A program made the translations under genes and the position numbers. Below, piece after piece: positions 1 to 64,000 of a stretch of 64,000 nt of DNA. Every line of letters starts with the position of its first letter. Position 1 is the stretch's first letter. Origin of the DNA: Sphingomonas natans (GTDB lineage Bacteria > Pseudomonadota > Alphaproteobacteria > Sphingomonadales > Sphingomonadaceae); NCBI RefSeq assembly GCF_030546695.1, contig NZ_JAUOTP010000002.1, forward strand, positions 62,001-126,000. The letters are read 5' to 3'. The notes under the pieces are model-generated. The model was not told the origin of the DNA. It searched no databases and saw nothing but the letters and a program-made list of their open reading frames with translations.

Positions 1-2067
1 GACCGACGGGAAAACCGGGAGCAGCGCGCGCGTGACCGCGCTCTCGCGCCCCTTCGGCAGATCGATCGTCGCGGCGAGATTGTGCGGCGCGTCCGCAATC
101 GCGTTGGGCGAGAAGACGAGCACGTAATTGAAGCCCAAAGTCTCCCAGTCGATCCGCCGGAACGAGGCGATCCGCGCGCTCCGCTCGACGCCAAGCAGGC
201 TGTAGTCGAGCATATCGCCGATCTTGAGATGGAGCGCGTCGGCGAGGCGCTGGTCGATCGAGACGAGCGGCGGCCCCGCATAATGTTCGGGCCACCAGGC
301 GCCGGCGACGATCGTGCTGCCCTCGGGCAGTGTCTCCGCATAGGTCAGGCCGCGCTCGCCGCGCAGCGCCCAGGCCTCTTCGGGGATCGCCTTCAGATCG
401 GCGACGCGCGTTCCCGCATAGCCCGTGATCGTCCCGCGCATCGCCGGGATCGCCTTGATCACCGCGGCGGGCTCGACGCGACGCACGACCGCACGGAACT
501 CGGCCTCCCGCGCCGAGGGGATGTCGAGCGCGAACAAGGCCGGTGCACGGGCGGGGACGGTCTGAGCGATGTTCGCGGCGATGCTCGTGCGGATCGCGGC
601 TAGCAGCACGAAGAGCGTGAGCCCGAGTCCTAGCGCGACGATCAGCGTGCTGGTCCGCGCGCCGGGCCGGTGGAGCGCGGCGAGCGCGAGCCGGACGAGC
701 GGTCGGCGCGGCCTCGGCAGCGCGGCGGCCAGAGCGTGCACGCCCCGTCCGAACGCGGCGAGGATCAGCAGCACGCCCGCCACCGACGCGAGGAACCACG
801 CGGTCAAGCGCGGCTGGTCCGAGGTCAGAAGCGCCAGCATGACCACCGCGATTCCCGCGCCCGCGATCCAGATCCAGCTGCGCCGATCGGTCGTGCGTGG
901 GCCGAACGTGCCCCGCAGCAGGCCGGCGGCGGGCACGCTGCGCGCCTCGCTGAGCGGCCCGGCGGTGAAGGCCAAGGCGATCAGCAGGCCATAGGTCGCC
1001 GCCAGCAGCAAGGGCGCGATCTCGATCCGGAAGCCAGGCGTCACCGGCAGCACGTCTCCCGCTGCCCAGATGATCAGCGGTCCGGCGGCGATCCCCGCCA
1101 CCAGCCCGGCGGCGATGCCCGCCGCTGCGACGATCCCGATCTGGAGCAGGTAGATCCGCGCGATCAGGCCAGACGTCGCCCCGAGCACCTTGAGCGCGGC
1201 GATGCTGCTTCGCCGGCCCGCGAGATAGGAAGAGACGCCATTGGCGATCCCGATCCCGGCGATGACGAGCGCCGCGAGCCCGACGAGCAGCAGGAACTGC
1301 CCCATCCGCTCGATGAAGCGCGCCGCGCCCGGCGAGGCGGCGTCGCGCGTCTTCGTCTCCCACCCGGCCGTCGCGAAGGCGCGCTTGAAGCCGGCGATCG
1401 CGTCGGCGGGCTTCGTCGCCTCGGCGAGCCGGATGCGATATTTGCTCTTGTAGAGGCTTCCCGGCTGGACGAGCCCCGTCCGCGCCATCCCGTCCGCCGA
1501 CACGATCGCGACCGGCCCCAGCGTGAAGCCCTCGCCGAGCCGGTCGGGCTCGTCGAGGATCGTCCCCGCGACGCGGAAGCTCGCCGTGCCGAATCGCAGG
1601 CTCTGGCCGACCTTGGCGTCGATCCGCTCGGCGAGCGCCTGCCCGATCCAGACGCTGTCCACCGCGGGCGCGCCGACGCTCCGCCCACCGATGATCGTGA
1701 GCTGGCCGTAAAGCGGATAGGCGCCGTCGACGCTCTTCAGCTCCACCGGCACGGCGCGCCCGCTGGCACCTCCACCGACGACTGCATTTGCGGGCATGCC
1801 GACGGTGAGCGAGACCGTGCCCAGCCGGCGCATCGCCCCAAGCTCGGCAGGCGTGGCGGCGCGCTGCGAGACCGCGAACTCGACGTCGCCGCCCAGCAGC
1901 GAGCTGCCCCCCGCGGCCAGTTCGCGCTGCATGCTCTGGGTGAGGCTGCCGATCGCGGCGAGCGCGCCGACGCCGAGGAACAGGCAGGCCAGCAGCAGCC
2001 TCAGTCCGCGGAACCGGAAATCCAGCTCGCGCCGCGCCAGCCGCCACGCGAGCGCCCAGCCGCTCAA
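1..2067 (-). CDS. ABC transporter permease, FtsX/YbbP type (partial, cut at window start)
   Basis: This is the membrane subunit of an ABC exporter, read leftwards and running off the window with no stop. The proposed TTG start overlaps the stop codon of the ATPase gene upstream, which fits translational coupling. The N-terminus reads SGWALAWRLARRELDFRFRG followed by a hydrophobic helix, as in YbbP-like permeases that have two FtsX domains. Pairing with a YbbA-like ATPase and a TesA-like esterase is the familiar ybbP-ybbA-tesA arrangement, thought to act on lipids or envelope molecules. The substrate is unknown. About 689 codons are visible. Confidence 0.85.
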   Translation of the reverse strand, partial: MSGWALAWRLARRELDFRFRGLRLLLACLFLGVGALAAIGSLTQSMQRELAAGGSSLLGGDVEFAVSQRAATPAELGAMRRLGTVSLTVGMPANAVVGGGASGRAVPVELKSVDGAYPLYGQLTIIGGRSVGAPAVDSVWIGQALAERIDAKVGQSLRFGTASFRVAGTILDEPDRLGEGFTLGPVAIVSADGMARTGLVQPGSLYKSKYRIRLAEATKPADAIAGFKRAFATAGWETKTRDAASPGAARFIERMGQFLLLVGLAALVIAGIGIANGVSSYLAGRRSSIAALKVLGATSGLIARIYLLQIGIVAAAGIAAGLVAGIAAGPLIIWAAGDVLPVTPGFRIEIAPLLLAATYGLLIALAFTAGPLSEARSVPAAGLLRGTFGPRTTDRRSWIWIAGAGIAVVMLALLTSDQPRLTAWFLASVAGVLLILAAFGRGVHALAAALPRPRRPLVRLALAALHRPGARTSTLIVALGLGLTLFVLLAAIRTSIAANIAQTVPARAPALFALDIPSAREAEFRAVVRRVEPAAVIKAIPAMRGTITGYAGTRVADLKAIPEEAWALRGERGLTYAETLPEGSTIVAGAWWPEHYAGPPLVSIDQRLADALHLKIGDMLDYSLLGVERSARIASFRRIDWETLGFNYVLVFSPNAIADAPHNLAATIDLPKGRESAVTRALLPVFPSV

Positions 2068-2756
2068 CGCTGCCGATCCTCGGCGATCCGGCCGTCGGCG
2101 AGCGTGATGATCCGGTCGCAGCGTTCGGCCAGCGCCGCATCGTGCGTGATGACGATCAGGGTCGCGCGCGCCGCCGCGCGCCGCGCGAACATCATGTCCA
2201 TGATCGTCCGGCCCGTCGCCGCATCCAGATTGCCCGTCGGCTCGTCGGCGAAGACGAGCGCGGGGCGTGGGCCCAGCGCGCGCGCGATCGCGACGCGCTG
2301 CTGCTCGCCGCCGGACAATTGCGCGGGATAGTGATCGAGCCGATGCCCGAGCCCGACCGCGACCAGCTCGGCCTCGGCGCGCGCGAAGGCGTCGGCATGC
2401 CCGGCCAACTCCATCGGCACCGCGACATTCTCACGCGCGGTCATCGTCGGCAGCAGATGGAAGGCCTGGAGCACGATCCCGATCCGCCCGCGCCTCGCGC
2501 GCGCCAGCGCATCCTCGTCGAGGGCGCTGAAATCGAGCCCGTCGACGATGACCTGCCCGCCGCTCGCGCGCTCCAGGCCCGACAGCACCGCCATCAGCGA
2601 GGATTTGCCCGATCCCGAAGGCCCGAGCAGAGCGACGCTCGTCTCGCGCGTGACCGCGAGATCGATCCCCTTCAATATCGCGGTCGGCGCGGCGCTATTG
2701 CCGAGCGACAATCTTACATCGCGCGCGGCGATGACCATATCGGCGTCAGTCTGCAT
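2064..2756 (-). CDS. ABC transporter ATP-binding protein, YbbA/LolD type
   Basis: This 230-residue cytoplasmic ATPase drives the permease encoded just downstream. It has a Walker A motif (GPSGSGKSS, about residues 45-53), a signature LSGGEQQRVAIARAL and a Walker B stretch followed by DEPTGNLD. These are typical of the MacB/LolD/YbbA export class. Its stop overlaps the start of the permease gene. It is divergently transcribed from the GDSL esterase gene, with only three bases between the two start codons, so the two promoters must lie inside the opposing genes or overlap. Confidence 0.92.
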   Translation of the reverse strand: MQTDADMVIAARDVRLSLGNSAAPTAILKGIDLAVTRETSVALLGPSGSGKSSLMAVLSGLERASGGQVIVDGLDFSALDEDALARARRGRIGIVLQAFHLLPTMTARENVAVPMELAGHADAFARAEAELVAVGLGHRLDHYPAQLSGGEQQRVAIARALGPRPALVFADEPTGNLDAATGRTIMDMMFARRAAARATLIVITHDAALAERCDRIITLADGRIAEDRQR

Positions 2757-2759
2757 CGG

Positions 2760-3488
2760 ATGAGGATCGATCGATTGGAGCGGAGAGGAACGGGCCGGTT
2801 GGCCCTAAGCGGGCTGGCATTGCAGATCATGCTGCTCGCCGGCTGCGACAAGGCCCCCGAAGCATCGCCGCTCGAAACGACGAACGCAACCGCGGCGATT
2901 CCCGAAATTCCCCGTCCTGCCGGTCCCGAACGGCTGATCCTCGCGCTCGGCGACAGCCTCTATGCCGGCTACGGTCTCCAGCGGGGCGAGGATCTGCCCG
3001 ATGCGATCCAGGCGAAGCTACGTGCCGCCGGCATCAACGCGACCGTGATCAATTCCGGAGTCTCGGGCGACACAAGCGCGGCCGGCCGCCAGCGGCTCGC
3101 CTTCGCGCTCGACAATCTCCCCCGCAAGCCCGACCTCGTCCTGCTCGGGCTCGGCGGCAATGACGTGCTGCGCCAAATCCCGCCCGCCGAGACGCGCGGC
3201 AACATGACGGCGATGATGGCCGAGATCGCCAGGCGCGGCATTCCGGTCCTGCTCACGGGCATGATGGCGCCCCCCAATCTCGGCCCCGAATTCCAGGCGC
3301 AGTTCGACGCGATCTGGCCCGATCTCGCCAAACGCTATCACGCCGCGCTCTATCCCTTCATCCTGGATGGCGTGATGGGCCAGACCGCGTTGATGCAGGC
3401 CGATCATGTTCACCCCAACGCGACGGGCGTCCAGCGCATCGCCGACCGGCTCGCGCCGACGGTCAGGGAGGCCTTGAAGGCGAAATAG
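2760..3488 (+). CDS. GDSL-family arylesterase / lysophospholipase-like lipoprotein
   Basis: This 242-residue secreted hydrolase of the TesA/arylesterase SGNH family acts on esters or lysophospholipids. The start at 2760 gives a lipoprotein signal: basic residues, a hydrophobic stretch, then the lipobox LLAGC. The open frame continues further upstream, but only this start yields a signal peptide. The catalytic blocks are visible: GDSLYAGYG with the nucleophile serine, GGND for the oxyanion hole, and a DHVHPN block near the C-terminus supplying Asp and His. Neighbourhood with YbbA/YbbP matches the conserved tesA locus. Lipid anchoring is a little unusual for the family. Confidence 0.9.
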   Translation: MRIDRLERRGTGRLALSGLALQIMLLAGCDKAPEASPLETTNATAAIPEIPRPAGPERLILALGDSLYAGYGLQRGEDLPDAIQAKLRAAGINATVINSGVSGDTSAAGRQRLAFALDNLPRKPDLVLLGLGGNDVLRQIPPAETRGNMTAMMAEIARRGIPVLLTGMMAPPNLGPEFQAQFDAIWPDLAKRYHAALYPFILDGVMGQTALMQADHVHPNATGVQRIADRLAPTVREALKAK

Positions 3489-3537
3489 ACCGCTTTGACG
3501 CTAGGATTGGGCGGCGGGGCGTGTAGGGGCTCCGCCG

Positions 3538-4830
3538 ATGTCCCGATCCGCTCTCCGCACGCTTGGCCTCGATTTCGGCACGACCAACTCGGTCGTCGCC
3601 ACCACCCACGACGGCGTCACCGACGTGACATCGCTCGACGCCCCCGATGGCCCCGCCGCAGCCTTCCGCTCGGCGCTCTGCTTCTGGGAGGACGATGCCG
3701 GGCGCGGCGCGCTCGCCTGCGAGGCCGGCCCATGGGCGATCGCCGAATATGCGGACTTCCCGCAAGGCTCCCGCTTCCTCCAGTCGTTCAAGTCGGTCGC
3801 GGCCAACCCCGCCTTCGAACATGCGACGATCTTCGAGAAGCGCTTCCGCTTCGAGGAACTCGGCCGGCTGTTCCTGAAGAAGCTCGCCGCGCGCGCGCAC
3901 GGCGCGTTCGAGGCCGCCGACCGGATCGTCGTCGGCCGACCGGTCGAATATGCCGGCCACCGCCCCGATTCGGCGCTGGCCCGCACGCGCTACGATGCGA
4001 TGTTCGGCGCGATCGGCGCCGAGGTCCATTATGTCTATGAGCCCGTCGCCGCCGCGTTCAGCTATGCCGCGCGCATCTCGGAGCCCGCGACGATCCTCGT
4101 CGCCGATTTCGGTGGAGGCACGAGCGACTTCTCGGTCGTCTCGATCGACGTGCCGGGCGCGACCCGGCGCTGCGTGCCGCTCGGCCATGCCGGCGTCGGC
4201 ATTGCCGGCGATCGCTTCGATTATCGGATCATCGATCATCTCGTGCTGCCGATCCTCGGCAAGGGCGGCACCTATCGCTCGTTCGACAAGTTGCTGGAAA
4301 TCCCCGCCGGCTATTTCACCGATCTCGGCGACTGGTCGCGGCTGGCGCTAATGCGCAACCGCCGCACGCTCGCCGAGCTCGAGAAATTGCGCAAATCGGC
4401 GAGCGACCCGGACGCGATCGGCCGGATGATCGCGCTGATCGAGCAGGAACTCGGCTTCAAGCTCTACGAAGCGGTCGATCGGGTGAAGCGCGACCTGTCG
4501 GCCGCCGACAGCGCGAACTTCCGTTTTTCGGGCGGCGGGCTCGCGATCGAGGCGAACGTTACCCGCGCCGATTTCGAGGCATGGATCGCGCCCGACATCG
4601 CCCGCATCGAAGCCGCGATCGATCGCGCTCTGGTCACCGCGAACGTCGCGCCCGCCGACATCGATCGCGTCTTCCTCACGGGCGGCTCTTCGTTCACGCC
4701 GCGCATCCGCCGGATCTTCACCGATCGCTTCGGCGAGACGCGGATCGCGAGCGGTGGCGAGCTCTCCTCGATCGCGCACGGGCTTGCGCTGATCGGTCAG
4801 GAAGCGGATCTCGCCCCTTGGGCTGCTTGA
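3538..4830 (+). CDS. Hsp70-family protein, YegD-like
   Basis: This 430-residue protein has an actin-like ATPase fold. LGLDFGTTNSVVA at the N-terminus is the phosphate-1 motif, VADFGGGTSDFSVV near residue 190 is the phosphate-2 motif, and FLTGGSSFTPRIR near residue 380 is the adenosine motif. It lacks the C-terminal substrate-binding domain of DnaK and has the length of YegD-type chaperone-like proteins, whose clients are not established. It is followed after 16 bases by an oxidoreductase gene, and the two may be cotranscribed. Confidence 0.9.
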   Translation: MSRSALRTLGLDFGTTNSVVATTHDGVTDVTSLDAPDGPAAAFRSALCFWEDDAGRGALACEAGPWAIAEYADFPQGSRFLQSFKSVAANPAFEHATIFEKRFRFEELGRLFLKKLAARAHGAFEAADRIVVGRPVEYAGHRPDSALARTRYDAMFGAIGAEVHYVYEPVAAAFSYAARISEPATILVADFGGGTSDFSVVSIDVPGATRRCVPLGHAGVGIAGDRFDYRIIDHLVLPILGKGGTYRSFDKLLEIPAGYFTDLGDWSRLALMRNRRTLAELEKLRKSASDPDAIGRMIALIEQELGFKLYEAVDRVKRDLSAADSANFRFSGGGLAIEANVTRADFEAWIAPDIARIEAAIDRALVTANVAPADIDRVFLTGGSSFTPRIRRIFTDRFGETRIASGGELSSIAHGLALIGQEADLAPWAA

Positions 4831-4846
4831 AAAGGACGGCAAAACC

Positions 4847-5872
4847 ATGATGGACATCGGCGTCGGCCTCATCGGCTATGGCCTCGCGGGGCGCGCCTTC
4901 CACGCTCCTTATGTGGGCGCCACGCCCGGCATGACACTGCGCGCGGTCGTCTCGCGCGATCCCGCCAAGGTCCATGCCGATCTCCCAGGCATGACGGTCG
5001 CGCCCGACGTGCCCACTTTGCTGGCGATGCCCGATGTCGATCTCGTCATCGTCGCCAGTCCCGACGAACTCCACGCCGAACATGCGCTCGCCGCGCTCGC
5101 CGCCGGCCGCCACGTCCTGATCGACAAGCCGTTCGCCACCAGCCTCGCCGATGCCCGCCGCATCGCCGCCGAGGGCGAGGCGCGCGACCGCATCGTCACC
5201 GTCTTCCACAATCGCCGCTGGGATGCCGATTTCCGCACGCTGCAGAAACTGATCGCGGACGGCACGCTCGGCGAGATCGTCGAATATGAAAGCCGCTTCG
5301 ATCGCTGGCGCCCGACGCCGGCCGATAGCTGGAAGGAAGCGCGCGGCAGCGGCCCGTGGCAGGATCTGGGGCCGCACCTGATCGATCAGGCGCTCATGCT
5401 GTTCGGACGCCCGCTCGCGGTCAGCACCGATCTCGCGACCTTCCGCGCGGGCGGCCCCGCGCCCGATTATGTCAGCGCCGTGCTTCGCTACCCCGACAAG
5501 CGCGTCGTGCTCCACGCCAGCAAGCTCGTCGCCGATTACGGCCTGCGCTTCGCGGTCCACGGCACGCGCGGCAGCTGGATCAAGCACGGCACCGACGTGC
5601 AGGAAGCCAAGACCGTCGCGGGGCAGGCGCCCGCCGGCGAAGATTGGGGCCATGATCCCGTCGAGGGCCGCCTCACCTGCCCCGACGATGGCGCAGGCGC
5701 CCGCGCGCTCGCCAACGAGCCCGGCGACTATCGCCTGTTCTGGCTGGCCCTCGCCGCCGCAATCCGAGATGAGGGACCCAATCCCGTGCCCGCCTCGGCG
5801 GGGATCGCGGTCCTCGAGATCCTCGAAGCCGGGCTGCGCAGCGCCGCGGAACGGCGCGAGATCATGCTTTAG
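4847..5872 (+). CDS. Gfo/Idh/MocA-family NAD(P)-dependent oxidoreductase
   Basis: This 341-residue cytoplasmic enzyme is predicted to oxidise or reduce a sugar-like substrate. The N-terminal Rossmann motif is GLIGYGLAGRAFHAPY. The conserved EKP-type motif appears as IDKPFA near residue 97, and a GPWQDLGPHLIDQ segment near residue 175 matches the catalytic histidine region. The length is typical. Two ATG codons are adjacent at the start and the first is used. Neighbours do not reveal the substrate. Confidence 0.88.
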   Translation: MMDIGVGLIGYGLAGRAFHAPYVGATPGMTLRAVVSRDPAKVHADLPGMTVAPDVPTLLAMPDVDLVIVASPDELHAEHALAALAAGRHVLIDKPFATSLADARRIAAEGEARDRIVTVFHNRRWDADFRTLQKLIADGTLGEIVEYESRFDRWRPTPADSWKEARGSGPWQDLGPHLIDQALMLFGRPLAVSTDLATFRAGGPAPDYVSAVLRYPDKRVVLHASKLVADYGLRFAVHGTRGSWIKHGTDVQEAKTVAGQAPAGEDWGHDPVEGRLTCPDDGAGARALANEPGDYRLFWLALAAAIRDEGPNPVPASAGIAVLEILEAGLRSAAERREIML

Positions 5873-5902
5873 CCGGACGGCGCGGTTCGCGCTAAGGACA
5901 GG

Positions 5903-6859
5903 GTGAACGTCCCGGAACAGCGCATGACCGATATCGGAGAGATCGTCCGCGACATTGCCGAGGAGATGGCGTCGCGCACCGATCGCGGCCGCGTCGCCGA
6001 TTATATCGCGCCGCTCGCCGAGGTCGATCCGATGCGCTTCGGGCTCGCCGTGATCGAGGCCGACGGCACCTGCCACCTTGCCGGCGATGCCGAGGCGCCT
6101 TTCTCGATCCAGAGCGTCTCCAAGGTGTTCGCGCTGACGCTCGCGCTCGGCAAGGTCGGCGATGCCTTGTGGCACCGCGTCGGCCGCGAGCCTTCGGGCA
6201 GCGCGTTCAACTCGATCGTCCAGCTCGAGACCGAAAGCGGCATCCCGCGCAACCCGTTCATCAATGCCGGCGCGATCGTCGTCTCGGACATCGTCCTCGC
6301 CGGGCACCAGCCGCGCGAGGCGGTCGGCGAAATCCTCCGCTTCGCCCGCGCGCTCGCCGGCGAGGACGCGATCTTCGTGGACGAGCGCGTCGCGCGCGCC
6401 GAGCAGGAGACGGGCTTCCGCAACGCCGCGCTCGCCAATTACATGCGCGCCTTCGGCAACCTCAAGCACCCGGTCGAGCAGACGCTCGGCGTCTATTTCC
6501 ACCAATGCGCGATCGCGATGAGCTGCCGCCAGCTCGCGCTCGCCGGCCGCTATCTGATGCTCGGCGGGCGCAATCCGGGGACGGGGCGATCGGTCGTCTC
6601 GGCGGCGCGCGCCCGCCGGATCAACGCCTTGATGATGACGTGCGGCCATTATGACGGCTCGGGCGAATTCGCCTATCGCGTCGGCCTGTCGGGCAAATCG
6701 GGCGTCGGCGGCGGCATCCTCGCCGTCGCGCCCGGCCGCGCCTCGATCGCGGTCTGGTCGCCGGGGCTCAACGAGCGCGGCAATTCGCAGATCGGCACGC
6801 TCGCGCTGGAGCGGCTGGTGCAAAGGACGGGCTGGTCGGTGTTCGAACCCAACCCCTGA
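5903..6859 (+). CDS. glsA: Glutaminase (glutamine to glutamate and ammonia)
   Basis: This 318-residue serine-dependent glutaminase resembles E. coli YbaS/YneH. It shows the catalytic SxxK motif in [10 protein letters not shown], the FNSIVQLE and [10 protein letters not shown] segments, and GKSGVGGGI near the C-terminus, all family hallmarks. The GTG start at 5903 has a close AAGGACAGG ribosome-binding site, while an in-frame ATG at 5924 is a weaker alternative. The gene ends one base before the stop of the convergent MFS transporter gene. Confidence 0.93.
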
Positions 6860-8224
6860 TCACACCTCGAGGGTGAGATACGCGACCACGCCCGAGCAGA
6901 CCGCGAGCACCGCCGCGACGATCGCCGCGACCTGGAACGCCGCGGTCAGATCGCCCCCCGCCTGCGAGATCACCGCCCCCGCCAGCGCCGTCGCGATGAG
7001 ACCGCCCGTGCGCGCGACCGCGCTGTTGAAGCCCGACGCCGTCCCCGTATGGCGATCGTCGACCGACGAGAGCACCGCCGTCGTCAGCGGCGCGACCGCC
7101 CCCGCCATGCCGAGCGCAATCACCGCCATTCCGGGCAATATGCTCGTCCAGTAGCTCGCGAGCGGATCGGCGCGGACGAGAAGCGCGAAGCCCAAGCCCG
7201 TGACGATCGGCCCGATCGTGAGCGGCCAGCGCGGACCGAGCCGCCCGGTCACTCGCCCCGCCAGCCGCGAGCCGACCCCGATCACGATCGAGAAGGGCAG
7301 CAAGGCGAATCCCGCCTGCGTGGGGCTATAATGGCCGCCGACGATCAGCAGATAGGGCAGCAGCACGATCAGCCCGCCGAGCGCACCGTAGAGCAGCATG
7401 GTCAGTACGGTCAGGCCCACGAACGGCCGTGAGCCGAACAGAGCGAGCGGCATCATTGCGCGCTCGCCGCGGCGATGCTCGACCCACACGAACAGCAGCA
7501 GCAACGCGATCCCTGCCGCGACGCCCGATCCCGTCGCCCCGGACAGTCCGTGCCCGCTCGACCAGGCGGTCAGCGCCCACACCAGCGCCCCGAGCCCGAG
7601 CGTCGCCAGCACCGCCCCGCCCCAGTCGAGCGGACTCTTGCCCTCGGCACTCTCGTCCACCGCCGCGCGCGCGATCAGGATCGTCGCCGCCGCGACGGGC
7701 AGGTTGAGGAAGAAGATCGTCCGCCAACCGACCGTATCGACAAGCCAGCCGCCGAGCGGCGGCCCCACGGCGCTCGCGATCGCCCCCGCCGCCGCCCACG
7801 TCCCCACCGCCCGGCCGCGCGCCTCGCCCGAAAACGAGCTGCCGAGAATGCCGAGGCTGTTGGGCATCAGGATCGCCGCACCGATTCCCTGCACGGCGCG
7901 CGACAGCAGCAGTATTTCGGTGCCCGGCGCCAGCGCGCAGCCGACCGAGGCGAGCGCGAACAGTAGGACGCCCGCGATCAGCATCCGCCGCCGCCCGAAA
8001 TGATCGCCGGCGGCGCCTCCGAGCAGCAACAAGGCGGACAGCGGCAACAGATAGGCATTGACCACCCACGGCAACGTCGCCGCATCGGCGTGCAGGTCCG
8101 CGCCGATCGCGGGCAGAGCGACGTTCGTCACCGATCCGTCGATGAAGGCGAGGCTCGACGCGAGCATCGTCGCCGCGATCGTCCAGTTGGGATGGCGGAT
8201 CGAGACAGTGGGCGCAGCGGGCAT
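6860..8224 (-). CDS. MFS multidrug transporter, DHA2 (EmrB/QacA) family
   Basis: This 454-residue inner-membrane drug:proton antiporter shows the DHA2 pattern. It has an early helix ending AFIDGSVTNVALPAIG (motif D1), the motif A loop DHFGRRR after the second helix pair, and motif C-like GPPLGGWLVD. The start at 8224 is chosen because AAGGCAGG lies just upstream, although the frame stays open a further 25 codons. It is divergent from a MarR-type regulator gene, which probably controls it together with the efflux operon on the other strand. Confidence 0.92.
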   Translation of the reverse strand: MPAAPTVSIRHPNWTIAATMLASSLAFIDGSVTNVALPAIGADLHADAATLPWVVNAYLLPLSALLLLGGAAGDHFGRRRMLIAGVLLFALASVGCALAPGTEILLLSRAVQGIGAAILMPNSLGILGSSFSGEARGRAVGTWAAAGAIASAVGPPLGGWLVDTVGWRTIFFLNLPVAAATILIARAAVDESAEGKSPLDWGGAVLATLGLGALVWALTAWSSGHGLSGATGSGVAAGIALLLLFVWVEHRRGERAMMPLALFGSRPFVGLTVLTMLLYGALGGLIVLLPYLLIVGGHYSPTQAGFALLPFSIVIGVGSRLAGRVTGRLGPRWPLTIGPIVTGLGFALLVRADPLASYWTSILPGMAVIALGMAGAVAPLTTAVLSSVDDRHTGTASGFNSAVARTGGLIATALAGAVISQAGGDLTAAFQVAAIVAAVLAVCSGVVAYLTLEV

Positions 8225-8327
8225 GGCCTGCCTTAGGCGCAGCGGCGCTGAGAGGCGATACGAAGCAACGCCATCGTTCAACCGGTCGCTCGACTGCACC
8301 TCTTGATCCCGCCCCGTCCGTAATTAC

Positions 8328-8339
8328 TTAGCAGCCTAA
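8328..8339. promoter_or_regulatory. Candidate MarR operator overlapping the marR start codon
   Basis: The short inverted repeat TTAG-CAGC-CTAA sits in the divergent region between the MFS and MarR genes. Its last base is the first base of the marR start codon. No Shine-Dalgarno sequence is visible before that ATG. Such a site would suit autorepression by the MarR protein. This is inferred from symmetry and position only. Confidence 0.35.
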
Positions 8340-8788
8340 TGACTTCCCGCGCCGATCTCGAAACCGCCTACGCGCGGACCTTGCTGCCGCTCGCGCGCAT
8401 GTGGCGGCAGGCTGCGGACGGCGCGTTGCGCGGGATGGGCCTGTCGGCCTCGATCGGCTGGGCTTTGATCCAGGTCGGGCGGCTCGGCGACGATGTCCGC
8501 CAGACCGATCTCGCCGCCGAGCTGGACATCACCGCCGCCTCGCTGGTGCGGCTGATCGATCAGATGGTCGCCGCCGGGCTCGTCGAGCGGCAGCGCGATC
8601 CCGCCGATGCGCGCGTCAGCCGCGTCCGCCTGACCGCGCCCGGCCGCGCCCGCGCAGCGACGATCGAGGAGACGCTCGCGGCGCTGCGCTTCACGATGCT
8701 GGACGGGATCGACGAGGACGATCTGGCGACCGCTTTGCGCGTCGCGCAGACGTTCGCGGCACGCTTCGCGCAGGAGCTGGGGCGATGA
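8339..8788 (+). CDS. MarR-family transcriptional regulator
   Basis: This 149-residue winged-helix regulator includes DLAAELDITAASLVRLIDQM, the recognition helix region, and GLVERQRDPADARVSRVRLT, the beta wing with the conserved D-R motif. It is the first gene of an operon with a FUSC efflux protein (ATGA overlap) and lies divergent to an MFS pump. It is therefore predicted to repress both in the absence of a phenolic or aromatic effector. Confidence 0.93.
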   Translation: MTSRADLETAYARTLLPLARMWRQAADGALRGMGLSASIGWALIQVGRLGDDVRQTDLAAELDITAASLVRLIDQMVAAGLVERQRDPADARVSRVRLTAPGRARAATIEETLAALRFTMLDGIDEDDLATALRVAQTFAARFAQELGR

Positions 8789-10830
8789 TCCTCGCGCGCT
8801 TCGGCGGCAAGGAGGCCCTGTTCACGGTCAAATGCCTCGTCGCCGCGATCCTCGCTTATTATCTCGCGCTGCGGATCGGGCTGACGCGGCCTTATTGGGC
8901 GGTGACGACCTCGTACATCGTCGCGCAGCCCTTGGCGGGCGCGGTCCTGTCGAAGGCGGTGTTCCGCGTCGCCGGCACCGTGCTCGGCGCGGCGGCCGCG
9001 GTCGTCCTCGTCCCCACTCTCGTCAACGCGCCCGAACTGCTGTCGCTCGCGCTCGCATTGTGGCTCGGCCTGTGCCTCTACATCTCGCTGCTCGACCGGA
9101 CCCCGCGCGCCTACGTGTTCCTGCTCGCGGGCTATACCGCGAGTATCATCGGCTTTCCGTCGGTGGCGGCGCCCGACGCGATCTTCACGACCGCGGTGCT
9201 GCGCGTCGAGGAGATCGTCATCGGCATCCTGTGCGGCAGCCTGATCCACGGCGTCGTCTTCCCCCAGACCGTGACCGCGACCCTGCTCGTGCGCGTCGAT
9301 GCGATCCTCGCCGATGCCGAGCGCTGGTCACGCGATTCGCTCGCAGGCCGGCCGGATGCGACGCTGGATCGGGATCGCCGGCGGCTCGCGCTCGACATCA
9401 ACGAGCTTCACCAGCTTTCCATCCACCTGCCCTTCGACACCGCCCGCCTGCTGCCCCGCGTCCGTACGCTGCGCGCTTTGCAGGGCGAGCTTTCGATGCT
9501 GCTGCCGCTCGCCAGCGCGGTCGACGATCGCATCGGCGAGCTCCAGCGTGGCGCCGACGCGCCCCGCCCCGAGGCGCTCGCTTTGATCGAGGACGTCCGC
9601 GAATGGCTGCGCGATCCGCTTCCCTTGGCCGAGCGGGGTGCGACCGCCGACGCGCTGATCGCCCGCGCCCGCGCGCTGGAGCCGCCGCTGACCGGCGCGC
9701 TGCTCTGGCGCGATGCCTTGCGGCTGAGCCTGCTCGCCCGCCTCGGCGAACTGATTGACGCGCACCGCAATGCGCGCGATCTGCGCGATCAGATGCGCTC
9801 GCCCTCGCGCGCGCCGGTCACCCCGGCCGTAGCGCGGCTGCTGTCGCGCAGCGCGCGCCGGCCGCTCCACCGCGATCGCGGCACCGCCCTGCGCGCCGCC
9901 GCGGGCACGATCGCGACGATCCTGCTCGGCTGCACCTTCTGGATCGCGACCGGCTGGGCGGACGGCGCCGGCGCGGTGCTGATCGCGGGCGTCTGCTGCG
10001 CCTTGTTCGGCAACACCGACGATCCCGCCCCGTCGATCATGAAATTCTTCTACGGCACCGTCGGCGGGCTTCTGGTGGCATCCGTGTACGCGTTCGCGAT
10101 CCTGCCGCGCGTCACCGATTTCGTCACGCTGGCCGCCGTCCTTGCCCCTCCGTTGCTGCTGGGCGGCCTCTTCCTCGCCCGGCCGGCGACGATGCTGTTC
10201 ACGCTCGGCGCACTGCTCGGGGGGATCAACACGGTCGGCCTCAACGATCGCTTCGGCGGCAGCTTCGATACCTTCCTCAACGGCGGCGTCTCGCAGCTGA
10301 TCGGCACGCTCTTCGCTGTCGTCACCGTCGGCCTGTTCCAGACGATCGGCGCCGACGCCAGCGCGCGCCGACTGATCCGCGCGGGCTGGCGCGAGCTCGC
10401 TGCGCGCAGCGACGCGCCCGGACCGCCCGACGCTATCGGCTGGGTCGCGCGCATGCTCGACCGGATCGGCCTGCTCGCGCCGCGCCTGGCCTTGCAGGGC
10501 GAGGATCCCGGCAAGCCTTTGCTCGACGCGCTCAGCGATCTGCGCGTCGGCGTCTCGGTCGGCGAGCTGCGCCAGCTGCGGCTCGACGGGACGGCCGAGG
10601 CCGGCGCCACGATCACCCCCGTGCTGCGCGGCGTCGGTGCGCATTATCGCGCGCTGCGCCCCGAACAGCCCTGCCCGCCCGAACCGCATCTGCTCGCCGG
10701 GATCGACACCGCGCTCTCAGGTCTCTCGAGCAGCGAAACGCCGGACACGCGCCGCACCGGCGTGCTGGCGCTGACCTCGCTGCGCCGGAACCTGTTCCCG
10801 CAGGCCCCCGCTTATGGAGTCACCGCATGA
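8785..10830 (+). CDS. FUSC-family inner-membrane efflux protein, AaeB-like
   Basis: This 681-residue protein has two halves, each with a bundle of hydrophobic helices followed by a soluble segment. This is the FUSC/AaeB layout of aromatic acid efflux pumps. The first membrane block begins FTVKCLVAAILAYYLALRIG and the second starts near residue 370 (RAAAGTIATILLGCTFWIAT). The start overlaps the marR stop as ATGA, although the frame is open further upstream. The operon continues with DUF1656, a periplasmic adaptor and an outer-membrane factor, together forming a tripartite pump. Confidence 0.92.
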   Translation: MILARFGGKEALFTVKCLVAAILAYYLALRIGLTRPYWAVTTSYIVAQPLAGAVLSKAVFRVAGTVLGAAAAVVLVPTLVNAPELLSLALALWLGLCLYISLLDRTPRAYVFLLAGYTASIIGFPSVAAPDAIFTTAVLRVEEIVIGILCGSLIHGVVFPQTVTATLLVRVDAILADAERWSRDSLAGRPDATLDRDRRRLALDINELHQLSIHLPFDTARLLPRVRTLRALQGELSMLLPLASAVDDRIGELQRGADAPRPEALALIEDVREWLRDPLPLAERGATADALIARARALEPPLTGALLWRDALRLSLLARLGELIDAHRNARDLRDQMRSPSRAPVTPAVARLLSRSARRPLHRDRGTALRAAAGTIATILLGCTFWIATGWADGAGAVLIAGVCCALFGNTDDPAPSIMKFFYGTVGGLLVASVYAFAILPRVTDFVTLAAVLAPPLLLGGLFLARPATMLFTLGALLGGINTVGLNDRFGGSFDTFLNGGVSQLIGTLFAVVTVGLFQTIGADASARRLIRAGWRELAARSDAPGPPDAIGWVARMLDRIGLLAPRLALQGEDPGKPLLDALSDLRVGVSVGELRQLRLDGTAEAGATITPVLRGVGAHYRALRPEQPCPPEPHLLAGIDTALSGLSSSETPDTRRTGVLALTSLRRNLFPQAPAYGVTA

Positions 10831-11033
10831 CCGGCGAAATCTCGATCGGCGGCGTCTATCTGCCGACGATCCTCCTGCTCACGGTCGCGGCCCTGCTGCT
10901 GACCGGGCTCCTCACCCGCCTGTTCGCGTTCGTCGGCATCTATCGCCTCGTCGCCTATCGACCGCTCGTCGATCTCGCGCTCTTCATCCTGATCCTCGGG
11001 CTCCTCGCCCTGCTCACCGGACCCTCCGCATGA
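10827..11033 (+). CDS. DUF1656 small membrane protein, AaeX-like
   Basis: This 68-residue protein has two predicted membrane helices (TILLLTVAALLLTGLLTRLF and LVDLALFILILGLLALL). It matches DUF1656 in size, content and position between a FUSC protein and an HlyD adaptor. Both ends overlap neighbouring genes as ATGA, so all three are translationally coupled. Its role in the pump is not known. Confidence 0.88.
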   Translation: MTGEISIGGVYLPTILLLTVAALLLTGLLTRLFAFVGIYRLVAYRPLVDLALFILILGLLALLTGPSA

Positions 11034-11905
11034 AATCGCTGCTCGCCCCCCTCGCCCGCTCCGCCGTGACGATCCTGATCGTCCTGCTCGCGATCCTTGT
11101 CGCGCTCTGGCTGTGGCGGCGCTACGAGACGGATCCCTGGACGCGCGACGGGCATCTGCGCGCCGATATCGTCCGCGTCACCCCCGATGTCGCCGGGCTC
11201 GTGACGCAGGTCGCGGTGCATGACAATCAGGCGGTGAAGCCGGGCGACATATTGTTCGTCGTCGATCGCCCGCGCTTCCAGCTGACGCTCGCCCAGTCCG
11301 ACGCCGCGATCGCGAGCGCGCGCGCGACCTTGCTCCAGGCACGTCGCGAGGCGCAGCGTGATCTCGCGCTCGGCGATCTGGTCGCCAAGGAGACGCACGA
11401 GCAGAATGTCGCGCGTGTCGCCACCGCCAGCGCGTCGCTGGCGCAGGCCGAAAGCCAGCGCGACACCGCCGCGCTCAATCTCGCGCGGACGACGGTGCGC
11501 GCAACGGTGCGCGGCATCGTCACCAATCTCGATCTCCACCCCGGCGACTATATCGCCGCCGGCACGCAGGCGATGGCGCTGGTCGATAGCGATTCGCTGC
11601 GCGTCGAGGGCTATTTCGAGGAGACCAAGCTCGCGCGCATCCGGCTCGGCGATCCGGTCGTCGTCCACCTGATGGGCGAACCGCGCGCTCTGTACGGCCG
11701 CGTCGACAGCATCGCCGCCGGCATCAACGACAGCGAGCGCAGCAACACGACCAACCTGCTCCCCAACGTCAACCCGACCTTCACCTGGGTGCGGCTCGCG
11801 CAGCGCATCCCGGTGCGCGTCAAGCTGGAGCGCGTGCCCGCCGGCGTCGCGCTGATCGTCGGCCGGACCGCGACGGTCACGGTCCAGCCGCGGGTGCAGC
11901 CATGA
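11030..11905 (+). CDS. HlyD/EmrA-type periplasmic adaptor of the FUSC pump
   Basis: This 291-residue membrane-fusion protein has one N-terminal helix, a barrel-sandwich half (VTPDVAGLVTQVAVHDNQAVKPGD), a short alpha hairpin rich in Ala/Arg, and the second lipoyl half (TTVRATVRGIVTNLDLHPGDY). It would join the inner-membrane FUSC protein to the outer-membrane factor encoded next. The start overlaps the DUF1656 stop, and an alternative upstream frame extension has no signal or membrane segment. Confidence 0.92.
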   Translation: MKSLLAPLARSAVTILIVLLAILVALWLWRRYETDPWTRDGHLRADIVRVTPDVAGLVTQVAVHDNQAVKPGDILFVVDRPRFQLTLAQSDAAIASARATLLQARREAQRDLALGDLVAKETHEQNVARVATASASLAQAESQRDTAALNLARTTVRATVRGIVTNLDLHPGDYIAAGTQAMALVDSDSLRVEGYFEETKLARIRLGDPVVVHLMGEPRALYGRVDSIAAGINDSERSNTTNLLPNVNPTFTWVRLAQRIPVRVKLERVPAGVALIVGRTATVTVQPRVQP

Positions 11906-13305
11906 TTCGCCGCCCGCTCGCCGCCGCGCTCGGCCTCGCTCTGTCGGGCTGCGCGACGGTCGGCCCCGATTATGCCTTGCCTAACCAGGCGGCGGTCAAC
12001 CGGCCCGCCGCGCAGGCACCGTTCGACAGCGGCAGGGAAAAGGCGTTCGCGGACATACCGCTCCCCGATCGCTGGTGGCAGCTCTATGGCGATGCCCGGC
12101 TCGACGGCTTCATCACCGAGGCGCTCGCCGCCAACGCCGATCTGCGCGTCGCCGACGCCAATCTCCGCCGTGCCGACGCGGTCGTGGCCGAGGTCGCGGC
12201 GGGGCGGACGCTGACGACCGCGATCGGCGGCGGCGCGTCGCTCGCGCGGCCTTATGGCACCGGCGGCAGCCTGCCCGGCGTGGTCGGCACCGATCTCGGC
12301 ATCAGCCTCGCTTACCCGCTCGATCTGTCGGGGCGGATCACCCGCGCGATCGAGGCGGCGCAGGGCGATACCGAAGCGGTCGCCGCCGCGCGCGACAATG
12401 TCCGCGTGACCGTCGCGGCCGAGACCGCGCGGAGCTATGCCGCCGCCTGCACCGCCAACATGGTGCTCGCCGCCAACAATCGCGTACTCGGCCTCCAGCG
12501 CCAGACTCTGGACGTGACGCAGCGGCTCCAGCGCGGCGGGCGCGGTACGGCCTTCGACGTGACCCGCGCGCGCACCGCGGTCGATCAGAGCGAGGCGCTG
12601 ATCCCCTCTGCGATCGCGACGCGCACCGCCGCGCTCTACCGGCTGGCGACGTTGATGGGCCGCGCGCCTGCCGACTATCCGCGCGACGTGGCGACGTGCG
12701 GAACGGCGCCGACGATGCGCCGGCCTTTGCCGATCGGCGACGGCGCGGCCTTGATCCGCCGCCGCCCCGACATCCGCTCGGCCGAGAGATCGCTCGCGGC
12801 GGCGACCGCGCGGATCGGCGTGGCGACCGCCAACCTCTATCCGCAGGTCAGCCTCGGCGGCTCGGCGGGCTTCACCGGGCCGGTCTCGGCCTTCGGATCG
12901 GGCGACGCCTTCCATATCGGCCTCGGGCCCTTGATCAGCTGGAGCTTCCCCAACCGGCCGATCGTCCGCGCGCAGATCGCGCAGGCGGGGGCTGCGGCCG
13001 ATGCCGCGCTCGCCCAGTTCGATTCGACGACGCTGGAGTCGCTCCGCCAGGTCGAGACCGCGCTCTCGGCTTATGCGCGCGAGGCGGATCGCAACGCCGC
13101 GCTCGCCCGCACCCAGATCAGCGCCGCGACCGCCGCGGACCAGGCCGCGCGGCTCTATCGCTTCGGCCGCACCGATTTCCTGTCGCTGCTGACCGCGCAG
13201 GCCGCGCTGACGACCGCGCAGGCCAATCTGGCGGCGTCGGATGCGCTGCTGATCGATCGTCAGGTGGATGTGTTCAAGGCGCTCGGCGGCGGCTGGCAGG
13301 CCTGA
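11902..13305 (+). CDS. Outer-membrane efflux lipoprotein, NodT/OprM family
   Basis: This 467-residue outer-membrane factor is a TolC-like channel subunit. The lipobox is LSGCATVGPDY, with Cys near residue 15, and the TVGPDY continuation is typical of NodT-family lipoproteins. Two repeated long helical regions follow, each including the RRADA/RPDIRSAERSLAAATARIG pattern. It is the last gene of the MarR-FUSC efflux operon, and its start overlaps the adaptor stop as ATGA. Confidence 0.93.
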   Translation: MIRRPLAAALGLALSGCATVGPDYALPNQAAVNRPAAQAPFDSGREKAFADIPLPDRWWQLYGDARLDGFITEALAANADLRVADANLRRADAVVAEVAAGRTLTTAIGGGASLARPYGTGGSLPGVVGTDLGISLAYPLDLSGRITRAIEAAQGDTEAVAAARDNVRVTVAAETARSYAAACTANMVLAANNRVLGLQRQTLDVTQRLQRGGRGTAFDVTRARTAVDQSEALIPSAIATRTAALYRLATLMGRAPADYPRDVATCGTAPTMRRPLPIGDGAALIRRRPDIRSAERSLAAATARIGVATANLYPQVSLGGSAGFTGPVSAFGSGDAFHIGLGPLISWSFPNRPIVRAQIAQAGAAADAALAQFDSTTLESLRQVETALSAYAREADRNAALARTQISAATAADQAARLYRFGRTDFLSLLTAQAALTTAQANLAASDALLIDRQVDVFKALGGGWQA

Positions 13306-13332
13306 ACGGGAAACCGGGTCTTTCGCCGGCGC

Positions 13333-13476
13333 TCAGCCGTCGGTGGTGCGCTTGATCTTGTTGGGCAGATCCTTACCCTTGGTCCGCCGCGACGGAAGCT
13401 GGACGGGATTCTTCTTCTTCCACTCGGCCCAGGTCATCGGGCCGTCGGGCGTCTGGATGATGGCATCGTCGCTCAC
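13333..13476 (-). CDS. Small basic hypothetical protein (47 aa)
   Basis: This short frame starts GTG and encodes [20 protein letters not shown], then a lysine-rich tail ending in KIKRTTDG. The composition (acidic start, Trp-rich middle, strongly basic end) looks like a real protein rather than antisense noise. It fills the gap between the efflux operon and the rhodanese gene. The function is unknown, and I rely only on codon usage and composition. Confidence 0.55.
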
Positions 13477-13551
13477 CTCGCGACCCTACAGGAGCCGCGC
13501 GGGGCTGTGAACCCGCCCGGCGATGGCTGGGCGGCGCACGCGCCGGGCGCT

Positions 13552-14553
13552 ATGAGCCCGATCATGGCCACCAGTTTCGAGAGACAGCGGGATGCGACCG
13601 GTGAGGCCGATCTGCCGATCCGCGTCGTCGCGCTCTATCGCTTCACGCCCTTTGCCGACCTGGAGGCGCTGCGCGCGCCGCTGGCGCTCGCCTGCTGCTC
13701 GCAGGGCGTGAAAGGCACGTTGCTCCTGGCGCACGAGGGCATCAACGGGACGATCGCCGGTCCGGACGCGGCGATCGAGGCGGTCCTCGCGCATATCCGC
13801 GCGCTCCCCGGCTGCGCGAGCCTCGACGTGCGCGAAAGCCGCGCGCAGACGATGCCGTTCCACCGGATGAAGGTCCGCATCAAGCGCGAGATCGTGACGA
13901 TGGGCGAGCCCGCGGTCGATCCGCTCGCCGATGTCGGCCATTATGTCGCGCCGGCCGACTGGAACGCGCTGATCGCGGATCCGAGCACGATCCTGATCGA
14001 CACGCGCAATGACTATGAGGTCGCGGTCGGCACCTTCGCCGGCGCGATCGATCCCCGAACGCAGACGTTCCGCGATTTTCCCGCGTGGTTCCGCGCGCAC
14101 CGGGAGGAACTGCTCGCCGGTGATCAGGCGCCGAAGATCGCGATGTTCTGTACGGGCGGCATACGCTGCGAGAAGGCGACCGCGTTCCTGAAGGCGGAAG
14201 GGCTCGACGACGTCCACCATCTGAAGGGCGGCATCCTCGCCTATCTGGAGCAGGTCCCGGTCGAGGAGAGCCTGTGGCAGGGCGAATGTTTCGTGTTCGA
14301 TCAGCGCGTCGCGGTCGCGCACGGCCTCGCGCCCGGCAGCCACGAGCTCTGCCACGCCTGCCGCGCGCCGATCCATCCCGAGGATCGCGCCTCGCCTCTG
14401 TACCAGGAGGGCGTCAGCTGCCCCGCCTGTCATGCCGAGCGCAGCGACGAGCAGCGCGCGGGCTATGCCGAGCGCCATCGCCAGACGCGCCTCGCCGAGG
14501 CCCGCGGCATGGCGCATGTCGGCGCGACGCATCCGCCCAAAGCGGATGGCTGA
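13552..14553 (+). CDS. trhO: tRNA uridine(34) hydroxylase, rhodanese-like TrhO/YceA
   Basis: This roughly 333-residue protein has an N-terminal acylphosphatase-like domain (ALYRFTPF, then [16 protein letters not shown]) followed by a rhodanese domain whose active-site loop is [10 protein letters not shown]. The family makes 5-hydroxyuridine at the wobble position of tRNAs. A C-terminal segment with CHAC and CPAC pairs resembles a zinc knuckle found in some homologues. The start is uncertain: GTG 13507, ATG 13552 and ATG 13564 are all in frame and none has a strong ribosome-binding site. Confidence 0.9.
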
Positions 14554-15202
14554 TCCGATCCTCTACAGCTTCCGGCGCTGCCCTTATGCGATGCGCGCGC
14601 GCATGGCGCTGCTGGTCAGCGGCACGCCGTTCGAGCTGAGGGAAGTGAAGCTCTCGGCCAAGCCGCCTGAAATGATCGCCGCCTCGCCGAAGGGGACGGT
14701 GCCCGTGCTCCTGTTCTCCGACGGGCAGGTCATCGACGAAAGCCTCGATATCATGCGCTGGGCGCTCAGCGTTCACGATCCGGAAGACTGGCTCGCGGGC
14801 GACGACGCTCGCCTGATCGAGGCCAATGACGGCGCGTTCAAGCATCATCTGGATCGATACAAATATCCGCATCGCCACGGATCGGACGCTGCCGAACATC
14901 GCGCGGCGGGCCTGGCGATCCTCGCGACGCTCGAGCAGCGGCTGGGCGTGCAGCCCTATCTATGCGGGCCGACGCGCTCGCTCACCGACGCGGCGCTCAT
15001 GCCCTTCGTCCGCCAGTTCGCCGCGACCGATCCTGCCTGGTTCGACGCGCAGGCATTGCCAGCCGTGCAGCGCTGGCTCGCCGAGCAACTCGCGTCGCCA
15101 CTGTTCGCGCGCGTGATGACGCGGCAAGATCCGTGGCTCGCCCCCGACGAGCCTACCGACCCTGATCGGACGACAGGATCGCCGCTCGCGTCTCCACGAT
15201 GA
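14546..15202 (+). CDS. Glutathione S-transferase family protein
   Basis: This 218-residue thioredoxin-fold transferase starts [20 protein letters not shown], where RCPYAMRAR is a CPxx glutaredoxin-like active site. PKGTVPVLL and DESLDIMRW follow as the glutathione-binding cis-Pro and ESxx elements. The start overlaps the end of trhO by eight bases, so the two are probably cotranscribed. Its 3' end overlaps the convergent pectinesterase gene by about 50 bases. Confidence 0.9.
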
Positions 15203-16286
15203 GCGCAGGATCGATCCGGGTGCGGTTCGCGGCGACCGTTCCGGCACCCGGCCCATAGGAACCGCTCTCCGAAAAGCGCGAATCCTCGGGCCGGAAGATC
15301 TGCGTCTTGGTGCCGTCGCGCGCGGTGCCGGCCATGCTCGTCCAGTGCGACGGATGGATGTGCGCGTCCAAGAAACAGTCGATCAACGCCGCCTGCCCCA
15401 CCGCATTCGGATCGGCGTAACGCCCGTCGGGGAAGCGGGTCGTGGGATGCCAAGGCCGCGCCAGCGCGACGGAGCCGTCGGCGACGCCCGCCTCGCGCGT
15501 CAGCCGCGATCGCGAGAAGACGATGCCGACCGGTCGCGACAGCGGCGTCGAGGGTGCGGCGACGAACGAAGCATAATCGCCCGGCGCGGTGGCGACCGCG
15601 CGCCGCCGGCTGCGGATCTCGCTCTCCTCGATCAGCAAAGTCCCGCTCCCGAAGATGAAATCGACATTGCCCGCGATCGTCGCATGGCGGATGAGCGCCC
15701 GGTTGCCGCGCGTGAACAATGTATCCTGATAGCCGAGCAAAGCGACCCGATCGAACAGCACGCGGTCGCTGTGCACGTCGAGCTGCACCGCCACGCCCTG
15801 CGAATTGCCGATCTTGCGCGCGTCGCCGTCGGGCAGTGCATCATTGGCCAGATAATCGAAATCATTCTCGATCGTCATATCGCGCACGACGACCTCGTCG
15901 CCGTCGACGATGAGCGTCGCCGATCCGGCAGTCCCCCAACCGTCGCGATCGAACGTGCCGGCATGTTCGGCGACGGCATCGAAATGCACGCGCGTCCGGG
16001 CGATGCCGCGTCCGATCAGGCGCATCTTGCCGCGCGTGACGACGACCTTCTCGCGAAAGTCGCCGGGGCCGACTTCGATCGAAACCCAATCCCCCTGCCG
16101 CATACTACCGGCCGCATCGACGGCTGCCTGAATCGTGGCAAAGCACCGTGCCGTCCGGCCGCAATCCTTGAGAACGCGATAGGAAGCGCCGGGGCGTTGC
16201 GCATCGGCATGGCCACCAAACGCGCAGAGCGCGATCAGCGCCAGCGATCCCGATCGCCACGAGAAGCGGGTCAGGCGTATCCTCAT
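15153..16286 (-). CDS. Secreted pectinesterase (CE8)
   Basis: This 377-residue enzyme removes methyl esters from pectin. It has a cleavable signal peptide (hydrophobic LALIALCAFGG, cut near HADAQ) and a right-handed beta-helix. Catalytic segments are visible: GYQDTLF and GNVDFIFG, each carrying an active-site aspartate, and ARPW in place of the usual GRPW. The start at 16286 has a strong AAGGAAGGA ribosome-binding site, and the frame is open for some 200 codons upstream but with no signal. It follows a polygalacturonase gene on the same strand 38 bases away, so the pair should be one operon. Confidence 0.93.
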   Translation of the reverse strand: MRIRLTRFSWRSGSLALIALCAFGGHADAQRPGASYRVLKDCGRTARCFATIQAAVDAAGSMRQGDWVSIEVGPGDFREKVVVTRGKMRLIGRGIARTRVHFDAVAEHAGTFDRDGWGTAGSATLIVDGDEVVVRDMTIENDFDYLANDALPDGDARKIGNSQGVAVQLDVHSDRVLFDRVALLGYQDTLFTRGNRALIRHATIAGNVDFIFGSGTLLIEESEIRSRRRAVATAPGDYASFVAAPSTPLSRPVGIVFSRSRLTREAGVADGSVALARPWHPTTRFPDGRYADPNAVGQAALIDCFLDAHIHPSHWTSMAGTARDGTKTQIFRPEDSRFSESGSYGPGAGTVAANRTRIDPALIVETRAAILSSDQGR

Positions 16287-16324
16287 GCCGGTCCTTCCTT
16301 CATTTGTCGGTAGCAATCGGGTCG

Positions 16325-17716
16325 TCACAGCGTCGCGACCTTCCGGCCGTTGACCTTGACGCCCTCCAGCCCGAGATCCGTGATCCGCTCGACGATGCTC
16401 GGCTGATGCACGCCATCGAAGCGGCAATCGCGCAGCGTCAGGCGGCCGATCGGCGCCTGCGGCAGGCCCTGGCAATCCAGCACGCGGATCGCGTTCGCGA
16501 CACGCAGCCGTTCGACGACGATATCGTCCAGCTCGGGCTTGAACGCACCGTTGGCGCCCTCTTCGTAATTGAAGTCGCACGTCAGAGCGGCGCGGCCGAC
16601 CTGGCCGACAATGATGTCCCGCGCGCGGACATGCGCGATGCGCCCGCCCCGCACCGCATTGGTCTTGAAGCGCAGCGCGTACCAGAGGTCCGGGCTGCTC
16701 ATCGCGCAATGCTCGGCGAAGACGTTCTCGACCCCACCCGACACTTCGCTGCCGATCACGACCCCGCCATGGCCGGCCTTCATCGTGCAATGCCGGATCA
16801 CGATATTGCGTGCGGGCGCGTTCAGGCGCCGCCCATCGGCATTCCGGCCCGATTTGATCGCGATGCAATCGTCGCCCGTATCGAAGGTGCAATCCTCGAT
16901 CAGCATCCCATCGACCGATTCGGGATCGCAGCCGTCATTGTTCGGGCCAAGCCCGATGACGGTCACGCCGCGCAAGGTCACGTTGCGCGACAGTACCGGA
17001 TGGACATTCCAGCAGGGCGAATCGCGCAACGTCACGCCTTCGATCATGACAGTGTCGCAGCGCTGGAACTGGATCAGGTTGGGCCGCAAATAGCTGCCTT
17101 CGCCGAAGCGGCGCTCGGACACGGGGATCCCGGCTTCGGCCATCGCGAACAGCCGCGTGCGCGCCGCGCGCTGGTTCGGCAGGCCCTCGCGCCAGCCATA
17201 ATGGCTGCCGCCGCTCCACGACCACCAGGCCTCTCCCTGCCCGTCGATCGTGCCGTACCCCGTCACCGCTACATTTTGCGCGTCGCTCGCGTAGATCAGC
17301 GGCGAATAGCCCATCAGCTCGACGCCTTCGAACCGCGTTGGCACGATCGGATACAGCGCAGGATCGGTGGCGAAGGCGATGGTCGCGCCCTTGGCGAGAT
17401 GCAGCTCGACATTTGATTGCAGACGGATCGCGCCCGTCAGCCAGCGCCCCTCCGGCACGATGACGCGGCCGCCTCCCGCCGCGGCGCAGGCGGCGATCGC
17501 ATCGGCGAACGCCTGCGTACACAGCGTCGCGCCACCGGAGGCCGCGCCGAACTTGCGCACGTCGAACGCGCGCCTCGGGAAGCGCGGCGGCCGCACGCGC
17601 GCGACGATCTCGGCGGCGCGCTCCCATCCGTCGCCGGCGGGCGAGCGGGCCTGCAGGCCGGTCGCCAATACGGCGCTCGCGGCGAGGAAGGTTCGGCGAT
17701 CGAACATGCCCGTCAT
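16325..17716 (-). CDS. Polygalacturonase-like glycoside hydrolase, GH28
   Basis: This 463-residue beta-helix enzyme cleaves homogalacturonan or related pectin chains. GH28 landmarks are present in order: NNDGCDPESV, DTGDDCIAIKSG with the catalytic aspartates, AGHGGVVIGSEVSGG with the histidine, and RFKTN as the RIK-like motif. The N-terminus MTGMFDRRTFLAAS looks like a Tat-type signal, suggesting folded export. GGAGCAGG precedes the ATG at 17716. It is divergent from a GH105 gene across a 149-base promoter region holding palindromes. Confidence 0.93.
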   Translation of the reverse strand: MTGMFDRRTFLAASAVLATGLQARSPAGDGWERAAEIVARVRPPRFPRRAFDVRKFGAASGGATLCTQAFADAIAACAAAGGGRVIVPEGRWLTGAIRLQSNVELHLAKGATIAFATDPALYPIVPTRFEGVELMGYSPLIYASDAQNVAVTGYGTIDGQGEAWWSWSGGSHYGWREGLPNQRAARTRLFAMAEAGIPVSERRFGEGSYLRPNLIQFQRCDTVMIEGVTLRDSPCWNVHPVLSRNVTLRGVTVIGLGPNNDGCDPESVDGMLIEDCTFDTGDDCIAIKSGRNADGRRLNAPARNIVIRHCTMKAGHGGVVIGSEVSGGVENVFAEHCAMSSPDLWYALRFKTNAVRGGRIAHVRARDIIVGQVGRAALTCDFNYEEGANGAFKPELDDIVVERLRVANAIRVLDCQGLPQAPIGRLTLRDCRFDGVHQPSIVERITDLGLEGVKVNGRKVATL

Positions 17717-17751
17717 GATCCTGCTCCCGCGGCCGCTGCGGCGGCCCCATA

Positions 17752-17764
17752 GTTGTCATACAAT
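17752..17764. promoter_or_regulatory. Predicted pectin-regulon operator, GTTGT-N3-ACAAT
   Basis: This near-perfect inverted repeat lies 36 bases upstream of the GH28 start and about 100 bases upstream of the divergent GH105 start. A matching site, GTTGT-N3-ACAAC, lies upstream of the TonB receptor gene. The shared pattern TAGTTGT-N3-ACAA suggests one dimeric regulator, possibly of the GntR type, controls the whole locus. No regulator gene is seen between them. Confidence 0.5.
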
Positions 17765-17786
17765 CTTTCACGCCCGGGCTTGAAAG
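17765..17786. repeat. 22-bp imperfect palindrome in the GH28/GH105 divergent region
   Basis: The arms CTTTCA and TGAAAG flank the self-complementary core GCCCGGGC, and only one base pair breaks the symmetry of the whole 22 bp. It directly abuts the TTGT-N3-ACAA site. It could be a second operator or a leader hairpin in either transcript. Confidence 0.45.
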
Positions 17787-17865
17787 TCACGGGCCGGCGC
17801 GGTCTGATGCGGTGCGATAAAAACAGGCCGCGCGGCTTCGGGCCATGCCGGCGAAAGGAGCGGTG

Positions 17866-19236
17866 ATGGACAGCAGCATTTTCCAGACGACGCCTTTTGC
17901 GCTCGCGCTCGCCTTGCTGGCCGGCGATGCACACGCCCAGCTGGCGTCGGCGCCGCCGATGAGCCGCGCTGCGGTCAACGTCGCCAAGGATGGCCCGACC
18001 AGCCTCGCCCCCGAATATCCGATGCCGTATCTCCGCCCGTCCGAGCAGGCGATCAAGGCGGTGATGGATCGCGTGCTCGGCTATATCGATCGGGAAACGC
18101 AGGTCGGCATGATCGATGCGTCGGGTCGCGACGTCGGCCTGAAAAGCCTCGACACGCAGAGCAAGTTCAAGCCGGGCTTCATCCTGACGAGCTACGAATG
18201 GGGCGTCACCTATGCCGGCGCGATGCTCGCGGGCGACGTGACGGGCGACACACGCTACACCCGCTACGCCGCCGACCGGATCAACTTCGTCGCCGACGTC
18301 GCGGCGCAGTATCGCAAGGCCGGCACGGACCCGAAGGCCACGCCCGTCCGCAACATGCTGGCGCCAGACCGGCTCGACGATTCGGGCGCGATGTCGGCGG
18401 CGTTCATCAAGGCGCAGCGCGCGGGGATCGGCGACGCCAATGTCCGCCCGCAGATCGACACCTATCTCGACTGGATCGCGAACAAGCAGTTCCGCATGGC
18501 CGACGGTACGCTGGCGCGCCAGCGGCCGCTGCCGGTCACGCTGTGGCTGGACGACACCTATATGAGCGTGCCCGGCCTCGCGCAGATGGGCGCGCTGACC
18601 GGCGAGCGGCGTTATTATGACGATGCCGTCCGCCAGGTCCTGCAATTCTCGCAGCGCATGTTCGTCGCGGACAAGGGCCTGTACATGCATGCCTGGGCCG
18701 AAGGCATGGATCCGCATCCCGCCTTCCACTGGGGCCGCGCCAACGGCTGGGCGCTGATGGCGATGGTCGAGCTGCTCGATGTTCTGCCCACCGATCATCC
18801 CGGCCGCCCGGCGGTGTTGGCGCAACTGCGCGCACACGTGGCGGGGCTGGCGAAGGTCCAGTCGGGCGTGGGCCTGTGGCACCAGCTGCTCGATCGGCCG
18901 GACAGCTATCTCGAGACCTCGGCCAGCGCGATGTATGCTTATGCCATCGCGCGCGCGGTCAATCGCGGCTGGATCGACCGGCGCACCTATGCGCCGATCG
19001 CGATGCTGGCGTGGAACGGCGTCTCGACGAAAGTGTCGGCCGCGGGCGAGGTCGAGGATGTGTGCGTCGGCACCGGCGTCGCCTTCGACGCCGCTTTCTA
19101 TTATTTCCGCCCTCGCCACGTGCGCGCGTCGCATGGCTATGGGCCGGTGCTGCTGGCCGGCGCCGAAGTCATCGCCATGCTGCGCAAGGGCGCCCCGCTC
19201 GACGGCGGCCCCGGACAGGGTCTGATCTTCCAGTAA
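17866..19236 (+). CDS. Unsaturated rhamnogalacturonyl/glucuronyl hydrolase, GH105
   Basis: This 456-residue (alpha/alpha)6-barrel hydrolase removes unsaturated uronic acid from the end of pectin lyase products. Key motifs are LWLDDTYM, containing the catalytic Asp, and WGRANGWALMAM, the family's substrate-binding hallmark. A signal peptide (LALALLAGDAHAQ) directs it to the periplasm. The ATG at 17866 is preceded by AAAGGAG, whereas an ATG 21 bases upstream has no ribosome-binding site. It is divergent from the GH28 gene and convergent with the TonB receptor gene. Confidence 0.92.
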   Translation: MDSSIFQTTPFALALALLAGDAHAQLASAPPMSRAAVNVAKDGPTSLAPEYPMPYLRPSEQAIKAVMDRVLGYIDRETQVGMIDASGRDVGLKSLDTQSKFKPGFILTSYEWGVTYAGAMLAGDVTGDTRYTRYAADRINFVADVAAQYRKAGTDPKATPVRNMLAPDRLDDSGAMSAAFIKAQRAGIGDANVRPQIDTYLDWIANKQFRMADGTLARQRPLPVTLWLDDTYMSVPGLAQMGALTGERRYYDDAVRQVLQFSQRMFVADKGLYMHAWAEGMDPHPAFHWGRANGWALMAMVELLDVLPTDHPGRPAVLAQLRAHVAGLAKVQSGVGLWHQLLDRPDSYLETSASAMYAYAIARAVNRGWIDRRTYAPIAMLAWNGVSTKVSAAGEVEDVCVGTGVAFDAAFYYFRPRHVRASHGYGPVLLAGAEVIAMLRKGAPLDGGPGQGLIFQ

Positions 19237-19267
19237 GACACGCCCGGTCTCCGGTTCGATCGGACAC

Positions 19268-19301
19268 GAAAAAAGGGGCGCCGGCCAGCGCCGACGCCCC
19301 C
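19268..19301 (-). terminator. Rho-independent terminator of the TonB receptor gene
   Basis: The stem GGGGCG/CGCCCC extends through one mismatch into CGGC/GCCG. On the minus strand it is followed by a run of seven T (A7 on the plus strand just before the stem). It sits between the convergent GH105 and TonB receptor genes and may stop transcription in both directions. Confidence 0.7.
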
Positions 19302-19319
19302 TAGTCCGCATGATCCGCA

Positions 19320-22300
19320 TCAGAACTTGGCGGTAACGCCCACCGTGAAGGTCCGGCCCTGCCGCGTTTCGAACAAGGTGTCCGTGCGGACGCTGTCGAT
19401 ATAGAGCGTGTTGCGCTCGTCGGTCAGATTCTGCGCCTCGACGATCAGCTTGATATTCTCGGTCAGATTGTACGAAGCCGAGGCATCGACATAGAGGGTC
19501 GATGCGTTGGCACGCACGTCGCTGTCATTGGCGCCCGAGGGAATGCCGCGATTGAAGCTGCTCCGATAGCTGGCGGTGGAGCGGATGCTGAACTTGCTAT
19601 CCTCGTAATAGAGCGTCCCGCTTGCCGACTGCTTGGAAAGATCGATCAGATCGTCGGTCGTCGTCTGCGTCGGCACGCCGTTCACGCTCGCCAGGATATA
19701 ATTGATCTTGGATTTCACGTGGGTGTAGCTACCCAGCACGCCGAAATTGGACAGGAAACCGGGCAGGAAGCGCAACGGGAATTGCGCATTGACCTCGAAG
19801 CCGTTCAGCGGTCCGCCCGGCGTATTGACCGAGCGATTGACGGTGAAGATGTCCGCGGGCGTAGAGGGCGTCCCCGCCAGCAGCGCATCGGGCAGGCCAA
19901 GCGAGCTATAGGGCACCTGGCTGGAGATCGACTGGATGTAGGACTGGATGTCCTTGTGGAAATAGGCGACCGACAGCAACGATCCGGGCGCGAAATACCA
20001 TTCGAGCGCGACATCAATCGTGTCGGCGCGGATGGGATCGATGAACGGATTGTTGACGCTGCCCGTCCGGGTTGCGACCGTCACGCCGGCGGTCGGTGTC
20101 AACAGGCCGAGCTCGGCGCGCGACATCACGCTCGCCGCCGAGGCACGCAGCTGCAGCTTCTGCGTCAGCTCCGCCACCAGATTGATCGACGGCAGCCAGT
20201 CTTCGTAGGAACGGCTGACGTCGCCGCGCTGGCCGACGGTGGGGAAGGGCGCGCCGGCCGGTGCGGCGATCGGAATATAGCCGAACGAATCCTGGCTCGT
20301 GTGGACATAGCGCACGCCCATGTCGCCGCGGATCCGGATGGGAAGCATGTCTTCGGTGTTGAACGTCGCCATCAGATAGCCGCTCGTGACCTGTTCCCGC
20401 ACGCCGGAGCGCGACGCGCCGCATTCGATGCCGCAATATTGGAAATTGTCGAAGCCGACCGCCGCGCGCCATTTGTCGGGATCGATCGCCGAAAATGCGG
20501 CCGGCGCATCCCCGCCGAGCAGCTTGTTGAAATTGGTGATCTGGCGGGTGATGCTGGCCAGCGTCGTGCCGGCGGGCAGCGCCTGGACGGGCACCTGCGT
20601 CGGGATGAGGTTCTGGCCGCGGACCTGGAAGTTGCTCTCGCGGAACTGGCCACCGGCCTTGAAGGCGAAATTATCGACGAGATTCCATTCGAGATTGCCC
20701 TCGAACGTCTTGTTCTTCGTGTCCTGCCGCAGCGGTCGGCCCGCCGTGCTGAAGCCGCCGAGCACCGTGAAATTGCCGTCGGGGCTGGGCGCGTAGCTGA
20801 AGTTCGCCGGATTGGCGACGTCGATCCCGAAGCCGATCTTCGGGATATTGCCGCCGTTGCGGAAATCGATCGAGAAGTTGTTGACGTTGATCGCGTCCAT
20901 GAACGTCTGCAGCCGCAGCGGGCTGAAGAAGCGCGAATGCGAATAGCCGGCGAGGCCCGTGAATTTGAACTTGTCCGAGAAGCGGTGCTCGAGGTTGAGC
21001 GTGCCCTGCTTGAAGGTCGAGATGAACTGATCGACGAGCCCTTCCGAGCGGACATCGACGCCGTCGAACAGACCATACATCAGCGAGCCGTTCTGATCGA
21101 ACTGGATGTCGCGCACCGAGGTCATCGGCTTGCCGCCATTGGTCACCGTCCGGCCGAACGAGATCGCGCCGATATAATTGTCCCGACGCTCCACATCGAA
21201 GCGCGAATAGAGCCCGTCGAGCGAGATGTCGGTATTGTCGTCGGGCTTCCACTGCAGCGTCAGCGTGCCGCCGATGCGTTCCGCATCCTGTTCGGAATTC
21301 ACGTAACGGGGGATGCGCGGGAAGAATGCGCCGCCGCCGGGCTGGTTGGTGATGCCGCGCAGATTCTGGATGGCGTTATAGGCTGTAACCGTGCTGGTCC
21401 GCGGATTGTTGGTGCTGCAATTCGCGGCATTGGTGCCGCGTGCGGCGTTGGTCGCCGGGTTCTGCGGTGCATAGCCGACGGGCGAGCAGAAGCCGCCGTC
21501 GATATAAGCGGGCAGGATGTTCACGGCCGAATAGCCGACCTCGCGCAGGTTGCGCTTGCTGTAGGCGAACGAGCCGAGGATCCCGAACGTGCCGTCCATG
21601 AACTGCTTGGAGATCAGCGCCGATACGCGCGGATCCGCTTTCTTGGCGACCTGGTTGTAGATGCCGCGCGCCGTCCCGGTGATGACGAAGTCGGTCTTGA
21701 AATCCATCGGATGCGGCGCGCGCAGATCCACGGTCGCGCCGAGCGAGCCTTCCTCGACGTCGGCCGACGGCGTCTTGCGGACGGCCAGCGAGGAGAAGAT
21801 CTCGGTCGGAAAGGCGTTGAAATCGAAGCTGCGGCCCGAATTGCCGGCGCCGTAGATGTCGGACGCGCCGGTCTGCGACGTGCCCTCCATCCCGTTGATC
21901 CGGACGCGGGTGAAGGCGGCGCCGAGACCACGGACCGAGATGTTCTTGCCCTCGCCGCCATCGCCACGCGACAGGGCCACGCCGGGAATGCGCTGCATCG
22001 ATTCCGCAAGGTTGGCGTCGGGGAATTTGCCGATATCTTCGGCGACGATACTGTCGACCGCGGCCGTCTCGTTGCGCTTTAGATTGATCGCGCTGCTCAG
22101 CGAGGCGCGAAATCCCGTGACGACGATATCGGCCATGGAGCCGGGCGCCTCCGGAGCGGGCGTGCCCGTCGGCGTATCGCCCGAAGGCGTCGCGGGCTCG
22201 CCGTTCTTGTTCGAGGCAGGCGCATTTGCCGGAGCCGTTTGGGCAGCCGCAGCATCGACTGCTATGGCCAGCGCGAGCGACATGCCCGAGGCGGCCCCGA

Positions 22301-22337
22301 ACAGCGAGACGGCGGCACGGCGAAATTGCTTGTTCAC
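19320..22337 (-). CDS. TonB-dependent receptor, probably for pectin oligosaccharides
   Basis: This 1005-residue outer-membrane importer has a signal peptide and a low-complexity Ala/Pro linker, followed by a plug domain. The plug includes DSIVAEDIGKFPDANLAESM and QRIPGVALSRG, then ISVRGLG, typical of sphingomonad and Xanthomonas carbohydrate receptors. A long beta-barrel ends in the aromatic GRTFTVGVTAKF. The GTG start at 22337 has AAGGAG seven bases upstream, and the longer frame is rejected. Its operator matches the one in the GH28/GH105 region, which is why I assign pectin fragments as the ligand; this is inference. Confidence 0.9.
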   Translation of the reverse strand: MNKQFRRAAVSLFGAASGMSLALAIAVDAAAAQTAPANAPASNKNGEPATPSGDTPTGTPAPEAPGSMADIVVTGFRASLSSAINLKRNETAAVDSIVAEDIGKFPDANLAESMQRIPGVALSRGDGGEGKNISVRGLGAAFTRVRINGMEGTSQTGASDIYGAGNSGRSFDFNAFPTEIFSSLAVRKTPSADVEEGSLGATVDLRAPHPMDFKTDFVITGTARGIYNQVAKKADPRVSALISKQFMDGTFGILGSFAYSKRNLREVGYSAVNILPAYIDGGFCSPVGYAPQNPATNAARGTNAANCSTNNPRTSTVTAYNAIQNLRGITNQPGGGAFFPRIPRYVNSEQDAERIGGTLTLQWKPDDNTDISLDGLYSRFDVERRDNYIGAISFGRTVTNGGKPMTSVRDIQFDQNGSLMYGLFDGVDVRSEGLVDQFISTFKQGTLNLEHRFSDKFKFTGLAGYSHSRFFSPLRLQTFMDAINVNNFSIDFRNGGNIPKIGFGIDVANPANFSYAPSPDGNFTVLGGFSTAGRPLRQDTKNKTFEGNLEWNLVDNFAFKAGGQFRESNFQVRGQNLIPTQVPVQALPAGTTLASITRQITNFNKLLGGDAPAAFSAIDPDKWRAAVGFDNFQYCGIECGASRSGVREQVTSGYLMATFNTEDMLPIRIRGDMGVRYVHTSQDSFGYIPIAAPAGAPFPTVGQRGDVSRSYEDWLPSINLVAELTQKLQLRASAASVMSRAELGLLTPTAGVTVATRTGSVNNPFIDPIRADTIDVALEWYFAPGSLLSVAYFHKDIQSYIQSISSQVPYSSLGLPDALLAGTPSTPADIFTVNRSVNTPGGPLNGFEVNAQFPLRFLPGFLSNFGVLGSYTHVKSKINYILASVNGVPTQTTTDDLIDLSKQSASGTLYYEDSKFSIRSTASYRSSFNRGIPSGANDSDVRANASTLYVDASASYNLTENIKLIVEAQNLTDERNTLYIDSVRTDTLFETRQGRTFTVGVTAKF

Positions 22338-22927
22338 TGATACTCTCCTTCTGACACGGAAGAGCTCAGCCAAAGACAGTCAGTCATCCAGCCCCCCCCC
22401 TTTGGTCTTTTGACCTTGAGCTATGGATATCACCGGCCGGAGGTTTGTAAAGTAGTTGTAGCACAACATTTCGATTTGATGCTTTTTGGTCAGTCTATCT
22501 GACATAGTTCATGATCGCCGAGGGCCGCCTTTTCCTTGCCCGGATGTCTCGCGGGACATCGAAGACTTCACACGCGCGGCTTTAATGTCCCGATGGGTCA
22601 GAATGGCGGCTTCCCCGGCGCGCGGACATTTCGGCCCTAAAACCGCATTTCGCGATTGTGCCGCGCGCAGTGTCCCGTATGGGCGCACCCGCACTTGTCA
22701 TATAGGTTTCGGAGTTAGGCCCTCGAACCTTCGCGTCCGCCATGCACATGACATGCGGCTGCCGGACCTATTGGTGCGTCTGGGCTCGCAAGCCCGCGGC
22801 CCCTTAGGGCGTATCCAGTGCGTCGAACGGGACGCCCACGGCGCGGGTTGGACGCAGCGGTTAGTGCGGAGCTTGCCGCAGGCCGAGCCAGCGGGCAGGA
22901 GGCGCGCCAACATCGGAGAGACATGAC
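22338..22927. other. 590-bp intergenic region without a supported gene
   Basis: The left part, 22338-22480, is AT-richer and holds the TonB receptor leader, a C-tract near 22390 and the operator at 22455. The right part is GC-rich and rich in short self-complementary stretches (for example GGGCTCGCAAGCCC near 22788), and leads into the next gene. A structured RNA is possible but I recognise no family. Frames crossing it have no convincing composition. Confidence 0.4.
22455..22467. promoter_or_regulatory. Predicted pectin-regulon operator, GTTGT-AGC-ACAAC
   Basis: This perfect 5+5 inverted repeat with a 3-base spacer lies about 118 bases upstream of the TonB receptor start. It matches the site between the GH28 and GH105 genes in sequence and spacer length. 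Confidence 0.5.
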
Positions 22928-23197
22928 ATGGCCAGCCGCCTTGAGATCGACCAAGCAAGCATCACCGACAATGACGTGACCCGGCAGGTCGAATTCACCG
23001 CCGAGATCGACGGGGACGAACGGGACTTCGCGGTGAAATATGCGGTGCTGAAGGAGCTGAGCGGGGACGAGCCCGAAGACGATGCGCTCGAGATGTTCGA
23101 GCGCTTCAGCGACGAGATAGCGGACATCTGCGCCGAGGCAGCCGATGAACGGCCGAATGCCAGCGTGGTGATCATCGACGAGAATGATCTGGAATAA
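22928..23197 (+). CDS. Small acidic protein, DUF1488-like
   Basis: This 89-residue, strongly acidic protein includes RQVEFTAEIDGDERDFAVKY, then a helical acidic half ending in SVVIIDENDLE. The first half resembles DUF1488 proteins, but this is a weak family guess. The start has GGAGAGAC just upstream. It is convergent with mucR, with a long hairpin between. The function is unknown. Confidence 0.7.
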   Translation: MASRLEIDQASITDNDVTRQVEFTAEIDGDERDFAVKYAVLKELSGDEPEDDALEMFERFSDEIADICAEAADERPNASVVIIDENDLE

Positions 23198-23271
23198 GCC
23201 GAGCGATACCGCCGGCCGGACCGGACGGCGATCGCACCGCCAGCGGCACGGGGGCTCCGTTAAATCGGGAT

Positions 23272-23310
23272 CAGCGGTGGTGGCTATCGCGACGATAGCC
23301 ACCACCGCTG
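23272..23310. terminator. Perfect 18-bp inverted repeat between convergent genes
   Basis: The left arm CAGCGGTGGTGGCTATCG at 23272-23289 is exactly complementary to 23293-23310, with a 3-base loop. It lies 13 bases before the mucR stop and 75 after the stop of the preceding gene. There is no T-run, so it may be a bidirectional hairpin terminator or an RNA-stabilising element. Confidence 0.55.
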
Positions 23311-23322
23311 GGCTGCCGCGAC

Positions 23323-23784
23323 CTATTCGCTCGGGAAAGCCTTGATCGTGCCGGTGCGCCGCTTCTCGGTCGGTGCGGGAGCGGGCGCGGGCTTGCGCCC
23401 GAGCCCGATCTTGTGCGCCAGCGCGCGGCGCTGCTCGCTATAGTTCGGCGCCGTCATCGGATAGTCGAACGGCAGGCCGAAGGCCTGGCGATAGCTTTCC
23501 GGCGTGTGGCCGTGGTTGCTCAGATGCCGGCGAAGCATCCGATAGGGTTTGCCGTCGATGAGGCTGATGATGTGCTCGGGATTGGCGAGCGACTTGCGCG
23601 CGCTGACCACGCCCTTGGGTGATTCGGGCTCAGCCGGAGCTGCCGCCATTCCCAGACCGGCGAGCGCCTCGTGGACCGCCGCGATCAGGGCCGGCACGTC
23701 GCGCGCTGCGACCCGATTATGGGCGACGTAGGACGTGACGATGTCGCCCGTAAGTTCGATGGTCGCCGTCTGATCTTCGCTCAT
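23323..23784 (-). CDS. MucR/Ros-family transcriptional regulator
   Basis: This 153-residue DNA-binding protein resembles MucR and Ros, which control exopolysaccharide, motility and the cell cycle in alphaproteobacteria. The DNA-binding core is DGKPYRMLRRHLSNHGHTPESY, followed by GLPFDYPMTAPNYSEQRRALA, both diagnostic. In classical Ros zinc fingers a cysteine precedes the EDGK segment. Here that stretch reads IISLIDGK, so the usual zinc ligands appear incomplete, as in some sphingomonad paralogues. The start is MSEDQTATIEL at 23784, and the upstream extension looks non-coding. Confidence 0.9.
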   Translation of the reverse strand: MSEDQTATIELTGDIVTSYVAHNRVAARDVPALIAAVHEALAGLGMAAAPAEPESPKGVVSARKSLANPEHIISLIDGKPYRMLRRHLSNHGHTPESYRQAFGLPFDYPMTAPNYSEQRRALAHKIGLGRKPAPAPAPTEKRRTGTIKAFPSE

Positions 23785-24186
23785 TCTACGATATCCAATA
23801 CTAAACTGACGGCATGCCAGTAGCGCCGCGGGCCGGTCCCACAAGGATAACATGCCGTTAAGCGACGAACGGAAGACACTTTGCGGTCGGCAGACGAGCT
23901 CTGCGACGTCCGTTCACCCGCCGAATTGCGGCAGACAGGTCCGGGACCGGCCGCTCCGTCGCGTCTCCGAGACCCCCAACGCACCGGCCTGCGCTTGGAC
24001 CCGGAGCGACCGGGCTCGATCTCTGCCGAGCGGTTCAATTCCGATATCGGTTCAGCTGCGCGTCGCGCTTCGGATTGGCGCGATCTGGTCCTTGCGCCGT
24101 AAAGACTAAGCCTTGAGATGCGGCCGATGATCCGGATCGCCACGCTGTTCACGAGTCTGCTGCTTCACTCGGCGAGAAGCGCGGCC
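23785..24186. other. 402-bp divergent intergenic region
   Basis: This region separates mucR from the secreted protease gene. It should hold both promoters. I see no strong palindrome, repeat or RNA gene in it, and short open frames here have poor composition. Confidence 0.4.
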
Positions 24187-25494
24187 ATGGTCCGAGCGGT
24201 TCGGTCACTGATAGCCTTCTGTTCGCTGCTGTTGCTGGCCGGCATGGCGCAGGCGCAGGTCGCACCATTGATCGTCGCGCCGCCGGCGCCACCCGCATCG
24301 CTCGCCCTACCGGCGCCCACGCCCTTGGAAACGCCGGTCGAGGCGCTGGCGGCGGATGCCAGGGAATATGCGCGTGCCTACGGGGTCGCGCCCGCTGAAG
24401 CCCTGCGTCGCCTGGAGGCGCAGGAGGCCAGCGTAACGCTGATCGATCGACTTGCATCCGATTATGGCGATCGCCTCGCCGGCGTTTTTATCGAACATGA
24501 GCCGACCTATCGGATCGTCATCGTCGTGACGGGCCCGCCGGCCAGCGACATGCAGATCGCCCTTGCCGCCTTCGGCGTACCGGTGATCCTGCGCACCGGT
24601 GCGGTGTCGACGCGAACGGACGTTCTTCGTGCGATCGAGCAGAACCAGGCCGCTTTGCGCGCGGCGCTTCCCTCGCCGCCTGGAATGGGCGTGGACCCGC
24701 ATACGGGTGCGCTGATGATCGTGACGCGGCAGGGCGATCTCCCAAGCGATGGCGACCGGACTTCGATGGAATCGCGACTGGCCGCGATTGCGGGCGTGCC
24801 GGTGGAACTCAGGAGTTGGGGCGAGCTCGACACCAACCTCTCGGTCGAAGGCGGCGGCCGTGTGGTCGGCGGCGATGCTGAGGAGAGACACCGCTTCGTC
24901 TGTACCTCGGGCTTCGTCGTGACGGACGGCGTCCGGACGGCGATTTCGACCGCGGCGCATTGCCCCGACAACCTCACTTTCGTCGGTCCGGATGGCACAC
25001 GCACCGCTTTGACGATCGTGGGCGCCTGGGGCGCCCGGTATCAGGACGTTCAGATCCACAGCGCCGGAGAGACGCTGCAACCTGCTTTTTATGCTGACAG
25101 CGAAACGCGCGCGCGCCTGGCAGCCACCTGGCGCAACCGGACGAGCACGCGGGCTGGCGACTTCGTCTGCCATCGCGGCCAGCGCACCGGGTACAGCTGC
25201 GCTGTCGTCAGGCTCGTCGATTATGCGCCGCCTGGCGATCTCTGCGCGGGTCCCTGCCCTGCCACATGGGTCGCGGTCAGCGGCCCCCGCTGCAAGGGAG
25301 GCGACAGTGGCGGCCCCGTCTTCCTGGGATCGGTCGCATTCGGACTGGTCAAGGGCGACAGCTCCGAGAACGGCACGTGCCGGCTCTATTATTACATGTC
25401 CGCGGACTACTTTCCGCCTGGCTGGACTGTCATGCACGTAGCGCCGCCCACTTTAACCGGGGCGCCGCCCGTTGCGCTTGATCGCGCGCCTTAA
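24187..25494 (+). CDS. Secreted S1-family (trypsin-like) serine protease with propeptide
   Basis: This 435-residue exported protease has a signal peptide (LIAFCSLLLLAGMAQAQ) and then a propeptide of about 200 residues resembling those of bacterial streptogrisin-like enzymes. The catalytic domain begins near FVCTSGFVVTDG. STAAHC supplies His258 and GGDSGGPV supplies Ser374, and the Asp is probably in YQDVQIH. Paired cysteines (CTSG/AHC and CKGGDSGG) fit the S1 disulfides. The start at 24187 gives the cleanest signal peptide, and an earlier in-frame ATG at 24118 exists. Confidence 0.85.
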   Translation: MVRAVRSLIAFCSLLLLAGMAQAQVAPLIVAPPAPPASLALPAPTPLETPVEALAADAREYARAYGVAPAEALRRLEAQEASVTLIDRLASDYGDRLAGVFIEHEPTYRIVIVVTGPPASDMQIALAAFGVPVILRTGAVSTRTDVLRAIEQNQAALRAALPSPPGMGVDPHTGALMIVTRQGDLPSDGDRTSMESRLAAIAGVPVELRSWGELDTNLSVEGGGRVVGGDAEERHRFVCTSGFVVTDGVRTAISTAAHCPDNLTFVGPDGTRTALTIVGAWGARYQDVQIHSAGETLQPAFYADSETRARLAATWRNRTSTRAGDFVCHRGQRTGYSCAVVRLVDYAPPGDLCAGPCPATWVAVSGPRCKGGDSGGPVFLGSVAFGLVKGDSSENGTCRLYYYMSADYFPPGWTVMHVAPPTLTGAPPVALDRAP

Positions 25495-25530
25495 GATACT
25501 AACAGGCACCAGCCTTCAGTTGAGATCGAC

Positions 25531-28500
25531 ATGCCCCAAAAAACTTCACGTTTCAGCACAGTCTCGCGGACGGGCGCCGACCTCTGGACCGCGGTGGGCG
25601 TGGCGGTCGCGCTGCTCTTTTTCCTGATCAGCGGCCTGAGCTCCTACTCGAATGTGCAGGTGCTGAAGGCGGACAACGAGAAGATCGTGCACTCGCACGA
25701 AGTCATCCTGACGCTGGATACTCTGCTGTCGGCGTTGCAGGACGCCGAAACCGGTCAGCGCGGTTTCCTGCTCACCAGCAACGAGAAATATCTGCAGCCT
25801 TACCAGGATGCGCTGCCGAAAGCCGCGGCGAACATCGCGACCATCGCCCTGCTGACGGCGGACAATCCCGCTCAGCGGCAAAATCTGGCGCAGTTGAGGC
25901 CCCACGTAGCCGCCAAGCTCGCCGAGCTTCGCGAAACGATCGACCTGCGCCGATCTCGGGGAGTCGCATCGGCGCTGGCGGTGGTCGTTACGGATCGCGG
26001 CAAGCTGGAGATGGATGCCATCCGCAGCGAATTGGCGATCATGGGCCAGGAGGAAGCACGGCTGCGCGACGTGCGGCTGGCTGAAATGGCGACCGCCTCG
26101 CGTTACGCCGTCATCACCGGCGCGGCGACGGCGCTTTCCGGCGTCGCCCTCACGCTGCTCGTCGGCATGCTCCTCTTCCGAATAAACGCCGGTCGGCGGC
26201 GTGAGTCGTGGCTTCAGCAGGGCCAGCTCGGACTGGCCCAGGCCATCCTCGGCGACAAGACGATCTCGGATCTCGGCGACGGCATCCTCGACTTCCTGAC
26301 GCCGTATCTCGGCGCGGAGGCCGGCATCCTCTTCAAACGCGATGGCGATGTCTTCACGCGCGCGGCGCAGCTCGGCATCCCGACCGATGCCGCGGTCGCC
26401 GAACGCTTCACGTTGCGTGAGGGCCTGTTGGGCCGCGTCGCCGCGGATGGTCGCCCTCTGGTGCTCGACGACGTTCCCGAAGGCTATTTCGCGGTGGGCT
26501 CCGCATTCGGACGCGACAAACCCCGCCATCTCGTCATCGCACCGTTCAGCGCGGATGGCCTCGTCAACGCGGTCGTGGAGTTCGGCTTCTTCAAGCCGGT
26601 CGATGAGAGTGTCCTCACCTTCCTTTCGCAGATCGCCACGGCCGCCGGTGTCGCCCTCCGCTCGGCCCGATACCGGACCGAGCTGCAGGACCTGCTGGAG
26701 GAGACCCAGCGCCAGGCCGAAGAAATGCAGGTCCAGAGCGAGGAACTGCGCGTCTCCAACGAGGAACTGGACGAGCAGGGCCGCGCGCTGAAGGAGTCGC
26801 ACGTCCACCTCGAGCAGCAACAGGCCGAGCTGGAACAGACGAACTCGCAGCTCGAAGAACAGGCGCAGATCTTGGAGGCGCAGAGAGACGATCTCGCGCG
26901 ATCGAGCGCGTCGATCGAGCTGAAGGCCCGCGAGCTCGAGCAGGCCAGCCGCTACAAGTCCGATTTCCTTGCCAACATGTCGCACGAGCTCCGGACGCCG
27001 CTGAACTCGCTGCTGATCCTCTCCAAGCTGCTGGGCGACAATCCCGACAGCACGCTCTCCGACGAGCAGGTCCGCTACGCGCGGACGATACAGGCGTCCG
27101 GCAACGATCTGCTGACGCTGATCAACGACATCCTCGATCTGTCGAAGATCGAGGCCGGACATCTGGAGATCCATCCCGAGGATCTGTCGTTGCAGCGGCT
27201 GGCCGGAGATCTGCGGCAGACATTCGATCCCGTCGCCAGCGAGCGCGGCCTCCCGTTCGCGATCGAGATCGCCGAGGATGCGCCCGCGATGATCGTCACG
27301 GACCGCCAGCGACTGGAGCAGGTGCTCAAGAACCTCCTGTCCAACGCCTTCAAATTCACCGAAAAAGGCAGCGTCGCACTCCGCATCGGCGCGGTCGATG
27401 GCGGGCGGCTGGCATTTGCCGTCACCGATACCGGGATCGGTATCTCCGAAGAGCAGCAATTGGCCGTCTTCGAAGCCTTTCGTCAGGCCGATGGTGCCAT
27501 CAACCGCAAATATGGCGGCACGGGCCTCGGCCTCTCGATCTCCCGGCAACTCGCCCGCTTGCTCGGCGGCTCGATCGGCGTGGCGAGCGAGGCGGGCAAG
27601 GGCAGCACCTTCACCGTCACGATCCCCCTGACCTACGATCCCGCGCAGGTCCCGGCGCAGCCCGATCCTCCCGCCCCCTCGCCGAACCCCGCCGCCGTCC
27701 GGCTGCCGTCGCCTGTGCGTCCCGCAAGCCCGATCGAAGATGACCGGCACCGGCTGGAGCAGGCCCGTCGCATCCTGCTCGTCGTGGAGGACGATCGTAC
27801 CTTTGCCGGCATCGTCTGCGATCTTTCGCGGGAAGCCGGCTTCCAGTGCCTCGTCGCCAGCACGGCCGAAGAGGCGCTCGATCTCGCCAAGCGCTTCAGA
27901 CCGAGCGCACTCATTCTCGATATCGGCCTGCCCGACCAGAGCGGCCTCGCCGTGCTCGATCGGCTGAAGCGGGACGATACGACGCGCCATATTCCGATCC
28001 ACGTGATTTCCGGCAGCGATCACAGCCAGATGGCACTTTCGCTCGGCGCGATCGGCTATCTCGTGAAGCCGGTGAAGCGCGAGGAGCTTGCCCACGCGCT
28101 GGGGACGCTGGAATCACAGCTGACCCGGACCCTGCGTCGCGTGCTGATCGTCGAGGACGATCCCGTCCAACGGGACGCGGTCGGCAGGCTCCTGGGCTCG
28201 AGCGAGGTAGAGACGGTCGGCGTCGGCACCGCCGCGGAAACGCTGGCGCTGCTGAAGGAACAGACTTTCGACTGCGTCGTGCTGGACCTGACGCTTCCCG
28301 ACGCATCCGGTTTCTCGGTCCTAGAGACGCTGAGCGCCGAGGGCGATCATTCGTTTCCGCCGGTCATCGTCTATACGGGCCATGATCTGACCGCGGAGGA
28401 CGAACAGAAGCTGCGCCGCTATTCCAGCTCGATCATCATCAAGGGCGCCAAATCCCCGGAACGGCTCCTGGACGAGGTCTCCCTGTTCCTTCACCAGGTC

Positions 28501-28953
28501 GTCGCCGAGCTCCCCGCCGAGCACCAGAAGATGATCCACGCGGCGCGCAATCGCGATGCCGTCCTGGAAGGCCGGCGGATCCTGATCGTCGAGGACGATG
28601 TGCGGAACGTCTATTCGCTGACCAGCGTGCTGGAGCCGCGCGGCGCGTCGGTCGAAATCGCGCGCAATGGCCAGGAGGCGCTCGACGCGCTGATTGCGCA
28701 GGACGCGCAGGCGTCCAACCTCATCGCCCTTGTGCTCATGGACGTGATGATGCCGGTCATGGACGGGCTGGAGGCCACGCGCCGCATCCGTCTCGATCGC
28801 CGGTTCGCGGAACTTCCGATCATCATGCTCACCGCCAAGGCGATGCCGGACGATCAGGAGCGCTGCCTGTCCGCCGGCGCCAACGATTATATGTCGAAAC
28901 CGCTCGACGTGGAGAAACTGTTGTCGCTCGTGCGCGTATGGATGCCACGTTAG
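25531..28953 (+). CDS. CHASE3-GAF hybrid histidine kinase with three receiver domains
   Basis: This 1140-residue membrane sensor contains, in order: a membrane helix near residue 25; a CHASE3 domain (DAETGQRGFLLTSNEKYLQPY); a second helix near 205; a GAF domain near 235-380; a long Gln/Glu-rich coiled coil; HisKA with the phospho-acceptor His485 in SHELRTPLNSLL; and HATPase with GTGLGLSISRQLA. Receivers follow, beginning near residues 748, 870 and 1014, each with a conserved Asp (ILDIGLPD, VLDLTLPD, LMDVMMPV). Such kinases often run multi-step phosphorelays. The genes downstream encode CheR, CheB and another hybrid kinase, nearly end to end. Confidence 0.93.
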   Translation: MPQKTSRFSTVSRTGADLWTAVGVAVALLFFLISGLSSYSNVQVLKADNEKIVHSHEVILTLDTLLSALQDAETGQRGFLLTSNEKYLQPYQDALPKAAANIATIALLTADNPAQRQNLAQLRPHVAAKLAELRETIDLRRSRGVASALAVVVTDRGKLEMDAIRSELAIMGQEEARLRDVRLAEMATASRYAVITGAATALSGVALTLLVGMLLFRINAGRRRESWLQQGQLGLAQAILGDKTISDLGDGILDFLTPYLGAEAGILFKRDGDVFTRAAQLGIPTDAAVAERFTLREGLLGRVAADGRPLVLDDVPEGYFAVGSAFGRDKPRHLVIAPFSADGLVNAVVEFGFFKPVDESVLTFLSQIATAAGVALRSARYRTELQDLLEETQRQAEEMQVQSEELRVSNEELDEQGRALKESHVHLEQQQAELEQTNSQLEEQAQILEAQRDDLARSSASIELKARELEQASRYKSDFLANMSHELRTPLNSLLILSKLLGDNPDSTLSDEQVRYARTIQASGNDLLTLINDILDLSKIEAGHLEIHPEDLSLQRLAGDLRQTFDPVASERGLPFAIEIAEDAPAMIVTDRQRLEQVLKNLLSNAFKFTEKGSVALRIGAVDGGRLAFAVTDTGIGISEEQQLAVFEAFRQADGAINRKYGGTGLGLSISRQLARLLGGSIGVASEAGKGSTFTVTIPLTYDPAQVPAQPDPPAPSPNPAAVRLPSPVRPASPIEDDRHRLEQARRILLVVEDDRTFAGIVCDLSREAGFQCLVASTAEEALDLAKRFRPSALILDIGLPDQSGLAVLDRLKRDDTTRHIPIHVISGSDHSQMALSLGAIGYLVKPVKREELAHALGTLESQLTRTLRRVLIVEDDPVQRDAVGRLLGSSEVETVGVGTAAETLALLKEQTFDCVVLDLTLPDASGFSVLETLSAEGDHSFPPVIVYTGHDLTAEDEQKLRRYSSSIIIKGAKSPERLLDEVSLFLHQVVAELPAEHQKMIHAARNRDAVLEGRRILIVEDDVRNVYSLTSVLEPRGASVEIARNGQEALDALIAQDAQASNLIALVLMDVMMPVMDGLEATRRIRLDRRFAELPIIMLTAKAMPDDQERCLSAGANDYMSKPLDVEKLLSLVRVWMPR

Positions 28954-28961
28954 GGGATGCC

Positions 28962-29786
28962 GTGAGCGAAGCGATCGAGGACATTGAGATACCCCTCCTG
29001 CTGGAGGCCCTCTATCGTCGCTACCATTACGATTTCCGGCATTATGCGCGGGCATCGATCAAGCGGCGCCTCCATCAGGCGCGCGAGCAACTCGGCTTTG
29101 CGAGCTTCTCCGCCATGCAGGACGCGATCCTCCAGGATCCCGCCATGGTGCCGCGCATGCTCAATTACCTGACCGTCCAGGTCAGCGACATGTTTCGCGA
29201 CCCGAGCTATTTCCGCGCGATCCGCGAGACGGTGATCCCGCACCTGCGCACCTATCCCTCGCTCAAGATGTGGATTGCGGGCTGCAGCAACGGCGAAGAG
29301 GTCCATTCCTTCGCGATCCTGCTTCGCGAGGAAGGGCTGCTCGACCGGACGATGCTCTACGCGACCGACATCAACCCAGCCGCTCTGGCGGCCGCGTCCG
29401 CCGGGGTCTATCCGCTGGATCGCATCAAGGCCTTCACCACCAATCATCAGAGGTCCGGCGGCAAATCGTCGCTCTCCGATTATTATACGGCCGCCTATGG
29501 CCGCGCCGTCTTCGACAAGTCGCTGCGATCACGCGTCGTCTTCTCGGATCATAGCCTCGTGACCGATGCGGTGTTCGCCGAATGCCAGCTCATCTCCTGC
29601 CGCAACGTGATGATCTATTTCGATCGGCCGCTTCAGGATCGCGCGATCGGGCTCTTTCGCGATTCGCTGCCGCGCCGCGGGTTTCTCGGCCTCGGCTCCA
29701 AGGAGAGCCTGCGCTTCTCGGAGCATAATCGCGCCTTCACCGAATTCGTCTCCGACGAACGCATCTATCAGCGGAACGATCAGTGA
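28962..29786 (+). CDS. CheR-type protein methyltransferase
   Basis: This 274-residue SAM-dependent methyltransferase is related to the chemoreceptor glutamate methylase. It has the N-terminal helical domain (RRYHYDFRHYARASIKRRL) and the SAM site WIAGCSNGEEVHSFAI, then CRNVMIYFDRP, all CheR signatures. The GTG at 28962 has AGGGGA close by, while an ATG at 28938 overlapping the kinase gene is also possible. With no chemoreceptor gene nearby, its target is unlikely to be a classical chemotaxis receptor. Confidence 0.92.
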   Translation: MSEAIEDIEIPLLLEALYRRYHYDFRHYARASIKRRLHQAREQLGFASFSAMQDAILQDPAMVPRMLNYLTVQVSDMFRDPSYFRAIRETVIPHLRTYPSLKMWIAGCSNGEEVHSFAILLREEGLLDRTMLYATDINPAALAAASAGVYPLDRIKAFTTNHQRSGGKSSLSDYYTAAYGRAVFDKSLRSRVVFSDHSLVTDAVFAECQLISCRNVMIYFDRPLQDRAIGLFRDSLPRRGFLGLGSKESLRFSEHNRAFTEFVSDERIYQRNDQ

Positions 29787-30343
29787 GGCGGGCGGTGGCG
29801 ATCGGGGCTTCGGCGGGAGCCATTCAGGCGCTCTCGAGGATTCTCCCCGAACTCCCCGAACAGTATCGGATTCCGATCCTGATCGTCGTCCATGTGCCCG
29901 CCGACGGCTCGGATCTGCCTCAATTGTTTCGGACGAAATGCCGGCTCGCCGTGAAAGAAGCAGAGGACAAGGAACCCATCCTCCCGGGAACGATCTATTT
30001 CGCGCCACCGGATTACCATCTGCTGGTGGAGCCGGACCGCACGATCTCGCTCTCGCTGGACGCGCCGGTTCTCTATTCGCGACCCTCGATCGACGTGCTG
30101 TTCGAGAGCGCGGCGGATGCCTATGGTGCCGATCTCACGGGCATCATCCTGACGGGCGCGAACGAAGACGGCGCCGACGGTCTTGTGGCAGTCGCTCAAG
30201 CGGGAGGTGTCGCCCTGGTCGAGGATCCCGCCGAAGCGTTCGCGAAGGCCATGCCGAGCGGCGCTTTGGCGCGCTGCCCGCAGGCGACGCGCCTTTCGCT
30301 GGACGCCATCACGGCGCGCCTCCTCGCGATCGAGGCTTCGTAA
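29783..30343 (+). CDS. CheB-type methylesterase domain protein without receiver
   Basis: This 186-residue protein consists of the CheB catalytic domain alone. The triad is visible: Ser in GASAGAIQAL, His in IVVHVPADG, and Asp in GANEDGADG. It lacks the N-terminal receiver domain that normally controls CheB, so activity must be set by partners, perhaps the adjacent kinases with free receivers. The GTG start overlaps the cheR stop. It is separated by two bases from the next kinase gene. Confidence 0.92.
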   Translation: MRRAVAIGASAGAIQALSRILPELPEQYRIPILIVVHVPADGSDLPQLFRTKCRLAVKEAEDKEPILPGTIYFAPPDYHLLVEPDRTISLSLDAPVLYSRPSIDVLFESAADAYGADLTGIILTGANEDGADGLVAVAQAGGVALVEDPAEAFAKAMPSGALARCPQATRLSLDAITARLLAIEAS

Positions 30344-30345
30344 GC

Positions 30346-32058
30346 GTGCCCGGCCCGATAAATTTCCTGATCGTGGACGATCTCCCCGAGAACCTGCTCT
30401 CGCTCGAGGCGCTGTTGCGCCGCGACGGGCTGGCTTTCCTGAAAGCGCAATCGGGCGACGAGGCGCTGGAGCTCCTGCTCAGGGAGCAGGTCGCGCTGGC
30501 GCTCCTCGACGTGCAGATGCCGGGGATGGACGGCTTTCAGCTGGCCGAATTCATGCGCGGCAACGAGCGGACGCGCCACATTCCGATCATCTTCCTGACA
30601 GCCGGAACGGCCGACAATCAGCGGCGCTTCCGCGGCTATGAAGCCGGCGCCGTCGATTTCATCCAGAAGCCGATCGAGGCGGACATCCTGCGCAGCAAGG
30701 CGAATGTCTTCTTCGATCTTCATCATCAGCGCCGCCTGATCCAGGATCAGCGCGACGCGCTCGAGGCGAGCGCCACCGCGCTGGCCCAGGCGGCTGACGC
30801 ACTCGAGGATCAGGTGAAGGAGCGCACCGCCGAACTGGAAGACGCGCTCGCGCGCTTGCAGGCGGAAACCGCGGAACGCGAAAAAGCCGAGGCCTTCCTC
30901 CGCCAGAGCCAGAAGATGGAGGCCGTCGGTCAGCTCACCGGCGGGATCGCGCACGATTTCAACAATATGCTCACCGGCATCATCGGTTCGCTGGATCTCA
31001 TGCAGCGGCGGATCGCCGAGGGTAAGGTCGACGCGCTCGATCGCTATATGGACGCGGCATCCACATCCGCCACCCGCGCCGCCGCGCTCACACAGCGGCT
31101 GCTGGCGTTTTCACGCCGTCAGTCGCTCGATACGAAGCCGGTCGACATCAACGCGCTGGTCACCACGATGACCAACCTGCTGGAAAGCGCCATCGATGCG
31201 AAGATCGATTTCAGCGTCCAGCTCGCCCCCGTCCTGCCGGCAGCGATGGTCGATGCCAACCAGCTGGAAAATGCGATCCTCAACCTGTGCATCAACGCCC
31301 GCGACGCGATGCCGGATGGAGGCGCGCTCACGGTCGAGACAAGCCTCGTGGATCTGGACGCAGCCTATGTCGCGTCGCGTCCGGGTCTGTCCCCCGGCCG
31401 CTATGTGGTGATTGCAGTATCGGATAGCGGGACCGGCATGTCTCCGGACATCATCGAGCGCGCATTCGACCCGTTCTTCACGACCAAGCCGCTCGGGCAC
31501 GGGACCGGCCTGGGCCTGTCGATGGTCTATGGCTTCGTCCGCCAAACAGGCGGCGCCGTGCGCATCCATAGCCTGATGGGCATGGGAACGTCGATCAAGC
31601 TCTATCTGCCGGTTACGGACGCGCCGCCCGTTACCGAAACCTCCGTGTCGTCGAGCGTGCCGCGTGGAACCGGACAGCGCATATTGCTCGTCGAAGATGA
31701 TCCCGCGGTGCGCATGCTTGTCCGCGAAGTCCTCGAAGAGCTTGACTATCAGTGCGTCGAGTTCGCCGATCCGCTGGCGGCATTGCCTTTTCTTGCTTCG
31801 AGCGAACCGATCGATCTCATGATCTCGGATGTCGGCCTGCCGGGCTTGAACGGTCGTGAGCTGGGCGAACGTGCACGCCTGCACCGGCCCGATCTCCCGA
31901 TCCTGTTCATTACGGGATATGCCGAAAATGCGCTGCTCAGATCGCGTTTCCTGGATGAGAATATGACGATGATCACGAAGCCCTTTTCGTTCGAGGATCT
32001 CGCGATGAAGGTCGGCGAGGCCGTCAACTCCGTCGATGGTGCGGAACAAGGCAGATGA
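30346..32058 (+). CDS. Soluble hybrid histidine kinase, REC-HisKA-HATPase-REC
   Basis: This 570-residue cytoplasmic protein starts with a receiver ([18 protein letters not shown], Asp in [11 protein letters not shown]), then a coiled coil, HisKA ([18 protein letters not shown]), HATPase ([29 protein letters not shown]) and a second receiver ([19 protein letters not shown], Asp in ISDVGLPG). It has no membrane helices. The GTG start at 30346 follows the cheB stop by two bases, so it is part of the kinase-cheR-cheB unit and could accept phosphoryl groups from the upstream kinase. Confidence 0.92.
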
Positions 32059-32129
32059 GCGTATCGAAGCATGTCATCGGCTTCGATCCGCTTTCGGACG
32101 CAACCGATACAGCGCGGAAAGCGCGGCCC

Positions 32130-33467
32130 TCATAGGATAAGCTCGAAGCGCGCGCCGTCCTGATCGTTCCGGCCCACCTCGATCGAACCGTGGTGCAGCA
32201 GCACGATCTGCCGCGCGAAGCTGAGGCCGACGCCGGTGCCGGCGCGCTTGGTCGTGAAGAACGGCAGGAAGATATCCGCCGCAACGCTGGCCGGGATGCC
32301 GGGGCCATTGTCGTCGACGACGATCCGGGTGCGTCCTTGCGACGTGTTCGAGATCGCGACCGACAGGCGGCGGTCCTGCTGATCCAGCATCGCTTCCGCG
32401 CCATTCTTCAGCAGGTTGAGCAGAACCTGCGCGAGCAGGTCCGCATCGGCGGTGATCTCCAGCCAGTCGGGCAGAACCTGCACGTCCAGCGACACGCCCG
32501 CGGCATGCGGCGCGGCGGAGAACAGGCGCGCGATCTCATCGAGCCACGGTTTTGCCGCGAAGCGGGTAACCGTCACCGCCGGCGCGATGCTGAACTCGCG
32601 ATAGGATTCGACGAAATGCATGATGCCGGCCGCCCGCCGCGCCAGTGCCTCCACCGCGAGGCGCGCATCGGTGATCCCGGCGTCCGCTCCCGTGTCGATC
32701 GACGCCATCAGCGCCGCCGCGCTCGCCGCGAGCGATGTGACCGGCGTCACCGAATTCATGATCTCGTGCGTCAGCACCCGCACCAGATCGGACTGGGTCG
32801 CGATCTCGGCCGCGTCCAGCTCGCTCTGGATCACCTGCACCGACACGATCCGCCAGAGCGCCCCGCCGCGATCGACCCCGGCGCAGGCCAGGGTCGCACG
32901 CTCGCTGACGCCCGCGACCGCCACCCGGCACATCCGCCGCTCGCCCGGCGCGATCAGCTCGAGCGCGCTCGAAAAGCTGGCGCCGTAATGCGCGAACTCG
33001 GCGATGCGGCGCCCGTCCCATCCGCCGAACAGGCGGCGCGCGCGCTTGTTCGAGAGCTGCACCACGCCCGTAGGATCGATCGCGAGCAGCGGCGTCGGCG
33101 CCTCGTCGACGAGCGCGGCGGCGAAGCGATTGTCGGAGGCGTCGGCGATGCGCTCGTCGCGGAGACGCCGAAGCGCCGTATCCAGCGCCGCGCCAAGCTG
33201 GTCGAAGCCCGTACCCTGCCCCAATTGGCGAAAGGTCTGCGCGAGATCGCCATGATCGAGCGCCGAGACGAAGCGCGCCACCGCGACGTTGGTGCGCTGC
33301 GTCTGCCGCCACAGAGCCGCAAGCAAGGCGATCGCGACGACCCCTGCCAGGATCTTCGTCGCGACGAAGCCCGGCCGCGGCATGATCCAGGCGAGCAGCA
33401 GGATCGTGCCGACGAGCAGCGCCAGATAGCCGCCGAACGCGACGACGAAGCGCCCGCTAGAGCGCAT
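32130..33467 (-). CDS. Membrane sensor histidine kinase, NtrY-like, partner of the sigma-54 regulator
   Basis: This 445-residue kinase has two N-terminal membrane helices, a PAS-like domain ([20 protein letters not shown]), a HisKA-like segment with [15 protein letters not shown] and an HATPase domain ([32 protein letters not shown]). Its start overlaps the stop of the response-regulator gene by 11 bases, so the two form one operon and a cognate pair. The gene order (regulator first, then kinase) and the exporter on the opposite strand suggest it senses the exported compound or envelope stress. Confidence 0.92.
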
Positions 33468-34866
33468 ATTTCTCCATCCGCCGGTAAAGCGTGCCGCGCG
33501 TCAGGCCGAGATCGGCGGCCGCATAGGAGATGTTGTAGCCGTGCTTCTTCAGCGCGGCCTCGATCAGGTCGCGCTCGGCGCGCTCCAGATTGAGATCGCG
33601 TTCGCCCGGCGCCACCGTCGCAGGCGCCGCGGCGGACGCCGTGTTGGCGCGCGGCAGCGGAAAATCGGCGAGCGCGAGCGTGTCGCCCTCGGCGAGAATC
33701 ACCGCCCGCTCCGCCGCGTGGCGCAGCGCACGGACATTGCCCGGCCAGTCATAAGCGGTCAGCGCCGCGAGCACGGCATCGGGCACCGCCAGCGCGGGCT
33801 TGGCATATTTGCGCCGATAGGTTTCCAGGAAATGGTCGAGCAGAAGGGGGATGTCCTCGCGCCGCTCGCGCAAGGGCGGCAGCTCGATCTCGACCGTGTT
33901 GAGCCGGAACAGCAGATCCTGGCGGAAGCGGCTCTCGTCGCCGAGCTGATCGATCGCGAGATTGGTCGCCGAGATGATCCGCACGTCGATCGGCACGGGC
34001 CTGTTGGCGCCGACAGGGGTCACCTGGCGCTGCTCGAGCGCGGTCAGCAGCTTGGGCTGGAGATGCAGCGGCAGGTTGCCGACCTCATCCAAAAACAAGG
34101 TGCCACCCTCGGCGGCCTGCAGCCGGCCGACGCGATCGGCGCGCGCATCGGTGAAGGCGCCCTTCACATGGCCGAACAGCTCGGAATCGAACAGGCTCTC
34201 GGTCACGGCGCCCAGATCGACCGACAGCATGATCTCGTCGGCGCGGCGCGACTGGCGGTGGAGCGCGCGCGCGACAAGCTCCTTGCCGGTGCCGTTCTCG
34301 CCGAGGATCAGCACGTTGGCGTCGGTCGGCGCGGCCTTGTCGATCAGCGCATGGACGCGCGCCATGGCGGGCGAGACGCCGAGCAGCTCGCTGCCGGGCG
34401 CGGGCGCGGCGATCGTCCGCGCCTTGGCCTTTTCCACGCCCGTCTCCAGCCGCGATCGGCGCAGTGCGGCGGCGCTGCGGACGGTGGCGAGCAGCCGTTC
34501 GTTCGCCCAGGGCTTGGAAACGAAGTCGGTCGCGCCGCGCTTCATCGCCTCCACCGCGATCTGAACCCCGCCATGCGCGGTGATCAGCACGATCGCGGCC
34601 GCCGGATCGAGCGCAAGCATCCGCCCGAGCCAGGCGAAGCCCTCCGATCCGTCGGTCGCGCCGCGCGCGAAATTGGCGTCGAGCAGGATTACGTCGGGCG
34701 TCCGCGTCCGCATCATCTCGAGTGCCTCGGCGGGCGAGTCCAGGGTCACGACCTCGTCGAACAGCTGGCGCATCACGAGCCGTGCGGCGAGCAATATGTC
34801 CGCATCGTCGTCGATGATGACGCACAGATCGAACCGCGGGGAAGTGGGGGACGGCGCACGCGGCAT
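33457..34866 (-). CDS. NtrC-family sigma-54-dependent response regulator
   Basis: This 469-residue activator has an N-terminal receiver ([16 protein letters not shown], phosphorylated Asp in LLDANFARG), an AAA+ domain with Walker A GENGTGKE and Walker [11 protein letters not shown], and a C-terminal Fis-type helix-turn-helix ([20 protein letters not shown]). The sigma-54 contact loop reads GAFTDA rather than the canonical GAFTGA, though GAFTDA recurs in this subfamily. AGGAG precedes the ATG. It faces a sigma-54 promoter and palindromes that are its probable targets. Confidence 0.94.
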
Positions 34867-34927
34867 GGTCTGGCTCCTGGCGATGCCGTGGCATCGATCG
34901 ACGCCTGTCTATCAAGTTCCGTGCCAC

Positions 34928-34943
34928 TGTCCGCCAGCGGACA
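34928..34943. promoter_or_regulatory. Upstream activator site TGTCCGC-CA-GCGGACA
   Basis: This perfect 7+7 inverted repeat lies about 90 bases upstream of the -24/-12 element and about 60 bases upstream of the regulator gene. It recurs as TGTCCGC-TG-GCGGACA at 35438. Location and symmetry fit binding by the Fis-type domain of the adjacent NtrC-like regulator. Confidence 0.65.
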
Positions 34944-35029
34944 CCTGCTGTCCACCCGCGATCACCCCGTGGCCGGGCATCGGCCAAATTCGGGACGAAA
35001 AAGCCGTTTCTCAGGTGTGCGGAGCAAAC

Positions 35030-35045
35030 TGGCACGGCCCCTGCA
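35030..35045 (+). promoter_or_regulatory. Sigma-54 promoter (-24 TGGCACG, -12 CTGCA)
   Basis: TGGCACG is followed after four bases by CTGCA, giving the invariant GG-N10-GC spacing. Only one base of the -12 block departs from the consensus TTGC. It lies 50 bases upstream of the urcA start and is oriented towards urcA and the exporter genes. Confidence 0.75.
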
Positions 35046-35094
35046 TTGCTTGTGGCAACGGCATTAGCCGGATCACAGCACAAGGAATGCAGTC

Positions 35095-35397
35095 ATGCGC
35101 AGCCTCTCCACCGTCACCGTCGCTCTCGCCGTCGCCGCCGGCTTCGTCGCTACCGTCCCCGCCTCGGCGACGACCCGCCTCCGCCAGGTCGCGGTCCAGT
35201 ACAGCTATGGCGATCTTGCGACCGCAAGCGGCCGTGCAGACCTCGACCAGCGCATCCACCGCGCGGCGAAGACCGTCTGCACCACCCCGATGACCGATCG
35301 GCTCGGCGACGCCGCCTGCATCAACGTCGTCGAAGAGCAGGCCCAGAGCGAGCTCCGCCTCCGTCACGCGGCCGGGACGATCCTCGCGGCACGCTAA
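35095..35397 (+). CDS. UrcA-family periplasmic protein
   Basis: This 100-residue exported protein has a signal peptide (STVTVALAVAAGFVATVPASA) and the UrcA pattern: VQYSYGDLAT, then a helix with RIHRAAKTVC and a second cysteine in DAACINVV. The two cysteines probably form a disulfide. The family function is unknown, but it is common in sphingomonads and Caulobacter relatives. It is the first gene after the sigma-54 promoter and may be cotranscribed with the exporter, 95 bases downstream. Confidence 0.85.
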   Translation: MRSLSTVTVALAVAAGFVATVPASATTRLRQVAVQYSYGDLATASGRADLDQRIHRAAKTVCTTPMTDRLGDAACINVVEEQAQSELRLRHAAGTILAAR

Positions 35398-35417
35398 GCA
35401 GTGCCAATCGACCCGAC

Positions 35418-35453
35418 TGTCCGCCAGCAGCCACCACTGTCCGCTGGCGGACA
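35418..35453. promoter_or_regulatory. Second activator-site cluster upstream of the exporter
   Basis: A perfect palindrome TGTCCGC-TG-GCGGACA spans 35438-35453. An imperfect copy beginning TGTCCGCCAGC lies at 35418, 20 bases away, so same-face binding over two turns is possible. The cluster ends 40 bases before the adaptor start codon. Confidence 0.6.
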
Positions 35454-35492
35454 CTTCGGGGGCAGGCCCGCCCGCGGGCGCGAAGTGAGAAG

Positions 35493-36782
35493 ATGATGTC
35501 GCCTTTGGATTCCCAGGCCCTGCCGACCGCCGCCAGCAACGGCGCCGCGATGGACCGTCGCATCGAGCGCCCGCGCACGCCCAAATGGCACCGCTTCACG
35601 ATCGCCGCGGCCATCGTCGCGCTCGCGGTGCTTGCGTGGCGCCTGATCCCGTCGACCGGATCGACCGACATCGCCGCCGCCGATGCCGAGACGGGTGCCG
35701 TCACGCGCGCGCCCTTCGCCGACTACCTGCCCGTCCGCGCCACCGTCGCGCCCGCCGTCACCAATTTCGTCGGCGCGCTGTCGGGCGGCCAAGTCGAGAC
35801 ATTGCTCGTGCAGGATGGCGCGATGGTCGCCGCCGGCCAGCCGCTCGCCACGCTCGCCAATCCGACGCTCAAGCTCGACGTGCTGACGCGCGAGGCGACG
35901 ATCGCCAGCCAGCTCGGCACGGTCTCGGGCGACGATCTCCAGCTCGAGCGCAGCCGGCTCGATCGCGCCACGCAGACCGCGTCGGCCGGTTACGATTCGA
36001 TCAAGGCACGGCGCGATCTGTCGGTACAGCAACAATTGCACGATCAGGGTTTCGTTTCGGACGCCGGTATCGCCAGCTATGCCGAACAGGCCGCCTATCA
36101 GCAGAAACGGCTGGCGCAGCTGCAATCGGGCGAAGCCTCCGAAAGCCGCATCGCCCGCACGCAGGCGCAGCGCCTCGCCGATACCCGCGCGCGCCTGTCG
36201 GGCAATCTCGCGGCGGTCCGCGCCAGCCTGGACGCGCTGATCATCCGCGCGCCCGTCGGCGGACGTCTCACCAATTTCACGATCCAGCGCGGCCAGACGC
36301 TGAAGGCGGGCGACCCCGCCGGGCAGATCGACAGCGAGGGATCGTGGAAGCTCGTCGCCGATGTCGACGAATATTATCTCGGCCGCGTCCGGATCGGCCA
36401 GCAGGCGTCCGCTGACGGAGGCGCGTCGCTGGTCGTCAGCAAGGTGCTGCCCGCGGTCGCCGACGGGCGATTCCGCATCGAGCTCGGCTTTCGCGGGCAT
36501 GCCCCCGCCGGGCTCAGCCGCGGCCAGACGATGGACGCGCGCGTGACGCTCGGCGCGACGCAGAAGGCGCTCGTCGCGCCCGTCGGCGGCTGGCTCGATA
36601 GCGGCGGCGGCACCTCGGTCTTCGTGCTCGATGCCGATGGCCGCCATGCCCGGCGCCGCGCGATCACGACCGGCCGGCGCAACCCGCAGCAGGCCGAAAT
36701 CCTCTCGGGCCTCGCGGCCGACGAGCGCATCGTCACCACGAACACCGCGTCCATCAAGGGCGACATCCTCAACATCCGCTAG
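35493..36782 (+). CDS. HlyD/MacA-type periplasmic adaptor of ABC exporter
   Basis: This 429-residue membrane-fusion protein has one membrane helix near residue 35-50 (FTIAAAIVALAVLAW) and a lipoyl half (GGQVETLLVQDGAMVAAGQPLATL). A long coiled-coil hairpin near 140-250 and the second lipoyl half (VGGRLTNFTIQRGQTLKAGD) follow. It would bridge the FtsX-type permease and the TolC-like channel encoded downstream. The start at 35493 precedes the membrane helix, and upstream open frame carries no signal. ATPase, permease and TolC genes follow closely on the same strand. Confidence 0.92.
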   Translation: MMSPLDSQALPTAASNGAAMDRRIERPRTPKWHRFTIAAAIVALAVLAWRLIPSTGSTDIAAADAETGAVTRAPFADYLPVRATVAPAVTNFVGALSGGQVETLLVQDGAMVAAGQPLATLANPTLKLDVLTREATIASQLGTVSGDDLQLERSRLDRATQTASAGYDSIKARRDLSVQQQLHDQGFVSDAGIASYAEQAAYQQKRLAQLQSGEASESRIARTQAQRLADTRARLSGNLAAVRASLDALIIRAPVGGRLTNFTIQRGQTLKAGDPAGQIDSEGSWKLVADVDEYYLGRVRIGQQASADGGASLVVSKVLPAVADGRFRIELGFRGHAPAGLSRGQTMDARVTLGATQKALVAPVGGWLDSGGGTSVFVLDADGRHARRRAITTGRRNPQQAEILSGLAADERIVTTNTASIKGDILNIR

Positions 36783-36794
36783 ACGGGACGCATC

Positions 36795-37475
36795 ATGATC
36801 AAGCTCGCCGCAATCCAGCGCCATTATGCCTCCGACGAAGTCGAGACGACCGCGCTCGCCGACATCAACCTGCACGTCGCCGCGGGCGAGTTCCTCGCGA
36901 TCATGGGGCCGTCTGGCTGCGGCAAATCGACCCTGCTCAATATCCTCGGCACGGTCGATCGGCCGAGTTCGGGCCAATATCTGTTCGGCGACCGCGATCT
37001 CGCCAGGCTGGACGAGACCGCGCTGGCGAAGATGCGCGGCGAGACCCTGGGCTTCGTCTTCCAGAGCTTCAACCTGATCGACGAGCTGACGATCCAGGAA
37101 AATATCGAGCTCGGCCTCGCCTATCGCAAGGCAGGCGCAGGCGACCGCCGGTCGCGCGTCGCGGCCGCGATGGACCGCGTCGGCATCTCGCACCGCGCGC
37201 GCCACTTCCCGCACCAATTGTCGGGCGGCCAGCAGCAGCGCGCGGCGATCGCCCGCGCCATCGTCGGCGATCCCAAATTGATCCTGGCCGATGAACCCAC
37301 CGGCAATCTCGATACCGAGAACGGTGCGCAGGTGATGGACATCTTGACCAGCCTGAACGCCGAGGGCGCGACGATCATCATGGTCACCCACTCGCCCGCG
37401 CATGCCGACATCGCGCGGCGCCGGATCGACATGCTCGACGGCCGCATCGTCTCGTCCGTCGACCGCGCGCTCTGA
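36795..37475 (+). CDS. ABC transporter ATP-binding protein, MacB/LolD class
   Basis: This 226-residue ATPase has Walker A GPSGCGKST, the MacB-type FQSFNLIDELTIQENIEL, signature LSGGQQQRAAIARAI and Walker B ADEPTGNLD. It powers the large permease encoded ten bases downstream. It lies 12 bases after the adaptor gene, forming a tight operon. Confidence 0.94.
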   Translation: MIKLAAIQRHYASDEVETTALADINLHVAAGEFLAIMGPSGCGKSTLLNILGTVDRPSSGQYLFGDRDLARLDETALAKMRGETLGFVFQSFNLIDELTIQENIELGLAYRKAGAGDRRSRVAAAMDRVGISHRARHFPHQLSGGQQQRAAIARAIVGDPKLILADEPTGNLDTENGAQVMDILTSLNAEGATIIMVTHSPAHADIARRRIDMLDGRIVSSVDRAL

Positions 37476-37485
37476 GGACCGTTCT

Positions 37486-39927
37486 ATGAACCAGATCGCC
37501 TGGCTCGGTTTCTACCGGTCGCTCACCCGCCACAAGCTCTATGCCAGCCTCAATATCGGCGGGCTCGCCGTCGGCATCGCCGTGTTCCTCGTGCTCGGCC
37601 TCTTCGTCCGTTTCGAGACGAGCTACGAACGGTGGCTCCCGCACGCCGACCAGATCTACCTGATTGAGAGCCGGGCCGACGACGATACGGTCGCTTCGCG
37701 CCCCCGCCAGAACACGCCGATCGCAGCCTGGAGCGCGATCAGCCGCGATCTTCCCGCAACGATCGGCACGCGGATCGACACCCCGAACGCCACCGTGATC
37801 AAGGACGGCATCGGCGTCAGCGAACGACTGGCGCGCGTCGACAACGACTTCTTCGCGGTATTCGACCTGCCGGTGGTGGCGGGCAGCGTGAAGGGCGTCC
37901 TCGCGGATCCGTCCAATATCATCGTCACCCAGGCGATCGCGACGCGCTATTTCGGTGGGATCTCGCCCGTCGGCAAGACGATGATGCTCACCTACAACGG
38001 CGCCCAACATAGCTATCGCGTCGCCGCCGTGATCGCCGATCTGCCCCGGAACACCGATCTCGATTTCGACATGATCGTCCGCTTCGTGCCCGTCGAGGAC
38101 AAGGCCGATCCGGCCTACAAGAACGATCATTGGTGGAATTATTCGAGCCCGACCACCTTCGTCCGTCTGCCGAATGAAGCCGCGGCACAGCGCTTCGCCG
38201 GCCAGCTCGACGGCGTCGTCGCTCGCCATGTGCAAAGCGAGACGCCGGTCGAAGGCGGCTTCGGTCTGACGCTCACGCTCAAGCGCTTTACCGCCACGCA
38301 CTTCGAGACGCCGGGTTCGGCGCTGACGGTGACGACGCTCGGCCTCGTCGGGATCCTGACTCTGCTGATCGCGATCGTGAACTACGTGAACCTCGCGACC
38401 GCGCGCGCCGGTTTGCGGGCGCGCGAGGTAGCGATGCGCAAGGTCCTCGGCGCGGACCGTCGGACGCTCGCCCGCCATTATACGCTCGAAGCGATCGCCA
38501 CGACCGCACTGGCCGCGTTCGTGGGGCTCGCGCTTGCCGAATGCGGATTGCCGCTGGTCAACGCTGCGGGCGGCCTGCCGCTGACGATCGAGTATTTCGG
38601 GTCAGCCGGCGTGCTGCTGCCGCTCGTCGCCCTCGTCCTGATCGTCGGCTTATTGGCCGGCCTTTATCCGGCGATGGTGCTGTCGCGCTTCCCGGCGGCG
38701 GCGGTGCTCGCCTCGGCGCGTTCGCCCGGCGGCGGCCGCGCGGGCACGCGGATCCGCGAGGCGCTGGTGGTGCTGCAGTTCACGATCGCGATCGCTTTCG
38801 TGGTCGGCACATTCGTGCTTGTCGCCCAGACGCGCCACATCCGCGCGGCCGATCCGGGATATGATCGCGGCAACCTGATGCTGGTGCGATCGCTGGCCAG
38901 CAGCAGTCTCGATGCCGGGCAGCGCGCCATGATCGTCCGCCGGCTGCGCACGCTCCGCGGCGTGACGGCGGCCAGCGTCGGCAATACCGTCCCCGGCGGC
39001 GGCTTCTTCACTTCGTCCAACAATTTCAAGATTCCCGGCGTGCCGGGTCCCGGGCCCGCGATCGAGTTTTTCGAGACCACACCCGGCTATTTCGAGGTGA
39101 TGGGCGCACGGTTGCTGGCGGGCCGACTGTTCGACACCGCGCATCCCGGCGACGTCAACGCCAACCTGGCCGCATCCGCGCTCGATCCGAACGGCAAGTT
39201 CAGCGCCAACGTCGTGCTTAATGCGAGCGCGGTGCAGGCGCTGCACTTCGCCTCGCCGCAGGCCGCGATCGGCAAGACCTTCGGGGGCGACACGCCCAAG
39301 ACGGTCATCGGCGTCGTCGCCGACATGCGGTTCGGCTCCGCGCGCAGCCCGGTCCCGCCCACGCTCTATCATTTCCAGCTGCGCGACCCGAACATGGGCA
39401 TGGCGATCCTGCGCTTCACGGGCGATCCCGGCGCGATGATGATGGCGGTGCAGCGCGTGTGGCGGGAAACCGCGCCGCAGGTGCCGCTCAACGCGAAAAC
39501 GGCGGTGCAGGCGCTCGACCGCTTCTACGAGCGCGACGATCACGCCGCGAGCCTGTTCACGATCGGCGCGGTGCTCGCGGTGGCGATCGGCAGCGTCGGC
39601 CTGTGGGGGCTCGCCTCGTTCAACACCGCGCGCCGCGTGAAGGAGATCGGCATCCGCAAGACGCTGGGGGCGTCGGCCAGCGACATCGTGCGGTTGCTGG
39701 TCGGGCAGTTCCTGCGCCCGGTGCTGATCGCCAACCTGTTCGCCTGGCCGCTCGCTTTCTTCGCGACGCGGACGTGGCTGGCGGGGTTCGACGATCGGAT
39801 CGCGCTGTCGCCGCTCTACTTCGTCGCGGCGAGCCTGCTGGCGCTGGCGATCGCGGTGCTGACGGTGCTCGCGCAATCGCTGCGCGCCGCCCGCGCCGCG
39901 CCCGCCTGGGCGCTGCGCCATGATTAG
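37486..39927 (+). CDS. ABC transporter permease with two FtsX and two MacB periplasmic domains
   Basis: This 813-residue membrane protein begins with a helix (LYASLNIGGLAVGIAVFLVL). It then has a periplasmic domain (residues 45-270), three helices around 280-420, a second helix and periplasmic domain (residues 430-660) and three final helices including KEIGIRKTLGAS, a hallmark FtsX coupling segment that also appears as REVAMRKVLGAD in the first half. The duplicated architecture is common in exporters controlled by NtrC-like regulators. It ends overlapping the TolC gene by eight bases. The substrate is unknown. Confidence 0.92.
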   Translation: MNQIAWLGFYRSLTRHKLYASLNIGGLAVGIAVFLVLGLFVRFETSYERWLPHADQIYLIESRADDDTVASRPRQNTPIAAWSAISRDLPATIGTRIDTPNATVIKDGIGVSERLARVDNDFFAVFDLPVVAGSVKGVLADPSNIIVTQAIATRYFGGISPVGKTMMLTYNGAQHSYRVAAVIADLPRNTDLDFDMIVRFVPVEDKADPAYKNDHWWNYSSPTTFVRLPNEAAAQRFAGQLDGVVARHVQSETPVEGGFGLTLTLKRFTATHFETPGSALTVTTLGLVGILTLLIAIVNYVNLATARAGLRAREVAMRKVLGADRRTLARHYTLEAIATTALAAFVGLALAECGLPLVNAAGGLPLTIEYFGSAGVLLPLVALVLIVGLLAGLYPAMVLSRFPAAAVLASARSPGGGRAGTRIREALVVLQFTIAIAFVVGTFVLVAQTRHIRAADPGYDRGNLMLVRSLASSSLDAGQRAMIVRRLRTLRGVTAASVGNTVPGGGFFTSSNNFKIPGVPGPGPAIEFFETTPGYFEVMGARLLAGRLFDTAHPGDVNANLAASALDPNGKFSANVVLNASAVQALHFASPQAAIGKTFGGDTPKTVIGVVADMRFGSARSPVPPTLYHFQLRDPNMGMAILRFTGDPGAMMMAVQRVWRETAPQVPLNAKTAVQALDRFYERDDHAASLFTIGAVLAVAIGSVGLWGLASFNTARRVKEIGIRKTLGASASDIVRLLVGQFLRPVLIANLFAWPLAFFATRTWLAGFDDRIALSPLYFVAASLLALAIAVLTVLAQSLRAARAAPAWALRHD

Positions 39928-41185
39928 AACGCTGCTTCTGCTCGGCACCGCCTGCCTCGTCGCGGCGCCGGTCCCGGCGGAGACGCTCGCGCAGGCCATC
40001 GAGGCGGCCTATGCGAGCAACCCGACCCTGGCGGCGGCAGGCGCCCGCCAGGAGTCGCTGGCGGAAACGATCGAGCAGGCGCGGTCTGCCGGGCGCCTCG
40101 CGGCATCGGCCGACGCCGCCGGCGGCTATGATCGCTTCGATTACGGCAAAGGCGGCGGCGCTACCGTGTCAGCTGAGCTGCCGATCTGGACGGGCGGCCG
40201 CGTGAAGTCGGCGGTTCGCGCCGCGCGGAGCGACGTCGCCGCCGGCGAAGAGGGGCTGCGCGATACGCGCGCGGTGGTGCTGGAGGGCGTCGTCGCCGCT
40301 TATGCCGATCTGCTCTACGATCAGGAGGCGGTCGCGATCGCCACCGCCGATCTCGCCTTGCTCCAGCATCAGATCGCCGAGGCGCAGGCGCGCTTCAAGC
40401 TCGGCACCTCGACGCTCACCGACGTCGCCCGGCTTCAGGCGCAGTTTGCCGGCGCGCAGGCGACGCTCGCCGATGCGCGGGCGCTGGCCGCCTCCGACCG
40501 CGCCGCCTATCGCGCGACGGTCGGCCACGATCCCGACACGCTGACCGCGCCATCCGCAGCACCCGCCACTTTGCCGGCGACGCTGGACGAGGCGCGCTCA
40601 CTCGCGCTGGCGAGCAACCCGCTCTATCGGCAGAGCCAGCAGATCACGCAGGCCTCCTCCGCCCGGATCGACGCGGCCCACGCGAATGGCGCGCCGAGCG
40701 CAGGGCTTTCGGGAGCTTATGGTTACAACGGCCGCTTCGCCGGCACGGGGGATCGCTTCTACAATCAGGCGGCGAGCGGCGGGCTGACCCTGCATGTGCC
40801 GATCCTGACCGGCGGCCTCGTCGCCTCGCAGGTCCGCCAGGCGCGCTCGGATTATCGCGCCGCGCAATTCGATCGCGATGCCGCAGAGCGGGACGCGATC
40901 CGCTCGGCCGATGCGGCCTGGGCGGCGCTGGTGCGTGCGCAGGGGCAGGCCTCCGCCAATGCCGCCGGCGTCGCCGCCGCCGACATCGCGCTCAAGGGGG
41001 TCCGGGCGGAATATGCGTTCGCCTTACGATCCACGCTCGATATCCTCGTCGCGGATGAGAGCCTGCGTGCGGCGCAGCTCGCGCTCGCCCGCAACCGCAG
41101 CGATCTGCTGATCGCGCAAGCTGCTCTTCTGCGGGCCATCGGTGGTCTGGATCGCGACGCCTTTGCAGAGCCGCAGCCCCGGTAG
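39920..41185 (+). CDS. TolC-family outer-membrane channel
   Basis: This 421-residue protein has a signal peptide (LLLLGTACLVAAPVPA) and the duplicated TolC fold: AIEAAYASNPTLAAAGARQESL at the start of the first repeat and EARSLALASNPLYRQSQQI opening the second. The channel completes the adaptor-ATPase-permease system encoded just upstream. It is the last gene of the operon and the last host gene before the island insertion site, 162 bases away. Confidence 0.93.
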   Translation: MIRTLLLLGTACLVAAPVPAETLAQAIEAAYASNPTLAAAGARQESLAETIEQARSAGRLAASADAAGGYDRFDYGKGGGATVSAELPIWTGGRVKSAVRAARSDVAAGEEGLRDTRAVVLEGVVAAYADLLYDQEAVAIATADLALLQHQIAEAQARFKLGTSTLTDVARLQAQFAGAQATLADARALAASDRAAYRATVGHDPDTLTAPSAAPATLPATLDEARSLALASNPLYRQSQQITQASSARIDAAHANGAPSAGLSGAYGYNGRFAGTGDRFYNQAASGGLTLHVPILTGGLVASQVRQARSDYRAAQFDRDAAERDAIRSADAAWAALVRAQGQASANAAGVAAADIALKGVRAEYAFALRSTLDILVADESLRAAQLALARNRSDLLIAQAALLRAIGGLDRDAFAEPQPR

Positions 41186-41347
41186 AATGTGCCAAACCCC
41201 AAGCGTCGCCGCGTTTCAGCAGAGCACGAACGCAGGGGCGACATAAAGGGGTCGCGATCCACACGCCTCGGCAAAGTGGCACGGGGGATTCAAGTAGCCC
41301 GACGCCCCGATCAGCCGCCGGTTCCGGATGCGTGGACTAAGACTGCC

Positions 41348-41393
41348 TGGTGCCCCGGGAGAGACTCGAACTCCCGACCTGCGGTTTAGGAAA
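41348..41393 (-). pseudogene. 3' half of a split tRNA-Arg(CCT) gene (attL side)
   Basis: Read on the minus strand, this piece holds the 3' part of the anticodon loop, the anticodon 3' strand ACCGC, the T arm with GTTCGAG, and acceptor CCGGGGC plus ACCA. It has no 5' half here. The missing half, with matching acceptor GCCCCGG, lies at 53935-53973. The two share the 8-bp core TTTCCTAA and together make exactly 77 nt. Confidence 0.9.
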
Positions 41394-41444
41394 ACTGCGC
41401 TCGCGCACGGAATTTCAGTAACTTAGCAGACATCGCAATTTATG

Positions 41445-41462
41445 GGGTAATCAGCAGGGTAA
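41445..41462 (+). repeat. Integrase arm-type repeats, left end
   Basis: GGGTAA occurs at 41445 and again at 41457. The same pair with the same 12-bp spacing and orientation occurs at the right end (53784 and 53796). Arm-type sites of this kind are bound by the N-terminal domain of tyrosine integrases. Confidence 0.6.
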
Positions 41463-41474
41463 CAAAAATTATGA

Positions 41475-41551
41475 TGGTGGTCCCGGAGGGACTCGAACCC
41501 CCGACGCCCACTTTAGGAAAGTGGCGCTCTATCCGGCTGAGCTACGGGACC
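41475..41551 (-). tRNA. tRNA-Arg, anticodon CCT (intact, inside the island)
   Basis: A full cloverleaf is readable: acceptor GGTCCCG/CGGGACC, D arm GCTC/GAGC, anticodon stem CCACT/AGTGG with loop TTCCTAA, variable GCGTC, T arm GGGGG/CCCTC, and an encoded CCA. The anticodon CCT decodes AGG. Stem sequences differ from those of the split gene, so it is not a simple duplicate. It sits 82 bases inside the left core and probably replaces the disrupted host gene. Confidence 0.95.
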
Positions 41552-41616
41552 ACGCGAGGGTGCCTTAGCCCTCCTTACTTGTAGCCGACAACCCTGGGAG
41601 TAGGCGACGGCGGAAG

Positions 41617-41913
41617 CTACTCGATTACCCTCGTTTTGCCCCCCATCGACTCAATCAGGTCGGCTGAACTGACGCCCCACGCCCTTCCCAACGCATCAAC
41701 CTCCGACCTAGAAACCCCGTAACCCATCTCCATCGCTGTAAAGCGACCGGTGGAAATGCCTGTTAATCGCGTTAGCTTCTGGTCGGACGTACATTCTTGC
41801 CTCTGCCATGCGGTGAACCAAAAATCGCCATCCCTTATCGCGCGGGCAACGGGATGATCCGGCGACCATCGCGTCAGGTGCCTTACAACCGGCTTTTCAC
41901 CCTTCCGTCGCAT
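41617..41913 (-). CDS. Small helix-turn-helix protein, XRE-like
   Basis: This 98-residue protein has a segment LTRLTGISTGRFTAMEMG followed by RSEVDALGRAWGVSSADL, which matches the helix-turn-helix layout of Cro/cI proteins. Its start overlaps the stop of the 69-codon gene upstream as ATGA. It is probably a regulator of island functions. Confidence 0.65.
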   Translation of the reverse strand: MRRKGEKPVVRHLTRWSPDHPVARAIRDGDFWFTAWQRQECTSDQKLTRLTGISTGRFTAMEMGYGVSRSEVDALGRAWGVSSADLIESMGGKTRVIE

Positions 41914-42122
41914 CAGAGAAGGGCGAGCTGGCGTCGTGGATCGCAGGCTAAGTTTGTCCCTACCTGCGCGGCCGCTTCTAAAGCTTGGCGATAATGGATC
42001 GTGCCGAACCGTTCGGCCTCTTCGAAGCTAACGGGTGTCCATTCGTTGCTAGGGTAGACGGTTTCGAAAACAGCGCGCGCGGCGGCCCGCATGGTCGGAT
42101 CATGCTGCATCGTATGTCTCAC
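41913..42122 (-). CDS. Small hypothetical protein (69 aa)
   Basis: I do not recognise this protein. It contains ARAVFETVYPSNEWTPVSFEEAE and a helical alanine-rich end. It is coupled to the following HTH gene by a one-base stop/start overlap. The GTG start at 42122 is uncertain, and an in-frame ATG lies at 42110. The island-type small-gene setting suggests a phage-like accessory role. Confidence 0.5.
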   Translation of the reverse strand: MRHTMQHDPTMRAAARAVFETVYPSNEWTPVSFEEAERFGTIHYRQALEAAAQVGTNLACDPRRQLALL

Positions 42123-42192
42123 TGACGATGGCTCGTTGCGAACATAATAGGAACATGCGCGGCGAGTCGGTCAAGCTTAGACTGCCCGCTTC

Positions 42193-42456
42193 CTACTTTT
42201 CGGCTTCGGGTATTCCGTTCGCCAAAGCCGCCACGTCGGCTCCCAGCGCGCGAACAACGTCCGCAAATTCGACTATATCTAGCCTACGCTCGCCACTTTC
42301 GTACCGGGAAACAAATTGCTGATGCCGCCCGATCGATATGGCGAACGCTTCCTGTGATAGCCCCTTGGCCTTCCGCTCATCGATAAGCGCGCTGATCACC
42401 GCCCGGTATCGAGCGTCCTGAAATCCCTTAGCTTTGAAGCCCCGACGCTCTGACAT
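42193..42456 (-). CDS. XRE-family transcriptional regulator (cI/Cro-like)
   Basis: This 87-residue repressor contains a clear helix-turn-helix: LIDERKAKGLSQEAFAISIG, then QQFVSRYESGERRLDIVEFADVVRAL. The gene faces a divergent secreted-protein gene, and the 75-base region between holds a perfect 8+8 palindrome that is its likely operator. It probably controls island maintenance. Confidence 0.88.
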   Translation of the reverse strand: MSERRGFKAKGFQDARYRAVISALIDERKAKGLSQEAFAISIGRHQQFVSRYESGERRLDIVEFADVVRALGADVAALANGIPEAEK

Positions 42457-42482
42457 CGCGCGGCTTGTCGAGGGTATTGAGC

Positions 42483-42503
42483 TTCACACAGAAAGTGTGT
42501 GAA
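42483..42503. promoter_or_regulatory. Operator palindrome TTCACACA-N5-TGTGTGAA
   Basis: This perfect 8+8 inverted repeat with a 5-base spacer lies 27 bases upstream of the XRE regulator start and 28 bases upstream of the divergent gene. It is positioned to control both promoters. Confidence 0.65.
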
Positions 42504-42529
42504 CTAGCCCCTAGCTACCGAAGGGCTAG
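42504..42529 (+). promoter_or_regulatory. Leader hairpin that would cover the ribosome-binding site
   Basis: CTAGCCC at 42504-42510 is complementary to GGGCTAG at 42523-42529, with 12 bases between. The right arm contains the Shine-Dalgarno region immediately before the ATG at 42532, so the folded leader would block initiation. Confidence 0.45.
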
Positions 42530-42531
42530 GA

Positions 42532-42885
42532 ATGGTTTTAAAAGATTGCACGATCCGCGCGGCATTTATGGGCTTGGCCATGTCAGCAGCCGCGCCGACG
42601 TTTGCGTATAATCTGACCAAGGCGATTTTGGAGCCAGATAAGGCTACTTACAGCACGTCAAAGTCCGTGTTCGACGTAGAGCGCTGCCTTCTTGGGCTCG
42701 ACATGGCAGGATCACCGGTTGTCTATCGGTCCCCGGATCGGCCCAATGAAAGCCTATATTATCGCACTACGACGGCGGGCGCAGGCGGCGTCGTGACTTT
42801 AGATCGATCGGGCGATACGACCTACTTCCATTTGAAAACGAAACTACCGGAAGGCGATCGAGCCAAGCTAGCGTCGTGCCAATGA
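42532..42885 (+). CDS. Hypothetical exported protein (117 aa)
   Basis: The N-terminus MVLKDCTIRAAFMGLAMSAA ending APTFAY looks like a signal peptide. The mature part contains a likely disulfide pair (FDVERCLLG and ASCQ at the end) and a beta-rich middle. I recognise no family. It starts after a possible RBS-covering hairpin and overlaps the next gene as ATGA. Confidence 0.65.
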   Translation: MVLKDCTIRAAFMGLAMSAAAPTFAYNLTKAILEPDKATYSTSKSVFDVERCLLGLDMAGSPVVYRSPDRPNESLYYRTTTAGAGGVVTLDRSGDTTYFHLKTKLPEGDRAKLASCQ

Positions 42886-43193
42886 AAGCGAGTGAGAACC
42901 CGTCCACAATCCGGCAATGCCCGCGCTGCCAACAGTGGCACCCAACCGACGGGACCGGATGCGCTCATTGTGATAGAGCCACCGGGATCGTCGCTTTAGA
43001 CGCCGGCAACGAACGGCCCCGGTTGATTCCAAGGAGGCCCTTCGGCAAAGCTTGGCTGTTTCGGGCTTGCGGTCGCGGTTATCGCTACACTGATCGCCCT
43101 TCTTTCCCAATGTCACCCGCGCGGCCACTGGGGCTCCTGTGGCCAGATGAGCCAAACCCGTTCCTGACTAAGGATTGGGGTTTTAATAGTTGA
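42882..43193 (+). CDS. Zinc-ribbon small protein, possibly frameshifted
   Basis: The start overlaps the previous stop as ATGA. CPRCQQWHPTDGTGCAHC near residues 13-30 is a good zinc ribbon. After about residue 50 the reading frame becomes implausible. In the +1 frame the same DNA encodes a membrane helix (GLAVAVIATLIALL) and ends at 43167. The switch point is the codon pair AGG AGG at 43032-43037. Either the gene has decayed by one base, or a +1 frameshift makes a zinc-ribbon membrane protein. Confidence 0.5.
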   Translation: MKASENPSTIRQCPRCQQWHPTDGTGCAHCDRATGIVALDAGNERPRLIPRRPFGKAWLFRACGRGYRYTDRPSFPMSPARPLGLLWPDEPNPFLTKDWGFNS

Positions 43194-43198
43194 GTCGC

Positions 43199-45070
43199 CT
43201 ACCCCTCGATCAAGTTAAGCTCGATCAAATTTTCATCTGCAGCCCGAAGTGATTCTAGTTTGTCACGTAACTCCGAAGCACCTCGCGCGAAGACACCAGC
43301 CATTTCGTTAAATAACCCAGGCGCGTTCGTATGGACAAGCCAGTAGTTGTCTGCCTCATCAATAACCCGATCGTTTATCAGATCGTTAGGGGCGCTAAGT
43401 TGTGAAATCCTTTTTACAAATCTCAATCTCTCTTTTTCAGGCAGCCTTGACCTCACCTCGTTAAGATGATCCTTAGAGTTAAACAAAAGCTTTTGCGAGA
43501 GAAACTTTGTCGAGTTGAGCTTATAGTAGCTTCCAAGCTGCATGCACTCAGTTCCCAGCGTCTCGATACCGAATCCATCGACCTGACCATCTCTTGAAAC
43601 ATAAAGACGACGACACAGCTTTAGAATGATCATCCCCGGGTTTTCAACAAACGCCCGATCACTAAATAACGAAGTCATTTTCTCGAGGGTCGGCAGGCCC
43701 CACAATTTATCGACCATCCTCGGTGCCATTTCCTTCAGAATGGCTCCGGCACTTTCGGTAGAGCTCTTAAGCATTAAAGCGGCTACATACTCGACTGCTT
43801 TGTCGCCTCTGTATTCGGATACGAATAGCGCGGCAAAATATTCTTGAAACGACCTGTGTACGAAGGTATACAAGAGGCCATCTTCCTGCATAATACATAC
43901 GCTTTCGATAAGGTCTTTGAGGACCGCGCTGGGAGACGCTGAAAGCGAGCAATACTTTAGCGATTTTTCAATCCTGGATATAATTTCGAGCCTCGAAAAA
44001 GCATATTTATTGTTTGCATAGGTCGCAAAGCAGAACGCTGAAAAGAAGTTTCTAAAATCGTCCACGCTGATCGCGCTATAGCGCTTCCGCTCATAAACTC
44101 CTTTAGATAGATCATGTTTAAAAAATAGAGTTTCGAACGCTTGGTCGTAAAATATATATATCTTGTCGCCCGAATCCGCAAACTGATCATAACGCAACAG
44201 CATAATAGTTGCCAAAAGCGGATTAGTGAGGAAGCTTTTATGCTTATCATACAGAAAGCTGCTAAGGTCCTTTAGGAATTTTGCCTTTATAGTTTTGTCG
44301 AACTCTATTTTCTTTATAACTGATGTAACCTGCCTTTTATCGAGCGGCAGCACATTAAAGCACGCGAATTGCGCCCAGCCGTTAAGGCCGCTATCCTCTC
44401 TTGAGGAGATGATGAGAATATTGTCAGGATACCTTACAGGAAACTTTCCTATTTCCCGGTAGACAGATTCCCTATGCAAGGGGTCGACCTCGTCAAGACC
44501 GTCCAGAATTACAAGAAAAAGTCCGGATATAAGCCCCTTCTCGAATTGCTCGAATGTCAGTCTACTTTTCTTGGAAGCAGAGTCTTCGAAGATCAGTCGC
44601 TCAAATGATTTCTCGCTCCCATAGCTCAGAGTTCGCAGCTCTATAAAGAGCGGTATCCTGCCCCTCGGATTTTCGAAGCGGCAAAGAGCAAGATATTTCA
44701 TAAACATTGTTTTACCAGAGCCTCCAGAGCCCTGAATAATAACATTCTTATACTCTTCTAGATTCTCAATAAGGTAGTTATCGGTAACCTTGGATCGCCG
44801 CTTTTGGAGTTTTATCGAGACATACTGGGAGAGAAGCTCGACTGACTCTTCACGATATATCAGCGTTTTTACTTTATAGCATTTTTCAAACGTCGTTTGG
44901 AGGTGGTGCCCGAAGCCGATACCAAGTGCCGTAGCAACCTTCTCCGGCGTACGCCTGACCTGGTCCCCAATTTGCGAGGCGATTTTGGGAGCGGACGCAG
45001 CTAGGGCCTTGCCAATAACTGCTTGCGCATCAAAATGGCTAAGAGCATCCACGAGCGACTTTGCCACCAT
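43199..45070 (-). CDS. NACHT-domain STAND NTPase, probable anti-phage protein
   Basis: This 623-residue protein has a helical N-terminal region (about residues 1-100), then a NACHT NTPase. Walker A is GSGGSGKT at 114-121, Walker B LVILDGLDEVD at 186-196, sensor-like IISSRED at 220-226, LTNPLLATIML at 281-291 and the NACHT-end motif FVHRSFQEYFAA at 403-414. A C-terminal domain of some 200 residues without clear repeats follows. Bacterial NACHT proteins of this size act as NLR-like phage sensors. The gene is AT-rich compared with the chromosome and stands alone, consistent with single-gene defence. The trigger and killing activity are unknown. Confidence 0.88.
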   Translation of the reverse strand: MVAKSLVDALSHFDAQAVIGKALAASAPKIASQIGDQVRRTPEKVATALGIGFGHHLQTTFEKCYKVKTLIYREESVELLSQYVSIKLQKRRSKVTDNYLIENLEEYKNVIIQGSGGSGKTMFMKYLALCRFENPRGRIPLFIELRTLSYGSEKSFERLIFEDSASKKSRLTFEQFEKGLISGLFLVILDGLDEVDPLHRESVYREIGKFPVRYPDNILIISSREDSGLNGWAQFACFNVLPLDKRQVTSVIKKIEFDKTIKAKFLKDLSSFLYDKHKSFLTNPLLATIMLLRYDQFADSGDKIYIFYDQAFETLFFKHDLSKGVYERKRYSAISVDDFRNFFSAFCFATYANNKYAFSRLEIISRIEKSLKYCSLSASPSAVLKDLIESVCIMQEDGLLYTFVHRSFQEYFAALFVSEYRGDKAVEYVAALMLKSSTESAGAILKEMAPRMVDKLWGLPTLEKMTSLFSDRAFVENPGMIILKLCRRLYVSRDGQVDGFGIETLGTECMQLGSYYKLNSTKFLSQKLLFNSKDHLNEVRSRLPEKERLRFVKRISQLSAPNDLINDRVIDEADNYWLVHTNAPGLFNEMAGVFARGASELRDKLESLRAADENLIELNLIEG

Positions 45071-45459
45071 TTATTTGCCTTTCTTCGCGAACCAGCCTCC
45101 GCCCGCTGACAGAGATACGGAATTTGAACGAGACCGCCTAGGTCTGCAAGCGACGACGATCGAGATGCATGTCTCGGAGTCATGCCGTGGCGCTATCGAA
45201 ATTTGGTGGGCCGCTCCGAACGATTTTGAGCCGTGCTAGCGTGCATCCGCTGTCTCGTCTCTCGCTGACCACTACTAAGCCTCGTCAGAAAGAACTTTCG
45301 CCTCCACATTGGTGCGCAAAGAGCTCAACGCCCGATAAGCGCTTCGCGTCTAATCTTAGACGCCTAGCGACGCCGTTGGGCATTGTCCCTCCCGCCTTCG
45401 TCTTCCGAACCTCACCCCACCGGTTCGGACGTCACCGTCCCTTTTCCGGCCGCCCGCCC
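45071..45459. other. 389-bp region with no supported gene
   Basis: This region lies upstream of the NACHT gene and downstream of the DUF4236 gene. It should include the NACHT promoter. A plus-strand frame crosses it but its composition is poor. I see no RNA gene or strong repeat. Confidence 0.35.
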
Positions 45460-46095
45460 CTAGGACTGCCCGCCCGTTGCGCCCTGCTGTCGGCAGAAGG
45501 CATCCAACCCTCTTGCATTGTTCGTGGTCCGAAGTGCGATAGCCGTCTCCCGAGCTTGGGGGCTGAAATCCTCGATTTCGCGCTTGAACCAGTCCCATAC
45601 GCGATCGACCGGGCGGCGGTCTGGTGCGAGGGGTGCAGGGTTCGACGGGATCGCTTCTTTCGGTGTCGGCCGATGCGGCCGGTCTGACGCGGCAGCTTGC
45701 AGTCTCACTACCAACGCGCTGATCAGTGCTATCACCGACAGCGCCGCTGGTACGATGACCAAGACTTTAATAAACGTATCGTTATTGTAAAATAGCACCA
45801 GCGAAAACAAGCCGCTTATAAGGCAGTATAATGACGAGCGACCTACGTCATCTACTCGATTTTCCCGATATGACGCTGGCTTGACGATTGGCTTCGCAGG
45901 ACTAACGACCGGCTTCGCTAAATGACTGTACGATATACCTGACCCGGGGATGCCGACGGTGGTGCGCACGCCCTTCTTGGATACGTTTACGGTAGCGCCC
46001 TTGGTTCCGATACTGGTGGAGACACCCGACTTGGAAAGGTTGACGCGGACTCCCGGCATGATCCGAACAGACTTGCGAAAGCGAAAATTCCCCAC
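45460..46095 (-). CDS. DUF4236 membrane protein
   Basis: This 211-residue protein starts GNFRFRKSVRIMPGVRVNLS and continues SKSGVSTSIGTKGATVNVSK, the diagnostic DUF4236 beta-rich domain. Two hydrophobic helices follow near residues 90-140 (LYCLISGLFSLVLF and VLVIVPAALSVIALISALVV) and then a Pro-rich cytoplasmic tail. The GTG at 46095 is preceded by GGGAGGGA. The family has no settled function and is often found in mobile elements. Confidence 0.85.
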   Translation of the reverse strand: MGNFRFRKSVRIMPGVRVNLSKSGVSTSIGTKGATVNVSKKGVRTTVGIPGSGISYSHLAKPVVSPAKPIVKPASYRENRVDDVGRSSLYCLISGLFSLVLFYNNDTFIKVLVIVPAALSVIALISALVVRLQAAASDRPHRPTPKEAIPSNPAPLAPDRRPVDRVWDWFKREIEDFSPQARETAIALRTTNNARGLDAFCRQQGATGGQS

Positions 46096-46200
46096 TGGTC
46101 CCTCCCCCAAGAGCGCCACAGCTTTTGCCTACGTTCCCGTTACGAGTCGAGCCGCCGGCCTGTCTCACGCTTACAAGTTTTGAACCTACCCGGATTTGGA

Positions 46201-46265
46201 GATACCGATCCTCCAAAAGATACTAGTTGGCGTTGTGAGCCTGTCTCACTAAGATACAGTATCTT
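46201..46265. repeat. AAGATAC repeats upstream of the serine recombinase (possible res site)
   Basis: GATAC occurs at 46201, AAGATAC at 46217, and a perfect palindrome AAGATAC-A-GTATCTT at 46251-46265. Ordered subsites directly upstream of a resolvase-type gene are typical of its crossover or operator site. Confidence 0.55.
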
Positions 46266-46288
46266 TCGAGTCGCTTAAGGATCGCGAT

Positions 46289-46864
46289 ATGAGCCGCATT
46301 CTGTATCTACGTTGCTCCACCGCCAGCCAGAGCGTGGAAGCGCAACGGCAAGCCCTAGGCGGCAACTTCGATCGCGAGTTCGTGGACGAGGGGATCAGCG
46401 GTGCCACAATGGCAGCAGATCGCCCCGGCTTCGCCGCGTTGCTCTCTTATATACGAGAAGGCGACCAACTCGCGGTCTATGCCTTGGACCGGCTAGGACG
46501 TGACGCCCTCGATGCGCAGGCAACCGTTAGAAAGCTGCTGAACATGGGCGTTACGCTCGACGTTCATGGCCTTGGCCCCATCGGCAAGGGGGTGGGCGAA
46601 CTAATCGTCGCAGTCTTGGCGCAGATCGCGGACATGGAACGCCAGAGGATCAAAGAGCGCTGCGATAGCGGACGCGCGGCAGCAAAAGCGTCCCTAGCCG
46701 CCACAGGTCGGACCCATCGGGGTAAGGTCAGCCTAGGCAGACCGATGGCAGCGGACGCCAAAGCGGTTGTGGCGTGGCGTAGAGAGAACAAGGCCAGCAT
46801 ATCGCAGACGATGGTGAAGTTCGGGATTAGCAAGGCGACGGTAGCTAGGTATTGCGCGGGCTAG
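46289..46864 (+). CDS. Serine recombinase (resolvase/invertase family)
   Basis: This 191-residue enzyme begins MSRILYLRCSTASQSVEAQR, with the catalytic serine in RCSTASQ. The conserved DRLGRDALD and a long helix around QIADMERQRIKERCDSG complete the catalytic domain. The C-terminal helix-turn-helix is SISQTMVKFGISKATVARY. It may resolve, invert or move part of the island. Target-like repeats lie immediately upstream. Confidence 0.92.
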   Translation: MSRILYLRCSTASQSVEAQRQALGGNFDREFVDEGISGATMAADRPGFAALLSYIREGDQLAVYALDRLGRDALDAQATVRKLLNMGVTLDVHGLGPIGKGVGELIVAVLAQIADMERQRIKERCDSGRAAAKASLAATGRTHRGKVSLGRPMAADAKAVVAWRRENKASISQTMVKFGISKATVARYCAG

Positions 46865-47042
46865 CGGCCCGCCGCCCACAGCCTTCGAAGGGCAGAGTCT
46901 TAGATTTTGCCAGGTATGGCCGATACGGCCCCTTTTCAGTTGGCTGTTTGATTTAGGTAACCTCACACAAGTGATAATCATAAATAGAACACTAAATGAT
47001 GCTGGCGCCTTATCAAAAGCAGACAAATAATGCACGGCATAA

Positions 47043-47056
47043 TGTTAATTATAACA
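47043..47056. promoter_or_regulatory. Small inverted repeat TGTTA-ATTA-TAACA
   Basis: This AT-rich 5+5 inverted repeat lies in the 286-base gap between the recombinase and the next gene, about 95 bases before its start. It is a possible operator or part of the promoter region. Confidence 0.3.
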
Positions 47057-47150
47057 GTAATGTCCAAGCTATAGAACAAAAAGCTGTTGTCAGCCGAGAT
47101 TTTGGCGCTAATGGGGGCTCCGGCGCGCTTCTTCGCGCAGGAGACTGACA

Positions 47151-47576
47151 ATGATGATGCATGAAATCCGCCCGATCAATAATGATGTATTCGAGCATAT
47201 CGCATATGATCTGGTGGACGCCAGTGGTAAACACTCTCTCTTTGGGGTTGATGAGCCTACCAGAGCCTTGTTCGTAAGTCGCACTATCGCGCGATTTAAC
47301 GAGTTGCTTCTTGGCGAAGAGTTTGTGCGAATGACTCGCACGCGGCTCTCCGCTTTCAGCGATTTTCTCGATCAGGCGGACCTACCCCGGCAGTTTCGTA
47401 TTGCGGTCAAGGTGCCGGGCAACTTCACTAAGGCAGAGGTGCGCGAGGCATTTAGTAAGGCGCTTGCAGAGAATGTGACTAATGGGACGCCTGTGCTGGT
47501 CGGTGACGAGGAAAGTTCATCCGTTATCGCCGACCTCTTGAACGGCGAAGAGTACCAGCCCTCTAGAGCCGCGTAG
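47151..47576 (+). CDS. Hypothetical protein (141 aa)
   Basis: I do not recognise this protein. It is soluble, mixed alpha/beta and without signal peptide, with the segments LFGVDEPTRALFVSRTIARFNE and EVREAFSKALAENVTNGTPV. AGGAGA lies seven bases before the ATG, and two more in-frame ATG codons follow immediately. It is convergent with the polymerase-like gene, with about 35 bases between their ends. Confidence 0.65.
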   Translation: MMMHEIRPINNDVFEHIAYDLVDASGKHSLFGVDEPTRALFVSRTIARFNELLLGEEFVRMTRTRLSAFSDFLDQADLPRQFRIAVKVPGNFTKAEVREAFSKALAENVTNGTPVLVGDEESSSVIADLLNGEEYQPSRAA

Positions 47577-47611
47577 CCGATCGTGTTTGCTGTAGGAGGG
47601 GGCAACCCCTC

Positions 47612-48946
47612 CTACTTGGTCTTGACTCGGACGAGGACGCCTGCATGTTCGCAGAAAGCTTGGATCATAACACGCCCTACAAGCGCTGCTTTCGAAGCCG
47701 GGACGATAACTGAGTCATGCAGAGGGAGCGCCGGTATCCCATGCCGGAACGCCAGTTCCTCTAGGGTAGCAATGAGCCCAAGGCTCTCCCGGTATTGGAG
47801 GTCCGCCCATGTGAAGCCGCTATCCTGCCATTTTAGCAGGATCGGCAGTGCCTTCACGACGGCGGCCTTCACCATAGCGAACGGGTAGTCCCGTTGAAGC
47901 CGTGATAGCTCTTCTGTGGTGTAGTCCCAGTCCTTCTTTCTAATCCCGAATTCACGTTTCAGGTAGTCGATCTTTGACCCTTTGGGCCATTGCCGGGGTA
48001 TCTTCCCCGCCCCCAAGGTGGCCGTCACGAACCGCTTCACCACGTTCCGGTTATCTATCCCCGAACCTGCATATAGATCGTCCACGTCGGGCAACGGTAT
48101 GCCGAGAAGATGGTAGGCGATGGTCAGGTGACTGGCTGACACGTCCACTTCGCACACCCGCTCCCCATTAATGCGGATGCCCGGTCGTTTTTCTCGTTCC
48201 ATGTTCTGGAAGTTGCCGATCGCATAGACTCGGCCACCTTTGTCATACCGGCCTTGGTTGAACTGGCGGAAAAAGCCTTCAAAGACGCAACCGGTGAAAA
48301 CGTGCCGCGCGACGAAGCCGTTAAGCCCCTGCATCTGGTAGACCAAGGACTCCACCCTAGGGTCAGCCATATCGATAGGAAGGCGCCTCCCCCTAAGCGG
48401 ATGCCAGAAATCGCTCTTCTTGGATGCCCTAAGCCTGACCGGATCACGAACCTGATCGGGGCTACCGGTGATGAACCGGAAGTGATCCCCATAGTTGGAA
48501 GGAGTGATGCCATACCCAAGCAGAAACTCGAATAGGGCTCGTGTTCCCTTCATGCGGGCTGCGGTGCCGTCGCCACCATCCTCCCGACGGGAATAGAAGC
48601 CTAGCTTGACCTCAATGAACCCCGCGTCCCTAAGTCCTTTGAAAACCCGGATAAAAGGACTGTAACCGATATAGCATCCCTTGAAGGAGGGCTTATGCAA
48701 TGAGCGAAATAGGGATGAACCATCCTTCTTTGAAGCCAATCCTAAAAGGTCATTGAGGAACGACTCCAATGCCTTCCTTGTTTTCAGTGAATTATATTCC
48801 CATTCTTGATTCTGTTTTAAGAGTGAGAAAAGTCTGTCAACAGACTCATTCGCAATCAACGAGATAGCCTTACCGCTTAACAATAGGCCATCATCACTAT
48901 AGTCTCTTTCTATAAGGTTTGAGCCACTATTTAATAATACAGACAT
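47612..48946 (-). CDS. Polymerase-like protein with motifs A, B and C (single-subunit/family A type)
   Basis: This 444-residue protein has an N-terminal part with a winged-helix-like stretch (YSPFIRVFKGLRDAGFIEVK, residues 95-114). The C-terminal half carries an ordered motif set: GRVYAIGNFQNM (238-249), EVDVSASHLTIAYHL with Asp268 (motif A-like), R300-x3-K304 in RNVVKRFVTATLGAGK (motif B-like), and LPLHDSVIVP with His410-Asp411 (motif C-like). In T7 RNA polymerase and family A DNA polymerases the same order supplies the two catalytic aspartates and the fingers lysine. It is far shorter than those enzymes and has no exonuclease domain. I infer a minimal replicase or template-dependent polymerase; the alternative is a replication initiator of unrelated fold. 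Confidence 0.6.
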   Translation of the reverse strand: MSVLLNSGSNLIERDYSDDGLLLSGKAISLIANESVDRLFSLLKQNQEWEYNSLKTRKALESFLNDLLGLASKKDGSSLFRSLHKPSFKGCYIGYSPFIRVFKGLRDAGFIEVKLGFYSRREDGGDGTAARMKGTRALFEFLLGYGITPSNYGDHFRFITGSPDQVRDPVRLRASKKSDFWHPLRGRRLPIDMADPRVESLVYQMQGLNGFVARHVFTGCVFEGFFRQFNQGRYDKGGRVYAIGNFQNMEREKRPGIRINGERVCEVDVSASHLTIAYHLLGIPLPDVDDLYAGSGIDNRNVVKRFVTATLGAGKIPRQWPKGSKIDYLKREFGIRKKDWDYTTEELSRLQRDYPFAMVKAAVVKALPILLKWQDSGFTWADLQYRESLGLIATLEELAFRHGIPALPLHDSVIVPASKAALVGRVMIQAFCEHAGVLVRVKTK

Positions 48947-49000
48947 GATATGTGTATCTATCTCTCTTTCCCTGTAGTTAACTGGTACCGTTTTTGTAAA

Positions 49001-49207
49001 TTAGCGATATTCCGCCATATTGCCGGCGCAGGTGAGCAGGAGGGTATAGGCCTCGTCTAGATCGGGGCATTCATAGAGTGGGGTAGAAGGCCGCTCCATG
49101 ATGTAGCGAACGTCACCGGCCAGCTTGGTTAGCTTCTCTGCGTTGGCACGGCACTCGTCACGTTCCCGTTGTAGGCGAGCATTCTGAAACTTAGATAAAT
49201 CAGTCAC
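49001..49207 (-). CDS. Small coiled-coil hypothetical protein (68 aa)
   Basis: This small charged protein begins MTDLSKFQNARLQRERDECR, a likely coiled coil, and ends near CAGNMAEYR. The GTG start has GGAGA eight bases upstream. It lies 54 bases upstream of the polymerase-like gene on the same strand, so it may be cotranscribed and act with it. No family is recognised. Confidence 0.6.
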   Translation of the reverse strand: MTDLSKFQNARLQRERDECRANAEKLTKLAGDVRYIMERPSTPLYECPDLDEAYTLLLTCAGNMAEYR

Positions 49208-50017
49208 TTAAATCTCCATAAGGCACACGTTTCCCCGGCTCGCCGTAGGGGTTCGCCGCGTTCATTAGGTCGAAAATGGGGACGCCCCCTCCCTTCCGGC
49301 GTCCACGGAAGGAAAGGGCCATGCAGGCATCGCTGACTGCAAACTGCCTCTAGCGTAGTATTCGCAGGGGGAAAAGCCTTTGAGGTTGCAGTTACTTCAG
49401 TGCGGATTGAGGTTCTGGGACGTTAAGGTAACTATAAGAAAAGTTTATAAGATTAGACGCTTTTGATGTTAAGGCCGATCTATTCTCGTTTATAATACGA
49501 CAGTTTTTAACAAAGCAGGGAAAACCTCGCAGCGCGATGCGGTGACGGAGAACCTATTTAAGCTCACACGTGCGAAGACTGTGTTATGTGAATAATACAG
49601 AGGCGATTGAACGTTGGCGATGGGAAGCAATCTGCGTGTGCTACTAATACGCGGATATGCAGTACCGTTTATGCTTAGCTCCAAAGCGAACGTTGCATTG
49701 AACCGGACACCGGGAATCCGAGGCTCACAGCTTCCACCGTTGCGAATGGGGCGCAGCAGGTTGCGGGCGTTCAGAAACGGGGAAAGATGCTGGCGCTTCA
49801 ACCGGCTCGCCGATCGATCACGCAATCAACCGTCTGCCTGTAAGGGCGGAGTGGATCGGATGCGGGGGAGGTCCAGCAGGGAGCAGGGCATCCGCTCCGA
49901 AGTGCTAACATAGCGAAGGGATTAGTTCCGTCTTGGACCAACCATTAACCATACACCCGACTTTACAAGCTGATAGCCCACCGCCATTGCGTTTGGGTTA
50001 TCTCGGGGGGGGGCTTC
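49208..50017. other. 810-bp gene-poor island region
   Basis: This AT-richer stretch lies between two divergent transcription units. Overlapping frames on both strands near 49490-49913 have no ribosome-binding site or coherent composition. The last 60 bases form the leader of the first PEP-CTERM gene, matching the leader of the second. Confidence 0.4.
49960..50017 (+). repeat. Duplicated leader of PEP-CTERM gene 1, with G9 tract
   Basis: The stretch starting ACTTTACAA and continuing GATAGCCCACCGCCATTGCG is shared almost base for base with the leader of the second PEP-CTERM gene at 51038-51094. It ends in nine consecutive G directly before CTTC and the start codon. Confidence 0.75.
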
Positions 50018-50731
50018 ATGAAAATTGGGTTGATGATCGCGGCAAGCGTTGCTGCGATGGTAGCTGGTACGGCAGATGCCGCCGTGATCCTGCTCAACAG
50101 TGTCGGAACGATCACATCGGCTGGCGCTTCATTTAGCGGTTTCCAAGGCCCGTATTCGAGCAGCGATCCTCAATTAGGGGATGATATTCGTCTTCAGGTG
50201 AGGCTCGATACGGACTCCGAGTTGCTCTCGGGATCAGCGGCATTTTGCTGTGGCAATTATAAACTAGAAAATGCCTCATTTCAGCTCACGGTCGGTGGCA
50301 AAACATATGACTATGGCTCTGACGGTAACCTATACATCTCGAACAATGTCCCTCTGTCACCCCAAGTTCCGACCCTTGACCAAATCTATTTGAGCTTGGG
50401 TGCTGCTTCAGGAATGAACCCGACGCCGTTTAACTTTGGCGATTCGCCATCAATATTTCTGTATCTCGTACAGTTCGATCCGACTGCAACGGCTCTTCCT
50501 GATGCCGACATGTCCCATCTTCCGCTCGGGCAATCGGCTTTCGCGTCACAAAAACTGACCTTCTCTGCATTCAGTTTGTATACTTACCAGATCGAGTCCA
50601 ACAATATGCAGACGACGCTTTCACTGGAAAACGCCGTCCCCGAGCCCGCTACGTGGGCGATGTTCATCGGCGGGTTCGGCTTGATTGGAGCGGCGATGCG
50701 GCGGCGGAAGGTCCGGGTGGCGTTTGGCTGA
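50018..50731 (+). CDS. PEP-CTERM sorting-domain secreted protein 1
   Basis: This 237-residue exported protein has the signal peptide MKIGLMIAASVAAMVAGTADA and a beta-rich body. The C-terminal sorting signal is VPEPATWAMFIGGFGLIGAA followed by RRRK. PEP-CTERM proteins are processed by an exosortase and are linked to extracellular polysaccharide in sphingomonads. No exosortase gene is in this window. The ribosome-binding site is a G9 run. Confidence 0.92.
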   Translation: MKIGLMIAASVAAMVAGTADAAVILLNSVGTITSAGASFSGFQGPYSSSDPQLGDDIRLQVRLDTDSELLSGSAAFCCGNYKLENASFQLTVGGKTYDYGSDGNLYISNNVPLSPQVPTLDQIYLSLGAASGMNPTPFNFGDSPSIFLYLVQFDPTATALPDADMSHLPLGQSAFASQKLTFSAFSLYTYQIESNNMQTTLSLENAVPEPATWAMFIGGFGLIGAAMRRRKVRVAFG

Positions 50732-51011
50732 GACTGTAAGAGGCTCGCACATCGGGATCGCGAAGTGGATCGCTGGCCTTGGGCTGGCGCTGGCGGGCAG
50801 TGCCCTGCAAGGTCAACCTCTCAACTATGGCAACCCAAACTACTGCTACGATCCTGCCCGATATTACGAGGAAGGGGTGACCAAATGCCCCAGTAAGAAG
50901 CCGGTGACCCGCCCTCGCAAGATCAAAACCAATCTCGATATACGGCGAGAAGCGATTGCGGCTTTCGAAAAGGAGGAGGCTGTGAAAGCGTCGGTCACGA
51001 AGCGCCGATAA
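50724..51011 (+). CDS. Hypothetical exported protein (95 aa)
   Basis: The probable TTG start overlaps the end of the PEP-CTERM gene. The N-terminal hydrophobic segment AKWIAGLGLALAGSALQGQ looks like a signal peptide, followed by NYGNPNYCYDPARYYEEGVT and a basic tail. The family is not recognised. The start is uncertain because no ATG precedes the signal segment. Confidence 0.5.
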   Translation: MAETVRGSHIGIAKWIAGLGLALAGSALQGQPLNYGNPNYCYDPARYYEEGVTKCPSKKPVTRPRKIKTNLDIRREAIAAFEKEEAVKASVTKRR

Positions 51012-51037
51012 AACCCTTAAAAAATGCCATATCGCCC

Positions 51038-51094
51038 ACTTTACAATCCGATAGCCCACCGCCATTGCGCCCTGATATCTATATGGGGGGCTTC
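51038..51094 (+). repeat. Duplicated leader of PEP-CTERM gene 2, with G6 tract
   Basis: This is the copy of the leader at 49960-50017. The block from ACTTTACAA to CCGCCATTGCG is nearly identical, the middle has diverged, and the G-run before CTTC-ATG has six bases instead of nine. Confidence 0.75.
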
Positions 51095-51694
51095 ATGAAG
51101 ATTGGACGGATGATCGCGGCGAGCGTAGCTGCGCTGACGATGGGTGCTTCACAGGTCGATGCGACCACCTACGTCAAATACACGCTGACGGGGGATGCAT
51201 ATTTGGTTCTCAATCAGGGTCCCGATCCAAGCGCCACGGCGAAAATCTACAACGTTGAATTTAACTATTATACGAACTCAGATGTTGGTCCCTCTTCTTT
51301 CCTGCTTTACGATAGTTCCAGCAGCCAATATGTCTCGACAAGCCTTACTGAAAGTTCGTTTTCAGTTTCGGCAACCAGTTCTGCTGGCAGCACGACTGTT
51401 TTAGCGAGCGCGAGCGGCGGCCAACCTTCGGTGGATAATCTGCCGTTTTATGACACTTTGATAAGCGGCACGCTTTCTCAAAGCAGCCATACCGGCAACC
51501 CCGCCTTTACGCTCCGGACGATTTCGACCGCGTTCTCTGCAACATCATTCACTGGTCTTAGCGCGCCGTCAGTCAGCACGGTTATTTCCGCAGCAAGCGT
51601 TCCCGAACCGGCAACATGGGCAATGTTCATAGGTGGCTTCGGTATGATCGGTGCAGGGATGCGTCGCCGCAAGGTCAGCGCCAGCTTCGCCTAA
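51095..51694 (+). CDS. PEP-CTERM sorting-domain secreted protein 2
   Basis: This 199-residue paralogue of the gene about 1 kb upstream has a signal peptide starting MKIGRMIAASVAALTMG, a Ser/Thr-rich beta body and the C-terminus VPEPATWAMFIGGFGMIGAG with RRRK. The start at 51095 matches the first copy and its leader, so the 10-codon upstream extension is rejected. Conserved ends with divergent middles suggest an old tandem duplication. Confidence 0.9.
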   Translation: MKIGRMIAASVAALTMGASQVDATTYVKYTLTGDAYLVLNQGPDPSATAKIYNVEFNYYTNSDVGPSSFLLYDSSSSQYVSTSLTESSFSVSATSSAGSTTVLASASGGQPSVDNLPFYDTLISGTLSQSSHTGNPAFTLRTISTAFSATSFTGLSAPSVSTVISAASVPEPATWAMFIGGFGMIGAGMRRRKVSASFA

Positions 51695-51937
51695 CGCGAT
51701 AGTATCTTTGCAAAGGCCATGGGTCGGGGCGGAAGGGTAGCGATCACTTCCGTCCCGTCTTTTGAACGATCAAGATACCGCGCAGACCGCCTTACGGCGG
51801 AGCAAGTGAAGCCAACTTCGATTGGCGCTGACACATTGGTCGCCACGCACGATAGATCGCTAGAATGCCCTATGAGAGCCGCAAGTCAAATTGCGCGGTG
51901 GTTGCGGGCAGAAGCTCGTTCCGCGGCCCTACGGGCC

Positions 51938-52100
51938 TTAAAACGGCTCTGATGCCATATTTTGCGCGCTCGAAAGGATCGGGCTAAAATCTACGCCATC
52001 GAACCGCACGTTTGCCATCATTTCTGAAAGGCGTTTAATCGTGCCCTGCCGAACGCTTCCGTAACCGGCGGTAACGCTAATTTGGTTATGGCCTAGGACA
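51938..52100 (-). pseudogene. C-terminal remnant of a second tyrosine integrase
   Basis: The encoded end HTVLGHNQISVTAGYG, then KRLSEMMANVRFDGVDFS, is the typical final segment of tyrosine recombinases (LGH box, then the Tyr nucleophile in GYG). Nothing of the catalytic Arg or HxxR part is present. The frame continues upstream only into the 3' end of the alpA gene. A deletion probably fused the two. Confidence 0.7.
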
Positions 52101-52290
52101 GTATGGTCGCCAGTTGCGGGTCGCGATCCGCCAGCCAACGCTCAACCACCGAAGCGCGCCAAGCGATCCGATTGACGCTTAGCCTCAACGGCGGCGGGAA
52201 GGCGCCCACTCGGCGCATCCTATGGAGAGTAGCCCGCGAGAGGTTCAGCGCGCGGCACACTTGTGCTTGCGATAGCATAAAGTCGTTCAT
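52093..52290 (-). CDS. AlpA-family excisionase/regulator
   Basis: This 65-residue helix-turn-helix protein includes LSQAQVCRALNLSRATLHRM followed by GAFPPPLRLSVNRIAWR, the AlpA signature of phage and island excisionases. GGCGGGA stands before the ATG at 52290, and longer starts at 52305 and 52308 are possible. It probably controls island excision together with the integrase encoded upstream. Confidence 0.85.
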   Translation of the reverse strand: MNDFMLSQAQVCRALNLSRATLHRMRRVGAFPPPLRLSVNRIAWRASVVERWLADRDPQLATILS

Positions 52291-52407
52291 AATCAATCCC
52301 GCCATCAAGTCATTCGGCCCTGAGTGGCCGGCGGGGTGACCATTTATAGACGGGATCGCGCCGTGGCAACCGTTACTCTTGCGGTTATGGCACCTCTACT
52401 TTCGAGA

Positions 52408-53751
52408 TTACTTCCCATCTTGCATTGTATGTTTGGTACCGGACTCCGATGGCTCCCTGGGAGCTAGCTTTGCGATATGTGTCGACCAAATTTGCAAAGC
52501 TTCCCGCTTCTGTTCTGCGTACTCGTAGCGATCGTAGACGCCGGCCACACCGGCTTTGGAAGCGCCGGATACGTGATTCAGCAGCGCCTCTAATAAGTCG
52601 GTTGTAAGAACGTGATTCAAGCGCTGGCGATGGCCGATCGCGCGCAGTCCCGTTCGAAAGCTGCGGCGTAGATCGTGAGCTGACCAACGCTCCAAGGCGT
52701 AGCCGTCCGCAGCAGCGATATGTCGCGTCCTAAGCCAAAGCACCTCCTGCGCTTTTGAAACGCTATTGAAGCACCTGCGCGGTTCGAGAGAACTCGGGAA
52801 AACCCAAGGCGATTTCGCTGCCGACTTCGCGACTTTGAGCCGGTAAATGACGCTCTCGGGCAACGTCAGCAGGAAGGGCCGATGATTTTTTGTTCGCTCG
52901 CTCGGGATCAGCCAAGTCCGCTCATCCAGATCGAATTCCGACCACACAGCCTCTCTTGCTTCGGAAATACGGACTCCCGTATCCAACACGAGCCTCGTTA
53001 TCGAGGTATAGGTGCGAACGTAAGACTTGGCGCCTGCGAGGCTATCGATCGCTTGCAGAAAATAGGCTAGCTCCCTGTCGTCCAAAACTCGCTCTCGGGT
53101 GGCCTGCGTATGGAGCCTAGGAAGGTATTCGGCAGGGCTAACTTTCAGGCCCGTCACAGCTCGAAGCTCCCGCGCGGCTCGCTTGAACATCGTTTTCGTC
53201 AAGCTTAGCAGTCGATTGCTTACGGCGGGTGCGCGGCCGAACACGTCCTCCACGATGGCCGCCAGATCGTCATGCTCGATATCGAATATGCAAGTCGAGC
53301 CAAGCGACGCCCTTAGATGGCTGTCGTAAAGGCGACGGGTCTCGCGCTTATCGCGAAGGCGTTCGACGTAGCGTGGGTCGTAATACGTATCCCAGAACCA
53401 GTTCAGAGTTTTTGTCTGGCGCTCTTCCAGAAGATCACGCTGCCGCGTCTCTTCGACTGCCTTGGCCTGGCGGTCGTCATCTAGATCGACCCCACGTTCC
53501 CGAGCCTGACGATGACCAATTGCCCATTCCCTCGCCTCGGCCAAAGAATGTGCTGGATAGCTTCCGAAGGTTTTTTTGACAGGTCGCTTCGTGACGGCGT
53601 GACGACCGCGATAGGCCCACGATTTCTTGCCGTTAGGCTGCACGATTAGCAGCAGGCCAGGGCACCCCGGATCGCCAATCTCCCGGCGTGCATCTGCCGC
53701 TTTTTCACTGTCCACCGAACGCGCGGTGAACGCCCTTGCCGCTGCCATCAA
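52408..53751 (-). CDS. P4-type tyrosine integrase of the island
   Basis: This 447-residue integrase has an N-terminal arm-binding domain (GDPGCPGLLLIVQPNGKKSW, GSYPAHSLAEAREWA), a core-binding domain, and a catalytic domain with Arg in DTGVRISEARE, HDLRRSFRTGL (HxxR) and Tyr in AGVYDRYEY. It lies 183 bases from the right attachment core, the usual place for the integrase. Target-site use in the anticodon loop of a tRNA is known for tyrosine integrases. Confidence 0.94.
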   Translation of the reverse strand: MMAAARAFTARSVDSEKAADARREIGDPGCPGLLLIVQPNGKKSWAYRGRHAVTKRPVKKTFGSYPAHSLAEAREWAIGHRQARERGVDLDDDRQAKAVEETRQRDLLEERQTKTLNWFWDTYYDPRYVERLRDKRETRRLYDSHLRASLGSTCIFDIEHDDLAAIVEDVFGRAPAVSNRLLSLTKTMFKRAARELRAVTGLKVSPAEYLPRLHTQATRERVLDDRELAYFLQAIDSLAGAKSYVRTYTSITRLVLDTGVRISEAREAVWSEFDLDERTWLIPSERTKNHRPFLLTLPESVIYRLKVAKSAAKSPWVFPSSLEPRRCFNSVSKAQEVLWLRTRHIAAADGYALERWSAHDLRRSFRTGLRAIGHRQRLNHVLTTDLLEALLNHVSGASKAGVAGVYDRYEYAEQKREALQIWSTHIAKLAPREPSESGTKHTMQDGK

Positions 53752-53783
53752 ACCCTCGAATCAGAGCACAGTTTCGCGTCTCA

Positions 53784-53801
53784 GGGTAATCAATGGGGTA
53801 A
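53784..53801 (+). repeat. Integrase arm-type repeats, right end
   Basis: GGGTAA occurs at 53784 and 53796 in the same orientation and with the same 12-bp spacing as the left-end pair at 41445 and 41457. Confidence 0.6.
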
Positions 53802-53934
53802 CAGACGCACAAGACAGCCTGCGGCCGGCCAAGACCGAATGCAACAGCTTAGACCCACGATCTTATTGTGATTATTAGATTTAATATGTGATTTCCTGTC
53901 TCATCCCGTGTCGGCCGGTGCCAGCTAACGAGAC

Positions 53935-53973
53935 TTAGGAAACCGTTGCTCTGTCCTGCTGAGCTACCGGGGC
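53935..53973 (-). pseudogene. 5' half of the split tRNA-Arg(CCT) gene (attR side)
   Basis: Read on the minus strand: acceptor GCCCCGG, TA, D arm GCTC/GAGC, anticodon strand ACGGT and loop TTCCTAA with anticodon CCT. Beyond the core, the island sequence GTCTCG cannot pair with ACGGT, so no functional tRNA is formed here. The matching 3' half lies at 41348-41393. In the rejoined molecule only the outermost anticodon-stem pair (A-C) is mismatched. Confidence 0.9.
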
Positions 53974-54074
53974 CAGGCCACGCACACGCCGATCGCGGCG
54001 GAGCGGGCGGCGTCGCCTTAGCCGGTCCTGCCGATCGAGGACAAGCCGCGAGGGCTCGGCATCGAGTCCTCGGG

Positions 54075-54548
54075 CTATTGCACCTGCCCCGGCGGCACGA
54101 CCGGGAAGGGCAGATGCGAGACAGCCACGCCATCCTCGGCCAGCGCCTTCGCCTCGGCGGGCGTCGCCTCGCCGTGGATGACGCGCTCGGGCGCGTCGCC
54201 GTCGTGAATCGCGCGCGCTTCCTCGGCGAAGCGCTTGCCGACATGCTCGCTGCCCTCCAGCGCCTTGGCCTGCGCCTGCGCGAGCGCACTCAGCATCGCC
54301 TTCATTTGCGCGGGCGCAGGCATGCCGCCCTGCACCGGCACCGTCGGCGCAGCCGGGCGGGTCGGCACGGGCAGTTGATTGCCCTTCGGCGCCACATTGG
54401 GCGCCATCACCGCTTTCGCCACCTCGCCCGATCCGCACAGGGGGCAGGAGACGAGCCCGCGTGCGCGCTGGCCTTCGTAATCCTCGGTCGAGCCGAACCA
54501 CGCCTCGAACACATGCGCACGATCGCACTGGAGATCGAACACGATCAT
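54075..54548 (-). CDS. DUF1178 family protein
   Basis: This 157-residue protein starts MIVFDLQCDRAHVFEAWFGS, with a CPLC pair near residue 34, the N-terminal zinc-ribbon-like pattern of DUF1178. A Pro/Ala linker leads to a helical C-terminal half. The start overlaps the stop of the nitrilase-family gene as ATGA. The function is unknown. It is the first host gene right of the island. Confidence 0.88.
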   Translation of the reverse strand: MIVFDLQCDRAHVFEAWFGSTEDYEGQRARGLVSCPLCGSGEVAKAVMAPNVAPKGNQLPVPTRPAAPTVPVQGGMPAPAQMKAMLSALAQAQAKALEGSEHVGKRFAEEARAIHDGDAPERVIHGEATPAEAKALAEDGVAVSHLPFPVVPPGQVQ

Positions 54549-55372
54549 GCCGCGACCTCGACCGGCCCGATCGGGCGGCGATGCGCGAGCGCGGGCACGC
54601 GGCCGCGCACGTCGGCGACCCGGCCAAGATCGAGATCGACGAAGCCGAGGCCGGGCGCGTCGCCCATGTCGAGCAGCACCTCGCCCCACGGATCGATCGC
54701 AAGCGAATGGCCGAAGGTATCGCGCCCGTCTTCATGACGCCCCGTCTGCGCCGCGGCGACGACGAACGCGCCCGCCTCGATCGCGCGCGCGCGCAGCAGC
54801 ACATGCCAGTGGGCGAGGCCGGTCGGCACGGTGAAGGCGGCGGGCACCGACAGGATCGTTGCGCCCGCATCGCTGAGCGCGCGATACAGATCGGGGAAAC
54901 GCAGGTCGTAGCAGACCGACAGGCCCAGCCGCCCCCACCGCGTCTCGACCGCCACCGCCTGCGTGCCCGGCGCATAGGCATCGGATTCGCGCCAGCGCTC
55001 GCCGCTCGCCAGATCGACATCGAACAGGTGGATCTTGTCGTAGCGCGCGCGGATCGCGCCCGCATCGTCGATCACGAAGCCGCGATTGACGAAGCGCCCG
55101 TCCGCGCCGCCGGTGAGCGCGAGCGACCCCAGATGCACCCAGATGCCCGCCTTGGCCGCGGCCTCGCGCATCGCCGCCAAGGCGAGGTCGGTCTCCTCAT
55201 CCCGGATCGAGGCACGCCCGCGCGTCCGGTCGCGATCGACGAGCCCGCTCATCTCGGGCGTGAACAGCATGTCCGCGCCGCCGGCGGCAGCCTCGGCCAC
55301 GGCGTCGGCCAGCACGGCGGCATTGCGCGCCGGATCGATCCCGGTCGTCGTCTGGAGGATCGCCGCGCGCAT
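54545..55372 (-). CDS. Nitrilase-superfamily carbon-nitrogen hydrolase (Nit-like amidase)
   Basis: This 275-residue enzyme has the catalytic triad Glu in FTPEMSGL, Lys in YDKIHLFD and Cys in SVCYDLRFPDLYR. The sequence is close to Nit1/Nit2-type omega-amidases, which repair deaminated glutathione or hydrolyse alpha-ketoglutaramate. The start overlaps the grx stop, and it is cotranscribed with ComF, glutaredoxin and DUF1178 genes. Confidence 0.92.
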   Translation of the reverse strand: MRAAILQTTTGIDPARNAAVLADAVAEAAAGGADMLFTPEMSGLVDRDRTRGRASIRDEETDLALAAMREAAAKAGIWVHLGSLALTGGADGRFVNRGFVIDDAGAIRARYDKIHLFDVDLASGERWRESDAYAPGTQAVAVETRWGRLGLSVCYDLRFPDLYRALSDAGATILSVPAAFTVPTGLAHWHVLLRARAIEAGAFVVAAAQTGRHEDGRDTFGHSLAIDPWGEVLLDMGDAPGLGFVDLDLGRVADVRGRVPALAHRRPIGPVEVAA

Positions 55373-55629
55373 CAGAGCCCGAGCAGGGGGTCGAGCTTGC
55401 CCGCGCGATTGAGCGCCGCCAGATCGTCCGATCCGCCGACATGGGTATCGCCGATGAAGATCTGCGGCACGGTCGTCCCGCCATTGGATCGGCCGAGCAT
55501 CTCGGTGCGCTTGGGACCTCCCATCGAGATATCATGTTCCTCGAAATCGACGCCCTTGGACGTCAGGAGATGCTTGGCCCGGACGCAATAGGGGCAGAAC
55601 ATCTTCGTGTAGATCTCGACCTTGGGCAT
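55372..55629 (-). CDS. grxC: Glutaredoxin 3
   Basis: This 85-residue thiol-disulfide oxidoreductase has the active site CPYC near residue 12, the TTVPQIFIGD cis-Pro loop and VGGSDDL, the glutathione-binding element. The ATG at 55629 has AAGAGGAG five bases upstream, and a GTG two codons earlier is less likely. It sits between comF and the Nit-like gene in one operon. Confidence 0.93.
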   Translation of the reverse strand: MPKVEIYTKMFCPYCVRAKHLLTSKGVDFEEHDISMGGPKRTEMLGRSNGGTTVPQIFIGDTHVGGSDDLAALNRAGKLDPLLGL

Positions 55630-55674
55630 GCACACTCCTCTTGGCCTCCCGACCTATGTGCCGGGCGCCGATTG

Positions 55675-56451
55675 TCAACGGATCGCCCCTTCATCGGCTC
55701 CGTCCGCGCTCTTCACGACGCGCGCCCAGCAGGCGACCGCGACATGGGACGCCCCCGCCCGGCGCAGCGCCCGCGCACAGCCGGCGACGGTGGCGCCGGT
55801 CGTATAGACATCGTCGACGAGGATCACCCGCGCACCCTTGATCCTGGCTTTCGCCCCAGGCGCGATCGCGAAGGCGCCGGAGACGGCGCGCCGTCGCGCC
55901 GCCGGCCCCAGCCCGCGCAGCAGAGGCGTGCGCTTCGTCCGGCGCAACAGGTCGATCGCGACGGTCCCGCCCACCTGCCCGGCCAGCGCGCGGGCGATCA
56001 ACGCCGACTGGTTGTAGCCGCGCATCCACAGCCGCCCGCGATGCAGCGGCACGGGCACGATCAACGTCTCGGGCGCCTGCGGGCCGATCGATCGCGCCGT
56101 CAGCCGCGCCATCGTCTGCGCGATTCCCGCCCGCCCGCCATGTTTGAGCTTCAGCGCCAAAGCGCGCGCGATCGGCCCGTAGGCGACGCCCGCGCGCAGC
56201 GAATCGAAGGGCGGCGGATCGGCGAGGCACGCGCCGCAGCGTGCATCCGCGTGCAGGGCCAGTTCCAGCGGCTCGGCGCAGACCGCGCAGGCAGGCCCGC
56301 CGAGGAAATCCAGCGCCTGCCAGCAGGCCAGGCAGAAGCCGTGATCGCCGCCGACGATGATCCCGCAGCCCGGGCAACGCGGCGGCAGCGCATAATCGAC
56401 GATCCGGCGCAGGCCGGCGCGGACGATGGGCAAGGGCGCGAGGCTCGCCAT
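55675..56451 (-). CDS. ComF-family phosphoribosyltransferase-like protein
   Basis: This 258-residue protein has an N-terminal zinc-finger region (RCPGCG, CLACW, CAVC, CGACL) and a type I phosphoribosyltransferase domain with the PRPP loop VILVDDVYTTGAT. ComF takes part in DNA uptake in competent bacteria, and homologues elsewhere have no clear role. AAGGGGCGG supports the ATG at 56451. It is divergent from the methyltransferase gene. Confidence 0.9.
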   Translation of the reverse strand: MASLAPLPIVRAGLRRIVDYALPPRCPGCGIIVGGDHGFCLACWQALDFLGGPACAVCAEPLELALHADARCGACLADPPPFDSLRAGVAYGPIARALALKLKHGGRAGIAQTMARLTARSIGPQAPETLIVPVPLHRGRLWMRGYNQSALIARALAGQVGGTVAIDLLRRTKRTPLLRGLGPAARRRAVSGAFAIAPGAKARIKGARVILVDDVYTTGATVAGCARALRRAGASHVAVACWARVVKSADGADEGAIR

Positions 56452-56495
56452 CCGCCCCTTGTGCCGCACGCCCCCTCGCGCGCACAAGCGCGCCC

Positions 56496-57362
56496 GTGAC
56501 CACCCCGCCCGACATCTTCGATCGCGATCTGCGCCGCCTGCGCCGCGACCGCGCCGCCCCCGGTTTCGCGAATCATGCCTTCCTGCGCGAGGCGATGGTC
56601 GAAGGCCTGCTCGACCGGCTCGATCTCGTGACCCGCCCGCTCACCGACGCGCTCGACCTCGGCTGTGCCGATGGCACATTGACGCAGGCGCTGCGCGCGC
56701 GCGGGCTGACCGTCACGCCCGCCGACGCCGGCCAGCGCTTCGCGGCCGCCGCAGGCGGCATCCAGTGCGACGAGGATCGCCTGCCCTTCGCGCCCGCCAG
56801 CTTCGATCTGATCGTCTCGGCGGGCGTGCTGGATACGGTCAGCGATCTGCCGGGCGCGCTCGTCCAGTGCCGCCGCGCGCTCCGGCCCGACGGGCTGTTC
56901 CTCGCCGCCTTCCTCGGCGCAGGCACGCTGGGCACCCTGCGCGATGTCGTCCGCGCCGCCGATGCGGTGTCCGAAGGCGGGATGCCGCAGCGTTTCCACC
57001 CGCAAATCGAGGTGCCGGCCGCGGGCGACCTGCTCGTCCGGGCCGGCTTCGCGCTCCCCGTCGCCGATAGCGAGGCGATCGACGTCCGCTACGGATCGCC
57101 GCTGAAGCTGATGGCCGATCTGCGCGGGATGGCGGCGGGCAACCAGCTTGCCGGCCAGGCGCCCCCCTGGCTCGGCCGCGCGCGCCTCGCCGAGATCGCC
57201 CGCCTGTTCGCCGAGCGCGCCGATCCCGACGGGCGGACGCGCGAGCGTTTCACGATGCTGTTCATGACCGGCTGGGCACCCGGCCCGAACCAGCCGCAGC
57301 CCGCCAAGCGCGGATCAGCGACGACGAGCCTCGCCGCCGCGCTCAAGCCACGCTCAGAGTAA
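56496..57362 (+). CDS. SAM-dependent methyltransferase, BioC/NDUFAF5-like
   Basis: This 288-residue class I methyltransferase has the SAM-binding motif DALDLGCADGTL near residue 50, DEDRLPFAPASFDLIVS, and the pattern of NDUFAF5 homologues, which modify a complex I subunit in mitochondria. In bacteria the family is close to BioC. The start is GTG. Its 3' end overlaps the convergent Nudix gene by nine bases. Confidence 0.85.
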   Translation: MTTPPDIFDRDLRRLRRDRAAPGFANHAFLREAMVEGLLDRLDLVTRPLTDALDLGCADGTLTQALRARGLTVTPADAGQRFAAAAGGIQCDEDRLPFAPASFDLIVSAGVLDTVSDLPGALVQCRRALRPDGLFLAAFLGAGTLGTLRDVVRAADAVSEGGMPQRFHPQIEVPAAGDLLVRAGFALPVADSEAIDVRYGSPLKLMADLRGMAAGNQLAGQAPPWLGRARLAEIARLFAERADPDGRTRERFTMLFMTGWAPGPNQPQPAKRGSATTSLAAALKPRSE

Positions 57363-57779
57363 GGCTTCGAGCAACCCGATGAGCGGCCGGTCCGCGGGCG
57401 GCATCGCCAGCCCGTGAAGCTCCAGCGGGCGCACCCAGCGCAATTCCTCGCCGTGCAGCGCCTGCGGCAGCCCGCGCCACTTCCGGCAGACGTAAAGCAG
57501 CAGGATCAGGTGCCGCTCGCCCAGCGCTTCGCTCGCGAAGGCCGCGGGCGCGAGACAACTGCCCCACGTCTCGATCCCCAGTTCCTCGGCCAGCTCGCGG
57601 ATCAGCGCCGCCTCGGGCGTCTCTCCGGCCTCGACCTTGCCGCCCGGAAATTCCCACAGGCCCGCCATCGGCTTGCCCGCCGGGCGCCGCTGGACGAGCA
57701 CGCGCCCGTCACCATCGACCAGCGCGGCCGCGACGACCAGCAACCGGCCGTCCGAAGGGCTTTCTTTACCCGAAACCAT
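57354..57779 (-). CDS. mutT: Nudix hydrolase, MutT-like (8-oxo-dGTP diphosphatase)
   Basis: This 141-residue enzyme has the complete Nudix box GGKVEAGETPEAALIRELAE followed by ELGIE. VLVQRRPAGKPMAGLWEFPG precedes it, as in MutT. It would remove oxidised nucleotides from the pool. The start at MVSGKESPSDG is chosen because the upstream extension looks non-coding and runs under the pilin promoter. Confidence 0.88.
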   Translation of the reverse strand: MVSGKESPSDGRLLVVAAALVDGDGRVLVQRRPAGKPMAGLWEFPGGKVEAGETPEAALIRELAEELGIETWGSCLAPAAFASEALGERHLILLLYVCRKWRGLPQALHGEELRWVRPLELHGLAMPPADRPLIGLLEALL

Positions 57780-57818
57780 TACCGCGGACCGTGAACTGGC
57801 GAAATGCGGGCGACGAAC

Positions 57819-58001
57819 ATGCGACACCTCCTGACGAAGCTGTGCCGCGACGCACGGGGCGCGACCGCGATCGAATATGGCCTGATCGTCTCGTTGGTCG
57901 TCATTGCGATCGTCGCCGGCATTTCCAGCGTCGGCGGGGCGACCGGAAATCTGTGGGGCAACATGGCCAACAAGGTCTCCGCGGTCACGCCCAACACATA
58001 A
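57819..58001 (+). CDS. Flp/Fap-type IVb pilin 1
   Basis: This 60-residue prepilin has a basic leader MRHLLTKLCRDARG, the processing site before ATAIEYGLI with the invariant Glu, and one hydrophobic helix. It could also start 15 bases upstream at 57804. It is one of two tandem pilins. The tad assembly genes are not in the window. Confidence 0.9.
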   Translation: MRHLLTKLCRDARGATAIEYGLIVSLVVIAIVAGISSVGGATGNLWGNMANKVSAVTPNT

Positions 58002-58145
58002 ACTTTTCGCTAACCACTTCTTTTCCAGCGTTAAATCTTCGGAAACCCTCTCGCCTTATACACAACCTCGCTGTCCCGACGGATCGGGGGACTGGTGGGG
58101 TCAGGCGCACATCGATTCGGTAATTGCTTGCGAGGAGTAGAGTAT

Positions 58146-58313
58146 ATGTTGAAGATCCGTAACTTCCTGAAGAACTCCAAGGGCGCGACCGCGATCGAAT
58201 ACGGTCTCATCGCCGCTCTGATCGCCGTCGCCGCCATCGGCGCGATGTCGACGCTCGGCACGAAGCTGAAGAACACGTTCTCGAACGTGTCGAACAACAT
58301 GAACGCGCAGTAA
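58146..58313 (+). CDS. Flp/Fap-type IVb pilin 2
   Basis: This 55-residue prepilin has the leader MLKIRNFLKNSKG, the cleavage site before ATAIEYGLI, and a hydrophobic helix ending in a short polar tail. GAGGAG lies upstream of the ATG. The short lysine/asparagine-rich protein and the strong terminator just downstream suggest a highly expressed major pilin. Confidence 0.93.
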   Translation: MLKIRNFLKNSKGATAIEYGLIAALIAVAAIGAMSTLGTKLKNTFSNVSNNMNAQ

Positions 58314-58332
58314 GACACTCGCACGTTCGACA

Positions 58333-58367
58333 AAGGGGCCGGCGCGGGAAACCGCGTCGGCCTTTTT
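58333..58367 (+). terminator. Rho-independent terminator after the pilin genes
   Basis: An 11-bp stem (GGCCGGCGCGG with CCGCGTCGGCC, one G-U pair) with a GAAA loop is followed by five T, 24 bases after the second pilin stop. Confidence 0.85.
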
Positions 58368-58422
58368 CGTTTGCCCGACCGCCCGGCCGCCCCTGACCCC
58401 GGTCAGGCGTCAGCGTCCGTCG

Positions 58423-59367
58423 TCAGCCGATTGCAAGAAACTTCGCGCGCCGCGCTTCGAGCAGCGCGGCAGGTGACAGCTCGCCGAGCATCGCCAGTTC
58501 CTCGCCGATCGCCGCGCCCAGCGCCGCGATCGCCGCCGGCTTGTCGCGATGCGCGCCGCCGATCGGCTCGGGCACGATCCGATCGACCACGCCCAGTTTC
58601 TCCAGATCCTGCGCAGTGATCTTCATCGCCTCGGCCGCGTCCGCCGCGCGATCCGACGTCCGCCACAGGATCGACGAGGCGCCCTCGGGCGAGATCACCG
58701 AATAGATGGCGTGTTCGAACATCAGCACGCGATTCGCGCCCGCCAGCGCCACCGCGCCGCCCGATCCGCCCTCGCCGACGACCGCCGCGACGATCGGGAC
58801 GCGCAGCTCCAGGCATTGCTCGGTCGATCGCGCGATCGCCTCGGCCTGGCCGCGCTCCTCGGCCTGCACGCCCGGAAAGGCGCCCGCCGTATCGACGAGC
58901 GTCACGACCGGCAGCCCGAATCGCTCGGCCAGCTTCATCAGCCGGATCGCCTTGCGATAGCCCTCGGGCTTGGCCATCCCGAAATTGTGGCGGATGCGGC
59001 TCGCCGTATCGTCGCCCTTTTCGTGGCCGATCAGCATGACGCGCGTGCCGCCGATGCGCGCGAGCCCGCCGAGGATCGCCTGATCGTCGCCGAACGCGCG
59101 ATCGCCCGCGAGCACCATGAAGTCGCTCGCGATGCCTGCGACATAATCGCGGAAGTGCGGCCGCTCCTGGTGGCGCGCGACCTGCGTCTTCTGCCACGGC
59201 GTGAGCTTCGCGTAGAGATCGCGCAGCACCTTGTCGGATTGCTGCTGGAGCTTGTTGACCTCCGCATCGATCTTCAGCGTCGAATTGGCGTCCGCGGTTT
59301 CGCGCAGTTCGTCGATGCGCGCGCGGAGTTCCGCCACCGGTTTCTCGAAGTCGAGGAATGCCACCAT
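58423..59367 (-). CDS. accA: Acetyl-CoA carboxylase carboxyltransferase subunit alpha
   Basis: This 314-residue subunit of the enzyme that makes malonyl-CoA has [19 protein letters not shown] at its N-terminus, then HDRPHF-like [12 protein letters not shown]. The crotonase core contains [28 protein letters not shown] and GEGGSGGA, all AccA hallmarks. The length is normal. The gene ends 110 bases after the pilin terminator region. Confidence 0.96.
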
Positions 59368-59417
59368 AAGCGCGGGCGGTTAAGAGCCGCGAGCGCGGGC
59401 GTCAATGTCGCGGCGCA

Positions 59418-60317
59418 TCAGCCCAGCCGCCCCTTGTCCGCCAAAGGGTGCCGCGCATTGACGAGTTCGACCAGCCGGCGGCTGTCGACATGCGTGTAGA
59501 TCTGCGTCGTCGCGATATCGGCATGGCCCAGCATCGTCTGCAGCGCGCGCAGGTCGGCGCCGCCCTCCAGCAGATGGGTCGCAAAGGCATGGCGCAGGAC
59601 GTGCGGGCTGATCCGATCGGGCGCGATCCCCGCCTCGCCCGCCAGTTCGCGCACGAGTTGGTAGAGGCGAACCCGGCTCAGATGCGTCTTGCCCGACGGG
59701 AACAGCCACGCGCCGCCCGGCGGCAGCGTCGCCGCATAGGCCGAGACCGCCGCGCGCGCGCGATTCGACAGCGGCACGAGCCGCTCGCGCCCGCCCTTGC
59801 CCTTCAGGATTAGGAAGGGCTGGTCGGCGCGCACCGCATTGCGCGGCAGTGATACCAATTCGGTCGCGCGCATCCCCGATCCGTAGAGCAGCTCGAACAG
59901 GGCCGAGAGGCGCAGCGAGGCGGGGCTGCGCGCCTCCACAAGCCGTTCCTCGATCGCCGCGAACAGTTTGGCGACATCCTCATGCCCCAGGATCTTGGGC
60001 AAGGGCCGCGACGCGCCGGGGCGCGGCAGCGCGGCGGAGGGATCGTCGGTGCGCAGCCCTTCCTCGGCGAGGAAGCCGAAGAAGCGCCGCAATGCCGATG
60101 CCTTGCGCGCCACCGTCGTGCGCGCCAGCTCCATCCAGGAGGCGGCGAGCGTTTCCAGCGCCCCGGCATCCGCCTCGCCGAGCCGCCCGGCGAGATGTGC
60201 CGACGCACCCTCCAGATCGGTGCGATAGGCGATCAGCGTGTTCCGCGCTGCGCCCGCCTCGGCAGCAAGCATCTCCAGGAAGCGATCGATCAGCTGCCGA
60301 TCGCCCGCCTCCGTCAT
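59418..60317 (-). CDS. xerD: Tyrosine recombinase XerD
   Basis: This 299-residue chromosome-dimer resolvase has an N-terminal SAM-like domain (IDRFLEMLAAEAGAARNTL), catalytic Arg in YGSGMRATEL, HVLRHAFATHLL, LGHADIATTQIY and Tyr in IYTHVD. The ATG overlaps the stop of the preceding gene as ATGA. The housekeeping context separates it from the island integrase. Confidence 0.93.
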   Translation of the reverse strand: MTEAGDRQLIDRFLEMLAAEAGAARNTLIAYRTDLEGASAHLAGRLGEADAGALETLAASWMELARTTVARKASALRRFFGFLAEEGLRTDDPSAALPRPGASRPLPKILGHEDVAKLFAAIEERLVEARSPASLRLSALFELLYGSGMRATELVSLPRNAVRADQPFLILKGKGGRERLVPLSNRARAAVSAYAATLPPGGAWLFPSGKTHLSRVRLYQLVRELAGEAGIAPDRISPHVLRHAFATHLLEGGADLRALQTMLGHADIATTQIYTHVDSRRLVELVNARHPLADKGRLG

Positions 60318-62128
60318 GACAGGCGGGTCATGGCCTCGGCGGCGATCATCCGCGCCTCGCCTTCCAGTCCCACCGCGCGCAGCGCGCCGATCATCCGGAA
60401 GAAATCGGCGGGCGCGACCCCACTCCACGTCGGCGTCTGCAGCCCGGTCGCGACGAGCATCGCGACCGTGCCCGGCTGGTTGGCGGTCACCGCCCGGTCC
60501 AGCGCGCGGCCATAGCCGCTCTGCCCGCCGAGCGGCGTCCCCAGATCTTGCGCGATCTTCGCGGCATCGGCCGACGGCAGCCGACCGAGCGCGGCCAGCG
60601 CCGCCACCAACATCGCCGCATGATGCCGGCCGTCGTCGCCGGCCGCCTTGGCGATCGCACGGACGCGCTTGGCATCGATCGTGAGGCCGGGGCGCGGTGC
60701 GCCGACCGCGATCATCGCCCAGCTGCGATCCGCCGCATCGCCGCTCGCGCCGCCGATCAGCTCCGCCCAGCGATTCGCCTGCAGATCGAGCCCGGCCGAG
60801 AACATCGATCCGAGCAATCGGACATAATCCTCCTCGCGATCGGCCGAGGGCGCGATCCCCGCCGCGGCGCGCGCCGTCACGAGCAACGAGGCGTAACGCT
60901 CGCGCTCGCTCGGCTCGGCATCGCCGACGCCCTTGTCCCACAAAGCATGCATCGCGCCGAGCCGCGCGGCATCGTCGTCGCCGCGATAGGCGGCGCGCAG
61001 CCGCCCGGCGGGGCTTTCGGTATCCACGTCGCCCGCCTCGTCCATGACCCGGCTGTAAAGATCGACAAGCTCGCTGCTCGAGACCGAGCCCAGCACCGCC
61101 GCCGCGCGCGCGGGCGCGATCCGGTCGGCCGCGGCCAGCATCGGCGCACGCGCCAGCCAGCCCTGGAACCAGGCGGGCGCCGCCTCCAGCAGGGCCTGGG
61201 GGATCACGACGTTCAGCGCCGTCGCCAGTCCGAAGCGCCAGTCGGTCAGCGCATCCACCGCGGTCCAGTCGACCGTCACCGAGCGCCGTCCGCCGCCGCC
61301 TGCGGTCACGATCCGCTCGGCCAGCGCATGATCGATCGGATCGCCAGGCGGCGCGCGTCCGATCGAGGCGTTGGCGGTCGCGATATCGCCCGAGAGCGAC
61401 GCGCACATCGCGCGCACCATCGGCCAGATCGGCTGGCCGCCGATCGTCTCCGCGCCGTCCGGCAGCGGGCACAGCCCGGCCGGATCGCTCGTCGCGAGCG
61501 CCGTCTGGACCGCGACGCGGCGCAGGCGCGGGCTGAAATTCTCGACGTCCACGCTCTGGACGAGGCTGCGCGCGGCATCCGCTTCGCCGAGGCGCAGCAG
61601 CAAGGCGGCGCGATCCGCGACCCAGTCGGCCTGGCCTTCGCCCGCGGGTGCCGGCGTCGGCGCGATCAGCATCCGGCGCAGCATGATCTCGGCCCAGCGC
61701 GAGGCGATCGGCGTCTGCACGAGCCGCATCAGCGTCGCAAGATAGCGCCCGTCGACCTCGCCGAAGGCTTGCGCGCCATAGCCCGAGTCGAGCCCGACCC
61801 GATCGAATGCGCGGCGCGCGGCCGGCGGCAGTTCCTCCGGCGGCGGCAACGGCTCCGCCTCGGTCACATTCTCCGGGCCATCGAGTGACAGTTCGAGCCC
61901 CGGAGCAGACGCGGCGTCGGGCAGGAGAGGCGTCGGCGTCGCTGTCGCCGGCGCGCCGGGCGCTGGCGCGGCCGCACCCGGTTGTGTGGCAGGCGCCGGC
62001 GGCGAGCTGTTGAAGCCGGGGGGCAGCAGCGATTCGGGCGATTGCTGCCCGATCGCGGGTGCGATCAGCGCGCCGCCCGCGAGAAGCGCGGCGACGAGCG
62101 TGAGGCCCGCCTTACTTGGCGGCTTCAT
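60314..62128 (-). CDS. Conserved hypothetical periplasmic protein (604 aa)
   Basis: The N-terminal signal peptide (LTLVAALLAGGALIAPAIG) is followed by a Pro/Ala linker and then about 480 residues of alanine-rich helices with a repeat-like pattern, resembling a TPR/alpha-solenoid. I do not recognise a named family. The gene is tightly coupled to xerD (ATGA) and overlaps a 44-codon gene upstream. Such a solenoid may scaffold envelope proteins, but this is only a guess. Confidence 0.75.
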   Translation of the reverse strand: MKPPSKAGLTLVAALLAGGALIAPAIGQQSPESLLPPGFNSSPPAPATQPGAAAPAPGAPATATPTPLLPDAASAPGLELSLDGPENVTEAEPLPPPEELPPAARRAFDRVGLDSGYGAQAFGEVDGRYLATLMRLVQTPIASRWAEIMLRRMLIAPTPAPAGEGQADWVADRAALLLRLGEADAARSLVQSVDVENFSPRLRRVAVQTALATSDPAGLCPLPDGAETIGGQPIWPMVRAMCASLSGDIATANASIGRAPPGDPIDHALAERIVTAGGGGRRSVTVDWTAVDALTDWRFGLATALNVVIPQALLEAAPAWFQGWLARAPMLAAADRIAPARAAAVLGSVSSSELVDLYSRVMDEAGDVDTESPAGRLRAAYRGDDDAARLGAMHALWDKGVGDAEPSERERYASLLVTARAAAGIAPSADREEDYVRLLGSMFSAGLDLQANRWAELIGGASGDAADRSWAMIAVGAPRPGLTIDAKRVRAIAKAAGDDGRHHAAMLVAALAALGRLPSADAAKIAQDLGTPLGGQSGYGRALDRAVTANQPGTVAMLVATGLQTPTWSGVAPADFFRMIGALRAVGLEGEARMIAAEAMTRLS

Positions 62129-62246
62129 TGCTGAGCGGCCGTTCCACGCGCACCTGCGGCACTTCGCGATCGAGCGAGGCAAGCGCGAACAGCGCCACCA
62201 CCAGGATGACGACCAGCACGATCAGGATCAACAGCGGACGCGGCAT
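62112..62246 (-). CDS. Single-helix membrane peptide (44 aa)
   Basis: This short gene encodes MPRPLLILIVLVVILVVALF followed by ALASLDREVPQVRVERPLSN and EAAK. It has one membrane helix and a short polar tail. GGGAGATGAG precedes the ATG. It overlaps the start of the 604-residue periplasmic protein gene by 17 bases, implying coupled synthesis. Confidence 0.7.
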   Translation of the reverse strand: MPRPLLILIVLVVILVVALFALASLDREVPQVRVERPLSNEAAK

Positions 62247-62365
62247 CTCATCTCCCATCCGCGGCGCATGAGGCGTCGCGGCAAACTTCGGATCGCCCGC
62301 GGCGCGAAGCCCCGTGGCGAGGGGCTTTTGCCCGACGCGGGGCGCCTGTGTATAGCCCCCGCGCC

Positions 62366-62908
62366 ATGTCCTCCGCCCCCGCAGCCCACCGCCATGCGGC
62401 AGACCGTTCGGTCGTGCTCGTCGGATTGATGGGGGTCGGCAAGTCGACGATCGGCAAGCGGCTCGGCGCGCGGCTCGGTTTGCCCTTCGCCGATTCCGAT
62501 CACGAGATTGAAAGCGCCGCGGGCCTCTCGATCGCGGAGATTTTCGAGCGCTATGGCGAGGCGCAGTTCCGTGACGGCGAGCGCCGCGTCATCGCGCGCC
62601 TGATCGAGGGGCGCCCGAAGGTGATCGCGACCGGCGGCGGCGCCTTCATGCACGAGGCGACGCGTGCGCTGATCCTCGAACGCGCGACCGCCGTGTGGCT
62701 TGATGCCGATCTCGATGTGCTCGCCGATCGCGTGCGCCGCCGTCCGGGCTCGCGCCCCTTGCTCAAGAATCGCGATCCGCGCGAGGCGCTCGCCGATCTC
62801 GCCGCGCTGCGCAATCCGTTCTACGCGCTCGCCCAAGTCCATATCAAAAGCGAACCGCTGCCCCATTCGGCGGCGGTCGAATCGATCGTAAGGGCATTGC
62901 ACGAATGA
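62366..62908 (+). CDS. aroK: Shikimate kinase
   Basis: This 180-residue P-loop kinase phosphorylates shikimate in aromatic amino acid synthesis. Walker A is GLMGVGKST, the shikimate-binding segments are DSDHEIE and FRDGERRVI, and GGGAFM is the conserved GG motif. RPLLKNRDP is the lid. The start at 62366 follows the pattern of the family, and a GTG 18 bases upstream is possible. It overlaps aroB by four bases. Confidence 0.95.
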   Translation: MSSAPAAHRHAADRSVVLVGLMGVGKSTIGKRLGARLGLPFADSDHEIESAAGLSIAEIFERYGEAQFRDGERRVIARLIEGRPKVIATGGGAFMHEATRALILERATAVWLDADLDVLADRVRRRPGSRPLLKNRDPREALADLAALRNPFYALAQVHIKSEPLPHSAAVESIVRALHE

Positions 62909-63999
62909 AGGACGTCATCGTCGGGCTCGGCGAGCGGAGCTACCCGATCCGCATCGAGGCCGGGCTCCTCGCGCAGGCGGGCGATCATCTCGGCCGTTTC
63001 GCGCGCGGCGGGCGGCTCGTCGTCGTCACCGACGAGAATGTCGCCGCCAGCCAGCTTCCCGCGCTCACCGCCGGCCTTCGCGGCATCGCGCTGGAGACGA
63101 TCGTCCTGCCCGCGGGTGAGAGTACCAAGAGCTGGGCGATGCTGGAGAGCCTCACCGATCGCCTGATCGATCTCGGCGTCGAGCGATCGGACCGGATCCT
63201 CGCGTTCGGCGGCGGCGTCATCGGCGATCTCGTCGGCTTCGCCGCGAGCATCCTCAAGCGCGGCTGCGGCTTCGTCCAGATCCCGACCACCCTGCTCGCG
63301 CAGGTCGACAGCTCGGTCGGCGGCAAGACTGCGATCAACAGCGCGGCGGGCAAGAATCTCGTCGGCTCGTTCCACCAGCCCGATCTCGTGCTGATCGATC
63401 CCGACGTGCTCGCGACGCTCCCGCCGCGCGAGTTGCGCGCCGGCTATGCCGAAGTCGTCAAATATGGCCTGATCGACGATCTCGCTTTCTTCGATTGGTG
63501 CGAGGCGCATGGCGACGACGTTCTGTCCGGCGACGCCGAGGCGACCGTCGAGGCGATCGCGCACAGCGTCTCGGCCAAGGCGCGCATCGTCGGCGAGGAC
63601 GAGCGCGAGACGAGCGGGCGCCGCGCGCTCCTCAATCTCGGCCACACGTTCGGCCACGCGTTGGAGGCCGAGACCGGCTTCTCGGACGTGCTGCTTCACG
63701 GCGAGGCGGTCGCCTGCGGCAGCGCGCTCGCCTTCCGCTTCTCTGCGGCGCAGGGCCTGTGCAGCCAGGAGGACGCCGCGCGCGTCGGCTTCCACCTCGC
63801 CCGCTCGGGCCTCCCCGCGACGCTGGCCGAGGCGCATGTCGATGCGAGCGGCGAGGCGCTCGTGGCGCACATGGCGCACGACAAGAAGATGGAAGGCGGC
63901 AAGCTCCCCTTCCTGCTCGCGCGCGGCATCGGCGAGACCTTCTTGGCGAAGGACGTGGATCTGGCCGAAGTGGCGCGCTTCCTCGACGGCGAGCGCTGA
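62905..63999 (+). CDS. aroB: 3-Dehydroquinate synthase
   Basis: This 364-residue NAD- and metal-dependent enzyme catalyses the second step of the shikimate pathway. NAD-binding GGGVIGDLVGFAAS and QIPTTLLAQVDSSVGGKTAIN lie mid-sequence, with metal ligands in GYAEVVKYGLI, LNLGHTFGHALE and LLHGEAVACG. The gene is complete, ending one base before the window edge. The aroK-aroB pair is the standard operon. Confidence 0.97.
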   Translation: MKDVIVGLGERSYPIRIEAGLLAQAGDHLGRFARGGRLVVVTDENVAASQLPALTAGLRGIALETIVLPAGESTKSWAMLESLTDRLIDLGVERSDRILAFGGGVIGDLVGFAASILKRGCGFVQIPTTLLAQVDSSVGGKTAINSAAGKNLVGSFHQPDLVLIDPDVLATLPPRELRAGYAEVVKYGLIDDLAFFDWCEAHGDDVLSGDAEATVEAIAHSVSAKARIVGEDERETSGRRALLNLGHTFGHALEAETGFSDVLLHGEAVACGSALAFRFSAAQGLCSQEDAARVGFHLARSGLPATLAEAHVDASGEALVAHMAHDKKMEGGKLPFLLARGIGETFLAKDVDLAEVARFLDGER

Positions 64000-64000
64000 G

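Follow-up and report, generated by a model that had tools for sequence, protein, structure and literature searches.

A 444-residue protein, very probably a family A-type polymerase, encoded on a tRNA-integrating island of Sphingomonas natans

A 64,000-nucleotide stretch of a Sphingomonas natans contig (NZ_JAUOTP010000002.1, positions 62,001 to 126,000), referred to here as the window, holds a gene that raises two questions: what kind of enzyme is its 444-residue product, and for what would a genomic island use it? An earlier note on this DNA had proposed a minimal single-subunit polymerase, and in its main point that proposal is supported by the predicted fold and by the conservation of D268 and K304. 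The product of the island gene is very probably a reduced enzyme that copies DNA or RNA, from a group known in transposons and phages. The reading that we prefer, with a probability of roughly 0.55, is that of a minimal family A polymerase (the Pol I/T7 RNAP superfamily), belonging to the TV-Pol/divPolA2 group, which replicates a tRNA-integrating mobile element.

The features on which the argument draws are the following.

41348 to 41393, minus strand: 3' half of the host tRNA-Arg(CCT), the left border, whose inner end carries the 8-bp core TTAGGAAA; in genome G672 the two halves are contiguous
41386 to 53942: island of about 12.55 kb, delimited by the split tRNA borders and by G+C content
41475 to 41551, minus strand: complete second tRNA-Arg(CCT) inside the island, from sequence comparison
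46211 to 46270: inverted repeat CTCCAAAAGATA / TATCTTTCGAG, a candidate res site, just upstream of the resolvase gene
46289 to 46864, plus strand: small serine recombinase of the resolvase/invertase type, 191 aa (Pfam Resolvase, 1.8e-26)
47612 to 48946, minus strand: putative family A-type polymerase (TV-Pol/divPolA2 group), 444 aa, from motifs, alignment and predicted fold
52093 to 52308, minus strand: AlpA-like regulator, 71 aa, candidate excisionase (Pfam Phage_AlpA, 3.2e-8)
52408 to 53751, minus strand: tyrosine integrase with an arm-binding domain, 447 aa (Pfam Phage_integrase, 2.2e-14; Arm-DNA-bind_3, 4.7e-13)
53935 to 53979, minus strand: 5' half of the host tRNA-Arg(CCT), the right border; the halves are contiguous in G672

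The two tRNA halves share an overlap of 8 bases, TTAGGAAA, which falls in the anticodon loop. In the same-genus genome G672 the halves are contiguous, the joined sequence being identical to the intact gene of that genome, and among six relatives, five had an intact tRNA-Arg(CCT) in the locus that was fetched. The G+C content of the island (41394 to 53934) is 0.538, compared with 0.684 in the rest of the window. The earlier description of a non-plasmid island is borne out: the island is real and chromosomal, and it splits tRNA-Arg(CCT). The split falls at the anticodon loop, the border is not rebuilt, and the island carries a different complete copy. This copy shares 99% identity with the tRNA that a second species of the genus (G674) has at the corresponding locus. 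From this comparison, the second tRNA-Arg(CCT) at 41475 to 41551 is probably a replacement for the split gene.

Other genes on the island include one clear Cro-type regulator, a DUF4236 protein and two PEP-CTERM proteins (Pfam); the last two, at 50018 to 50731 and 51065 to 51694, have similar leader DNA (repeats D1 and D3) and apparently represent a duplication within the island. A NACHT NTPase of 623 residues (43199 to 45070) gave weak matches to the anti-phage families DS8 and PDC-S60, with DEAD below the cutoff at 0.0072, and is probably island cargo for defense. Of 45 resolvases, 5 had the motif of the inverted repeat at 46211 to 46270 upstream in both orientations and 9 had any copy of it there, with 4 of 45 in the downstream control; with five loci and a weak control behind it, the assignment of this repeat as a res site is a weak one. 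Outside the island, an open reading frame of 684 codons (59418 to 61472) contains the C-terminal part of a tyrosine recombinase and is probably a chromosomal Xer-like gene whose frame is overlong.

The polymerase gene is an uninterrupted frame on the minus strand, with an ATG start and 444 codons before the stop. All four motifs that had been reported for its product were located in the order claimed: GGRVYAIGNFQNM begins at residue 237, EVDVSASH at 266 (with Asp268), RNVVKR at 300 and LPLHDSVIVP at 407 (with Asp411). The likeness to T7 RNA polymerase (RNAP) was confirmed in that protein's own record, where GRVYA (424), RSVTKR (627) and HDSFG (811) follow in the same order. A winged-helix-like region spans residues ~30 to 150 and the palm and fingers residues ~196 to 444, the key residues being R239, D268, R300, K304, H410 and D411.

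Library searches returned almost nothing for this protein. No family of Pfam, NCBIfam or PADLOC matched it at an E value of ≤1, phmmer against the PDB gave no match at an E value of ≤10, and two profile searches of the PDB with the family found no polymerase. Pfam DNA_pol_A (PF00476) did not match the window protein, nor any of the 20 members of alignment A1 at an E value of ≤0.5. The single library match was PHROG 4756 (E value of 1.5e-22), which is annotated as function unknown and is matched by 20 of 20 members of A1.

Of 296 genomes from the same order, 21 carry a relative, as does 1 of 7 from the same genus (the genome of the window being included in each count), and a phylum-wide sample of 398 genomes gave 24, again with the window's genome counted; 23 of these 24 belong to the same class. 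With tblastn, 35 phage records were recovered when the window protein was the query and 266 when the query was the phage relative AUR84708, together with 2 plasmid records, and a scan of viral contigs with P0001 alone gave no match. Many Vibrio phages, including ICP1, encode a relative that is annotated merely as a hypothetical protein. A pattern search of contigs produced 348 matches, 291 of which encode relatives, and 80 of these 291 confirmed loci were used; having been gathered with the narrower alignment A4, they lean to a GGRFYGGWW branch and not to that of the window, which was covered by the separate genome search in the same order. The window protein, 80 proteins from contig loci and 45 from viral contigs make up an alignment of 126 proteins. 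In building alignment A5, matches above 1e-30, proteins shorter than 330 residues, duplicates and then L065 (775 aa) were left out, giving 126 of 127; for alignment A6, 3 of the 126 rows were dropped for their length and, from the remaining 123, a further 13 as viral near-duplicates. In a FastTree phylogeny of 135 proteins, the window protein fell into a group of 10, all from its own bacterial family, with a support of 0.998. Two contigs each carry paired copies of the polymerase family a few kilobases apart (L179, 9809 to 11488 and 15602 to 17350; L056, 3087 to 4397 and 7816 to 8835).

Relatives at 19 to 33% identity repeat the motifs of the 444-residue protein in unchanged order, and for this reason the motif set is not a product of chance. 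Eight positions (G238, R239, R254, D268, K304, H410, D411 and M427) are invariant in the 126 rows, and three more are nearly so (R300 and Y292 in 124 of 126 each, D290 in 123 of 126). Because the fetched rows had all been retrieved through a handful of peptide patterns with GR or HD in them, the conservation of G238, R239, H410 and D411 was partly selected for; that of D268, R254, R300, K304 and M427 lies outside this selection. Position 273, five residues after the motif A aspartate, is His in 105 rows, Gln in 11, Asn in 5 and Gly in 2 of the 126, and position 412 is Ser in 121 of 126, giving the HDS of motif C. Variation beyond this alignment comes from AUR84708, which is outside the 126 rows and has Glu at motif A +5, where the window protein has His273, and FDE where the window protein has HDS. 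H410 is therefore not universal, and the family is mixed at both motif A +5 and motif C.

An AlphaFold2 model based on the 126-sequence alignment had a pLDDT of 80.2 and a pTM of 0.75, with low confidence for residues 1 to 28 and parts of 155 to 195 and 320 to 360. A fold prediction without a palm domain would have counted against the polymerase reading; what the predicted model contains is a family A palm and fingers, on which Foldseek and VIA-align agree. All 50 Foldseek matches listed (of 55 in the PDB at an E value of ≤0.001) are family A DNA polymerases, the best at 2.8e-5, with TM-scores of only 0.22 to 0.30 and a whole-chain rmsd above 12. VIA-align, which is a second look at structures from Foldseek's list and not at folds absent there, superposed model residues ~160 to 444 on the yeast mitochondrial RNAP (Z of 13.0, rmsd of 4.2, 244 aligned), Taq (Z of 12.8, rmsd of 3.9, 215 aligned) and T7 RNAP (1h38; Z of 12.7, rmsd of 4.0, 241 aligned); these scores are a tie. 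In the model, D268 ends the strand 262 to 269 and D411 lies in the turn between strands 407 to 409 and 412 to 416, a predicted placement as expected of motifs A and C. Strands 222 to 229 and 237 to 244 form a β-hairpin carrying R239 (126 of 126 rows, with GR in two of the search patterns), and in the thumb region, where TV-Pol proteins have two antiparallel helices, the helix 196 to 213 is confident and much of 155 to 195 is of low confidence. Among viral models in BFVD the best match was from Aeromonas phage 4L372D (5.9e-20), followed by a protein of Rheinheimera phage Barba31A that is named DNA polymerase (1.2e-18).

Profile comparisons gave weak sequence evidence for superfamily A. Among 321 open reading frames from Pol I loci and part of T7, profile A5 reached an E value of ≤1 for 11, all of them Pol I (11 of the 20 Pol I proteins in the set, at 0.013 to 0.8), and profile A1 found no Pol I in the same set and one other open reading frame at 0.04. 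By hhalign, GGR/QN/DYS stood in register with TGR/QNIP/DYSQIELR of Pol I at an E value of 0.0042 and a probability of only 8%, and motif C with HDSF of T7 RNAP at 0.037; the unrelated controls gave 0.17 (integrase) and 0.47 (resolvase). T7 gp5, compared as a single sequence, gave an E value of 0.22, a match that is meaningless.

A protein with this fold might nevertheless be a decayed, inactive polymerase that keeps its fold only and serves perhaps as a DNA-binding initiator. The low-confidence modeling of parts of residues 155 to 195 and 320 to 360 would fit such decay, as would the possibly vestigial RRM cores noted by Rice (2023, PMC10061031) in some pairs, but D268 and K304 are invariant across 126 rows that are 19 to 28% identical to the window protein, and we regard decay as highly improbable. 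We infer polymerase activity for the 444-residue protein, and family A chemistry follows from the presence of D268, D411, R239, R300 and K304.

The protein belongs to no new kind: it falls in with TV-Pol, a published group, and the profile of its family matches divPolA2 over nearly its full length. TV-Pol proteins, for which primase and polymerase activities were predicted, have 400 to 600 residues (Iyer, Abhiman and Aravind 2008, PMC2579912), and the earlier impression of an unusually small polymerase does not hold, 444 residues being usual for the group. Like TV-Pol, the window protein is a minimal superfamily A core with two aspartates, a hairpin arginine and a fingers RxxxK motif and without an exonuclease (PMC2579912). 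The predicted RRM-like palm carries D268 and D411, each in 126 of 126 rows (D411 being partly selected for), the hairpin arginine corresponds to R239 (126 of 126), and the fingers residues correspond to D290 (123 of 126), R300 (124 of 126) and K304 (126 of 126), the choice of D290 as the fingers aspartate being our own. Part of the TV-Pol family is fused or linked to a D5-like helicase, the subset with an N-terminal domain being exempt (PMC2579912); unlike the helicase-linked members, the window island has no D5-like helicase recognized by Pfam among its 16 open reading frames. The N-terminal domain of TV-Pol was predicted to be all-helical (PMC2579912), whereas that of the window protein models as a winged helix with strands. 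As an indirect proxy for TV-Pol we used gp030 (506 aa) of Ma-LMM01, a published TV-Pol phage, picked by its size and adjacent transposases within 50 kb of the 162-kb genome. The sequence link is weak: gp030 aligned in register with the family by hhalign (E value of 3.8e-4), and by hmmsearch it ranked first of 172 open reading frames with A1 (0.0028) and second with A5 (0.13) after a short open reading frame (0.12). This Microcystis phage protein (L225, 22746 to 24266), which two transposases adjoin, aligns at motifs A and B and has IHNS at the place expected for motif C.

As for divPolA2, profile A5 aligned to AUR84708, the protein modeled as divPolA2, at 142.6 bits over residues 21 to 423 of 430, and A1 matched it at 99.8 bits. 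The BFVD match to Rheinheimera phage Barba31A also speaks for homology to the divPolA2 proteins of barbaviruses and Vibrio phages. According to Yutin et al. (2024, PMC11348598), divPolA2 has a palm without the Pol I thumb or exonuclease and an N-terminal domain of its own, features in which the window protein resembles it; the N-terminal domain together with palm and fingers uses up the 444 residues, so there is no 3' exonuclease. The two differ in that divPolA2 occurs in phages beside a regular DNA polymerase (PMC11348598), whereas the window gene lies on a chromosomal integrative island, and in having Glu and FDE (AUR84708) compared with His and HDS. A literature search for divPolA2 recovered only Yutin et al. 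2024 and its preprint. The main text of that paper names TV-Pol once, in the Background, and the link between TV-Pol and divPolA2 thus seems not to be drawn in it.

The report of Yutin et al. (PMC11348598) leaves both DNA repair and RNA synthesis possible for divPolA2. A single-subunit RNA polymerase might transcribe island or phage genes or might make RNA primers only. Several likenesses to T7-like RNA polymerases point that way: the palm fold (Z of 12.7 to 1h38), with mitochondrial and T7 RNAPs among the best VIA-align rows, the shared GRVYA and RxxxKR motifs, the HDS of motif C (Ser in 121 of 126) and the lack of Glu at motif A +5 in the window protein. Yet DNA polymerases tie in Z score and fill the Foldseek matches listed. 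By counting from D268, His273 sits where Pol I has Glu710 and T7 RNAP has Gly542, and it is bulkier than that glycine; in the phage protein AUR84708, both the Glu at +5 and the FDE are of the DNA polymerase type. The motif spacing of the window protein (29/32/107) is also nearer to that of Pol I (37/49/125) than to that of T7 RNAP (112/90/181), from which it differs further in length (444 versus 883 residues) and in an N-terminal part that models as a winged helix. DNA polymerase I (PF00476) shares the palm and fingers fold, the motif order and this nearer spacing, but the window protein lacks its Pfam match and its exonuclease and has HDS for HDE and His at motif A +5. We consider an RNA polymerase unlikely.

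For the role of a DNA-copying enzyme, the company of its gene is informative. In 60 loci, within about 10 kb around the polymerase, an integrase was present in 53, a resolvase in 37, both in 34 and neither in 4. These loci are 12 genome stretches and those 48 of the 80 contig loci that are at least 20 kb long, with related loci all counted, and these contig loci also supplied the models of integrase and resolvase, so that the 53 and 37 count families found there. None of 20 control stretches of 19.9 kb, at hand-chosen coordinates in ten of the genomes that supplied the 12 stretches, contained either family, which shows only that these families are not everywhere. The counts agree with the company of resolvases, integrases and transposases reported for the N-domain subset of TV-Pol; TV-Pol genes occur on alphaproteobacterial mobile elements with an adjoining gamma-delta-type resolvase and phage-type integrase (PMC2579912). 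Among the 54 integrase-bearing loci, 33 had a tRNA gene no more than 1 kb from the integrase (the window is included in the 54 and is not among the 33). The window resolvase shares 70 to 76% identity with its five best matches, every one of them encoded next to a related polymerase, and the polymerases of those loci are 26 to 37% identical to that of the window; judged by this unequal conservation, the two modules look as if they had different histories.

Clustering of neighbors in 81 loci by linked BLAST matches recovered integrases in 65 and resolvases in 33 and no other broad family, so no conserved operon partner emerged from these loci. The next clusters were sets of short open reading frames in 16 and 12 loci, the 16-locus set being always antisense to and overlapping the polymerase. 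Those clusters in 10 or fewer loci that were scanned with Pfam comprised type III and type I restriction-modification genes, an ABC transporter, a KdpD-like kinase and three without a name. Type III and type I restriction-modification genes directly adjoin polymerase relatives at L141 (5742 to 9862) and L128 (4978 to 10027). When 123 of 245 neighboring open reading frames, lying within 2 kb and called by a crude length rule, were scanned with Pfam, no family occurred in more than 4 of the 123, ResIII being first, and no replicative helicase or SSB-like gene recurred among them. With integrase and resolvase recurring and other neighbors scattered (restriction-modification genes are the most frequent of them), the polymerase seems to belong to the core of these elements and not to their cargo.

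The same neighborhoods bear on whether the polymerase could be part of an anti-phage defense module of the island. The NACHT NTPase with its weak matches to anti-phage families, the type III restriction-modification genes beside relatives (of 81 loci, 10 have the methylase cluster and 7 that of the restriction subunit) and the mention of defense as a possibility for PolA-SSB by Rice (2023, PMC10061031) would agree with such a part. Against it, no PADLOC family matched any of 20 family members at an E value of ≤0.01, the commonest companions are integrase and resolvase, and phages carry the family; a defense role appears very unlikely.

One relative is found in especially small surroundings. 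At L252 (8936 to 13121), about 4.1 kb are enclosed by a pair of predicted tRNA-Arg(CCG) genes with 57 identical bases in common, and this stretch contains an integrase, the polymerase and otherwise only open reading frames that are shorter than 100 residues or antisense to those two. It is probably an integrative element.

The closest biochemical precedent is CcPol of SCCmec, a TV-Pol by the assignment of Iyer et al. (2008). In complex with MP, CcPol can prime DNA synthesis in vitro from dNTPs (Bebel et al. 2020, PMC7581432), a finding that Rice (2023, PMC10061031) extended to PolA-SSB pairs of Bacillota. Like these systems, the window protein is a stand-alone family A domain, and the integrative element that carries its gene also encodes a serine recombinase (PMC7581432, PMC10061031). 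CcPol, as described by Bebel et al. (PMC7581432), retains E710 and F762 of Pol I, has an OB-fold partner and shares its operon with a helicase, none of which was found for the window protein; Thr308, four residues after K304, stands where CcPol and Pol I have Phe, as determined by counting and not from an aligned structure. The Pfam scan of 16 island open reading frames gave no replicative helicase, Rep or SSB family over the cutoff. A small coiled-coil gene just upstream had been suggested to encode a partner. This open reading frame, the nearest small one to the polymerase, does exist (49001 to 49207, minus strand, 68 aa, GTG start), but tblastn at an E value of <1e-3 found no relative of it in the fetched loci of polymerase relatives, and on that ground it was set aside as an MP-like partner.

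Modeled alone, the N-terminal segment (residues 28 to 200) reached a pLDDT of 81, and a separate N-terminal domain is confident in the models. It resembles the winged-helix proteins MarR, PadR, CodY and S19e, with a Foldseek E value of 0.007 at best and VIA-align Z scores up to 6.5, which are not outstanding for so common a fold, and no T7-type N-terminal domain was among the 50 matches listed for it. The winged-helix-like N terminus of the earlier note thus receives modest support.

The integrase and resolvase company suggests that the polymerase helps to copy the island's own DNA. Work on the element's DNA after excision is what the gene context argues for, and priming or extension at an origin would be its simplest form. 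We propose a cycle in which the tyrosine integrase and the AlpA-like protein would excise the island from tRNA-Arg(CCT), the winged-helix-like domain would bring the polymerase to element DNA, and the polymerase would lay down or extend a primer on a single-stranded template. R239 would contact the template strand, R300 and K304 would act in the fingers, and D268 and D411 would hold two metal ions. A host helicase and Pol III would complete the circle, and the serine resolvase would separate multimers before the circle reintegrates. Observed are the predicted fold, the conserved catalytic residues, the island borders and the recurrent integrase and resolvase. The priming or replication role would follow by analogy with the TV-Pol literature and with the 4.1-kb relative, and it is purely our conjecture that the N-terminal domain may recognize an origin, that a host helicase may be used and that multimers may be resolved. 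Several findings count against this reading: no helicase or SSB-like gene was recognized, whereas CcPol needs MP to prime; His273 and Thr308 stand where CcPol keeps E710 and F762 of Pol I; motif C is HDS, like that of T7 RNAP, in place of HDE, which leaves room for RNA synthesis; and both the sequence evidence for superfamily A and the Foldseek TM-scores are weak. Barbaviruses with divPolA2 have a separate PolB (PMC11348598), so the family need not be replicative there.

The missing partners would be less of a difficulty for a polymerase that fills gaps or repairs DNA without priming, for example by synthesizing the second strand after single-stranded DNA transfer. No SSB or helicase partner was recognized on the island or near relatives, Yutin et al. 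(PMC11348598) suggest repair for divPolA2, and second-strand synthesis after transfer is what Rice (2023, PMC10061031) suggests for PolA-SSB primases. The L252 stretch, which keeps the polymerase with little besides an integrase, speaks instead for a basic role in the element cycle, and we think gap filling improbable. Replication of the excised element by a family A primase-polymerase of the TV-Pol/divPolA2 group remains the reading that we favor. A bolder version of it, which we hold only tentatively, is a one-protein replication starter, in which a winged-helix origin-binding domain joined to a family A polymerase with His at the steric-gate position and an RNAP-like HDS motif C would initiate without an SSB partner or a helicase of its own and would let elements down to 4.1 kb, with hardly more than integrase and polymerase, replicate. 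If true, it would be a type of primase apart from DnaG, AEP and PolA-SSB.

Two things are less ordinary than the enzyme itself: its branch lacks a recognized helicase or partner, and one relative sits on a very small element. The family is widespread (24 of 398 genomes of the phylum sample and 266 phage records with the divPolA2 query) but without a name in Pfam; the polymerase motifs of the earlier note are a true set, in a protein for which curated libraries name nothing. TV-Pol of mobile elements and divPolA2 of phages appear to be one protein family described by two literatures. With the 4.1-kb element of the relative there is a clean system for learning if DNA synthesis can be started by a family A polymerase on its own.
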